Of a stretch of DNA of 64,000 nt, positions 1-64,000 are shown piece after piece (position 1 is the stretch's first letter; the number at the start of each line of letters is the position of its first letter). The translations under genes and the position numbers were made by a program. The stretch comes from Loxodes magnus (Eukaryota > Ciliophora > Karyorelictea > Loxodida > Loxodidae), in the NCBI GenBank assembly GCA_946699065.1, contig CAMPDV010000246.1, positions 248,001 through 312,000 on the forward strand, given 5' to 3'. The notes under the pieces were generated by a model, which was not told the origin of the DNA, searched no databases, and worked only from the letters and a program-made list of their open reading frames with translations.

Positions 1-611
1 TGCTACTTTATTCAGTAATCTAAAGGAAAAATTAACTTTACTAGTGATTTCTTAGAGTTGTAAGATACTTCTTAGTAAGTTGCACTAATTGAAAATTATT
101 AAACATGAAAAGAAGAGATTTTAGTGCTAGAACTGAAATTCTTGAGGAAAGTGGGACAAACAAGAATTCGAAAAATTCTTAAGTTCTAAGTAAATAAAAA
201 GATACGTCGACGAGAGCAAGTTGTTGGTGTTATTTGGGTACTAGACTATCTCTTATGATTTCAGTAGCCAGAATATAAATATTTAAATAAGATGAACTAT
301 TAAATTTTAAGAATGCTCTTAAAGCTGATTAAAAGCATCTTAAAACCATTAAAATACACTCTATGTCTAATATTAAGAAATATATTAATTAATAAGCTAA
401 AAGTTTAAGTTAGTTTGAATAAATAGCATAACAAGTACAATTTGGAAATTACACGAAAATAATAGAATTAACAAGATAAGAAACAACTTTAATTTTTTAA
501 ATTGTCTATCATTGATTTTAAATCTAAGTGTATTCACTAGATACATACTAGAACTTAACATTACACTAACAATTATTATAACTATATTATTATAAAATCA
601 CCATAGTTATT
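1..611. other. Unassigned left edge, possible small gene at 105-520 (+)
   Basis: An ATG at 105 opens a plus-strand frame whose first 26 codons look coding (starts MKRRDFSART). A second, better-looking frame begins near 199; a 19-nt GT..AG segment at 183-201 would join the two. I recognise no domain and the 3' end cannot be fixed, so this is only a possible gene. The rest of the stretch is AT-rich and shows nothing. Confidence 0.2.
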
Positions 612-1040
612 CGAAGGTGAACAAAAAGGGACGACTTCATCAGAGGTTGGGGAAGCTAAGTACCCATAATCAACTTTATCTCTTCCTCTTCCTCTGCTTT
701 GGCTTGGCCTCGAGACATCTGCTAGTTTGACCTTCGGCACTGGCTTATTTTAGTTTTTAATTCTGGAAATAAAAGGAAATTATTTTTGCGAGCTTCATCA
801 GAGGTGGGGAATTTAAGTACCCATAATTGATACATGTCGTCCTCTGCTTTGGTGATGCAATCAGACACAACCCTGCCATATCCTTGAACCTCCAACAAGT
901 ATAAAGACTATGAGTATTCTAAATTTTACCAGTATTGAACATTTTTATTAGTACTGAATAATTATACCAGTATTGAGCAATCCAGTATCTGATAATTTTA
1001 TCAGTAACAAACATTTTTATCAGCATGAAACATTTTTTTA
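612..1040 (-). other. GC-rich patch with two copies of a ~60-nt unit; possible minus-strand gene
   Basis: This is the most GC-rich non-tRNA patch in the window. A unit running from TTCATCAGAGG through TAAGTACCCATAAT to CCTCTGCTTTGG occurs at 634-700 and 792-852, with CAGAGG and CCTCTG able to pair across each unit. Two readings are possible. On the minus strand an ATG near 1030 opens a frame that crosses the second unit and reads like protein (contains VQGYGRVVSDC, then LWVLKFPTSDEA); the start resembles the Alba fold only loosely, and the frame breaks in the other unit by one base. Alternatively the paired units are a structured RNA. I cannot decide. The 890-1040 part carries short degenerate repeats of the type CCAGTATTGA. 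Confidence 0.3.
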
Positions 1041-2500
1041 AATAGCTGTGCACCAACGAGAGTGCTACGCGATCTATAATCAAATTTATTTATTTAATTT
1101 ACTTATTTATAGTCTTATGATTTAAGAAATTTACCTTTTTAGTATAGTAGAGAATATGCTTCTATACTTGAAAATATCTAAAAAATAATTTACGACTTCA
1201 TTATTAGCTTTAATATCTTCAATATAATTAAAACTATTTTCACTTAAAAGTAACTTATATCTTATATCATTCTCTGCATATGCATATATAGTTATGGTAT
1301 AATTCTAGCTATTTGTATTAAATACTCTTTACAACTCGTTGCTTCTTTTTTGTTGGGCTTATATTTTTCCTATTTCAAAACCTTATTTTTTGGTTTAAAT
1401 ATAATCAACTTACTATCTTATCTAATCTGTTTAGAAACCGAACTAAAACTAAAGGTATTTTATTAACGATAGAAAGAGATAGCAGAATTAAAGTGAATTA
1501 TAGTCTTAAAATATTTTCAATTATATAAGCTTTAAATATTTTCCTGTTCATCTTTAGAGTTAATTAAAAGATATAATGAGTAAATAGCAAAGAAAGAGAA
1601 ACTTTTATTTTATAACTTCATTCATTTTTTTATTTTAGAAAGTTAATCTTTTACTTTGATTGAGACATCTTTAGTCTTTCAAATCTAACCAAGTCTTTAC
1701 CATTTTTATACTAACTTTTTTAACATCTAATACCTTTTTGGCTTTGCTTATGTTATATTTATTTAAGTGTTATATCAATTTAATAGTCTTAAATTTTTTG
1801 ATGTTAACTAAAAAGGGAAAGAAAGGCTATAAACCTTCGCTTTTAATAGTTTACTATAAAAGACTAAGTTAAATAAATGGTCAACCTTTATTTAAAAATA
1901 TCTTAATTGAATTCTTTATTATTTAAGATATATCTTTGGGGTCTTTTTTAAAGATCTTTAGTTATATGGGAATATAAATAACCAACTCTTGATTTTCTTA
2001 TCCAACTATATTTGATGAAGTGTATAAGACCTAAGTATCTATACTCATAAATTTAATGCTGCATTTCTATCTGCTATTAACTATTTAAGATGCTAGTTGT
2101 ATCTATAAAATAACTAAGCTTCATTCTCTTAAATCGTAACTAAGGTCGTAAATTGAAAGTTTCTAAATGAAAGTGAAAATAGAAAATTTAATTTTCTAGA
2201 TTCTTTAGTTGCAGTCTCAGTTTTCAGTCCCAACCTTTAATTTTTTAAGTGTGTATAAATGAAAATAGTTGATATGTTCAAAGATTGAAAAATAGATTTA
2301 TTTATAGAAGCATATATCATTAGTGATTTCTATCATTTGCAAGTATAATATGTGATCAGTCGAATATTTTAACCAAACTGTTCTATTCATTTTTATATAA
2401 GAAGATAGGTAACTATTTATGAGGTAGAAAGTACTATATAATCTCCTTTGGATATGTAAAGATTTTAGTATTTAAAGAGAGAAAAAGTAGAGTTGCATAA
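1041..2500. other. AT-rich stretch, no supported gene
   Basis: Mixed A- and T-rich sequence with no family motif on either strand. Nothing is called apart from the short pre-tRNA segment ending at 2500. Confidence 0.5.
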
Positions 2501-2582
2501 GACACTATGGCCGAGTGGTTAAGGCGACAGACTAGAAATCTGTTGGGAATTTCCCGCGCAGGTTCAAATCCTGCTGGTGTCG
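2501..2582 (+). tRNA. trnS-AGA: tRNA-Ser(AGA), copy 1
   Basis: 82-nt type II tRNA. The acceptor GACACTA pairs with TGGTGTC (one G-U) and is followed by a G discriminator. The anticodon stem CAGA/TCTG holds a 7-nt loop with AGA at 2534-2536. A long variable arm (TTGGGAATTTCCCGC) and the T loop GGTTCAAATCC are present. A T6 run follows directly as Pol III terminator. Two identical copies lie at 20282 and 62306. Confidence 0.97.
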
Positions 2583-2588
2583 TTTTTT
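2583..2588 (+). terminator. Pol III terminator of tRNA-Ser
   Basis: TTTTTT immediately after the tRNA discriminator base, the usual RNA polymerase III stop signal. The 20282 copy has the same arrangement. Confidence 0.8.
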
Positions 2589-3670
2589 CCAAATATGCTA
2601 TATAAAAATTAAGCCTTTTTGATATTAGATATATATAGAATTAATATTAATAATGAAGCTTATAAAACTATATAATTATTACTATATCTTAGCATTAAGC
2701 AAAAAGTTGAAGTCATCACTCTAAGAGATAATTCCTTACTATATTAGTCATGCCATTTAAATTACAAAGTCATTTATAAAGAGTTTAGATTTATTATTTT
2801 TCTCTCTAGTATATCTTAAATAAAATTATCTATACTAAGAGCTTTATAATCCTAAACACTCTGATTAGTTATTAAAAAAACGCTAATTATTTTTAGGATG
2901 CTTAATAAATACTAAGCTTTATACCTCTCTCAATAATTATAGTTTCCTTTTTATTTTTATTACTAAAATTGAAGCTTTTCATATCTATTCCTTCAGATAG
3001 CATCCTAACTAGGTATTATCTTTATTAACACTTTTGCTTTTTAACCTTTTTAAATATAAGAAAACTTAATAGATTTTGATTTTGATTCCTTACATTATAT
3101 ATATCATTCTATTGCTGCCTTATATATTTAAATTATATGATAAAACTAATTTTTATCTAAAGATTTTTCTTAAGAAGTTAGTTATTAAAAAACTAGTTCC
3201 ATCATAAGGAAACTTTTTCATGGTTCTATACTAAAAGTATGAATAATTGTATTAGCTTATTAGGGCTTTTAGATTTGAAGAGCTTTCTTATTTGTGTAAT
3301 GGTGTTTCAGATGTTTCAATCAAAAATTCTAATGTTTATTTACATATCCCAATATGAATTTTTCACTTAAGAAAGTTATAAAATATAGCATAGTAAATCA
3401 TTACCAGTCTAAATATGTTAATCTAACTGATAATATGGTAACTTTAAATAGCTTCTCTATCATCTACAGAGAGCAAAATAAAGAATAGAGTTGCTAAATT
3501 CTATTTTAAACTCCTTTATCCTTACTACTAATTATCTTAAGCCACTTGGTACTTTTTCCTTTTATTTGAGTCATTTTAAATTAGATAGCTGAACTTATTT
3601 AGCTAGAATATGTTCGTAACTTTGACTTTAATTTAAATGCATTTAATATAAAAAGACTAAGCTTGAAAAT
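2589..3670. other. AT-rich intergenic, no supported gene
   Basis: Low-complexity A/T sequence between tRNA-Ser and the kinase gene. No motif recognised on either strand. Confidence 0.5.
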
Positions 3671-5262
3671 ATGGAAAGCTAAGTAAATGGAAGCTATAGG
3701 ATTTTATATAGCTTAGGATAGAAAGGAATAAATTCTGTTTATTTAGCTTCCAAAGTAAGTGATCCTAGTAATTCTTGGAAACAAATCCACCTGATTAACA
3801 TCCAAACTGCTATGTTGCACTGAAAAATCTAAATAATGATAACATTCCCAGAAATATTCCTAATGCAAATTAGCTAGCTGAATTGTATAAAAATAGAGAA
3901 ATACAAAATGGTGAAATTACTCAGTGTGATAATATCATTAAGGTATATGGAAACATAATGGATGAAAAGAATTAAGTATGGATCATACAGGAGTATGTAT
4001 CTGGGGGAACGCTTTTCAATTATGTTATCATCAACGAAAGTTAAAAATTAAACGAAGCTTAAGCATAGCCGCTGTTTAGAGATCTTTGCAATGGATTGAA
4101 ATACTTAGTTGATAGAAATATTATACATAGAGATATTAAACCTGATAATCTTCTTCTTGCAAAGCAAGGCTAATCTTATCGTTTGAAAATAGCAGATTTT
4201 GGATCGTCTAAAAATCTGGCATAAAAATCCTAGTAAGAAAGTGTCAATTTAGAAGTCTAAACTTTTTCAGCACCTGAAATATTTTCGTTATAATACAAGC
4301 AAAGTTTCAAAGTAGACATCTGAAGTGCAGGATGCGTGCTCTTTTTTATGCTTACAGGTTAGTCTTTAATACCAAAAAGTATTAATGTTTTCATTACTTC
4401 TTTTCTATACTAGCAAAACCCTTAAAGTGCGATTGAAAGTATAAAATGCAGTCCCGAGTGTAAAGACTTACTTTACAAAATGTTGCAAATAAATCCATTT
4501 AAAAGAAAGAGCATTTATGAAATACTGAATCATAAATGGTTTACAATGAAGTTCCAAGCTCCTACTGCTTAGATGCAATAAATAGATATTCAGAATATCG
4601 AAAATAAAACAAAAGGTCAAATTTAATAAGCAGAGAAGTGGCTAGAAGCATCAGAAGATTAAAACTTGGAAGTACAAATAGCATTAGTTAAGGTAGCAAA
4701 CTATTTCTTATATTAGATTTTAGTTTAACTATATGCTTATGATCAAATTAATGAAATAAAGAAATTAAAATATGAAGTAGTTGAAACACTAGAATACTGT
4801 GGGTCCTTAATAGAGAGTTTAAATAATGAATTAAAATAAATCAAATAAAAAATGCCAATGGAAGATGTCTTAGCGAAAGTAAAGGAGATACCTTTGTGCA
4901 ATGAATTCTAGTTAAGTGAAAGCAAGATTAAAGAGATGCTTGAAGTATCAGATTTTAATTTTGCAGATGTTTAAGTTTAAAATGAAGATGAAGAATAGTA
5001 GAAGGAAAAATTATATTTATAGTGGTTTGAAGAATTTAAATAAAAGCAGAACGAGAACCCAGAATAAATTTTTTAGGGTTAGAGGAACCAAAGTAATTTT
5101 ATATATTTAGAAAACTTATTTAATTAAGCAACCAACAATTAGCAAGTTTTATAATAGCAATAATAAGGATATAATGAAGGATCTCTGGCGTTTGATATAA
5201 ACCAAAGTTCTAACTTAAGCAAAAAGTAAAATGAAAAGAGAAAAGTTAGCAAGAAGAAATGA
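3671..5262 (+). CDS. Protein kinase with altered glycine loop
   Basis: About 525 residues once TAA/TAG are read as Gln and TGA as Trp. Kinase landmarks in order: VYLA in strand 2, the VALK lysine, HRDIKPDN catalytic loop, DFG, an SAPE activation-segment end, then VDI-TGA-SAGC where kinases have Trp, and a final HKWF. The frame changes between VYLASK and VALK; removing a 14-nt GT..AG segment (3755-3768) restores it, so a tiny intron is inferred. The glycine loop reads LGQKGINSV, so the second and third glycines of GxGxxG are missing although the other catalytic motifs are intact. The ~230-residue C-terminal part is charged, Gln-rich and probably coiled coil, ending KVSKKK then TGA. The family beyond 'Ser/Thr kinase' is not clear. 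A longer reading through that TGA is possible. Confidence 0.8.
3755..3768 (+). other. Putative 14-nt intron in the kinase gene
   Basis: GTAAGTGATCCTAG begins with a perfect GTAAGT donor and ends in AG. Removing it joins the VYLASK frame to the frame holding the VALK lysine, the correct distance and order for kinase strands 2 and 3. Introns of 15-16 nt are known in heterotrich ciliates. Alternatives are a genuine frameshift or a sequencing error. Confidence 0.5.
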
Positions 5263-6567
5263 AAGAAAAAATATTTATTAGCATTCTTTATTATTATTTG
5301 AATTTTCCTAAGCTCAAGCTATTTGTTAGTTCATATACTTCTTACAAATATTAAATTTAGTGCTAAGTAAATTCCTTTGAACTAGAAAATTTACTAAGGC
5401 ATTTGCTCTAAAAAATTATCTGATTAGCTAACGAATTCATTTAAGAACTTATTTTCTTATTCTATTTTTATAAAAACTCAGAGATTTCGTAAAGAGCCTG
5501 TAAATGGCTTATCTTTTTTTAATAATATCAGTATCAATGCTAAAGAGAAGGGAGACTAAACGAATTTTGGTATCAAAAGTCTGATCATTTAACTTAAAAA
5601 GAATTTAATTTTGTTATTATCTTAACTATAAAGCAGATTGGAAATATACTTGCTATTAAATAGTATAAGGGTAATTTATAAATATTCCTTTTTTCTGATT
5701 TAAATAATGACTGCTAGTGACTTTTTTCTTTTAACTTAACAGTAAATTGTTCTCTTCTAGTAATTAAATAGATTCAGTCATTTTTGTTTATTTTGATTTA
5801 GTATTTTCCTTTGCTTTATAATATCAATACTTAGATGTCTTATCACTAAAAATTCAAAGTCTTTTAAAAATTTTGTTGTAAATGAAGGTAGAAAAGTTTC
5901 ACTCAATTAGAAACTAAAGAAAATATGGAAACTAGATGAAAACTATTAACATGGACTAAAGGCACCAAAAGGTTTAAAGTTAATTTGTTAGTTTGCTGAG
6001 GACAAAGGAATCGTAAAATAGTATTAAGAAAAAGCATCCATTTCTTAGGGTCAAAAGGATAACTGATAATGGATAGTTGAGAAATATAAATTCAATCGTA
6101 TAAAATAAATATGCAAGTGATTCTCTTCTTCAAAAAGTGTTTTCAAATATTTTAATTCCTTAAATCAGCAAAATTTATTTTCTTTCTTTAGTAATTTTAT
6201 AATATCAATTTCGACCACCAACTTCAAGTACTTTTAATTTCATGTGTATTGGCTTATCTATGATTATATGATAAAGTTTATATTAAAGAAAGCTTATCAT
6301 GTTGAGTGAAGCAGAAAGTGCATGTTTATAAGATATGAATACCTGAATATGTTTAAAAGATTTATTCTTTTGATAAAATGAATTATGTCTATTAAATCTA
6401 TCTCTATGCCTAAAATTTACTTATTCTTTTAGAATTTCCAGCAATTCTTAATCTCTACAAATAGATATCATTTAGGTGATAAAAATAAGCTGGTAGCTTA
6501 ATTTAATTATGTAAACTTAAGCTTTTAATAGTTACTAAATAAATAGGATATTAGTAAAAGTAAATAA
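5263..6567. other. Unassigned stretch between kinase and tRNA-Leu
   Basis: Mostly 20-25% GC. The segment 5870-6110 is purine-richer and in the kinase frame reads protein-like (for example KKIWKLDENYQHGL), with hydrophobic stretches before it. It could be a separate small gene or a read-through extension of the kinase, but no family is recognisable. Confidence 0.3.
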
Positions 6568-6651
6568 GCATGTGTGGCCGAGCGGTCCAAGGCGCTAGAC
6601 TCAAGTTCTAGTGGGAGAAATCCCGCGTGAGTTCAAATCTCACCGCATGCA
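6568..6651 (+). tRNA. trnL-CAA: tRNA-Leu(CAA), copy 1
   Basis: 84-nt type II tRNA. The acceptor GCATGTG pairs with CGCATGC, with an A discriminator. The anticodon stem CTAGA/TCTAG encloses CTCAAGT with anticodon CAA at 6602-6604, reading UUG. A long variable arm (GGGAGAAATCCC) and T loop GTTCAAATC are present. An identical copy lies on the minus strand at 40118-40201. Confidence 0.97.
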
Positions 6652-7670
6652 TTTTGATTTAAAATGATAAATCTTTTAGATTAACATTTTATTCATGCTT
6701 TAAGCTGAAAAAATATCTAGTTCTACACACTCTTAATGGTTGTCTTATGTATATTAACTATCTATCTTTTATCTAATAAAATCTATTTAGTCATTTTCTA
6801 ATATGAACGATAGACGTTTTAGTTTTAGACTGAATGATTATATCTAACTGATAAATCAAAAAATATGTGAAAGATTGATGTTTGTTCTAGTAACTAAAAA
6901 GATTGAAATTAAAAGGTATTTTATTCAGGCCATTTAGTATAATCATCAGATTCTAATTTATTAAGCTGATTTCATCTATTATTATATAACTTAAGACTCA
7001 TAATTTATTTCAACTAGTTAAAGCTTCCAAGCAAATAGTGAATCTAATCTTATTTAATTTATTACTCTAGTCAATTATGATTATTTAGGTCTAGAGTCAC
7101 TAACAATTGAAAATATAAGAATGACGCACTTTTAGCAAGAAATAGTTAATATAGCATTCTTATATTAGTACCCTATTAGGGTTATTAATATTTAATATAT
7201 TGTGGCTTATTTATTAATATAAAGACTTATGGAAAAATAGCCATTTTAGTTAACTAAAAGGGCCATTTTTAGGATTCATATCAAATATATATTTAGCTGA
7301 TTTATTAGGTTTTGCTTTAATTTCTTTTTCAAACTCGATTGCTTGGAAGAATAAAAAGAAAATTAAATTTAAACCACCATTGGAATTCAAAAACTCCTAC
7401 TTATCAGAAATTGAAGTTCTTGATATTAAAACTATAAGATTAAGCTAAATTATTTCAGTATTTTTACCTTCATTTTTATACATTTTATATCATGAATCTA
7501 GCCTGTTAAATTATCTGAGGTGTATAAACTTGGCCCATTGTCGTCATTTAGTTAAACCTCCATATTTATTGCTAGTCCCTTTCGATATTAATACTTAGCT
7601 ATTATTCTCTTTAGAGTCTGTAGAGCATTTCATTAAAATTATTTAAACTAGGCTGGTTTTTTAATTACTA
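6652..7670. other. AT-rich stretch up to the first mobile element
   Basis: No gene recognised. The last bases form the left target-site duplication of the element that starts at 7688. Confidence 0.4.
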
Positions 7671-7687
7671 AACATCCTAATTATAAA
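7671..7687 (+). repeat. Left target-site duplication of element A (17 bp)
   Basis: AACATCCTAATTATAAA, repeated exactly at 8583-8599, brackets the zinc-knuckle element. Neighbouring bases outside the 17-mer differ. Confidence 0.85.
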
Positions 7688-8582
7688 TATAAAAATTGGA
7701 GTCTTAAAATCTTGTTCCCGGCTTTTTCTTGAGCAAAGAAGAGGAAAAAGCTCTAGAGAAAAAGCAGACATAAAAAAAGTATCAAGAGTCTTCTTCTCCT
7801 CACTAACAAAACTAATAAAGAACCTAATAACTATAATAAACACCTCCTAAAGTAATAAAAAGAAAGGAATCTAATATAATAACAGGAAAAGAACTTCCAT
7901 CAAAGATAATTAAAAAGGAAATCAATATTTAACAGTTAGTATTTGAAATATCCAATCTCTAGGAAGAGATTAAAGTGCTTAAGTAGGAAAATTAAGAACT
8001 AAGAAACTGATTATCACTTGGATAAGATAACTTAGAGATTAGAATTATTAATTAAGAAAGGGAACTCCAAGCATATTGGAACATTTAAAATGAATATAGA
8101 TAAGAAACAGCAAGGCTTGGAAATATCGTATAAATACAAGAGTTGGAGTTTATTAAGCAAAAGAATATTAGCACAAATATAACTAATTAGACAAGTTAGA
8201 TGGAATTAGAATAAAAAGAGGTTATAAATCGAAAACCAATCAGATAAGTAAGGAAGAAATGCTACTACTGTAATAGTAAGTGACATTTGTACAAGAATTG
8301 CTAAAAATTTTAGAATTTCAAGAAAAAATTTTGGCGTAAAGAATAAGAAAAATACTATAGGTCCTATTGCAACTAGCACGGAGATATTTACAGAAGAAAA
8401 TGATGTGAAGTACATTTTGAAATAATAAGAACAAGAAATCAAAGAAACTGAGAAGACCTTAGTGAAGATAATTTCATTAGAAAGTCAAGAATGATGAGAA
8501 GTGTTGCTGATAAAACAACTTATTTTAAAGGGTGTCCAGATTGGCACTGTTGAACATTTTAATTTCATTATTATTATAATAT
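7688..8582 (+). mobile_element. Zinc-knuckle retroelement-like insertion, copy A
   Basis: An 895-bp element between two 17-bp direct repeats. It starts with a leader of about 8 nt, holds one ORF on the plus strand, and ends in an (ATT)-rich tail at about 8565-8580. Copies B (27790-28634) and C (38677-39517) share the ORF, the A-rich leader, the tail and direct repeats of 13 bp. Long, variable-length target duplications plus a simple-repeat 3' tail are typical of target-primed (non-LTR) insertion; that mechanism is inferred. No reverse transcriptase, terminal inverted repeats or LTRs are visible, so it would depend on an enzyme encoded elsewhere. Confidence 0.75.
7696..8553 (+). CDS. Gag-like coiled-coil and CCHC zinc-knuckle protein of element A
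   Basis: A single frame of 285 codons fills the element and ends at TGA 8551-8553, which aligns with a TGA in copy B. Residues 1-80 are basic, Ser- and Gln-rich. Residues ~90-160 look like a coiled coil (EISNLQEEIKVL, then IRIINQEREL). A CCHC zinc knuckle follows with Cys189, Cys192, His197 and Cys202 (CYYCNSKWHLYKNC; one residue is a TGA-encoded Trp). The last 85 residues contain more Cys/His but no known domain. Zinc knuckles bind RNA or single-stranded DNA and mark gag or ORF1 proteins of retroelements. The start aligned with the ATG of the other copies is TTG here, so this copy may not be translated although its frame is unbroken. Confidence 0.75.
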
Positions 8583-8599
8583 AACATCCTAATTATAAA
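8583..8599 (+). repeat. Right target-site duplication of element A
   Basis: Exact repeat of the 17-mer at 7671-7687, directly after the ATT-rich tail of the element. Confidence 0.85.
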
Positions 8600-9736
8600 C
8601 ATTTTTACTTTTAAATTCGCTAGAGAAAAAAACCATAACGCATACTATCTAAAATCCATGAAATGTTCAGGAAATCTTAATAAAAACGAGAAAGGAACTT
8701 TTAACGTACTAGGGTAAGCTTATAGTACTATATAGCTTGATTGAGTAGCCTAAGATATTTAATCGAACTGATAAAGCAATTAGAATACACAAGGTAACTT
8801 ATTTAATTCAAAGCTCATAAGTTAACTCTAAAGAATTGGTAAGAAAATAAAAAGATTGCTTTATGACTGTATCTTAAGTATTATGCAAATACAATCCACT
8901 AAGGAATTTATAAAAAAGCATAACTATTCTATTATGAACCTCAGTTCATAAGTTACGAGATAAGATTCTAACATTATGAAAAAGAATTCTAGTGATTATA
9001 GTTTCTCTATTTACTTTATTTTTGTATTATAGAATAAACTTCATAGGTATAGGAAGAATTCGTTGCATTTCAAAGTTGAAATTCTTTAGTTAATTATATA
9101 TTTTAAACTACTAAGGATTCAAATCAAAGTCTGTAAATTATAATATCTCTTTATTTAAAAAAAAATTCTCATTTGCTTTGGATAGTTTTATTATATTAAG
9201 GAATAATAACTCCAAAAATAAGTCTGAAGAATATGTTTAAAGCAACTCACAATAAGAATAGCGAACAGAAATTTACTACTTAGAGGCATGAAGCGGAAAA
9301 CTATTAGAATCTGTTGAGTAGTTAAACAAACAAATTAACTTTCTGGTTAGCAATGCGATATAATTCGAAAAGGAGAATGGCTGACTTAAATTAGAAACAA
9401 TTCTTAATCTTCTATAATTAGCTTAATTAAAAACTGTAAATAGTAAAACAAAAAACACAGCAATTTGAAAAATGCTGTAGTCACATTAATAAGCTAGGAT
9501 ATGCTAATCACTTTTTTACTTTCATTAATTTATATAAAAAAAGGCTAAGTAGGGACTGTGATTTTTAAGTTAATATTATAAATCTAAGAAAGTAAACTCA
9601 AATATTTCTTTAGTATATAAATTCGGATTATGATGCATCTTTAATTTCACACATTGAGTATAAAATAATTTTCATTTTCTAGTAATTTTTATTTTAAACT
9701 CATTATTTAAGTCTAAATTGATGTAGGACTATAAAA
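8600..9736. other. Unassigned stretch, weak coding signal
   Basis: From about 8640 to 9340 one plus frame reads protein-like (for example LKNWQENKKIALW, then YYEPQFISYE) and is in phase with the B-box gene downstream. No domain is recognised and other frames also look plausible, so no gene is called. 9340-9736 is AT-rich. Confidence 0.25.
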
Positions 9737-11173
9737 ATGGAAGAAATGGTATAGAAACTAATCTAGGAAAAGGAAAAGGAAAAGTAGATACATGGCGTTT
9801 GCTAAATAAAGAATCAATTTGGTGTTAAATAGGAAGATTTGAAGCAGCATGAAGAGCTTAAAGTTTATTAAGGAAGAAGTGCGCAAAAAGCTTTCATTAA
9901 AAATTTGAATCAAGAAATGAAAGTTGAACAATTTAAAAAAGGTTAAGTCTAAAATCAGGAAGCTATTCAAAAAAAAGAAATCTGTCCAAAACATAATGAT
10001 TATTTAAAAGCTTATTGTAATTAGGATAAAAAACGAGTATGTGGTTGGTGTATTATAGAGGAGCATAAAGAACATGATTATATTTAGTTAGAAGATTATT
10101 AAAAATAATGCTAAAAAGAAATATAAGAAAGTATAGCCTAATTGTCTAAATATATGAAAATAGAATGAACGCTTTAGGAGATGCTTTAATTAATGGATTA
10201 ATTGAATAAGCAATAGATTTCAAATAGAAGTGATGTAGAAAATATAAAAGCAAAGTTCTAGTAAGATATAAAAATGATAGCCCAAGAAATTCTAAAAAAA
10301 TAACACGTTTAGTGCTTAAAGAAATAGAAATAAAATACTCTTTTAGTATAAAAAATTTAAATGACATAAAACTAATGAACCATCATAAAGTAAATGAAGG
10401 ATAGTACTGTTGAAGAATGCAATTAAAAAAAAGAATAAATTGATAAAATGAAAAACTAGATTATGAGTAATTGGAAATAGGAAATAAAAGCAATTAAAGA
10501 GCAGGGATAAATAAAATTGGACTAATAAAACATGTAAAGGGAAATTCTTAAAACATTCATAGAAATGCATGATAAATCCTTATTAAATGAAAAGTAAGAA
10601 AGTGAATAGAAAAAATAGAAAATTTGAGAAAATCAAATGAAAGAATTAAATAAAAAAAACGAAACAAATATAATTTTACAATAATAGTTGAAAGAGCAAC
10701 TAAAATAAAAAAATTTATAATCAGACAGTTATCAAAATGAAATGTAGAAGCTTAATGACTAAGTTAATTAGATAAAATAATAACAAAATGAAGATAGAAA
10801 TAAAACTCAAGAGGAAAAAAATTAATTAAATTAAAAAATTATTATATAAACGTAAGAATTAAAGAAATTAGAAGAAGAAAATCAACGGTAAGCACAGTTA
10901 ATTAATAAATAGGACGATAAAGTGTAAGAATTAGTTTAAGAAAACAATAAATTAACCCAGAAAATTAAAGATCTGAGTGATTAAGTGAAATAATTAGAAA
11001 AAAATGAACAAAACTTAAATTAAAATGGAAAAAGATATTCAACTTAAAAATTCTAAAATCTTCAGAATATCACTAAACCTGAAAATTTCAAAAATTAATA
11101 AGAAACAAAATATTATTGGGATAATATGCAAAAAGATTACAACCTTCCTAAATAGAATATTGGGTATGAATGA
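9737..11173 (+). CDS. B-box zinc-finger coiled-coil protein (TRIM-like)
   Basis: 478 residues with TAA/TAG read as Gln. Residues 1-80 are Lys/Glu/Gln-rich. A B-box type zinc finger follows: Cys83, His86, Cys94, Asp97, Cys102, Cys105, His110 and His113, with the signature CPKH...YC..D...CGWC....H..H. The remaining ~360 residues form a long Gln/Lys/Glu coiled coil, as in TRIM-type proteins. B-boxes bind zinc and mediate protein contacts; no RING is seen upstream in frame, so ubiquitin-ligase activity is not supported. The start is the ATG at 9737, after an in-frame TGA in the leader. The TGA at 11171 is taken as stop because the sequence becomes T-rich beyond it; the next in-frame TGA is at 11231. 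Several TGA codons lie inside the frame and are read as Trp. Confidence 0.75.
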
Positions 11174-11585
11174 TATTTTGAAACTTCATAAATTTTTTAG
11201 ATTTTTTTAAGTTAAATTTTTTTATAAAATTGATAAATAAATAGGATATTCTATCTTAAAATAAATCAATAATTTACTTTTTTTTGTTAAACATTTTTTA
11301 ATAATTTTGTTAAAATATTTTTAAGTATTAATCAACAAAGATTTTGAAAGGATATAGTTATTAGCAGAGTTTTTCAAATCTTCTAAAATTAACATTTTTT
11401 CATCTTCAAATTGTATGTTTTAAATACTTATGCTCATAAAATTTAACTAAGCAATAAAAATATATAAGCTCATTTAAATTTCGGTATTTTCTAGTTAATT
11501 TATTTAAAAATTTGCTTTCGTTTTTTATTTTTTTCGATTTAAATCTATTCATAATTTATAAATTTTATTGTTAATATTTCAGACT
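11174..11585. other. AT-rich spacer, no gene
   Basis: 3' flank of the B-box gene, about 15-20% GC. No feature recognised. Confidence 0.5.
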
Positions 11586-11850
11586 TAATATGTCTTAAAT
11601 GTAATAAAACTATAAGATAATTTTAACTGTGAACATAATTCTCGATTTGAGTATTTTGTCTAATATTATTTTACTAAAATTACTTCTATAAGTCTAATTT
11701 ATCCAACCTTTGTGATTTTTAGTTTTTTTATTAATTTAATAAGAAAAGTCTTTATCCTTACCTTTGAATGAGCATTACTTTCTAATATATCTTCTAGTTT
11801 TATTCTAACTTATTGACTGTTCTATTCAAAGTTTAATAGAGTTGCTTTAA
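11586..11850 (-). CDS. Possible unrecognised minus-strand gene fragment
   Basis: One minus frame reads protein-like for about 85 codons (for example VRIKLEDILESNAHSKVRIK) and has purine-rich codon starts, unlike its flanks. Ends are not fixed and no family is recognised. It may be one exon of a gene with short introns. Confidence 0.25.
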
Positions 11851-12666
11851 ATAAAGTTTATAGATTAAAATAATTTTATGGTAGATATTAAGCAAGGAAA
11901 TGAAAAGATATTATTCTAGCTTTTATTTGAAGTTGAATTAAAAGTAAGGAAAACGTGCTGCTATTTAAACTGTATTTGCTTATATAATTAAACTTTTAGT
12001 AGTTTATCTACGAATAAAGTAAACTAGCTTATTTGTAAAATTAGTTGCTTAAGAAAATTTACCTAGTTTAGTAGTTTTCAACAAGAGACGAAACTAAAAG
12101 TTATATTAAAATAGAAAAAAGGAATTTAAGCTTTATGATGTTAATTTTGCTGCCATTTTTTGACTTTTGGAATTAAAAAAAATGTAAAAGGTTGATTTTG
12201 AGACAGGAATATTCTTTTTATTTTATAGAAAGAATAGCGGATGTGCTAATAGTTGATCCTAAATATTCTAGGGAATAAGCTACTTTCTAATTTTAAGTTA
12301 TATCGCTAAAGGTAGTTAAAGCGTAGATTATATTTATCAAGAGGGAGAAATAGAATAATTTACGAGTTTAAAATCTTCAATTAACCCCTCAAGTTTTTAT
12401 TCTTTTTTAAAGGAAATTTATTTCTTTTTGCTTTTTAGAGTTGATTAATAATTAAGTTTGATTTGAAAATTTTTAATCTATCCAATTTTCATAGAAGCGC
12501 TACAGTTTTTATTTATTATAATTTAGATCCACAAAAAATCATTTTTCTTTGAACTTTAAAATACTTTATAAGCAAAAGTAGAAAATTGAATTATTTACGA
12601 TTTTTCTTTTTTCTTAATTTTTAATATTTTTTATCTATATATTCCACTATCTTTCTATCTGAGGAT
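11851..12666. other. AT-rich stretch, no supported gene
   Basis: Mixed poly-T and poly-A sequence. No motif recognised on either strand. Confidence 0.4.
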
Positions 12667-13242
12667 TCAAATCTATTTTTTTTGTCTTTTTTCCCCTTTA
12701 GAATTATTCCAAAACTTATCTATTATTTTCTTTTAAACTATAATCCATTAATATCCTTAAAGGCATTTTTCATGAATAAAAATATAGGGAAAATAAAGAT
12801 ATCAACCTATTAAATTTTGGAATATAATTAATTCATTTTAAGTATCTTTAATATTAGTTTTTAAGCGAAGATTACTTAATCACTTTAAAAAAGGATTTAA
12901 AAAGTTCTCATAATTTGCTTCTGTCGAATGATAATTAAAAGCTTAATCCGTAAAATTAGGAGACAAAGACTTCTTATGCTATTTCTCTTATACTTAATAT
13001 CAAACTTCTAAAACCTACTATTTTTATTTTTCCTGAGTTTTATCCAATATCATGATCTCTAATTTTCTAACTTCCTAAATCCTGCTTTTTTTCTTAGTTT
13101 CTATCATTTTACTTGAAACTTACTTTTCAACCTTAGAAACTAATTTTTCATTTACCAATAAAAAGATTTTGTTATCTCTAAGCACAGCAATATTTATCTT
13201 TTTTCAATTGTATTGGATTTTCAATTGTAATAAATATGCCAT
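12667..13242 (-). CDS. Unrecognised protein, 191 residues
   Basis: A minus-strand frame from an ATG (complement of 13240-13242) to a TGA (complement of 12667-12669). The protein begins MAYLLQLKIQYN and has a charged middle (for example LVSKVEKQVSSKM) and aromatic-rich stretches near the C terminus. This frame has clearly more G-starting codons than the other two minus frames. Five TGA codons are read as Trp. No domain is recognised. It starts back-to-back with the gene on the plus strand at ~13.3 kb, so a shared promoter region is possible. Confidence 0.35.
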
Positions 13243-13318
13243 CTAAATCAAAATCAAGTTAAATAAAAATAAGTATAGAAATAAATAGAGTTTTTGATAT
13301 GCTTAATTTTAACTCTAG

Positions 13319-13711
13319 TGAATAAATAGAACTTTGCCAATTGATAGATCATATAATAAGCTGGATTGTCCTTTAATACAAGTAGAAATAAGAATTTAAT
13401 TAGTGCATGAAATGGAAATAATAGCTATATAAGATGCTGCCTTTAAAATAAATTCTAAACACAAAGGAATTTATTTTAGTTTGAAAAAGTGAGATGAGAG
13501 TATGGCTTTTAAATATGATAGTCCTTTAGTTTTTAGTAGAAATATTGAGAAAACTGGTGATTGAAATGATTTATGCCTTTATAAAAAATATAAGCAATGG
13601 CTTTTAATACAAGGTAATACATTTAAAAGTTATAAAGTGTAGACTCTAAAAACCCTAAAAGAAGGATTGCTATAAAAAACTTTTGGGTAGAAAAATTTCA
13701 GTCAAAAATGA
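13319..13711 (+). CDS. Unrecognised plus-strand gene, 5' end unresolved
   Basis: The frame from 13319 to the TGA at 13709-13711 reads convincingly as protein (for example PIDRSYNKLDCPLIQVEI, later KKWDESMAFKYDSPLVF) with balanced charge and few Gln codons. The first in-frame ATG is at 13412, but the coding look begins earlier, so a 5' exon is likely. An ATG at 13236 joined by a 29-nt GT..AG segment (13290-13318) is one option, but it would overlap the start of the minus gene. Two further TGA codons lie within 60 nt downstream. No family recognised. Confidence 0.35.
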
Positions 13712-15574
13712 AATCACAGAATACATTTTAAATTAAAATGCTTAAACTTAAACTGAGAGTTTTTAACTTGATTTAGTTCTTCAGTTTATAAAAGAAGATT
13801 AAATCTTTTTAGTAATAAAAATCTTGATATTAATAAGTGGTTTTTAATTTCTTTTTGTTGGTTTACGCTTATTTCAATTTGATTTTTTAATTTTTAGTCT
13901 ATTGTCTATAAAAAATTCTTAACATTAAGTTATTTTTGATTTTTTGGATCTTATGATTTCAGAAATTAAATTTATAGCCTTTGATTTTCTTTTGCTATTT
14001 CCAATCCTCAAAAGCAGTGAGATTCGAATCTGAGATTATTTATAATCTTAGTTTTTAAAAAATTGCAGAATATCCCAGATTATTTTCGTATAAAAGCTGA
14101 TTTGCTTTAATATGTCTTAGAGTTTTATTGCCTAATTTTTATCTTAAAGACTAATTTCCAAAGTGTTTAAACTCAATTTCTGAAGGCTTAACTCAGATTC
14201 TTAATTCTAAATTTTCCTTTTAAAAGATCTTCAAATCCAACAGCAAAGTTAGCATTTTAGATATATCAAACACATTAAGTAGAGCATTCTACCAAGTTTT
14301 TATGATAAGCTTATTTTCAAATCGCTTCTTAAGGGAATCTATAAATTGAATAAATTTGATTCAATCTTATCAACTTTAAAGATATAATAAGTTTCTTCTG
14401 TTTCTTATAGTTGAAGCTTGTATAAAGTGAGATTAATTTTTAATTTAGCTCTTAAGAATTTTTAAAAATGAGATTCAAATTATAGAAGTTAAAAGATAGA
14501 ACCCTTACTAGATGAAAAGTTTTAAGAAGATTAATGCTTTAAATTTATAAGCCATTATGCATTTTAAAAGATTAGAGAAAGGATTTATAGTATGCTTTTT
14601 TATCTATAATTGAATCAAAAAAGATATTTTCTTGCTCTAATGGTCTGGATTTTGTAATTAGACTAAGAAAACTATTTTTCTTTTATTGTAGACCATAGAG
14701 ACTTCTTTAAATTTACTCTTCTCTCATACAAATTTCTATTTTGTACTCTTGAAAATTAAAGAATCAAGATCAAAGCTATGATATTAATACCTGTTTAGTT
14801 TTTGCTTAATCAGTTTTTAACTTGCTAATTCGAAAAAATTTTCTATCAAACTTCTTACCAAATAATTCCTAAAAAAACCTAATTAAGCGAAAATTATTAT
14901 TTTCTCTAAAACGAAGCATTAAAATTAAAATGGAGCTACTCTACTATTTCATAAGCATTCAATTGAAATTAAAATTGAATCTTTACTATAATTAGACCTA
15001 ATTATATCGACCTTAATAACACCACTTATTAAACTTCCATTCCTATATAAAGCTTAAATTTAGAAATTTCTTTTTATTTATTTAATCTTATGAAGCTTAA
15101 AGCCTATTTACTTAATAAAGCTTATAGTACAAGTTTAAAAAATTAAAAGTTTGAATATAAAATGTAATCTATGCCTGTTACTAGAACCAAAGGCTTTCTC
15201 GTGAGTAATTTTCTTTGCTAGTAGGAACTAAAGGAAAAAGCTTTCTTTTATTGAATGAAATCTGATTACTTAGTTGCTTTTAAAGTGATTAGAGTTGATA
15301 TCTTATATTCATTTTTTCATTTGCATTGCTAAGTCTTTTCTTGTACTATAATAAGCATCAATTCTTATTCAAATAAGGATTCCTCGAAAATAAAGGGTAC
15401 TTCGATTTCAAGAATCTACTTCTCTTCAATCTTTCAAATTGATTTGGATAACAAAGTATTGATCTAATATTCGAAAATATAAGTATTTTCCCTTTAGTTT
15501 CTTTAACTTCTAGAAATTATGCTTTATCTCAAAAAAGAGTAGAAAGTAATAAGAAAACCTGCACTGAATGTGTC
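13712..15574. other. Unassigned stretch, some minus-strand coding look
   Basis: Minus frames between about 13.95 and 14.45 kb look protein-like in places, but no single frame or domain stands out. A short T-loop-like sequence near 14020 has no matching acceptor stem. The rest is AT-rich. Confidence 0.25.
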
Positions 15575-16276
15575 ATGAAGGACAAATCTAAAACGGGTAT
15601 ATTGATATTCATAGATGTCTCTTTCATTTTAGGTATAAGACGCTTCTAAATTTTACATCTGGACAATATTATGACTTTTGTGATTGCTTAAAGTAGATAA
15701 AATATAATAAGGGAAGATATTTAGAAGTTATAGGCAATATCAAGGGTTAAGGAAACTGAAGTTTAAATCTAAAGTGCTAGTGGATTTAAAAATACCAAGT
15801 ACAAACAAGTAAAATTCAACTATAAGTTGAAGGCGGCAAAATATATTAAGAGGTTTAGCCCTAGAAATTAAAGTATATATAGCTTACTTTGCTTTAAATA
15901 AGAAAATATATGGATTCATAATTCCTCTCTGTATATTAAAACTTAAATAAAAGACAAAATAATAAAATTAAGATTCAAGCATGAAAATTAGTAAATCCAT
16001 TTAGATGTTATTAAAGGAGTTAATAATATAACACTAAGAGATAAAATAAGTTGAGATAATTTAGCATTTACTTTTAAAAGTTTAATTGATGAAGAATTTT
16101 TATCAAAGGATATTAATGAATAGTGAAGAGCTTTATATCTAACTGCTACTAAAGATTTATTATAATAGTATTAGTGGCAATTGTAAAAATATTACACAAC
16201 ATTTTCATTTAGGTATCCGAAGTAGAAAGCAAGCTTTTAATATTCTTTAATCTAGCTCAATTCAAACATAATTTGA
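15575..16276 (+). CDS. Unrecognised protein, 233 residues, duplicated in arm 2
   Basis: The frame runs from ATG 15575 (MKDKSKTGIL) to TGA 16274-16276. The C-terminal two thirds is strongly protein-like (for example DKISWDNLAFTFKSLIDEE and DINEQWRALYLTATKD), with two TGA-encoded Trp. A decayed counterpart lies at about 46.0-46.33 kb, in the same position next to the second ULK-like kinase. An alternative 5' part in another frame, joined by a 16-nt GT..AG segment near 15740, is possible. The gene is convergent with the kinase at 16488. No family recognised. Confidence 0.45.
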
Positions 16277-19200
16277 AATTTATGAATTAAAATAAAAAAA
16301 TCAATTTGTTAATAATAAAAATGATTATAATTAACTAAAATAAAAGCATACATTGAATTCCTTTCCTTTAGATCTAAAAATTAAATGTTATATAGAAGAT
16401 TTAATTTAATTTAATTTAATATTTTATAAATTTTAATTTTATGATTAATGGTAAATTTTAGAGTATAAGTTAAAGTTTTAATTCCACTCATTTCTTATAT
16501 TTAGATCCTGACTAGTTTTGATTCCCATAATTGTTTTATGAATTTTATTAAGGTACTTAAGGCTAAGTCTAATATTATTATTATGAAGGATATTAGAATT
16601 ATTATTGCAAAATATTTTAGGAATTCTATTAGAAGTTTTCCATTTAAGGCTATTATTATCCAAAAATTTAGTCATTATTCAAGTTTAGCTGTTGTTAATT
16701 TTAACTTTACTATTATTATTCTTATTTATAAGTGAAATTAATCTTTTTATTTTATACAGTAGTTTTTACTTCACACTACAAAATTAAATTCTAATTTTAT
16801 ACTGGTTATTATCAATAAGGTTAAAATTGCTGTTATTATTCGCCAAACTATTAACTTATATATACCTATTATTATTAATTCTAATAGCCCTATTGATGCT
16901 GTATTTGACCAGAAGTTGATAGCGATTATTTAGTACTCCCAACTTATGGAATAAAATTCTGCTATATAGTTTATTATGGTTGGATATTTTAGTATTATGG
17001 ATTTTGATATTATTAGACTGGATTTTAATATTATTAATTTTATGCTTAATATTACTGATTAGATGGTGGCTAAATGTTTTAGTTTATTTATTTATTTTAA
17101 CTTACATCTTGCTGATTAGTTTATAATTATTCATCAGAATTTCCTAAATTATATCATTACTATTAATCTTGATTTTAGTAATTAATTCCTATATTTTACT
17201 TTTAGATATTGCCAGTATTCTATTAATGAACTTATTATTTCTAATTTTATTGATTAGCCATTTAGTTTTATTAGAAATCAAAATCTGGTTATCATAAAGA
17301 TTCTTTTTTCTAAGTTTCTTAGGTAATATTTTCTAGCAAAAATTAAAAGCATTTATCTGCTAAAATTTAAGTTGGAACGTTGAAAAGTTCCTTAATTGGT
17401 TCAGAAAACTATTCCTTCAAGTATTAATCTATATAATTTGATTAATCAGCAAACTAATTCTTTAAACATTTGTATTTAGCTTTACATTGATACATGTTAG
17501 AGCCACATGTTTCTTATAATTCATCAACATCTTATAAAAGAGCTTTTACTTTTGTATCACTTTTTTCTCTTGAAGTATATTTTTTCCTTATTTCATTTAA
17601 AATCCAAGCAGCTATTGAGTAGACAGTTACTTAGAGATGTACATTTTCGCTTCCTTTGATATTATCTGCTTTTTCTATTAACTGCTTTGATATTTCAATT
17701 TATTTTTGAACAGTTTCTACTTCCTATTCCTAGATATTCTATAAATTATGAATCTCAGACTTCTCTTCTTCTTATTAAACTTTAACATTGTATAAAGAAG
17801 CTTATACAGGAATTTCATAAACTTACTTAGATCTAAGTCATGGATGATTGTAAAAATCTGCAAAGTTTATTCGTTTTTAAGGATTTGTAACGAGAAGTTT
17901 AGAAATCAAGTCTTTACACTATTATGAACAATTTAAAATTTCTAAGTTTGGACCTAACAGTTGATTTGCCATTAATTGATATTCTCCTGTTCCTTAGAAA
18001 GGCTTTTATCCTGCTAAAAGCTCATATAAGATGACTCCAGTACTCCATAAATCTACTTTATAATCATAGAGTGTATCTCCTTTTAAAATTTCATGGGCCA
18101 TGTAATGTCTTGTACCGCATTTAGTTTAGCCTTATCCTTCATCTTCAATTGATTTAGAAAGACCTAAATCAGAAATCTTAAGAATTGGCTTATTAGAAGT
18201 TCCACTCAATAATATATTAGCTGGCTTCAAATCTCTATGCATTAATTAGAAATCTTAAAGGGCTTTGAGTCCTTCAGCTAATTATACCATGAAATAAAGA
18301 GCCTAATCTTCGCTAAGTTTGTCTCCGTTCTTTTATAAGTAATCTTTGAGAGTTCCTCCTTCTGCGAATTCCATTACTAAATAGCAGTTATTAGCAGATG
18401 TGAATATTTCCTGTAACTAGATTAAGTTTTAATGAGTTATTTTATACATGTTATTTATCTCTCTCTTTCTAAGCATATTCGTAAACTAAGCTCCAGCTCC
18501 TAAATCATTTCTCATTTCTTTAATAGCAAATGGAATTCTTGGCTTGCTTTTATCAAAATACTAAGCATATCAAACACTTCCAAAAGCTCCTTTCCCTAAC
18601 TCTCTAATCAGAACATATTCTCCCACCTTTTTAACTTTAATCTTTTAAGGTTAGGCTTGCATTTTTAAAATTATAAGTAAAGTTTCAAATTAAAATAAAT
18701 TACAAGATAATTAAATAGAATCAACTAGAATTTTTCATTATGAAATCAATCAAAAAATTTATAAAGTAAATGAAGCTTCAAAGCTTTTTATTTAAATTTC
18801 TTAACCAAATGAAAAAAAAAGGGATTTAAGAATAAGAAAAGCTTTGAATAGTTTATATCTATAATGATAGAAAAAAGGAAAAATATTCAATTCAAAATGA
18901 GATGAATTGGGGATTTATTTGTAATAAGGCTTTTTAGTTTAATTTGTATTTATTTAATTTGGAAAATAATAGCAAAATTACACTTACAAGTAACTTATCT
19001 AATTTTAAAATGATTTAGGGATATTTTTAGAGATAAAGTTATATAATAAAATTGTTGAGAAAGCTATTTAACTTGAGCGAATAGCTGAAGTATCAATGAC
19101 TTTAAATTTAAAAAATTACTTAAAGATTAAATCCTTATGAATGTGTATTTATATGACCCACAAAAATAGAAGAAGAATCTTTATAAAATAAATCAATAAA

Positions 19201-19300
19201 ATTTATAATGAAACTACTTCCAAAGTAAATAAATTTGAATTCACTAAAAAATTATTTTATAAATCTAAATCATTTTAAATACTTTCTAGTCATAATAGTT
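15700..19300 (+). repeat. Segmental duplication, arm 1 part a
   Basis: Matches about 45.9-49.5 kb in the same order and orientation (unknown gene, kinase, 5' flank). The kinase coding sequence is nearly identical; the flanks are diverged with many indels. Confidence 0.75.
16488..18662 (-). CDS. ULK/ATG1-like kinase with Q/N-rich tail, copy 1
   Basis: 724 residues on the minus strand. Kinase domain ~14-285: intact glycine loop [15 protein letters not shown] lysine, [10 protein letters not shown] hinge, [11 protein letters not shown] catalytic loop, [14 protein letters not shown], and HPW with a TGA-encoded Trp. The overall look is closest to ULK/ATG1-type kinases, which start autophagy in other eukaryotes; that role is inferred. 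Two motifs are altered in both copies: DFG is DLG and APE is AHE. Residues ~285-450 are helical and charged. The last ~270 residues are a low-complexity, prion-like Gln/Asn tract in which nearly all Gln are TAA or TAG. It ends SGSKYKK then TGA. Apparent ORFs on both strands inside this tail are shadows. The paralogue at 46593-48767 has exactly the same length. Confidence 0.85.
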
Positions 19301-20281
19301 AATAGATCTATATTCTATTTATACTTATACCTTTGTTTGCTTCTTTATTAGTTAATTATAATTATTCCTTATATTATTCATCTCTTTCATTACTTTAATA
19401 AGCACTTTTAGTTATACCTTATTGCTTTCATTGTAATACCAAATAATTTATTATCTCTTCCTTTTTATAACTTCATGATATCTAATCTAGGAATTATTCA
19501 GAATTTATTCCAAGATATAGGAGAAAGTAAATCTACCTTTTTATATTTTAGATTTGATTAAGAACCTAAAAAGCTATTAAGAAGATATATCTACAATAAA
19601 GCTAAAAGTTGAATCATTTCTATAGATATAGGCATTGAAAAAGTAGAAAGGTAGAAATTATATTAGACTATTCTAGCTTTAATTAAATCTTAGGTTGAGA
19701 TAACTTACAAATAAGCTTTTTAAATAGTTGTATAGAGGAATAATATAAAGCACAAGATTATTTAATTACTAGAGCAGTTTATGCTAAGTTTCTCTGTTTA
19801 AGTTGAGAATTTATATTAATAAAGATTGGTGATATAGCTTAAATAATGCTTATATGATTCAAAGCAACTAGCTTAGTGAGTAAATTACATTTATTTATGC
19901 TTAATAACATTTTCAATGCTTATATGCATTAAAAGTGTTCAGGATGGATATAATTACTATGATAGATAATTCTATTTATTTTCTGAAGCATGTAGCTTAA
20001 TCTTTGAAAGATGATTATATAGTCAAAAGTTATTAACTTTAGTTTAGGTAAATTAAATTAAATTATTTGAGCATGATTTATTAATTAAAGCTAAATTACT
20101 TTAAATTTGCAAAGAGTTTAGATATTGTAGACTTATTAATAAATTATTTGACTCTTATATTTTACTTTTAGTAAGCTAAAAGGCTATAATTTAGATTTGC
20201 TTAACTTAAATACTCTATTTAATGTAAGTTGTAAAGAAAAAGTTTTACTTTAAAAAAGGGTTCAAAGCAAGAGTTATATAA
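18663..20281. other. Kinase 5' flank and AT-rich spacer
   Basis: The first ~650 bp correspond to the flank of the arm 2 kinase. Beyond 19.3 kb the match is lost. No gene recognised. TTATATAAGACAC directly before the tRNA recurs upstream of the tRNA-Ser at 62387. Confidence 0.45.
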
Positions 20282-20363
20282 GACACTATGGCCGAGTGGT
20301 TAAGGCGACAGACTAGAAATCTGTTGGGAATTTCCCGCGCAGGTTCAAATCCTGCTGGTGTCG
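20282..20363 (+). tRNA. trnS-AGA: tRNA-Ser(AGA), copy 2
   Basis: Identical over all 82 nt to the tRNA at 2501, including the AGA anticodon and long variable arm. A T6 run follows. The flanks resemble those of the minus-strand copy at 62306, not those at 2501. Confidence 0.97.
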
Positions 20364-21226
20364 TTTTTTCTCGTCTATAAACTATAAAAAATAACCTTGA
20401 TAATTATAATATATTTAGACTTTAACGACAAAAGAGCTTTAGTAAAACAACATTAAGAGCTATAAAATCCTTAGAGTTACAAGTGTATTTATTTATATAA
20501 TTTAAAGCTACATTTAGAATATATTTTCATTCAATCCTCAACATACTAAATTAGATTGTGACTAGTAGCTCTTTAATAAGCAAAATCCTAGCTTTTTACT
20601 ATATTTAATTACTTGGTATTATAAAGTAACAAGCAATAACTCATTGTCTTTTGCATTAATAGAAATAGTACTGTAGCATTGAATCTTAGACATACTAAAA
20701 ATCAGCATTATTCATATAAGTAAGCAATTTATACATCGAAAGAAAGTAGTAAAGTTACTCTAAAAAGACAGAAGCTTGATAAAATAAAGGAATTATAAAA
20801 TTAATAAGGAAGAGTAATTTCCCTAAGCTCAGTAATTTTTATTTTAAACTGCTAGACAAATCCTTTATAAGCTATAACGTATTCTAGATTTTATTAAGAT
20901 GTTCTGAAATCTGTCTCTATATTTAATAATTTATCTACAATATCTTCTATTATATTAGTAGCACTACAGTCTTAATAGAGAGAAAGACTAATAACTTAGA
21001 GACTTAGCAATAGCATCATATATATATGATTAGCAGAAAGTAGATCGAATAGTTTATTATTTATATAAGAAAACTTATTTTAGATTGACTAGATGATCAT
21101 TACATCTTTCTTTCTTCCTATTTCACATTTTTATTTATCAAAAGCTAGATAATTCCATCTATCAGTATTGCTAATATTAGTTAGTTCAAGATGATATTTA
21201 TTAATTGGTTTTATCTTTTTCTAAAT
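20364..21226. other. AT-rich spacer upstream of the ATPase
   Basis: No gene recognised. An in-frame upstream ATG at 21191 could lengthen the ATPase by 12 hydrophobic residues. Confidence 0.5.
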
Positions 21227-24200
21227 ATGGAGAAGTGATACGGAACTCCTTTGCTAGACTTAGTGAAGCAGTTTGAAACTTCTATTGAAAACGGCTTAGA
21301 TGATGCTACTGTATAAAAGAATTAGCAAAAATATGGATTTAATGAGATGCCTATTATCAGTTAGTGCTCATTTGGATGCTTCTTTGAAAAGATTCTAAAT
21401 AAGAGCAGTATTAGTCTCCTTTTACTTGCCTCAATTCTCTTTGTATTGGCTTATCTAGATTAAAGTGATTAAAAGGATTTTACTTCTTATTCTATTTCTT
21501 TAATTATCCTAGCCTTAGTAGTTATATCTGCAGTTCTTAGAACTAGATAGGAATGCTAAACTTAAGAAGCTAAGTAAATTCAAGAGAGCCTAAAAATGAG
21601 TAACGTTTAAGTAATAAGAAATGGAACTTAAATGTAAATAAGTGCAAGATATTTAGTCCCAGGAGATCTTTTGATTGTTAGATTGGGTGACAAAATAGAA
21701 GCTGATTGTGTTTTGGTACATGCAAGGGAAAATGGATTATAGGTAGATTAGTCATCATTTACAGGGGAAACATAACCTGCTAGAAAATTCGTTTAATCTG
21801 ATTAGAATTTAAGCCAAGAGAAAATTAGCGAAACAAATGAGCTTATTTCTGATACAACAGTTGTAGATGGATCAGGAAAAGCTATTGTTGTTGAAACAGG
21901 CTTAAATAAATTAAGTGCAAAGCTTCAGCAATTAATAGTCGAGAGGGAGCCTGAACCTGAGAAAGAATCTGATTTGAAACTAAAATTAAATCAGTTTACT
22001 TCCCTGCTAAATATTGTAATTTTGGCTGTTTTTTTGATCTCTCTAGCTTTGAATTACAATCATTTTTATGACTTAAATGGAATATCAGTAAGTAAGATAA
22101 ACTAATATTTGAAGCTTTCATTATGTTTAACTATAGCTGCATATCCTGAAATTCTTACTGTAATTATTACAATTAGCTTAGCTAAACAAGTTCAACAGCT
22201 CTTTAATTCAAACGTACTCGTTAAAAGACTTTAATCTTTAGAGGATCTTCCCTATACTTCAGTTATCTGTACTGACATTACACCAAACTTCACTTACAAT
22301 GAATTAAACGTAGTGGAGTTTATGTATCTAGGGAAAACCTAGTAGGATATAATCAATCATACTGCTGAAGGATCTTCGTTCTCAATCGAATAAAAAATAA
22401 GTAATTTTGGACCTGAAAGCCTCGAAAGCAAATCTCTATAAAAGTTAATTGATATTGCATGTATCAGCAATACTCTTGCCTATCAATAAGATGAGTCTTA
22501 AAAATTAGCTGGGAATGCAAGTGATAGAGCTTTTAAAATTTTAGTAGAGAAAATAGGAAAAATTGCTAAAATAATACCTGATAATCAAGAGATAAAGGAG
22601 CTTAAATACAATTAATAAATTGAAAACTAGTACTAAAATTATGCTTCTTTACCCTTTACATCGTTAAGAAAAATGGGATCTGTACTCGTTCGCAGAAAAG
22701 ATTAGAAGAATAATGAGTTATTGATAAAAGGTAGTGCAGAGAGAATACTTTAAAACTGTAATAGAGTAATTCTATCAGATGGAAAAATAGAGCCTAAAAC
22801 GCCTAAACTAGAAGAGTTAATTCTTTAATAGATTTAGAAAATGAATTAAAATGCTATGAGGACTCTAGCAGTTGCTTTCAAAGACGATAATTAAAGTCTG
22901 TAGGATTACGATGGTCCTAATCATCCAGCACATAGCTTACTCTAAGATTCTAACAATTATGCTGAATATGAAAAAGAAGCTATTTTTGTTGGCATACTTG
23001 GCTTGTATGATCCAATAATTCCAAATTCTTCCCAATTAATAGAAGATTGCTAAAAAGCAGGTATAAAAATTATTGTGACTAGTGGAAACATGAAAGAATA
23101 TACTGAAGCTTATTCTTAATAATTAGGCATTCTTAAGTAGCAGGATAAAAATGCTTCATTAGGAGGAAATGAAGCTTCTTAAATGGGGGACAAAAAATTA
23201 AGCGAAATCCTTGCTGATTAAAGTAATAAAGTATTTCACCGTTGTTCTCCATAGGATAAATTTTAGATAGTCTAAGCTCTCAAAATAAATGAAACAATTA
23301 TCTTTATTGGAAATGGGACAAATGATGCTCCTGCTGTAAAGGAAGCTACAATAGGCGTTTCTTTTGGAATATCTGGTACATAAGTTACAAAGGAAGCAAG
23401 TGATATGATACTATTAAACGATTAATTTTAATCAGTATTATCAGCTATAGCAATAGGAAGATCAAGCCTTTCAAATATAGTTTCTTTCTTAATATTCATT
23501 ATCTCATCTAATATTGGAGAAATAATCACTATTTTAGTGGCTTCCATTTTGAATATACCTCATGAATTCACATGCTTATAACTTCTATGGATAAATTTAT
23601 CCACTGATTTTTTACCAGCTTTATCAATTATTTAAAATCCTCCTAATTGAAGTATAATGCAAAGCAAATACAGAAGTAGAAAAGACCCTTTAATTTCAAG
23701 ATGTGCTTTTATGAGATGTTTACTAGTTGGAGCTTATATTGGTTTAGCAACAATAGGAGTTTTCGTATATTGGTATGTATTCTTTGCAAGTTCTGATGGG
23801 CATTCTTTAGTAACTCTTAACTAATTAATGCACTTTTCCTAATGTTCATCATGGGAACATTTTTCGGTAAATAATTTTGGTAGCTTCAATTTTACTAGCA
23901 ATCCTTGCTCATATTTTACAGTGGGCGCGTAAAAGGCAGCCACACTAAGTCTATGTGTCTTAGTGACAGTTTAAATTCTGAATGCATGCAGCGCAAATAG
24001 TGAAAGATAAAGCTTATTAAAAAGCTGCTGCTTTAAGAATAAATGGCTTACATTTACCATACTTTTCACTATAGCTATATAGTGCCTCATTTTATATACT
24101 CCATTCTTAGCTAACTACTTTGGATTAGTTCCTTTAACAGCATGCGAATGGGGTTTAGTCTTTATATTTTCATTACCCGTCCTACTAATTGGAGAGATAC

Positions 24201-24265
24201 TAAAGTTATGTGGTAGCAAATGTTCGAAGAAACTTGAAGTGAGCTAGGAAAAGAAAAATGCTTGA
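21227..24265 (+). CDS. SERCA-type Ca2+-ATPase homologue, probable pseudoenzyme
   Basis: 1012 residues, collinear with P2A (SERCA) pumps of ~1000 residues. Actuator motif TGE at 179-181, M4 [12 protein letters not shown] in the nucleotide domain, ten-helix membrane plan, TGA stop. The Ca2+ ligands known from SERCA are kept: PE in M4, SSNIGE in M5, LLWINLSTD in M6 and the SER glutamate in M8. The catalytic core is not. The phosphorylation motif DKTGT reads DITPN (Asp350 kept, Lys and both Thr lost), TGDN reads TSGN, and GDGVND reads GNGTND, replacing the Mg2+-binding Asp. The frame is unbroken over 3 kb, so this is not an ordinary pseudogene. It probably binds Ca2+ but cannot cycle; a buffering or regulatory role is inference. 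The start is chosen as the ATG giving a SERCA-like N terminus. Confidence 0.9.
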
Positions 24266-27200
24266 GACAAGCAATAACTCTTAAAGAATTTATCACTAAG
24301 CATAATATTCCTATCTTTTTATTTAACTAAATGGTAAAAATCTTATGCTTGCTGTAAGTTGAATACTTTTCAATGTTATCTCTCTTCTTATTATCTTCAG
24401 TAACTTATCAAGATATTTAGAAAACCTTAAATTATTCTATTTCTTTACGACTAGAAGCATCTTCAAAGTATAATGCTATAAGCAATACATATTTAATTTA
24501 ATTCTTTCTAAACTTACTTAGAGTGAAATATTCTAAATTTAGTTATTAGGTATGATGAATAAAGTATAATCCACATAAATAGAAAGTTTGGTACATTTTC
24601 TAAATATAGCTATCTAAGTCACTTACTAAAATTACTTTTTACCAATTAATTTTTACTTTAAACTAAAATTTAGTTTGATTATAGAGTTTTTAAACTTCTA
24701 CATCTTTTAAATAAAGAAGAAATAAAAGCTGTTCTGCGTTTTGCTGGCTGAGATTATAACTTTTATTGATTATCTTTAGGAACATTTCAGATGAAATACA
24801 TTTGAAAAATTAGTAATTTTTATGATTGCGATAATAATTACTTTCCTTGGTTTATTAATTAAGGCATAATTTGCAAAACTGAGTGTAAAATGATACTCAA
24901 CGAAATTAAAAACTAGAAATATAGTTGATATTACTTCAAGCAGGGAAAATTATACCAATGAAATTATTAGATTAAATATATACCAGACAATATACTCTTT
25001 AGTTAGATTTTAGAGTAAAAGATTCTTAAATGGATATTTATTTATTTAAAATTTCACTTTCCAAGCAAATAAACTTATTAAAGCAATTACTAAAGATTTG
25101 GTGTTTTACTAACTAGTTGATAAGCTTTAATAGAAATACATGCTTATTATTTGTTTATTATTAACTTATTTAAATAAGTTTAGTCTATATGGTTTGATAT
25201 CATTTCTACTTAAGGAAAATTCTCTTCTGTATATATTCTTTTTAATATCTTTCTTTTAAATTTTTGTGTTTTTGATATTTAATCTTTGCTTCTTAAACAT
25301 TTTTATTAGGAAACTTATTTCTTCTATTTTTAATTTTTCTTAGTTACTAAATATGATATGGAACTTCTGTAAGTTATTGACAAATCTTGATAAAGTAATC
25401 CTTTTTAAGAGTTCTCTAGTTATTAAAAATATCTTCAAATATAAGTGTATAAAGAGTCTTAGAAATTAATAAAGAAAACTCAATTTATTTAAATAGTTTT
25501 TAAGTGAAAGGTATTAGCCTAATGACAAGAGAATAAAATTATTTAAGTTCTTAATATTTTCAGGATAAGATACTAAATTGATTCTATCTAAAGTGATATT
25601 GTACAAATAATGCTGTAATTTAAGCTTTGGATTATTTTTATTTTAATTGTATTATATTGGACTAAATCTTCTTTCATTTAAAAATTACTAGGTCTATAAT
25701 TTATTATCCAGCATAGCGAGAGATAAGCTTAAAACTTAAATCATCGTTAATGGTGAAGGTATAAATGTATAATTTCTAAGCTTCATCATTCCTTCGTTTT
25801 ATTAAAGAAATCATCTACATATTTTAGTATCTATTTCAGATATGAATAAGCACTTGCTTATGATTCTTTCTAGCCTATATATAAGCATTGCTTTAAACTA
25901 ATTATAAATGAAGATTAAATTATATATAGAGATTATATTTTCTTCAGATTGATCCTATTAAAGATATCTTATATGATTTTCATTAAAATCTAGTTATTAA
26001 CTTCATCTATACTTTCTCTTACTTTCTAAGTATTCTATTACTTAGATTGGTTATTAGCCTAAAGTTTTATATACCTATTAAAAGCTTTTTTATTTTTCTC
26101 TATTAATAGCTTTACTTATACTTTCTCATTTTTTAATTTGATTTATAAGCATTTATTAATAAGCGTAGCCTAGTTTCATTTATTTATAATCAATTAATAT
26201 AATTCTAATTCTTTTTCTTGACTATCATTTATTTTCATCTTGCTTAATGACAAATCATAACTTTAGAACTCCTTTCTCCGCAAACTCCATGATATCCTTC
26301 ACAAATTTTAGAATCCTTTAATTCCAATAAAAATATTGCTGTTGTTCATAAAATTAATTAGTAGATGCTTATCATTATCACTGTATTAGCATTTATTATA
26401 TTTACTCTTATTTATCATCATTTTTACTTCTTAGACACCTAAATCATAAAAGTCTCACATTTAGTATTTTCTATAGTAATACTTATAGATAGTAGTATAA
26501 GATTAAGCATATTAGGCATAGAATGTATTAACTAAATTCTAAAGTTACTTTTCATGTAAATGCTTAAAGATTTAAACAGAAGATAGCAATATTGAATCGT
26601 ATTTAGTTATACATGCTATTTAGTTTAGTTAAGAGTCTAACCTTTAAGTGCTAATAATGCTCAATAATATGATAAAAAATAGTTCTATATCAGTAATAGA
26701 AACCACTTAAAGAAGCATACAAGCACTAGTATAATAAAAGCATTTCTATCTTTATTATACTAAGAAAATAAAAAGATACTAGTAAGTTCATTAAGCATGG
26801 AGATACGTTTAAAGTACTCCAGTTTAATAATTAACTTAAATAAATAAAGTTCTTCATATAGCTTTATATAACTTCTACTTAATTAAGCTAGCTACTTATT
26901 AAATTACTTAAATTAAGGAAGAAACACTAAATTAGAAAAATTAACTTAAGATAGCATTAGTTACAGATAGAAATATACTAAAAGCAATTCTTATAGTAGA
27001 CAGTGTAGATTTATAAGCAATATTATAATATAAAAATTATTTTTTCTTGCTTTAAGCTTAATTTTAGAGAGGAAAGATAAATGAAAAGGAACCCAAAGAT
27101 TATCTTTTATTAAGATTTAAGGTTAAACTAATAATTTAAATTAAATTGAAGAGCTAAATAAACTTAGAAAAGATAGAAGCTAAAAGTAATTAAGAAGTTG

Positions 27201-27776
27201 GTTAGTTTAATTTAATTAAGGAAAAGTTTAAAACTAACCTTCATATATTTGAGAAGATTAAATTTGATAATTATATAAAACTAAATTAGAAGAATGAAGA
27301 TTCTTAAAAAGATATCAAAGGTAAAAATATAAAATGCCTTTGATTTAGTTAGCAAGCGTAAATGATAAGCCTGATAGAAGAATATGACAAGATTAACTAT
27401 TTTCGTTCAGTTGAGATTTAAAATCCTTCTTTAAGACTTATATAGTAAATATATTTCTAAAAATAACTAAAAATTGTTTTTTCTTTAGACAATTAAAAGG
27501 AACTAAAGCATTATTAAGTTATTTTAATATTTAATAATATACCATATCTTAAAAATACTATACTTATTTACAAAGAAAAATAATAAAAATAAACAAGAAC
27601 CCTTTTATGATAACAGAAATAAGAAAATAAAAATAAGGAAGCATATAACAGTCATATTTCTTAGATAGACATAAGTATATATAATAATTTGAATAGAAGA
27701 ACTAGAATTTATATTGGGCATGGAGTTAAGTTCATAAATAAGGCCAGATTAGAAGAATAAAAAATTCTTAGATTAT
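24266..27776. other. AT-rich intergenic region
   Basis: From about 25.9 kb it matches 49.5-51.36 kb in arm 2. No gene is supported. A short minus-strand stretch near 26.23-26.32 kb (IMEFAEKGVLK) resembles the kinase hinge but is too short to call. Confidence 0.45.
25900..27776 (+). repeat. Segmental duplication, arm 1 part b
   Basis: Matches 49.5-51.37 kb, for example the CTTAGACA..TAAATCAT..AAGTCTCA and ATAGAATGTAT..ACTAAA stretches, in the same order. Non-coding and strongly diverged. Confidence 0.6.
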
Positions 27777-27789
27777 AACAGAACATTAA
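27777..27789 (+). repeat. Left target-site duplication of element B (13 bp)
   Basis: AACAGAACATTAA, repeated at 28635-28647. The single-copy site is preserved in arm 2 at 51367-51379. Confidence 0.9.
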
Positions 27790-27856
27790 TAATAATAATA
27801 ATAATAATGATTTTAAAGTTTAAAAGTCTTGTAATACCTGGAATCTCAACCAGTTT

Positions 27857-28618
27857 CTTGCTGCCATTTTTTTAACGTGGATGGATACCACGACCGAGTT
27901 TTTTACGTGGGAGGTAACCACTAAAAATCTTCCGAGTTTCCAGCAAATATTTTTCTTTTATAGACTCCGGTTTCAGTAATTCATAGCCTATTAAGAGTTT
28001 TTCACATTCTTATTTGTTCTTTTATTTATATTTATTTCCAGCCACCACAATTTTTCAATAAATGTCATCTTGACTTGCAATACCAATATTGTTTGGGTTA
28101 TCTTTTCAAAGGTTTTTTCTAAAATACTTTTTTTCAATCTGATTTATTCGTTTTATTAAATCTTATTCAATATTTTCATCTTTCTGTTTTTCTTGAACAT
28201 CTTTTTAAATTAATTTCTTTTCAATGATCATGTCTTGATTTTGTTTAAGGTTCGTTTGAGACTATTAGTATAATTATTATTCCGCTACTAAATTATACTG
28301 GATTAACTGACGTCTAATTATTAACAATTCATTATTTTGATCATCTATGAAGTTCATTAATTCTCTGATTTTTTCTCCTTGGTTGTAAATTATTTCTTAA
28401 TACTCATAAATTTTATTTTTCATTTAGTCGAGCTATAAAAAATGTTCTGAATTCTCTCCAATCTTACCTGGATTCTTCTGAGCTGTTCTTATCATAATTT
28501 TACCTTCTGATGATGAGCTCGATTTCTCTTCTAGTTTTTGTTATTTAAGTAATTGTTTCGCCGCTTTCCTTTTTGCGTTTCTAGTTAAGTTTTTGGAAAG
28601 GCGAATAGATTGTTCCAT
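27857..28618 (-). pseudogene. Gag-like zinc-knuckle ORF of element B, frameshifted
   Basis: Starts MEQSIRLSKN; a Ser run (SSSSSEGK) near residue 36 and a coiled coil (for example EKIRELMNFIDDQNNELL) follow. The frame holding the zinc-knuckle region differs from the N-terminal frame, so at least one indel lies near the middle. In the C-terminal frame the knuckle reads YWYCKSRWHLLKNC: the first Cys is now Tyr. That frame ends at a TGA that aligns with the stop of copy A. Copy C carries the same N-terminal and knuckle regions. Function as for copy A; this copy is probably dead. Confidence 0.7.
27876..27921. other. Two adjacent hairpins in the 3' part of element B
   Basis: CGTGGATGGATACCACG (27876-27892) and GTGGGAGGTAACCAC (27907-27921) are short perfect-stem palindromes. 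Copy C has both at the same places with compensating loop changes. They may be a 3' structure used in mobilisation. Confidence 0.5.
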
Positions 28619-28634
28619 TTTTTGAAAGTTATTT

Positions 28635-28647
28635 AACAGAACATTAA
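28635..28647 (+). repeat. Right target-site duplication of element B
   Basis: Exact repeat of the 13-mer at 27777-27789, next to the 5' end of the element. Confidence 0.9.
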
Positions 28648-31600
28648 ATTTAAAGGATTTAGTTAATATAAGAATATAATGAAGTGATAGCTAAAGTTTA
28701 TTATGGGTATAGTAAAGATAAAACTAAAAGGGAAAAAAATATTTAGGGGAATAGAAGAAGGAATCGAAGCTTTTAAAGGATATATCTTGATTCTTAGAGA
28801 ATAAAACTTACATTTTTGTAATTATCTGCCCAATTACAAAACTTATTATAGAAAATAGTGATTTAAAACATTTAAGGAGTTTGAAAATAATCGTAAAAAT
28901 AAGAGTATATTAAGTCATATATTCTTATACACTTAAATTTAAAGAAGGCAAGGTTTATAATAATAAAATAGCTATACAGAGCACTGGAGTATTCTAAACA
29001 AAATTATAACAGAATTTAATAAATTAAGAAAAAGGATAGTTTAAATCAAAATTGGGAATTGTGCGGAACTTATCCAGAATTTTTTTTCAAATTTCCCATT
29101 AAAAATCTTTAAAGATTGAGAAGGCTTTAGAATCTCAGAAAAAAAGCTTCTTAGTATAAACTTAAATAAAAGAGAAGAAATAAATTTTAAATATTAAGAC
29201 TTAAAAAAATCAGCAGAATCAAGACCAAGATGAAATTTAAATAATATTTCTAAAAGTAAACTAAAAGCTAGAAAACTATAAAATTTAATTCTGAAGGATA
29301 TTAAAATTCAAAAAATATAAAAAGAACCAGAACCATTATAAAATTTACTCATTGCAAGATAAAAAAAACTCTTGAATAGCAACTATCTAAGTTAAATAAT
29401 TAATCTAATATATTAATTATCTCTTATAACTATTCTAACATTCTATTATTTAAATAAAATATACGAAATTATTTGAATATATTTAGCAAGACTTCATCTT
29501 GTACTACATTCAAGTAATTTTAGTTTATGAAAGCTTCTTAAGTTTGGAATAAATATTTTATATTTGATTATAAAATACTTTTAGATATTACTGTAATCAA
29601 TTCTGGATTTTAGTATATTAAGAACTATATTAAAATGTGTGTAAAACATTAAAGTATATAATTAAATTTAAATCAAAACTAACTATGTATGCATTATGTT
29701 CCTTAAATCCAATTACTTGAGAATATTCAAATATTCCGAAAAATTAATTAAAAGCCAAAATTTTTGCTCTCTTTGTTATCATCTACTTAATATGGTCAAT
29801 TCATCATTATATTTAAAGCATTTACCTTAAATAGTTGTAAAAGAGTTTTACCAGTTAATTTTTGTTTCTCTTTTTCTTATTTCTAGTTTTATCAATCTAC
29901 TTTTACCTTTTTTTAATTTTTCTTATTCAGACAACTTTTTCATTTTTTCTATTCTTTTAAAATAACATCCTTTGAGCTTTTGGAGTTAGCTAAATGCTTT
30001 ATAATTAATTTATATATAGAAAGCATACTTTTAAAGTAAATATTTTACTTTATTCTTCTACAATAAATATGCTTTTTACAATAACTTACTATATTAAGAA
30101 ATATCTTTATATATCTACGTAATTGTCTTATAAAATTTATAGTCAGCATTTTTATATCTTATAAACCATTTACCTAAATAGCTATCTTCTAACCCCTAAT
30201 TAAACTTCTAACATCTAATGGATTTTCTTTATACTACCTTAAAATAATTAATTTCTAAGGCTTGTCATTTAATTAGTAGGGTATTCTTTGATTTATTCTC
30301 CTAATAAAGCTATAAAATAATGCTAAAAAGCTGCTTATTTTGAAATATAATTTAAATGTATTGGCTTTATACTTTTACTTACCTAGCTAAACAAGGCTGT
30401 AATAAATTTCTAGTTTAGTATTTAATTAAATAATTAGTTTATTAAACTAAGTTTCAGTTACTATGATCCAAACTTTATTTAGTTAATATGATTTAAAGGA
30501 GTTATTAGAATTAAGGATTATTCATAGAAGAATTAATCAGCAAAAGATCTAAATACCTTAATAATTATAGGGTAAATAACTGTGATATTTTGCTTATATT
30601 GGTATAATAAAATAGGTGTAAATAGGTAGATTTATAAATAATTTACCAGCTTTATAAATCTAAATTGAAAGCAATGCTATCTATTACAGTAGAATATAAA
30701 TCATATGTTTTATTATCAATATCATAGAAGGAAAGAACTATTTAAGACAATAATGCCTATCAACTAGGTTGATAGATTGGAATCCGTTGGAAATTTATGA
30801 TGAAAGTTAAATTGCTATTCATAGCTTGGTATAATTAGCTTATAAATTAAAATGATAAAATGTTAGCATTTTATTTAGATAAGTCTATATATAAGTAATT
30901 TACTCATCTCAGACTTAAAACTTCTTGCACATTTAAGATATGATATCTATATAATAGTAAACTTAGATATGATAAAAGCCTAGCAAATTCCTTTTTTAGT
31001 TTCATAGACCAAATTAGTTTTAGCATCTTAATATAATTCTATACTTGTAAAGTAAAGCAAAGTTGGATATTAACTAACTATGAAATTCAGAAAAGAAAAT
31101 AAAAGGATTTATCAAATACAGCATAACAATTTGCTTATATATCAGTCAATTTATTAAATAAGTAATATTTTAATTGGAAAGAAATAGACTGAATATAATT
31201 AAACTAGCTAAAGAAGAGAGAATGTAACCAAAATAAAGAAATTAGATAAATAGTGATAACTATGATTATAGTAAAGGACTTTTACTATTATTTACTCCTT
31301 TAATTATCTATCTTCAATATTAGATGCAACTAAAATCTCTTAAACTTTATGATTCTAAGTATTTATAGAGCTATTAAAGATTCTTAACTCGATAGATACA
31401 TCTATTTCAATTATGCTAGATTATCTATAAGCTATTATCTTATGATTTTAAGGTTAAGACTAAATAAGAAATAATTTAAAATGCCTTGAAATATAATTAG
31501 AAAATAAGCGAAGCATATCTGTTATTTAAATACTTAAGAACTGAAGTAATTAGCACTAAAATTATTCAAAATTCGAATAATTAAAGTAGAGAAAGGCTAA

Positions 31601-32387
31601 AAAAATGGAAATAGTCAATTTAAATTAGTTTTTTCCTTTTTAGAGATAATATTTTCTATAAACAAAGGAGTCTTAAGTGTAAGTTATGCTTAAGTATATC
31701 ATTTCTTATATACAACTTGCTTCTAGATTAGGGTTATTAAATAAATGCTCTGGATTTAGAAACTTGAAGTATATTAATTTATCTTCTGATGATTATAAAG
31801 AATGGGAAAAAGACCAGAAGCAGAGATTTAAATATAATAAAAAGTTAAGGTAAAAGTAAAGCTTTAGAATACATACAAATAACTAGTTAAGGAAAAAAGA
31901 TTAAAAATATTTTGAGAAGAAAGTACTACAGCGCTCTTCTAATAAACTACTAAATATAAAACTAAAACTTTTCGTTATTTTCATAAATTAAAAAGACAGA
32001 TACTTCACTTATAAACTTTTATAAATATCTTATATTTTAAAATTTTAACTAAAAATTAGATTTGAAGCTACAATTTATTTAATTATCTTAGTTATAACTT
32101 CTTAAAGGTATTTTCTTAAATATAGTCAAACATTTTTATAAATTAGTTTTAACTCTTTAATCTCTATAGCTACTAAAATATTAATAAAGTTGGATACTAA
32201 AGTAGAATCAAACTTTTGCTATTAGTTAATATTTTATTAGCTTCTCTTTCTACTTCATCTATTAGCTTTTGTAGATTAATCTCTCTTATATAAATAAAAA
32301 GAATCAAATAATAGATTTTTCTAACGATTTCGTTTAGGTTTAAATGTCATTTTATTTAATCTCATAATAAGGTTTGATATAAATAAA
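28648..32387. other. AT-rich intergenic region, matches arm 2
   Basis: Diverged counterpart of 51.38-55.39 kb with many indels. The only recognisable item is a decayed tRNA-Ser at 30746. No gene supported. Confidence 0.5.
30746..30822 (+). pseudogene. Decayed tRNA-Ser, arm 1
   Basis: Begins GACAATAATG after TTTAA and keeps traces of the anticodon arm and variable arm (AATCCGTTGGAAATTT). Base pairing is destroyed. A better-preserved relic sits at the homologous place in arm 2 (53817). Confidence 0.5.
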
Positions 32388-35300
32388 ATGAGAGTGTCAG
32401 ATGTTTCTAAGACATCTTCGTAAGCAATCTTGTTATAGAATTCAGCCTCTTTCTAGTAGCATAAGGATTTGGATGTGTAAGAAAGTTAAATACTTGAAAT
32501 AAGATGCTTCTCTAGGAGTAAAATTAAACTTTTGCTTTACTTGCTACTTTCGCTCCTTTCAGGTGGAATTGTAAGCTTAATTTGCTACTGGAAACCTTTT
32601 TTGTCAGCTATGCTAATGCATAAAAAATGTGCTCCTGAGGATGCAGAAGTTTTATCAATAAAGAACTAAGATGGAATTTAAGAAAATGTTAAAGTGAAGA
32701 CCATTCATCTAAACTCAGAATGTACAGTTTCAAATAAATAGCTAAAAGGAGTTGTTTAAATATTCAAGTATAGATACCTTAAGTACTATTACGATACTCA
32801 AAATAGAACTTTTTTTCCTATCTTTTATGAGTACGAACAAAAATTCTAAGAGTATAAGAACAAGTAAGCTATGAAGCCTGAATAAATATAAGATGTCAAA
32901 AAAATATTTGGAAAGTGTAAGATGGAAATCAAAGTGCCAAACATTTTTATCCTCCTGTAAAAAGAAATACTCACTCCTTTTTACCTTTTTCAATTTTTTG
33001 CTTTCATCTTGTGGATGTTTGAAGAGTATTTTCTGTATGCATTTTGCCTTCTGTTTGTTTCTTTTGTAGGTTGCGCTATAAATTTGTATGAAACCAGAAG
33101 AAACCTTATTAACTTGAAGGAGATGACTTAAAAGTCTTCAAAAGTACTGATATTTAGAGACAACAATTGGCAATTATTTTCAAGTACTGAATTAGTTCCT
33201 GGCGACTTAGTTAAGATTTAAGACTAAAAAGTTCCATGTGATTTAGTTGTAAAGTAGGGATAAATTATAATTGATGAATCAACTCTTACGGGAGAAAGCT
33301 TCCCAGTAGTCAAAGACAGTATTCCAAATACCGACCAAATTTACAAGCCAGAACAATATCGTTAGCATACACTTTTTGAAGGAACTAGCGTTATTCAGAC
33401 TAGAGGTGAAGCAGTTGGAATAGTAATAAGAACAGGATTTTCTACCATTAAAGGAAGATTAATAAGAGGAATAATGTTCCCTAAACCAAATAACTTTACC
33501 TTTGCAAAAGACAGCTTTAAATTTGTACTCGTAATGTTTATGATATCAATAGGTGGTCTTATACTAGCAATTGTACTTTTTTGTGATTAGGGGCTATTAA
33601 CTGAAGATATTGTGATAAGCAGCTTAGATTTAATTGTTATTACGGTTCCTCCTGCACTACCTATGGCTATGACTATTGGGACTTCATTTGCAATTACAAG
33701 ATTAAAAAAGTTATCTATATCTTGTATTAGTCCTCCAAGAGTCAATGTAGCAGGGAAAGTAAGTATGTTCGTGTTTGATAAAACAGGAACTTTAACTTAG
33801 GATGGAATGGAAATTGTAGGAATAAGGCATGTGGATCAAAATCACTAACTTACCCAGAAAATTGAGTAAGTTAGCGCTTTAAACAGCCTACTATAGGAGC
33901 TTAACCTACAAGAATAATAAATAGCCAGTCAACCTAACTTGTAACTTAAATTGTTAGAAAGTTTAGCAGCTTGTCACAGCCTTAATATGATAGAAGGGTT
34001 ATTGATAGGAGATAATTTGGAAATTAAAATGTTTTAAACTACAGGATGAAAGCTAGAATCAAGTGAATCGGATTCCAAAAGATTGATAATACCTGTTCTA
34101 GGTGACTAAATATTTAAAGAAGCTACTTAGGTGCTTAGAGTTTTTCACTTTGATTCCAAACTAAAAAGAATGGGAATTATATCTAAAAATACATGCGAAA
34201 GTAGTTAATTCTATTTCTTTCAAAAAGGAGCATGTGAGTCAGTAGTGGCTAATTGCTTGGAATATACAGTTCCAAAGAATCTTCAATAAATTTACAAATA
34301 TTATACATAAAGCGGGTATAGAGTGCTGGCTTTAGCTTACAAGCCTCTTTAAGAGTGTCCAGACTTAGAAAAAGTAACGTTATAAGAAATAGAAGGTTCT
34401 CTTATATTTCTTGGTCTGTTAATTCTAAACAATCCTATGAAGCCCGAATCAACTGAGGCTATTGAGATACTTCATTAAGCTAATATAAAAACCTTAATTT
34501 CAACTGGTGATGATGTTTTAACAGCAATAGCGATAGCAAGAGAAAGTAGTATAATAGGAGAATTTGATTCTGTTCATGTTGGAGAGATTAACTAAGAAAA
34601 GGAGATAAAATGAACTCTGTATAAACCTTATTAAAGCTAGTCTCAAAATAGACTTGAAGAAAGTAATTTTACAAAGAACTAATTCAAATAAAACTAATCC
34701 ATCTCTCAGACTCAAGATAATACTGATACAATCGAAGAGGAAGTTTGTAGTAACTTGTATTAAATTATATCTGTATTTTCCTAAGAAGATCATAAAAAGG
34801 AAAAGCAATGACTAGCAATAGTAGGAGACGCTTTTAATTATTTGTTGCAATCTACCTAAGAAAGTTCAGAAAATTAGCTCATTTTAGATTTGTTGACTAG
34901 TAAAGGAAAAATATTTGCTAGAATGTCTCCAGAAAGCAAGACTTAATTGATCTGTTTACTTTAGGAAACAAAATAATTAGTTGGAATGTGTGGAGATGGA
35001 GCTAATGACTGTGGAGCCTTAAAATAAGCAGATGCAGGAATTTCTCTTTCATAAGCTGAAGCATCAGTTGCAGCTCCCTTTACGTCCAGGATTGAACACA
35101 TCGGATGCACTTCAATGGTGTTAAGAGAAGGAAGATGTGCATTAATTACCAGCTATCAATGCTTTAAATTTATGGCTTTATATGGAATGATTTAGTTCAC
35201 AACAGTTGTTTGCCTTTATATTTTGACAAGTGGCCTATCAGATTACTAGTTTTTATGAATTGATCTACCACATATTATTCCACTGGCCATTAGTATGGGC

Positions 35301-35834
35301 TATTAAGGTCCATATCAAAAACTGACAGTTAAAGAGCCTATAGGAGGCTTGATTACTTTTCCAATCCTAGCTTCGATTATAGGTTAGACAGCAATTTAAT
35401 TGTTAGCATAAGCTCTTGTTATATACGCAATCTTACCATCTTGGGATGGATATGAAGAAATAGATCCAAATAATATTGATTTTATTGAAAACTTTAGATG
35501 CTAGGAAAATACTATTCTCTTCACTTATTCACTTTTTATATATTTAAACGTAGTGCTTGCATTTAGTGAAGGAAAACCCTTTAGATCTCCAACAATAAAA
35601 AGCAAGAAGTTTGTAATAGTATTTTCAGTACTCTGGCTAATGGATTGGTACATTCTATGGTTTCCTGCCTTTTGGACTCGTGATGTATTAAAAACAGAAG
35701 ACTTTTCTTATGCATGGAAAGGATATATCTTCATAGAAATTTTCGCACACTTGGCTCTTGCTGTCTCTTATGAATTCTGGGGAATTCCCTTTATGGATAG
35801 ATGTTATAGATCGTGCCGAAAAAAGAAGCAATGA
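32388..35834 (+). CDS. P5B-type ATPase (ATP13A2/polyamine-transporter family), copy 1
   Basis: 1148 residues, no intron. Motifs in order: N-terminal hydrophobic hairpin ending YWKPF, TGES at 301-304, the P5B signature PPALP in M4 at 421-425, DKTGTLT with the phosphorylated Asp464, TTG followed by a TGA-encoded Trp, then [11 protein letters not shown] (Asp870) and a C-terminal membrane domain ending RSCRKKKQ before TGA. P5B pumps act in late endosomes/lysosomes and several move polyamines to the cytosol; that function is inferred from the family. All catalytic motifs are intact. Five Trp are encoded by TGA or change to TGA in the paralogue. Start: first ATG in frame, matching the start at 55395 in copy 2, which has exactly the same length. 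Confidence 0.95.
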
Positions 35835-38663
35835 GAAACAATTAAAATATACTAATTAGTAATTTTATCCTTTTTAACCTCCATAAAATACTTTAAATTA
35901 CATTAAGTATCATAATAACCCAATCTATTAAAGATAATAAAGCTATGTCTAACTAATAGAGTATAACTTAAAGAATATATCTTAAGTATATTTCACTATC
36001 TAACTGCTTATTATAGATTTATACCTAGTTTACTATTCAGCTTATAATACTTAGATTCATTATGATTTTTATAGTTTTAAAAGGAAAAATTTTATTAGAA
36101 TTTATAAGCTGATTCTCCTTTTATGCTTATAAGCAGTTCATTTTAACATTTCTATAACTAGTTAAACAAGCTTAGACTCTAAAATAAAATAAATATAGTT
36201 TCCTTCATGCTAGCAATGAAAAAGAGAGTATTAAGATATAGAAAATAGGAAATAGTGCTATTGTAAAATGAAATGGTTTGGATATAGTAGTTATAAGTTA
36301 TATTCGAAGATTAAAAGATAAGTGTAATATTTCATATGTTATAGTCATAAACCATATTCAATGTATTATAGTTATATCTAATCAGTTTATTCTCTGTAAT
36401 TTGCATGGTATCCTTTATAATCATGATTTATAAGATGCTTCAAAAAAGTAGAAATATAATAATTCGAGATTTAAGATAGATTACTCCTTAGAACTAAATA
36501 GAATTGTAATAATCAAAAATACACAAGCTTAGAGAATATAAATGGATATAACTTTGAAGTATTAGGTAATTAAATTTAAGAGAATCATAATAAAAATAAA
36601 AGGATTAATTTCAAATAAGATTCTCATATAACAGTACAAATTAACATTAATACATTAATGTTATTAAGAAGTACTTAATAGATAAAATAGATTTCTCATC
36701 ATATCATTAAATTTAATAGCTATAATTAAATCAATGCATAAATTGAAAATATACCAGTTAAGCGTAGCCACCCTTTCTTAAAAATAAAGGAAATTCTTTT
36801 TATTACTTTAAAGAGTTATATATAGTTTTAAAGTCTTTAATTTTTCATTCTTAGTTTCAAAAGGTGTAAATGATTACCCCCTATTTTTTTATTTTCCCAA
36901 CTGTATCATTAATCCTAAATTTAATTTTAAATACTCTTTTCTTCCAATTATCTCCTAATATTTCTTAGTTTATTAGATTATTAATTTTAGCTATTTGGTA
37001 TTTATTATATTTTAGCTATAAATTTCAAGTATAGACATTAAGATGCTTCTGATAATTTTGCTTTATAAAGTATACAAGTATAATTTTAAAAGCGTATTAA
37101 ATGTCTAGTTGCTTTCCTACTTTACTTTTAAGTGTAAAATAAAATGTAAACTATTTACTTTTTGGGAAACTTAATAATTTCAAAATCATCCTTCATATTT
37201 AAGTTTTCTAACTTACCACTAATCCATAATTTCTTGAATGATTTCAGCTTTTAAAATTGATGAGAAAATTAGAATTTCTCAGCTTCTTAGTTGACTTAAT
37301 TAACTTAAGGAAAATAAGAAGCAAAAGAAATATAAGAAAATTAAGATTTAAAACTAAAGAAGATTCTAAAGATAAAGTATAGAGATATAACTGTATAATT
37401 AGAATATTAGCATATGCTATCTTTATCTTAATTAATCAAATATCTACATTACATCTTCATTTCTATCTATTCTTTATTTTCATTTCCTATATTGCTTACT
37501 TTTTGCTTCTTCTTTAAATCTCTTTCTATTCTTTGCAAATTAAAATTCTCCTATTTACACTTAAGGATTTCTCATAGTAGAACATAACGAAAATGTATGT
37601 TTAGGAATTTAAGATTGATAAAGGATTAACTAACTAACTTTACACTTAATTAATAATTATTCTTATAATCTTCCTTAATCATAAATAGCATGTTTTTATA
37701 AGAAACTACTAAATATACTAATTATACAGATAATCATAAGTGCTAAATATTAAAAATAAAGTAGTTATGTGGGACTAACTGAGACTATTTAAAAGCTATA
37801 AGAAAAGGTTTAATTGCTATTATTTTAATAATAATAAGGAACATTATAAGTAATAATTAAGGATAAAGCTATCTATTTTAGTAATAAATCAGATATAATC
37901 TAGTTACTTTCAGTTATATATATATCATATCACTATTTTAAATAATAGTCTTAAATATCTATTTAAAATTAAAGCTATGATTGAATGCATTTTCAATAGA
38001 ACATAACAATTATCAAATTTTATAGCTTTATCCAAATACTTATAAAATAATAAGTTACTAATAAAAACTTAAGAAAGTAAAGCTAATATATGTTATGCTA
38101 TTTCTATTTAAGAAGCTTACTATGTTTAAACCTTATAATCATAACATTATCTTAATTTTTAATATACACTCTAGTAGTTTGCTTTATTTAATCAGTATAA
38201 ATAAAAAATTAAAATTAAGTTAAATGATTTTAACCTATAATGCATTTATGGAGTTTTGCTAGCCTGTATAATTTTAATTAAAAGGTTATAGTAAAGGCTA
38301 AAATAAAATTATAGTAAAAGTATATTAAAATTCTTTTTAATTATATTTATTTCCTTTATAAAGATCAGCTTAACAAGCACTAGCTTCAAAAGTAAGTTAG
38401 AGTCCTCAAGAAATAAGTAAAAATATATTTCAAAGATTTAAGTAAATTTTGCTTATTTATCATGAATAGTAACACATTTCTATATAGTAAATTAAGTTTT
38501 AGGCTTAATTCTATAAAAATATTTTGATTGCCAAACACAGCAGTTCCTCCGTTACAAAATTAAGGAATCAGAACATAATATGCAACCAATTTAATTTTAT
38601 ATGATAATAAGAGAAAGCCAATATAATAACTCTTAACTTAAATAAAAAAATGAAAATGAGATA
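35835..38663. other. AT-rich intergenic region, matches arm 2
   Basis: Counterpart of about 58.84-61 kb, diverged. No gene recognised on either strand. Confidence 0.5.
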
Positions 38664-38676
38664 ATTAAATTTAATA
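38664..38676 (+). repeat. Left target-site duplication of element C (13 bp)
   Basis: ATTAAATTTAATA, repeated at 39518-39530. The low-complexity target makes the exact length uncertain by a few bases. Confidence 0.7.
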
Positions 38677-38739
38677 ATAATAATAATAATATACTTAAAG
38701 TTAGTAGAGTTTTGCATTCTCTGGAATTGCAACCAGTTC

Positions 38740-39504
38740 CTGCGGACAGCTTTTTTAACGTGGGTGTGATCCACGACCTTTTTATTAAGTGGAAGGTTAC
38801 CACTGTAACCGTTCAAGTGGTCTTGCAAAAAACTTTTATTTGTAGATCCCTGTTGGAGTTATTCATAGTTTATTGAGTTGTCTCCATGTTCTTTTCTGCT
38901 CTTATTCGTTTATTTTCTTTCATTATCAACAGTTTTTTAAAATATGTTGATTTGATTTGCAACATCAACAAAGTTTGTATTATTGTCTTTATTTCGTTCT
39001 TTTTTATGATAATTTATTTTCTATATTTTCTAATCTTTTAATGAAACTTGTAGCAATCATTTCTTTTTCTGGATTCAATTCTGTTTTTAATTCTATTGGT
39101 ATTTTTTCTATTTCCATTTTTGTGTCGTATTTAAAATTTTATTATGATTAAGTTCAGAGTTATTCTTCCGTTATTAATTTGCTACAAATAAGTTATCTTC
39201 TAAGTATTAGTAATTCGTTGTTCTAATCTTCTATATTACTCATTAGTTCCCGTATTTTTTCGCCTAAGTTGTAAGTTGTTTCTTCATAATTTGAGATTAC
39301 TTTTTACATTTAGTCTAATTAAATTTAAAGTTTTTGATTAGTTTCGTTTTTAGGTTAACTTATCTCTATTTATCCTACCATAACTTTACCTTCTGAAGAA
39401 GAGCTTGACTCCTCCTATTGTTATTATTTTTTCTAAATTTCTTTTGCCGCTTTTTTCTTTAGGTTTCTAAGTTAATTTTTTGAGAGTCGAAGAGATTAAT
39501 CCAT
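38740..39504 (-). pseudogene. Gag-like zinc-knuckle ORF of element C, frameshifted near 3' end
   Basis: Starts MDQSLRLSKN, then SSSSSEGK, a coiled coil (EKIRELMSNIEDQNNELL), and an intact CCHC knuckle CWCCKSNQHILKNC in the same frame as the start. A one-base deletion near 38790 relative to copy B shifts the last ~30 codons, and the aligned stop TGA has become TGC. The N-terminal frame is open for about 230 codons before that, with Gln and Trp read from recoded codons. Confidence 0.7.
38759..38804. other. Two adjacent hairpins in the 3' part of element C
   Basis: CGTGGGTGTGATCCACG (38759-38775) and AGTGGAAGGTTACCACT (38788-38804). Same positions and stems as in copy B, with different loops. 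Confidence 0.5.
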
Positions 39505-39517
39505 TTTTTTTCACTGT

Positions 39518-39530
39518 ATTAAATTTAATA
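39518..39530 (+). repeat. Right target-site duplication of element C
   Basis: Exact repeat of the 13-mer at 38664-38676. Confidence 0.7.
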
Positions 39531-40117
39531 TAAGCATTCTAATAAAAGTGTAAAAGTTTAAAAGAAATACAAATAATTAACTTGCTTAGAATACTAAAAA
39601 TAATTAGTTATTCTTTAAATTTGAGTTAACTCTTTTAAAAATATGGATAATTTAACTAAAACTTATGATTCTAATAATTAGAGAAGATACTATAATATTT
39701 CTATAAAATATTTAAATTGCATTTTAGATCAAAATTAATTACTGCTAATGAGAGTTTTTATAATTTTGCAAGGGATAATTATAAACTTAAGAAGTTAAAT
39801 ATTAAATGAAAAAATGAGATAGTTCTGCTAATGAAAGTATTTCAATTTTATGTTTATAATCTATTTTAAATATATTAAATAATAAATTTCTTAAATCATT
39901 TAATTTAGTTATTTTAATTGACTAATTCAAAGTTTATAAATAGAAGATGACTCAGATTTTAATAAGAAAATAAAGGATAAAAGTATAAATGAAATTTTAG
40001 ATTTAGATAAACTTACTGATTTAGTGAAATTTCATAATTTTACTTCAAGCAATATAAAGAAAAAAATAATGCAATATTATTAAATTTATCTTAAAAGATT
40101 CAAATCTTTAATTAAAA
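39531..40117. other. AT-rich spacer, no gene
   Basis: Low-GC sequence between element C and tRNA-Leu. Nothing recognised. Confidence 0.5.
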
Positions 40118-40201
40118 TGCATGCGGTGAGATTTGAACTCACGCGGGATTTCTCCCACTAGAACTTGAGTCTAGCGCCTTGGACCGCTCGGCCACACATG
40201 C
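40118..40201 (-). tRNA. trnL-CAA: tRNA-Leu(CAA), copy 2
   Basis: 84 nt, reverse complement identical to the tRNA at 6568-6651, including the CAA anticodon. The flanks are not alignable beyond a few bases. Confidence 0.97.
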
Positions 40202-40322
40202 TTATTTACTCTTATTAATATCTTATTTATTTAGTAATTAATACAACCTTTAGCATACATAGTTTAATTTATGATTTGATTATATAGCCAGCTTACTATT
40301 ATTTCTTCAAATATTTAAAAGA

Positions 40323-41283
40323 ATGTTACTTTTTATATTCCAGTTATATTTTAAGTGTCTTATAAGAGAGATTTTCGCTAATTAAAAGAAAATAAATAAA
40401 TTCTATAGAAATCTTTAAAAAAATTTGAAAAAAGAATGCTGATTTAGGAAGGAAATTTTCAAGCTAAATATAAATTCTAAAATAATTCTAGAACCAACTA
40501 TTTGTAAAATAACTAACTAAAATCAATAATTAAAGTTAGCTTAATATCCAGCCTAAGTTATTTCTAATGCTGAAATAGAGTAAGAATTACATTAAAATGG
40601 ATATCAAGGAGTATAAAAATTGCTATAAAATGATTCTAAGAAATTGATTCATTGAAAAAATTCATCACTGCGGTTCAACCTAACTTTTAATTAAAATTTG
40701 TATGATTATCTGGAATTAAAAGAAGGGAAAAATTAAGAATTATGAAGAATGATGCAAAATTGTATTACAATAATGAATATAAATTTAGAAGACTTTTGTA
40801 TCTCACTATATATCTGTCTGAATGATTGTTATTTATAAAAAGATTTTCTAGGAGTAGACTGGATATAAAATGAGAGTTTGAAGGACATTCAAACATTTCT
40901 TTGATTTTAGAATCTTATAATATTATTATCTTTCAGTCAGTGCTTTTAATATTAATTTTTTTAAATATTATATCCTCGGATTTAACGCTATTTATCTTCT
41001 ACTCTTGTAGATCAACTCGGGAGGAGAATACCAGATGCTAAACACTTATATAACTGAAAAATGCTAATCAAGTATCAGCTTGAATAAAAGAACACCTACT
41101 TGGTAAAATATATTAAAGATATACAAAGATGAAACTTTGGAAAAATATCGTAATCAACATAAAAGAAAGTGTTAAAGTATTGAAAGTATAAATAAAAGAA
41201 GATTAAAAGGTTTCTTAATGCAAGATAAATTAATGATCCTAAAAAGTAGAAAATCAAATCAGAAATAAAAAAAAGGAAAATGA
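40323..41283 (+). CDS. Unrecognised gene, probably spliced
   Basis: A frame from ATG 40323 reads as protein to about 40900 (for example DYLELKEGKNQELWRMM and FLGVDWIQNESLKD) and meets a TGA at 40902. A second frame from about 41010 to TGA 41281-41283 also reads as protein (INSGGEYQMLNTYITEK, later IYKDETLEKYRNQHK). They may be two exons, although I could not find an obvious GT..AG pair of the right phase, or two small genes. No domain recognised. The 75 nt between them are AT-rich. Confidence 0.4.
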
Positions 41284-41490
41284 AGAAAAATATTATTATT
41301 AAAATTCCATCTTATATATTTTAATTAATTTAAGCTTTTATTAATCTTATTAATAATTTTTTAATATAAACAAGTTCTTAGCAATTTAGAAATTAACAGC
41401 ATGAACATTTAAAGTTGATAATATGTTTTTTAAATAAAATTAAAAATATTATTTTCATATTTATTTGCTTAATTTAAACTTAAAATATAC

Positions 41491-42541
41491 ATGATAAATA
41501 AATATATATTTGAACTATAAAAAAATTATTTTTTAAGGTAGGAATAAATCATAGTTTTATTTGGAGAATCTGAGGAAAAAGTTAAAACCTTGTCAATGAT
41601 ATAATATAAAATGGTTGGCATAAAGAAAGATTTTATAACACATCCTCATAGCAGGAGAGAAAGCTAGAAGCTTCTCTAAATTAAATCACGTATTAGCTTA
41701 AATTAGACCAGTTTTCGTAATTAATATTAAAAGGGGAGAAAAAGAACAGAAAATACACTAGTTAAACGACTCTTTCATCCATTTCTTCAAGACTAATAGG
41801 TAAATATTAGCACTTCTTAACGTATTAAATGGCTCCGAAAAGGCAAATAATAATGGAGTAAAGAATGAGTGCACGAAAATTTACTTCAAATGAAGACTGG
41901 AGAGACCTACAAATAATATATTCTTCAACGGATTAGAAGCTAAAAATAATCTTTCGATAAATTAGAACTTTCATAGAAATAAATAAGAAATTAGAATAGT
42001 TCCAACAAGAAATTGATAATCACATTATGGACACTAAGTTGTATAGACCCCGCAGCATTTTTAAGAAAACATATGATCAAAGATTGAAGAACTAGATTAT
42101 GATTTGTGAGTAATGCAACAATAAAGTGAAAAAGACTTAATGAGACAATCAAAATAGAATTAAGAAATAGAAGCAATCTTATATAATATGGAATAATACT
42201 AAACTTTAATTTTAAACTAAACAATCCAAATGGAAATAAAAAAAATGTAAATAAGAACAAAAACTTTCAAGAAGGTTGATACGATTTGTAGTAGAATATG
42301 AACCTCTGAAGAAACTTTAAGTAAACAATCATAATCCACAAGAAAATTTGGAAAGACCTCGCTATCTTTTACCCAGTAAGTGATATAAAACTATGGAAGG
42401 AGAAAATAAATAAAAAGACGTACCATAATCTTAAATTAACAGGTTTTAAACTGGGAAATCATAGAAATTGATCGCTACTCAGGGATAGAACTTTTTAAAG
42501 AAACGTTTTCTTTTCCTAGAAAGCCTTTTTATTTTATTTGA
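41491..42541 (+). CDS. Unrecognised protein, 344 residues, with a 16-nt intron
   Basis: Exon 1 runs from ATG 41491 to 41613 (IVLFGESEEKVKTLSMI). A 16-nt GT..AG segment (41614-41629) then restores the frame that continues to TGA 42539-42541 (ILIAGEKARSFSKLNHV, later EEAILYNMEQ-like coiled-coil sequence and LNWEIIEIDRYSGIELF). This frame has few Gln codons and many G-starting codons compared with the other two. The middle is Gln-rich and probably coiled coil. No family recognised. Competing frames, for example from ATG 41829, also look open because TAA and TAG are sense. Confidence 0.5.
41614..41629 (+). other. Putative 16-nt intron
   Basis: GTTGGCATAAAGAAAG; removal joins two protein-like frames in phase. 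The size fits the tiny introns of heterotrich ciliates. Confidence 0.4.
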
Positions 42542-42611
42542 AGCATATGCTTAAGATATATTTATATAAATAGAAAAGTATTAAATTTAATAACTAATAC
42601 TAAGCACTTGA

Positions 42612-42943
42612 AAAAATAGAAAAAAATCATAAAAAAGTCCAAAAATTTGCTTATAATTACTTTCTGCTTACAAAATTTAAAATAAATAATTAATAATATA
42701 TCATATTTTAAAAATGTGTGAATATTGCTATTGGAAATAAAAATCTTAAAATAACACTTTTATTAATTTTTTAAGATTTTAAAATGTATAAAAGTAAATA
42801 GAAAAATAAAATAAAAGCATTTTTAAAAATTTCTAATTTTTAAAAGAAAAGTATATTTAACTTAAGAAAAAAGTTTCATACAATTAATATTAAATTTATA
42901 TCTTTTAATATTTATTAGATTTTAAATATTATTAATTAAAAAA
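42612..42943. other. Very AT-rich spacer
   Basis: About 15% GC. No feature recognised. Confidence 0.5.
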
Positions 42944-43162
42944 ATGGAGATCTGCTGGAAGTTGATTGAGGACTCCGATAGTTCACAATCAAGCAAACTT
43001 AGATGCGCAGTTAATACAGAACACCAACAATGTTTGGAAACTTTCAGTTTTGAGGGAAAAATCATTCCATTCTGATATCATCCTTTCTAACCTTTCTTGT
43101 AGAAAGGTAAGAATTATATTGATAGTATCGCAGAGAGAATCAAAAATTGAATCCTTATGTGA
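42944..43162 (+). CDS. Possible small protein, about 70 residues
   Basis: The frame from ATG 42944 (MEICWKLIEDSDSSQSSKLR) has higher GC than its flanks and reads as protein up to TGA codons at 43148 and 43160; one earlier TGA at about 43073 would be Trp. The opposite strand also shows a 62-codon frame with a Cys pair (CINCASKF), so the strand is uncertain. No family is recognised. The GC rise over 42950-43200 is the firmest sign that something is encoded here. Confidence 0.3.
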
Positions 43163-43829
43163 TTTCGATAAAACCAAAAAGCGAATCCATCTTATTTAAT
43201 TTAATAGTAATAATTAATTTAGACTAATAAGGATATCCTTGTAAAGAAAATTAACAATTTTTAGAATTTAAATTTAAATTTAAATTTTCTGTTTATATTT
43301 CTTTTTAAATATAATTTTTAATTCAGAAACTAAAAAGGGATTTAATTTAACTTAGTTTTCTAAAAATAAATAATTATTATTCTGAAATAAACATTTTAAA
43401 AGAATTGAAAAATATCGAAAAAACCTATTTAAAATATAATATAATAAAAAAATGTATAGATAAAAACATCCATAAATTCTGTAAAAAAGAGACAAATATC
43501 TTTATATCTTTGCAGTTTAGACAAAAATTTTAGATTTAAAAATCTTCAGTATATATTTTCTAAAATGTTTTAAAATTTACAAGAAATGTTAAAAAAATAT
43601 TAAAATAAAATATTAAACAGAATATATAAAAAAAATGTAAACATTTATAAATAATTTATTTTTATTTTAAGTAAAAATACAATTATTTTTAAACTCGATT
43701 GATTTTAAGAAAAAGATATAAAAAATATTTTAAAAAATTTAAAAAACCAAAAAACCAGAAAAAATTTGTAAAAAAATCTAAATTCTTTAAAAATAAATGA
43801 AAAATGTTAAAAATTTAAAATATTACGAA
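43163..43829. other. Very AT-rich stretch, no gene
   Basis: Long A/T runs, lowest GC of the window. No feature recognised. Confidence 0.6.
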
Positions 43830-44120
43830 ATATTATGATTCAATCGTCCTTATCTAAATTTCATCTTCCCATAATAATTAAATAGGTACGTTTTGTAGCA
43901 AAACAATTAGTCAAAATAATAACTTAGATTTAGACTCCTTGTATCAGTACCCTTCGATATCATATTTAATTTTTTTTCCTCATTTGTTAAAACTGTTTTT
44001 CCATTCTAACTTAAATCTTACTCTTTTTCCTTTCTTCTTTAATTTTGTTACTAGTCCTAATTTATTTATTTTTCCACTTCTAAATATCATTATTAAAACT
44101 ATATTTATTATTTTAAGCAT
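43830..44120 (-). CDS. Possible minus-strand gene fragment
   Basis: From an ATG (complement of 44118-44120) a minus frame reads as protein for about 70 codons (LGLVTKLKKKGKRVRFKLEW, then KKIKYDIEGYWYKE). A different frame then looks better (KGTDTRSLNLSYYFD), so a tiny intron or frameshift is likely. No clear terminal TGA was found. No family recognised. Confidence 0.25.
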
Positions 44121-45089
44121 CTATCGTTCTCCTTGATAAAGCTTTTTTTGAGCTTTTGTTCGTCATTTAATTCATTATAGATTAAAAAAATTATAAAAAA
44201 TAGCTTTCATGCTTTTAATTTTGAAATAGTTTTCAATTTATAATAATTTTTCGAAAAAAATTTTGATTTAAATCTTTATATCTCTAAAATTTTATTTTTC
44301 TTTATTATAATTTATAATAAATTTTCTTTTTAAACAATAAATTCACAGAATAAAAAATTAATTTTTCAACTAAAATTAAAAAACCTTTTTTAACTTTTAA
44401 TAATATTTTCATTAATTACATAAAGTTTTTCCCGATATTTCTTGTAGTAAAAATAATTTATTTAGTCAATCCTGCTTTTAACTTTTATTTCATAGTACTA
44501 CCAAAAATACTTAATCTTTTTTGTTTCTATATTTGTTAAATTCTGAAAATATAACCTTAATCTAATAAATAATACTTTAATAATTTTTCTCTTAAAATTT
44601 TATTTTTCATCTTTTAATATTTGTATGCTTTAAATTTTATTTTAAATTTTAATTTAATTCTCTTTCTATTTAAACTTTTTTCTTTAACCACTTTAATTTT
44701 AATTTACTAAGAGTTTTATTTTTTTCTCATTTAAATTAAATTTTTTATTTTATTTTAAAAGGATTTATTTATTTATTGTATTATTTATAATTTTCCCTCT
44801 TTTATTTACTTTAAATTGAATTTAATTTTATGCTTTTAAATATTTAAAAAAATGTATTTTTTTAATAATTAAATTTTTGCTATTTTTTATTTTATTAATA
44901 ATTTAAAATTTTATAATAAAAACAATATATTTAAATTAAGGAATTTTTGAAAGCTACTGGCTCTACTTTTTTATTTTTAGTAAACTATTAGATGGACTTT
45001 TATTGAATTTCCATCCATCATTCAGTAGGATGTATAGTGAGATGCTAATGTCTCTTTAGTCAATAGCCACAATTGTAATATAATATTTA
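44121..45089. other. Very AT-rich stretch, no gene
   Basis: Poly-T and poly-A rich, about 15% GC. No feature recognised. Confidence 0.6.
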
Positions 45090-45990
45090 CGCCCTTAAAA
45101 AGGTTAGGTATATTGCCTTTTAAAAATTCTATTTTATATTTTTCTGTCTCAACTTCCGTTAATTATATAGTTCGTGCCATAACTTTTCTAAATATTTTAT
45201 ATTCTATAAGTGCAGTCTTTATGAGTTTGAATACATTTATCTGTCTTAAAATTTCATATTTCTATCGTTTTACATTAATTTCCGTAAATGATTCGTTTCT
45301 ATCATTGGATATAACTACTGATATTACAGCATATGTATACTTCTGCAAAATACTCTTGTACAGCCTCAATAAATTCTTATATTTTAATTATTTCATCTCT
45401 ACATCTAGACAAATCATTCTTGGACACTTGATATATTAATAGATTTTACAAATTTATATATTCCTTTAATGTATTTTTTAACTAATATTTTTGTAAATTT
45501 CAACTCTTTATAGAAATATCAGTATTTTCCAATGACTCCTTTCTGATCACTTAAAACCATTACGAATCTCATAAAATTCGCGCATCCCTAAAAGCACTCT
45601 TAAACTAATTTCTAGTAAGCTCCCATAACTTTGTTGTTTTATTTTTACTTCCCAAAGCAATATAGTTAATGTCTCTTGATATCGCTAATGATTCTACAGA
45701 AGCTGAATTTGCTTATAAAATTTAGATAGAGTATAAAATAATTGCTTGATTAAATTTATAAATAAATCCTTACTTTACTTAGACTTTAGTAGCAGTCTTA
45801 CTCTCTTTTAAATAATTAAGTTTCTCAATTAATATTAAATACTAGTAAATCTTAATCTAATAGCTATTATTTAATATTGCTTAGGATTTTCAGCAATTAG
45901 TTTTGGATTATTTCCAATTTTGTTGCTTGAGCAATATAAATAACTGATATTCTTATGCTATTTCTTTATACTTATTAGGATAGTCCTAGT
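45090..45990 (-). CDS. WD40-repeat protein, degraded or multi-exon
   Basis: The minus strand shows several WD40-like repeats: SVESLAISRDINYIALGSKN followed by TTKLWEL; ESLENTDISIKSWNLQ (TGA as Trp); KTIEIWNFKTDKCIQTHKDC (TGA as Trp); and NYIINGSWDRKI. A charged segment precedes them (EKLNYLKESKTATK). WD40 repeats fold into beta-propellers that serve as protein-interaction platforms. Spacing between repeats is irregular and some repeats lack their conserved parts in this frame, so the gene either has short introns or is decaying. Both ends are unresolved. Apparent plus-strand ORFs here (for example 45113-45439) are shadows. Confidence 0.45.
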
Positions 45991-45999
45991 CTTAAAATT

Positions 46000-46330
46000 A
46001 AATGAATTTAAGTTTCCTTTGCATTAAGCAAGAAAATATTAGATTTTATAGATCCTGCCTGTATAGTAAAGATTGAAAAAGATAATGAATAAAAGAATAT
46101 AAGATTAAAGCATAGAAGTAAAAGGGATAATTCAGTTATTGCTAAAGGAGTTAATAGAATATCTCTAGATAATAAATTAAATTAGATAATGATGCTTAAT
46201 TTTTTATTGTAATAAGATTTATTATCTTTCTAATAAAATAAATTATAATACACTTAGTTGTAAAGATAAAAACATACTCTAGCATTTCTTTTTTACATAT
46301 CCGAAGTAGCTGAATGAAGATCTAGAGATA
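46000..46330 (+). pseudogene. Decayed copy of the unknown gene at 15575-16276
   Basis: Shares stretches with the 3' half of that gene (for example GCTAAAGGAGTTAATA and CATATCCGAAGTAG) at the same distance from the kinase, but with multiple indels that break every frame. Loss of this gene while the neighbouring kinase is kept shows that only some genes of arm 2 are maintained. Confidence 0.45.
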
Positions 46331-46592
46331 TCTATCTTTAAAGCAGAATTATAAAAGTATAATTCGGATCTTATTATTCAAATTTAAAAGAAATAATATC
46401 AAAAAGAAAAAGTTTGATAATTATTAATAAATTAGAGAACTGTTTAAGAAAAGAAAGGTTCGCAATATAAAATTTTACTTTAGATCTAAAAAATAATTTT
46501 TTGAGAAGAGTTTTATTAATTTTATATGATATAAATTTTAATTTTATGATTAATGGTAAATTATTTATTATAAGTTAAAGTTTTAACTCCGC

Positions 46593-48767
<2,175 letters not shown>

Positions 48768-49499
48768 TTTAAAATTATAAGTAAAGTTTAAAATTAAAAG
48801 AAATTACAAGATAATTAAATAGATTCAACTAGAATTTTTAAATACGAAGGCAATCAAAGGATTTATTAAGCAAATGAAGATTCAAAGCTTTTTATTTAAA
48901 TTTCTTAAACAAATGAAAATAATTAATTCTAATATATTTTAGCTCCTTTTACTTTGAGCTTATAAAAGTAAAAAAACTTAATTTATATATCTGAAATAAC
49001 TAGAAAAATTAAGAAAGTAGGCTTAATTAAAGGATTTTAAGAATAAGAGAAGCTTTGAATAATTTATATCTATAATGATAGAAAAAAAGGAAGAAGATTC
49101 AATTTAAAATGAGATGAAAGAGGATTTATTTGGCATAAGGATAATTAGTTTAATCTAAAAAGCAGAAATAAAAATACCCTAATAAAATAATCTAAATTCA
49201 TATATTTAAATGATTTCTTTTATTTACAGAATTAATAATAAGAACACTGATGAAGCTTTTTATTTAAGTATATAGCTGAAGAAAAATTAATATAAAAAGA
49301 AAAAAGATACTTAAAAAATAATTTAAGATTAATCCCTTATAGGCTACCTATTATATATTCCACTAAAATAGACGAAGAGTCTCTATAAAATAAATCTAGA
49401 AATTTTAAAATATAGCAACTTACAAAATTCAATCCAATCTAAATTTACCAAGCATTTAATTTATAAGCCTAAGCATAAGCTATTTTAAATACTTTCTAT

Positions 49500-51366
49500 T
49501 AATATTAAGAAGTTAAATAGACAAGATTTTATTTATTCTTGCTTCTTTGCTTATTTAACTATTAATAAATTATAAAAATTGCTAAAATGAATAATAATTT
49601 TTATAGTTATAATGCTAGTTTCATATTTCATATAATATGAAGTAATCTATTTCCTTTTCTTCTTAATATTTATTAATTTTAAATAGTTTATACTAAATAG
49701 AAGGAATATAGCTATAAGCTAATATTTTAGATATTTCTATTTAAGGTTTTTTATGTTCTTCGCTATTTATTTATTTACTTATAGTTTCTCATCTTACACT
49801 TAGATATAGCTTAGATTTCTAATTAATTTGAAATATAGCCTACTTATATATATATTAAGCCATTTAAATAATTTAATTTTCTTTCTTAGCTATTATTTGT
49901 TTTCCTCTTCTTAATGCAAAACTATTAATTTATAACTTTTATTAATTAAATTTCCTAATATCCTAAGCAACTTTTAAACTCTTTTAAATCATCATAAAAG
50001 ACTTGGCTGGTGCTAGTAAATTTACCAAAGATATCTATATAATTATCTCTGTATAAGCATTTATTATCTTTTAGCTTATTTATTAACTTATTTTTTACTA
50101 TTATTATCATTAATTTTTATTTCTTAGACATTTAAATCATATAAGTCTCATATCTAACATTTTAGTATACTGTTAGATTTAAGCTATGATAGTGATATAA
50201 AACTAAAAACATATGGTATAGAATGTATAAACTAAACTAAAAGTCTTTTATATTATATTTATCAGTTAAATACTTTAAAAACTAATAGGAGATAGCAACA
50301 GTGAGTCATACTTAGTTTATATATGCTATTTGTTTAATTACTAAGTCTAAGTTTTAAGTATTAATGCTATTCGATTATATTATTAAAAAGAGTTCTATAT
50401 AAGAACAAAAGCCTTCAAAGAAGGATATAATCCCTAACATAAGAATAATAATTCTTCTTCAATCTTAAGTATACTCTATTAAATAAAAAGATGCTTCGAA
50501 ATAATTAAGCAAGTAATACTTTTAAAGTATTTAGTTTAGTAATAAACTTAATAGAAGATAGCTCTTCATATGGATTTAAATTGTTTCTACTAAGTTATTT
50601 ATTTATTAAATTTCTTAAACTAAGGAAGAAACACTATTTTAAAAAATTAACTTAAGATAGCATTAATTACAGATAGAAATGTGCCAAGAAGTTTATTATA
50701 ATAGGCTGTGATTATTTATAAGCAAAATCATAAAATCAGAATTTTTTTTCTTGCTTTGAGTTAAATAAATAGAGATGAAAGAGAATTGAAAATGAATTTT
50801 AAAATTATTCTTTATTATAAATTGAGACAACATTAATAGTTTAGACTAAATAAAGAACTCAATAAATTTAGATAAGATAGAAGCCTAAAGTAATTAAGAA
50901 ATTATCAAACTTAAATTAAAAAAATGAATTTTCTTAAAAAGATATTAAAGGTAAAAGCATAAAATACCTTCTAATTAACTAGCAAACACAAATTTTAGCC
51001 ATGATTAAAGTTATGCATTTAAGAAGAATATGATAAGATTCATTATTCCATTGAGTTAAGATTTAAATCCTTCTTTGAAGATTTGAATGGTAAATCTATT
51101 TCCAAAAATCATTTTAAATTGTTTTTAAACTTATATCATATAGCAAAATTAAAAAATCTTAACTTTATTACAAAGATGAAATAGATAAAAGACTTTTGAT
51201 GACAGAATTAGAAAATGAAAAATTAGGAAACATAAGACAGTCACATTTCTAAGATAGAAATTCGCATATTTAATAATTTGATTAGAAGAACTAGAATTTT
51301 ATATGGACATGGAGTTAAATTCATAAATAGTGTCAGCTTAGAAGAATAAATATTTCTCAGGGTTAT
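49500..51366 (+). repeat. Segmental duplication, arm 2 part b
   Basis: Counterpart of 25.9-27.776 kb. Joined directly to part a, without the 6.5 kb found in arm 1. Confidence 0.6.
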
Positions 51367-51379
51367 AACAGAACATTAA
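51367..51379 (+). other. Empty target site matching element B
   Basis: AACAGAACATTAA occurs once here, with left flank GGTTAT and right flank ATTTAAA, equal to the two outer flanks of element B in arm 1. This is the pre-insertion allele. Confidence 0.9.
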
Positions 51380-53816
51380 ATTTAAATAGTTCAAACTTTC
51401 AAATATAAAGAATTTATTTAATAGGAATAAATAAAGTGGCAGCTAAAATTTATCATGAGAATATTAAGATAAATGTAGAAGGAAAAAAATCTTTATTTTA
51501 AAAGCATAATAGAAGAAGAACTAGAAGCTCTTTAAGGATATATCTAGCTTCTTAGAAAATAAAATTTAAATTTGATCTATTAAGTTGAACAAATGCCAAA
51601 TGTATTGTATAATCTAAAGCTTCCAAACATCTTAAATATCCTGAAAATAGCCTAGGGAATATGAAAATTTGAGACCAAATCTTTGATATATTTAAACTTA
51701 AAGAAAGCACAATTTATAATAATAAAATAGTTATGCTTAATTCAGGAATATTTATATACTTATAACAGAATAAGAGAAATTAAGCAAAAAGTATTATTAA
51801 AATTAAAATCTGGTTATTTGTTACGAAGCATAGCCAGAAATTTTCGTTATTCGTAGATTTAATTCCCAAGTTTCTTGAAAAGAATCTTTAAAAATATGAG
51901 TCAGAAAGATTTTAAACTATTAGAAATAAAAAATAGATCATCTTGATATAAGCTTAAATAAAGAGAAAAAATAAATTTAAATATTACAATTTATAAAATA
52001 AAAGGAAAAATAGCTTTTTCAAGTTCAAATTAGATGAGCGAGCAATTATTTTATAAAAAGGAAAACATTTAATCAGCTAAAATTTATAGCTTCAAGCCTA
52101 CATATTAAAAGATATTATATCTTTAAGAAATAAAACCAAATATTATAAAAGAAAAAATAATATTAAAAAATGTAATATTCAAATATAATAGATTCATCTA
52201 ATAATATTTGATAAATCATATGATAATTATATATAGCATGTTACGAAACAGTAAAATAGACGAATAATAAAATAGAATATCTAAAAAACGAAAAATAAAT
52301 TCAAAATTTATTTGGAGTTTTTATAGAAATTAAATATTGCAAGGTTCAATAAATGAATTTAAATAAGAATCTGATATTAAGAGGAAATTTATTAAAACGC
52401 TAATTAAAAGCTAGAAGGCTATAGAAATTTGGTTCTCAAGAACATTAAAATTTTTTGAAATATAAATAGAACCGAAATAAATATTAAAAATAAGTGTATT
52501 ACTAACTAAATAAATGAAATTCTAGTATAATAATTATCAAGTTAAATAAATAGTCCAATATATCAAATATCTCTTTATGCTTAGCATTCTATTTTTGTTT
52601 TAAAAAACGAAATCTTAAATTGAATTATTTAATAAGACTTTAACTTGCAATGCATTTAAGTAAATTTCATTTATGAAAGCATTTTAAGCCTAAAATAAAT
52701 GTTTTATATTTGATTAATAAAATATTTTAGATATCATTACCATCAATTTTAGATTGGAATAAATTAAGAATTATATTAAATCCATATAAAACTTTAAGTA
52801 TAAAACTAAAATTTAGATAAAAACACCTATATATATTTATATATCTATTTATTTGAAAGTATGCTAATATTTCAGAAAAATTAATTTAAAAATCATACTT
52901 TTCCAAATATTTATTCTCTTAGCTTGTTTTTATCCCCAAATTATCTATTTTATTACTATGCTTTTTATATTTTTTAAGTTTTCTAATTCAAGCAACTTTT
53001 TAATTTCTGTAATTCCTTTAGAAAGCTCCTTTGAGTTTGCTTTCAGTTAATAAAGCTTTTATAATTAAGTATATAAAAGCAAACTATTAAAGTAAATCTT
53101 TTATTCTATTCTTGTTTAATAGATTTCCTTTTTTCCTAAATCTTGCTATATTAAGAAATATCTTAATATATCAATTTCCATACTTATCCAATTCTAATTT
53201 ATATCTATTTATTAAAAGCTAAATATTCTTAAATCATTTATCTAAATAGCTATCTTCAACTCAAAATAATCTTCTCTTCTCTAAAGATTTACCTTTATAC
53301 TACCTTAAAGTAATTATTTTCTTATATGTTTATTATTTTATTAATAGGTAACTTTGATTTATTCTCTTATTTAAAGCTATAAATATTACTTAAGCTTTGC
53401 TACTTATTTAGTAATATCCTATATTATTATTGCACTTTTGCTTAATTAGTTAAACAAATCTATCATAAATTTCTAGTTTAGGATGTTAATTAAGTATCTA
53501 GATATTAAACCAAATTTAGAGATACTAAAGAATATTTATGATTGAAATTAGAATTAAGGAATGTGACTCAAAGGAACTATTAAAATTATAGATTATTAAT
53601 AGAAGACATTAGCCAACATAGGATCTTGAAAGTTTAATAATTATAGGGGAAATAATTTAATATCTCATTTATATTGGTATAGCCAACTAAGGGTTAATGG
53701 GTAACTAATAAATAATTAAGTTTTATAAATCTAAATTAAAAACACTACTAATGATTAGAGTAAAATGCTTATTATAAGTTTCATTGTTAGCATAACAGAA
53801 GAAAAGTGTTATTTAA

Positions 53817-53893
53817 GATACTAAGACTGATTATCTAAAACGACAGATTAGAAGTCTGTTGAGAATTTACCATGCGAATCAAAGTCTCATTTA
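53817..53893 (+). pseudogene. Decayed tRNA-Ser, arm 2
   Basis: Clear relic of tRNA-Ser: GATACTAAGACTGATTATC, then ACGACAGATTAGAAGTCTGTT around the anticodon (AGA still readable), then a broken variable arm and T arm. The acceptor stem no longer pairs at the 3' side. It lies at the position homologous to 30746 in arm 1. Confidence 0.7.
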
Positions 53894-55394
53894 AGCTAGG
53901 TAAATCAGGTTATAAATTAAAAATGATAAAATGCTAACATTTTATTTAGATAAGCTTATATATGAATAAACTATTTAGCTTAGACTTAAAACTTTATTCT
54001 ACTAAGTTTATTTTATTTATACAATAGTAAGCAACGATATCTTAATAGTTGATCAACTCACTTTTTTAATTTCTTAAACCAAAAATTAATTTTATTCTAT
54101 ACTTCAAGCAAAGTAGGATGCTTATTAATTAGAAAAGTTCAGATCAGAGTATCATATGATTATAAAATTAAACATATCAGTGCTTTTATGGATTAGTAAA
54201 TTAATTCAAACAAATAATATTCTCATATTAGAGAAATGAACTGAGTAATTTAGATATATCTAAACTAATTAAAGAATAGTAAATGTAGCTATAATAAAGA
54301 AATGAGATAAATAGTGTAAGCTTTTATAATAAAGAAACTTATATTAGCATTTATTCCTTAGCATTCCTTTATTTTCAGTATTAGACACTATTAAAGTCTC
54401 TTAAACTTCATTCCAAGTATTTATAGAGTCAAACAACATAATTTAATTGATAGATACATCTATTAAGATCATACTTATATTTATTCATAATCTATTTTTA
54501 TAATTTGAAGATTTAGCTTAAATAAGAAATAAGTTTAACATAATTTAGAGCAAAAATAAAAATAAGCAATGTATGGATGCTAATTAAATACTTTAGAACT
54601 GAAATAAATAATATTAAATTATCCAAAATTTAAATGATTTACATAGAGAAATAATCTAAGAAATAGTCAATTTAAATTATTTTTTTCCTTTTTAGAGATC
54701 AAATATTTTCTATTAGCAGCCCAAAGCCTCAAGTGTAAATTATGCTTAAGTATATCATTTCTTATATGCAACTAGTTCTTAATTTAGGGTTATTAAATAG
54801 ATGTTATGAATTAGTATCTTGAAATATATGAATTCTACTTCCAACAACTATAAAGAATTGAGAAAAGGCCAGATAACTAAATTTAATTGGAATACCTAAA
54901 TAAAATAAGGTAAAAGTAGCATTTTAGACAACATAGAATTACCTAATTAAGAAAAAAATGAAAAAAAGTAGAGAAGAAATAAAATATTGTTATAGTAAAA
55001 TTCATAAAAAGAAAACTAAGAATTTAATAATTTATAATTAAGTAGTTAGATACTTTTCTTATAAACTTTTATAATTGTATGAAATTTTAAAATTATTAAT
55101 AAAAATATATTTAAAGCTTCAATAGATCAAACATGGGTTATAGCTTCTTAAAGGTATTTATTATAATATAATCTTATTTCCTTAATCTCTATAACTGTTA
55201 AAACATTCATAAAATTAGATACTAAATAACATTTAAAGCTTGCTATTAGTTAGATATTTATTAATTTCCCTCTTTCTATTTTATCTATTAAGCTTTTATG
55301 GATTATTCTTCCTCTAATAAGATTGAATTATATTTTCTAGGAATTTAGATTTATTCTCCATTTAATAAATTCCATATTAAGGTTTTATATAAAA

Positions 55395-58300
55395 ATGAAA
55401 GTGGCTGATAATTCTTAGACATTTTCATAAACAATTATGTTATAGAAATCAGTCTCTTTATAGTAGCATAAGGATTTGGATGTTTAAGAGAGTTAAATAC
55501 TTGAAATAAGATGCTACTCTAAAAGTAAAGTTAAGCTTTTACTTTACTTGTTACTTTCTCTCCTTTCTGGTGGAATCGTAAGCTTAATTTGCTACTGAAT
55601 GCCTTTTTTGTCAGCTATGCTAATGCATAAGAAATGTGCTCCAGAGGATGCAGAAGTTTTATCAATAAAGAACTAAGATGGAATTTAAGAAAATGTTAAG
55701 GTGAAGACCATTCATCTAAACTCAGAATGTACAGTTTCAAATAAATAGTTAAAAGGAGCTATTAAAATCTTCAAGTATAGATACCTTAAGTACTACTATG
55801 ACACTCAAAGCAGAACTTTCCTTCCTATTTTTTATGAATACGAATAAAAATTCAAGGAGTTTAAGAATAAGGTAGCTATGAATACCTAATAAATATAAGA
55901 TATAAAAAGAGTTTTTGGGAAGTGTAAGATGGAAATCAAAATACCTAACATTTTCGTCCTCCTGTAAAAAGAAATACTCACTCCTTTTTACCTTTTTCAA
56001 TTCTTCGCTTTGGTCTTATGGTTGTTTAAAGGGTATTTTCTATATGCGTTTTGCTTTCTATTTGTTTCTTTAGTAGGTTGCAGTATAAACTTGTTTGAAA
56101 CTAGAAGAAACCTTATTAGTTTGAGGCAGATGACTTAAAAGTCTTCGGGAGTACTGACATTCAGAGACAATAGTTGACAATTACTTTAAAGTACTGAATT
56201 AGTTCCTGGCGATTTAGTTAAAATATAAGAATATAAAGTTCCATGTGACTTAGTTTTAAAATAAGGATAAATCATAATTGATGAATCAACTCTTACGGGA
56301 GAAAGTTTCCCAGTAGTCAAAGACAGCATTCCAAATACAGATCAAATTTACAAGCCAGAACAATATCGTTAGCATACACTTTTTGAAGGAACTAAAGTTA
56401 AATAGGCAAGAGGTGAAGCAGTTGGAATAGTAATAAGAACAGGATTTTCTACCATTAAAGGAAGACTAATAAGAGGAATAATGTTCCCTAAACCAAATAA
56501 CTTTACCTTTGTAAAAGACAGCTTTAAATTTGTACTCGTAATGTTTGTGATATCAATAGGTGGTCTTATACTAGCAATCGCTCTATTTTCTTAATAGGAG
56601 TTTAAAGCTGAAGATATTGCAGTAAGAAGCTTAGATTTAATTATTATCGCTGTCCCTCCGTCATTACCAATGGCAATGGCTATTGGAACTTCGTTTTCAA
56701 TTACAAGATTAAAAAGGCTGTCTATATCTTGTATTAGTCCTCCAAGAGTCAATGTGGCAGGAAAAGTAAGTATGTTCGCGTTTGATAAAACAGGAACTTT
56801 AACCTAGGATGGAATGGAAATTGTAGGAATAAGGCATGTGGATCAAAATCACTAACTTAGCCAGAAAATTGAGTAAGTTAGCGCTTTAAATAGTCTGCTA
56901 TAGGAGCTTAACCTGCAAGAATAATAAATAACCAGTCAACCTAACTTGTAACTTAAATTGTTAGAAGGTTTAGCAGCTTGTCACAGTCTTAATATGATAG
57001 AAGGATTATTGATAGGAGATAATTTGGAAATTAAAATGTTTTAAACTACAGGATGAAAGCTAGAGGCAAGTGAATCGGAATCCAAAAGATTGATAATACC
57101 TGTTCTTAACGATCAAATATTTTAAGAAGCTATTTAGGTGCTTAGAGTATTTCACTTTGACTCCAAACTAAAAAGAATGGGAATTATATCTAAAAATACA
57201 TGCGAAAGTAGTTAATTCTATTTCTTTCAAAAAGGAGCATGTGAGTCAGTAGTGGCTAATTGCTTGGAATATACAATTCCGAAGAATCTTCAATAAATTT
57301 ACAAGTCTTATACATAAAGCGGGTATAGAGTGCTGGCTTTAGCTTACAAACCTCTTTAAGAGTGCCCAGACTTAGAAAAAGTAGCGTTATAAGAAATAGA
57401 AGGCTCTCTTATATTTCTTGGACTGTTAATTCTAAACAATCCTTTGAAACCTGAGACGACTGAGGCTATTGAGATACTTCATTAAGCTAATATAAAAACC
57501 TTAATTTCAACTGGTGATGATGTTCTAACAGCAATAGCGATAGCAAGAGAAAGCAGCATAATAGGAGAATCTGATTCTGTTCATGTTGGAGAGATTAACT
57601 AAGAAAAGTAGATAAAATGAACTCTATATAAACCTAGATAAAAATAGTCTCAAAACAGTTTTGAAGAAAGCAATTTTACAAAGAACTGGCTTAAATAAGA
57701 CTAATCTATCTAATAGACTCAAGATAATACTGATACAATCGAAGAGGAAGTTTACAGTAACTTTTATTAAATTCTATCTATATTTGCCTAAGAAGATCAT
57801 AAAAAGGAAAAGCAATGACTAGCAATAGTGGGAGACGCTTTTAATCATTTGTTGCAATCTGCCTAAGTAAGTTCAGAAAATTAGCTCATCTTAGATTTTT
57901 TGACTAGTAAAGGAAAAATATTTGCTAGAATGTCTCCAGAAAGCAAGACTTAATTGATCTGTTTACTTTAGGAAACAAAATAATTAGTTGGAATGTGTGG
58001 AGATGGAGCTAATGACTGTGGAGCCTTAAAATAAGCAGATGTAGGAATTTCTCTTTCATAAGCTGAAGCGTCAGTTGCAGCTCCTTTTACGTCCAGGATT
58101 GAGCACATTGGATGCACTTCAGTGATATTAAGAGAAGGAAGATGTGCACTAATAACTAGCTATCAATGCTTTAAATTTATGGTTCTATATGGAATGATTT
58201 AGTTCACTACGGTTGTTTGCCTTTATATTTTACCAAGTGGCCTATCAGATTATTAGTTTTTATGAATTGATCTAATACATATTATTCCAATAGCTATTAC

Positions 58301-58841
58301 TATGGGCTATTAAGGTCCATATCAAAAACTGACAGTTAAAGAACCAACTGGTGGCTTGATTACTTTTCCAATCCTAGCTTCAATTATAGGTTAGACAGCA
58401 ATTTAATTGCTAGCATAAACTATTCTAATATATACAATTTTACCGACATGGGAAGGATATGAAAAACTAGATCCAAATAGCGTTGATTTCATTGAAAACT
58501 TTTAATGTTAGGAAAATTCTATTATCTTCATTTTCTCGTTTTTTGTATACTTAAATGTAGTGCTTGCATTTAGTGAAGGAAAGCCTTTTAGATCTTCAAC
58601 AATTAAAAACTGGAGATTCATATTAATATTTGTTATACTCTGGCTAATGGATTGGTATATTCTATGGTTTCCTACTTTTTGGACTCGTGACTTATTATTA
58701 ATAGAATAATTCTCTTATGAATTGAAAGGATATATATTCATAGAAATTTTCGCACACTTGGCTCTTGCTGTCACTTATGAATTCTGGGGAATTCCCTTTA
58801 TGGATAGATGTTATAGATCGTGCCGAAAAAAGAAGCAATGA
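55395..58841 (+). CDS. P5B-type ATPase, copy 2
   Basis: 1148 residues, the same length as copy 1 and collinear without a gap. TGES, DKTGTLT (Asp464) and [11 protein letters not shown] are intact, so it should be an active pump. Differences concentrate in the N-terminal ~30 residues, the acidic loop before the hinge and the C-terminal membrane part (for example YELKG for YAWKG). The P5B signature in M4 reads PPSLP instead of PPALP, a change in the substrate-pathway helix. At two Trp positions (55596 and 56175) this copy uses TGA where copy 1 uses TGG. It ends RSCRKKKQ then TGA, followed by an almost identical 3' flank of ~20 nt. Confidence 0.95.
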
Positions 58842-61800
58842 GAAACAATTAAAATACACTTATTAGTAACTTTATCCTTTTTAATTTCCATAAAATACTT
58901 TAAGCACCATTAAATAAAATATCACTATAATCTCTCAAATCTACTTAAATTAATAAAGTCAAGTGTAATTAATGAAACTATAACAAATAATATAGCATAT
59001 AATCAATTATATGAATGCTTATTATGTTTTTATACCTAGTTTACTCTTCAGCTTATAATACTTAGATTCATTAGGATTTTTATAATTTTTGAAATGTGAA
59101 ACGTTATTAATAAAATAGAAGGGAATTTAGATAAGATGAATCATTTTTATTGCAAAGTATAACGGTTTAGACATAATAACAAAAGTTATATTAGAAGTTT
59201 ATAAAGACAAATGTAATATTTCATATGTTACAGTCATAAGTTTATAAATATATAATAGATATCTATCAGTATACATAGTAATTTGCATGAATCCTTTATA
59301 ACCATTATGAAACTAAAGCTTATTAAATAAATCAAATAATTAGATGCTTAAATTAAAGTTATGTATTTAATGAAAATCGTATTAGTTAGGCATTATTTCC
59401 ATATTCATAAAGGTTTTTAATTTCTTTACAAGAATTACTTTAAAGAAATATTTATTTCTAATTTTTAGTTCTTTAGTTTCAAGAGGCATAAATGAATATC
59501 CTCTATGACCTAGTTTTTCACTATTTTAGCATTAATACTAAACTTAAATTTTAATACTCTCCTTTCTATCTTAGCTACTAATAAATTTTGTTAGTAGATT
59601 AGATAATTTAATTTAATATTGTCCTTTTTGAATTTCTGACTATACAACTATTGTAATAATAATTAAATTCCTTCTCTTAATTTTTATCCTAGCTTAATAT
59701 AACACCAAATTTAAAAAAGAGTTATTCTCTTTTTATACTAAATATTTAGATGTAAATAGCTATAATAATAATTGAGAGATTATATTATTTACTTTATTAC
59801 ATTTTTATTCCTTTGTTGAAAAAGAACAGCTGCTTCCACAAAAATTTATATGCTTAAGTTTTCTAGCCAGAATTTCTTAAGTGCCTGGAGTTTTTAAAAT
59901 TAATTAGTCAATTATAATTTCTCAGCTTTTTGAGTTGCCTTAATTAACTTAAGAAATATAAGAAAAAAATATTAAAAAAGCTAAGATTAAAGTATAGAGA
60001 TGACTGTATAGAATATAATCAAATAGCTATATTTATTTTAATTATCAATTATCCTAATTAGATCTTCATTTCTATCTATTCTTTATATTTATTTCATTTA
60101 AAGTTTTTTCTTCTTCCTGGAAATATTTTTTCTACTTTTTTAAGCTTAAAATTATCCTATTAGATCCTAAGGATTCTAACAATAGAACATAATTAAAATG
60201 TATGTTTAGGAACTAAATTATGATTAAGGTTAAGCTAGTTAATTTATATTTAATAACCCTTTTTTCATCTTGATCAATCATCAATATCATGCCTTTTATA
60301 AGAAGCTACTAGCATTCATAATGAAGCCTTATAGATAATAATAAAAGGATAAAATGATCTATCTGAATGATAAAATATAATTAAATATCCTTCCTTAGTA
60401 ATATACAATCACTATTTAAGTAATAAAATTAATATCTCTAGGCTATGATTGAGTGTATATTCAATAGCACATAATAGTTAATAATTAATTAGCTTATCCA
60501 AATATTATAAAATAGTTACTTATTAATAAAGACATAATCAATTAGATATTAGGTAAATCTAATTATCTTATATCAATTCTACTCTAAGCCTATTACTATA
60601 AAAAACAAAGTTGTTTAAACTTTGGAATTATAATATTTACTTAATTTTAAGCATCACTCTAATAGTTTGCTTACTGAAACCAATATAAATTTTAAAGCTA
60701 AATAGAATTAGATATTATTTTGCTTATATTCGATTTATATAATATGGTTAGCTTATATAATGCTATCTAAAGATAAAGCAAATATAATGGGGAGATTATA
60801 ATCTAAGCTAATTTAAAGTTCTCTTTTTAATTATATTTATTTCCTTTAGAAATCTACCTAATAAGCACTAATTTTTAAAATGAGTTAAAGACCTAATGTA
60901 TAAATAAAAAGAATATAGGAATTTAATAATACATTAAGCTTTTAAATTGAAATTAGATAAATAAATCTTTGCTCTAAATACATTATAAATGAATCAAAGG
61001 CATTAATTAGGAACTAGCATATAAGAAAAGGGCTAGATTGAGAGAGTAATAATTTCATGTTATGTAAAACGTAAAATTAGAATATAAAAATTAGAATTAA
61101 TTTTAAGTATTTAGTAATAGAAAGAAATTATCCCTTAAAACTAAATTTTTCATACAATTAAAGAAATCTATATTTCAAATATGCTATATCAGAAATTTTA
61201 ATTTTGAGATAAATAAGATCAAATAATTTTTGGATATTAAGAATATATTTTTTAAAGTAACTAAAATCAAAAATAATACTTTTAAGGTTTAATAAGAAAA
61301 ATATATCTTTTTGAGAGAAATATAAAGCAAAAGATATAACTTATTTAAATTTTACATACTCAAAATTTAAGCTAAATATATCAAAGCTAAGCCAGTCTCA
61401 GATAGAAAAAATTTAATTATCATTACAATTTTTGTTTAAACTCTGACTAAAATAATAATAAAGAAAATTTCAAAACCTTTTTAGCTTTAATTCTAAATAT
61501 AAATATAATAGTAATATAAAACTGGCATATTTAAAGCAACTAAAGCAGGAATATTCTTAATTGTTAATATACAAGTGCTTCAAAGTCTTTAAAGTAATTA
61601 TTTTATAATTAAAGGATTATGCTAATTCAAATTATTAACTAAATTTTATAATTTTCTTGGTTGTTATTTTTTTAAATTTTTTCTAGCCTACCAATAGCTT
61701 GCTAGTAGTTATATAGATAGAAAATGAGGAAAACATATAAACATTGATTTTATTTAGGATGCTTTTTAATTTTTTCGCTTGTCATAAAATATAAAATTAA

Positions 61801-62305
61801 TGACTGAATGTTTAAATTGATTGCAATGTATATATAAATAAAACATTTTCCTTATGATAAAATAATCTACATTAAACAAAAATGTAATATATCTTTATCT
61901 TCATAACTTTATAAATTAAAAATATACTCAAAAAAGATTTCTTTATACTTTTAAAAAAGAAATTAAATTAAATTTACTATGAATTATTTTATTTATATTT
62001 TTAAATTAACTAAAGTACTTTTAAGCTTTTATTCTTTATTTATAAAAGATATTTAAAATAATATTTTTTATTTTACTTTTGATTGAAAAATAGGATAAGT
62101 TTATTTATCACTTTAATACATTATAGAAAGGCAATATTTGGTTATTGCTTTGATATATAATTAAAACATTTAATTAGTTAGTCATTGCATTAAAGTTTTA
62201 TGTCTATCTCTTTCTTTTTTCTTTATCACTTATCTCTCTTAAAAATTAAAATTCTATATATATTTAAAATCAAAAATCCTTATTTTTTCTTCAGATAAAA
62301 AAAAG
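58842..62305. other. AT-rich intergenic region
   Basis: Up to about 61 kb it matches 35.8-38.4 kb; beyond that it is unmatched low-GC sequence. No gene recognised. Confidence 0.5.
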
Positions 62306-62387
62306 CGACACCAGCAGGATTTGAACCTGCGCGGGAAATTCCCAACAGATTTCTAGTCTGTCGCCTTAACCACTCGGCCATAGTGTC
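62306..62387 (-). tRNA. trnS-AGA: tRNA-Ser(AGA), copy 3
   Basis: 82 nt, reverse complement identical to the copies at 2501 and 20282. Its upstream flank (AGAGTTATATAA just before the tRNA) matches the 20282 copy, so the two arose from one longer duplicated piece now in opposite orientation. Confidence 0.97.
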
Positions 62388-63099
62388 TTATATAACTCTT
62401 GTATTAAACCCTTTTTATAGTAAGCAAACATATTCATATATCTTAATTACCAATCTAACCATTTCGCACCATTAATTAACTAATAAACATATTTTAATAA
62501 TACCTAGTTATTTAGCAAGTACAGATTCACCTCAAACAGCTACAAGTAGTTAGTAATAATAAATTAATTTAATTTAATTTAATAAGTGTCTGAAAATTAG
62601 AAAATTTGCATCAAACTTAAATAAAGCAATTTAAAAAAAGAAGATAGGAAATAGACTCTTAATAATCTGTTTTAAACATGAAAAGTAATTGATTAATTAA
62701 GAAAAATATTCTCAGGCTTAGCGAAATAATTAAATTATTGCTAGAATCAATTAAAGCCAACTAAGGAAGAGATTTAATATTTTTAAATTAAATAGATAGA
62801 ATATTCACTAAAAAGGATATATTTCAATAATAGAATATTAAATTTTGATTAAATATATTAGAAGAAGTAGAAAATAATAATAAAATAAATTGAGATAAAT
62901 CTAAGAAAAAGATTCTCAAAGCAGAATTAATTAATTTACTAAACAATCTTTGAGAAAAATGTTTTCATTAAATTTATTTTATTATTTAAAATAACTTTAG
63001 CTTTTATATTATTTATAATTGATAAAAAGTTTTTTTTCTTCTAACTGAATTCATTTATCTAGTGAATTTTGGGAAATAATTATTGCTTAAAGAGTATTA
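62388..63099. other. AT-rich spacer
   Basis: No gene recognised. Confidence 0.5.
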
Positions 63100-64000
63100 A
63101 TTCTGTACCTGCTGCTATTTATTTCTTTTTTTAATGATTGAAAACTTTTGTCTGTTATTTCTTAAGTTGGAATATTATGAAATAACGTATTTAACTTTTA
63201 AGCCACTCTTTTAGATAATAATCCACTTGTTGTCTTTAATTATTTAAATTTTGCTTTTCCATTTATTGTTTATTTTCGCATTAATAATCTTTACTTATAC
63301 AATTCTTTTAGAAGGAATCTGCCTTCTTTATAAAATATTTTGATTTTTAGTTCCTTATTTTTTTATATTATAGTTGATAGTTATTTCTCTTATATAAGCA
63401 GCTATTTCATAAAAGTAAGTTAAAGATGAACATTCAATTTTCTTAAAGTTTTCTACTTTTTCCATCAGCTATTTTCTATTATAGTTCTATTTATATATTT
63501 TCTAGCTTTTCTTACTATACATAAATTATATCCTGTAAATCTCTTTTTTATATTCAGTTTCTATTTTTTAGTTATAGGTGACTTAGGAAATCTAAAACTT
63601 ACTTAGATCTAAATCATAAATGATTATAAAATATTCAAAATTAATACTTCTTTAAGGATTTGTAATAAGTATCTTAGAAACTAATTCTTTGCATTAATCT
63701 GAGCATTTTAGAATTTATAAATTTGTATCTATAATTGATTAACCATTAATTGTTATTCTCTTTTTCCGTATAAAGGCTTTTTATCCTACTAAAAGTTCAC
63801 ATAAGATAACTACAACACTCCATAAATCTATTTTATAATCATAGAGTATGCCTTCCTTTACAAATTTTAGGGTTTATATAATACTTTATCAAAACTAATT
63901 ATCTAACCCTTTCTTCTTATTCAACTAACTAAGAGAATAAATGATCATCAATTTCAATAATTAGTTGAAGAGAGGAGACACTCAACAAATATTTAATGAT
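63100..64000 (-). pseudogene. Third ULK-like kinase copy, decayed and cut by the window edge
   Basis: Collinear with the middle of the kinases at 16488 and 46593 (for example CTTACTTAGATCTAA.TCAT and CTCCATAAATCTA.TTTATAATCATAGAGTAT) but with many substitutions and indels. The readable protein includes YDYKIDLWSVVVILCELLVG, where WST is changed to WSV. The Q/N tail is not recognisable below 63.1 kb. It suggests a third, older copy of the duplicated segment continues to the right. Confidence 0.7.

Follow-up and report, generated by a model that had tools for sequence, protein, structure and literature searches.

The three short units analysed here in Loxodes magnus very probably represent three families, all belonging to one superfamily of non-autonomous non-LTR retrotransposons with ORF1 only, whose copies would arise in trans through target-primed reverse transcription (TPRT). 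They lie within a window of 64,000 nucleotides, i.e. the whole stretch of DNA that was analysed (G000:C246:248001-312000), taken from an assembly of 705,730,643 bases in 7,843 contigs. The macronuclear (MAC) assembly of L. magnus is given as 706 Mbp in the main-text passages of PMC11441545, according to which Loxodes undergoes no extensive genome editing, retrotransposons abound in both nuclei and the interspersed repeats are mostly unclassified. The assignment of the first unit (A) draws on 39 further copies, their junctions and their reading frame, that of the second (B) on 39 further copies and that of the third (C) on 39 further copies and 1,184 exact 5' starts.

Target sites and insertion of the units

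Unit A (7688..8582, plus strand) is bracketed by the 17-bp target-site duplication AACATCCTAATTATAAA, which occupies positions 7671..7687 on its 5' side and 8583..8599 on its 3' side. Unit B (27790..28634, minus strand) lies between copies of TAACAGAACATTAA at 27776..27789 (tail side) and 28634..28647 (5' side), a direct repeat of 13-14 bp as the first T of TAACAGAACATTAA overlaps the given end of the unit, and unit C (38677..39517, minus strand) between copies of the 13-bp sequence ATTAAATTTAATA at 38664..38676 (tail side) and 39518..39530 (5' side). These data bear out the coordinates assigned to the units in the original prediction and identify all three as insertions with direct repeats and (ATT)n tails.

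The direct repeats scored at least 10 in 21 out of 22 loci (eight of A, eight of B and six of C, the three window copies included; mean 14.5), as compared with 38 out of 300 swapped-flank controls (mean 7.6, maximum 13). The repeats flanking the A, B and C loci exceed chance, and copies without them, named beforehand as evidence against mobility, are confined to a single A locus (L048) that falls short of the threshold; the ORF, far from occupying one conserved non-mobile locus, is spread across many contigs of L. magnus. The repeats vary in length between about 10 and 19 bp, and among the 17 of the 22 sites used for this tally the start of the duplication tends to TTAA (T in 14, T in 12, A in 13 and A in 11), the ATT tail blurring the boundary of the duplication by a few bases. 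An (ATT)n tail was present in all A, B and C loci read, behind a constant 3' end.

Two segmental duplications are found in the window, one of them diverged (26059-38423 versus 49719-60910, 66-82% identical) and the other 95% identical (16362-18818 versus 46474-48922). They carry P-type ATPase-like and kinase-like ORFs, and several of the ATPase ORFs read in frame across TGA.

Empty sites demonstrate the insertion of B and of one A copy. Unit B is present in one arm of the diverged duplication and missing from the other, where the paralogous segment (51250..51530, plus strand) contains TAACAGAACATTA only once, a 22-nt difference adjoining the site. The A copy in locus L046 sits inside a fragment of LINE-3b, an element described below, and five related LINE copies (L063-L067) are continuous there, with a single copy of the duplicated bases; L062 is the same locus as L046. 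For C, the paralogous alignment ends before the unit and the alignment of flanks gave nothing clear.

The Rfam search of the window retrieved five tRNA genes, none of them within the units: three for tRNA-Ser(aga) at 2501-2582, 20282-20363 and 62305-62387, and two for tRNA-Leu(caa) at 6568-6651 and 40118-40201, all in short duplicated stretches that are 87-95% identical. Targeting to tRNA genes, considered for the proximity of A and C to tRNA-Leu, was discarded, as just two of the 22 loci have a tRNA gene within about 1.5 kb, and these two are window copies.

Families, copy numbers and age

B and C, both on the minus strand, are 67% identical at the DNA level over about 850 nt, and comparison of A with either of them retrieved nothing beyond short, chance-like pieces of DNA. 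The proteins of A (window copy) and B (copy L003) are nonetheless related (E 8e-11, 30% identity over 82 amino acids around the zinc knuckle). The units had been regarded as three copies of one family; this has to be replaced by three families of a superfamily, each with many copies. Searches of the assembly returned 892 (A), 3,467 (B) and 1,408 (C) first-look candidates, which are not copy counts. The best 40 matches of each family, window copy included, are all near full length; being the best matches, they come from a ranking that favours complete copies. Identity of the other 39 was 96-97% for A, 95-97% for B and 99-100% for C.

Family C was further counted by exact motifs. The 23 nt that open its ORF match 1,184 places genome-wide (586 on one strand, 598 on the other), and a 23-nt motif of its 3' hairpins matches 1,056 places (530 and 526), the reversed controls giving none in either case. 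Pairing by hand in contigs C1-C40, among the matches listed (100 starts), assigned a same-strand start to 66 of 79 3' motifs, 65 of them at a distance of 721-725 nt and one at 674 nt, leaving unpaired 13 of the 79 3' motifs and 34 of the 100 starts. As most 3' motifs are paired, C is rarely truncated at its 5' end, and the motifs and starts left without a partner could stem from mutation of either 23-mer no less than from truncation. In contrast, several LINE-1 copies end at differing points (L010, L013, L026 and L034). Pieces met by chance in the fetched flanks include a C copy in L003, cut by the end of the locus, and a 97-nt A-like piece in L045. Family C seems to have jumped very recently.

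A fourth gag-only family, D, was encountered in L041:1-660 and L064:2827-3172, with the same hairpins and an end of AAT repeats instead of ATT. The match of the D copy in L064 is confined to the 3' half and, together with the C and A-like pieces met by chance, counts against a general claim of rare truncation. A further unit, E, occurs in L010 (upstream of 1327, in the orientation of the reverse transcriptase) and in L026 (upstream of 640), the two being 78% alike. It has a knuckle-like motif, recognised by eye, and an ATT-rich end, and stands directly before a 5'-truncated LINE-1, and either an insertion into the tail or a chimera would account for the arrangement.

3' ends and the search for an enzyme donor

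The two 3' hairpins foreseen for B and C were confirmed as GTGG/CCAC pairs, and a third hairpin (CTGG/CCAG) exists besides. In B the first (GTGG-7 nt-CCAC) maps to 27907..27921 and the second (CGTGG-7 nt-CCACG) to 27876..27892; in C the corresponding hairpins map to 38789..38803 and 38759..38775, all on the minus strand. A has a single hairpin (8528..8551, plus strand), with a 9-bp stem in L046 of which one base is changed in the window copy. The stems are nearly invariant across three compared sequences; in RNA folding, B and C do not stand out (z -0.5 and -0.4) and the short hairpin of A does (z -2.9).

LINE families with reverse transcriptase and endonuclease are abundant in the L. magnus genome (PMC11441545). 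Our search with the RVT_1 profile yielded 3,403 candidates, of which the best 150 were scored, and the 30 loci fetched constitute one family, here named LINE-1, of about 5.5 kb and ending in a 3' hairpin and (ATTT)n; the one copy read has a CCHC motif before the endonuclease in the same frame. LINE-2 likewise ends in (ATTT)n. A common 3' end with LINE-1 or LINE-2 as donor is not supported, given that their tails are (ATTT)n and their ends differ from those of the units. The LINE-3 clade comprises 2,275 candidates. Within it (L062-L077) the terminal hairpin is similar and the tails differ, LINE-3a ending in TTAA repeats and LINE-3b in (ATT)n. LINE-3a copies are 93-97% alike and LINE-3b copies 82-89%, the group L062-L064 excepted. 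Reverse transcriptase matches of LINEs also recur at a spacing of about 2.5 kb (2,532 or 2,504 nt) in G000:C5131:5395-26349 and G000:C20:2028-7877, which suggests tandem arrays.

That an enzyme encoded elsewhere mobilises the units had been proposed from the outset, and we infer the same from the lack of an enzyme domain in units that nevertheless bear TPRT-like marks; on the other hand, the LINE-1, LINE-2 and LINE-3 stretches examined revealed no donor that shares the gag or the 3' end of the units. This missing parent may reflect the scoring of only the best copies.

Two origins of the enzyme have to be weighed at this point. The units could have arisen, in the manner of HAL1 or TRE5-A.2, by deletion from a host LINE that is autonomous and has the same ORF1 and 3' end, in which case the mechanism would be as proposed above and the lineage would not be independent. 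We regard this as a serious possibility falling somewhat short of an even chance: HAL1 and TRE5-A.2 did arise in this way (PMC5753468, PMC5391098), a rarer LINE with the same end could rank behind the gag-only copies among the best 40-150 matches scored, and the 3' motifs of C without an exact start nearby, 13 of the 79 listed, are the best leads to such a donor. Nevertheless, the ORF1 of LINE-1 (one copy) and of LINE-3a look unlike the gag by eye, no knuckle being recognised in the sequence upstream in LINE-3a, the ends of LINE-1, LINE-2 and LINE-3a differ from those of the units, and a single recent deletion would not yield several diverged ORF1-only families.

Alternatively, the LINE-3 clade could be the donor, the units having its (ATT)n tail and mimicking part of its 3' end. 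The clade is abundant, and the LINE-3b end indeed consists of a hairpin and (ATT)n. We compared 10 ends in 45 pairs over the 30 nt immediately preceding the tail, using 1,000 mononucleotide shuffles for each and no correction. The uncorrected values among these 45 pairs were p < 0.001 for B-C and for A-E (L010), 0.002 for A-B, 0.018 for A-E (L026), 0.022 for A-LINE-3a, 0.042 for B-LINE-3b and 0.049 for A-C; A and C did not fall below 0.05 with LINE-3b. The matches of A to LINE-3a and of B to LINE-3b would fit this origin, but 16 of the 45 pairs reach 0.05, including LINE-1 with LINE-2 and LINE-2 with E, and the test is not specific because AT-rich ends match easily. In addition, LINE-3b, with copies only 82-89% alike, is too old for a present donor of the young family C, and the younger LINE-3a ends in TTAA repeats. 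A LINE-3 donor is therefore doubtful.

A further, rather improbable version of the trans-mobilised superfamily that we favour is an old split system, in which an almost leaderless gag-only lineage would have radiated independently, with the enzyme supplied by a LINE unrelated in gag and gag possibly lent back to it.

Coding capacity of the units

Each unit is nearly all one ORF, open only if TAA and TAG are read as glutamine and TGA mostly as tryptophan, and in karyorelicts TAA and TAG are sense codons and TGA is either tryptophan or stop (PMC11441545). Only about 5-8 nt precede the start. The short A-rich leader noted originally thus exists as a few A residues followed by ATG, but at this length the ATG stands practically at the 5' end. 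The window copies of B and C have 11 and 6 extra 5' nt, respectively, relative to most other copies. Among the three window copies only C is intact: an inserted T destroys the ATG of A, and B has a frameshift as well as Tyr in place of the first knuckle Cys. The frame was kept in all six C copies read and, with its ATG, in six of eight A copies (L048 among these, without the first Cys); in B it was kept up to the knuckle in two of eight, one of them with Tyr for His. The ORF of C runs from its ATG over 38680..39504 (minus strand, TAA and TAG read as Gln, TGA as Trp), and its 3' end is putative since conservation between B and C continues beyond the TGA that the two share (codon 213/214), after which no further TGA is in frame in C.

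The CCHC knuckle anticipated in the ORF was recognised in all three families: as CX2CX4HX4C in A (CYYCNSKWHLYKNC, 8257..8298 with approximate ends, plus strand), as CWYCKSRWHLFKNC in B (copy L003) and as CWCCKSNQHILKNC in C (window copy). The accompanying coiled coil was not proven, AlphaFold2 on a three-sequence alignment predicting helices only (pLDDT 48). Comparison of B (L003) with C (L053) gave a dN/dS of 0.30 over 275 codons, with 0.18-0.64 by block in codons 1-240 (one of six blocks saturated) and 1.23 in codons 241-280, the region holding the hairpins, all of them rough values because pS is 0.64; against family D we obtained 0.24 and 0.26, from a broken D copy and a poor alignment. As judged from these substitution patterns, purifying selection has acted on the protein since B and C diverged and, together with the CCHC knuckle, this coding selection would be compatible with an ORF1-type RNA-binding gag. 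Pfam searches of P0002, P0004 and P0005 retrieved only matches below the cut-off and no enzyme domain, the units thus lacking by Pfam a reverse transcriptase of their own such as autonomous TPRT elements have. A search of about 5.8 billion proteins with the B (L003) and C gags retrieved no relative for either at an E value of 0.01 or lower, a negative of little weight because the database may not translate this genetic code.

These data bear on the possibility that the units are SINEs with a functionless ORF, which we consider very improbable. They are short, high-copy, rarely truncated and enzyme-less, as this would require, but the B-C dN/dS indicates constraint that is lost only in codons 241-280, the knuckle is common to A, B and C, and Rfam found no match in the units and hence no pol III-derived head. 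That the units are processed pseudogenes, retrocopied from a zinc-knuckle gene of the cell, is scarcely credible. Retrocopying of cellular mRNA would likewise leave direct repeats and a short 3' tail, but the tail here consists of (ATT)n instead of poly(A) and follows a constant hairpin-bearing 3' end, and several diverged families are each multi-copy, with 1,184 exact starts for C.

Mechanism and comparison with known systems

Under the preferred reading of an ORF1-only superfamily inserted in trans, the gag protein of the element would bind its own RNA, whose 3' hairpins and (AUU)n end would be offered to an endonuclease/reverse transcriptase that a LINE encodes elsewhere; this enzyme would nick AT-rich, TTAA-like targets and start reverse transcription there. 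With the ATG only about 5-8 nt inside the element, transcription would have to start either in the flank or at the extreme end of the element. Family C, with more than 1,000 nearly identical and rarely truncated copies, offers a clean system for the role of gag on a non-LTR RNA in trans, is suited to ask which 3' signal the LINE enzyme reads, and provides a way to study how an element uses a code that reads TGA as Trp as well as stop.

The main-text passages of PMC11441545 describe L. magnus LINEs, non-LTR elements of the same genome which, unlike the units, are 5-6 kb long and encode reverse transcriptase and endonuclease; gag-only units are not mentioned in these passages. In the open-access literature searched we found no description of the units, which may be among the unclassified repeats of PMC11441545.

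Several known elements resemble them. In Dictyostelium, TRE5-A.2 has ORF1 without ORF2 and relies on another element's ORF2 protein for its mobilisation in trans; it derives from the autonomous TRE5-A.1, with which it has sequence in common, and inserts near tRNA genes (PMC5391098). The units would likewise be non-LTR and ORF1-only, and their mobilisation in trans would follow from the missing enzyme; unlike TRE5-A.2, they have no parent among the LINEs examined and a tRNA gene near only two of 22 loci. HAL1 of mammals also encodes only ORF1p, depends on a LINE and arose several times from L1 (PMC5753468). It would share with the units the ORF1-only organisation and differs from them in ORF1 type and tail. 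The ORF1 type and the poly(A) tail are features of L1 itself, unlike those of the Loxodes units. HeT-A of Drosophila is abundant, encodes no reverse transcriptase and takes it from another element (PMC5537684). It serves chromosome ends, whereas the units are scattered single insertions with target-site duplications and form no terminal arrays. The Gag of HeT-A has reportedly been studied in PMC3776773. ORF1-only elements are therefore already known as such, and what is new in Loxodes is the host group, the near-absent 5' leader, the (ATT)n end and the existence of several diverged families.
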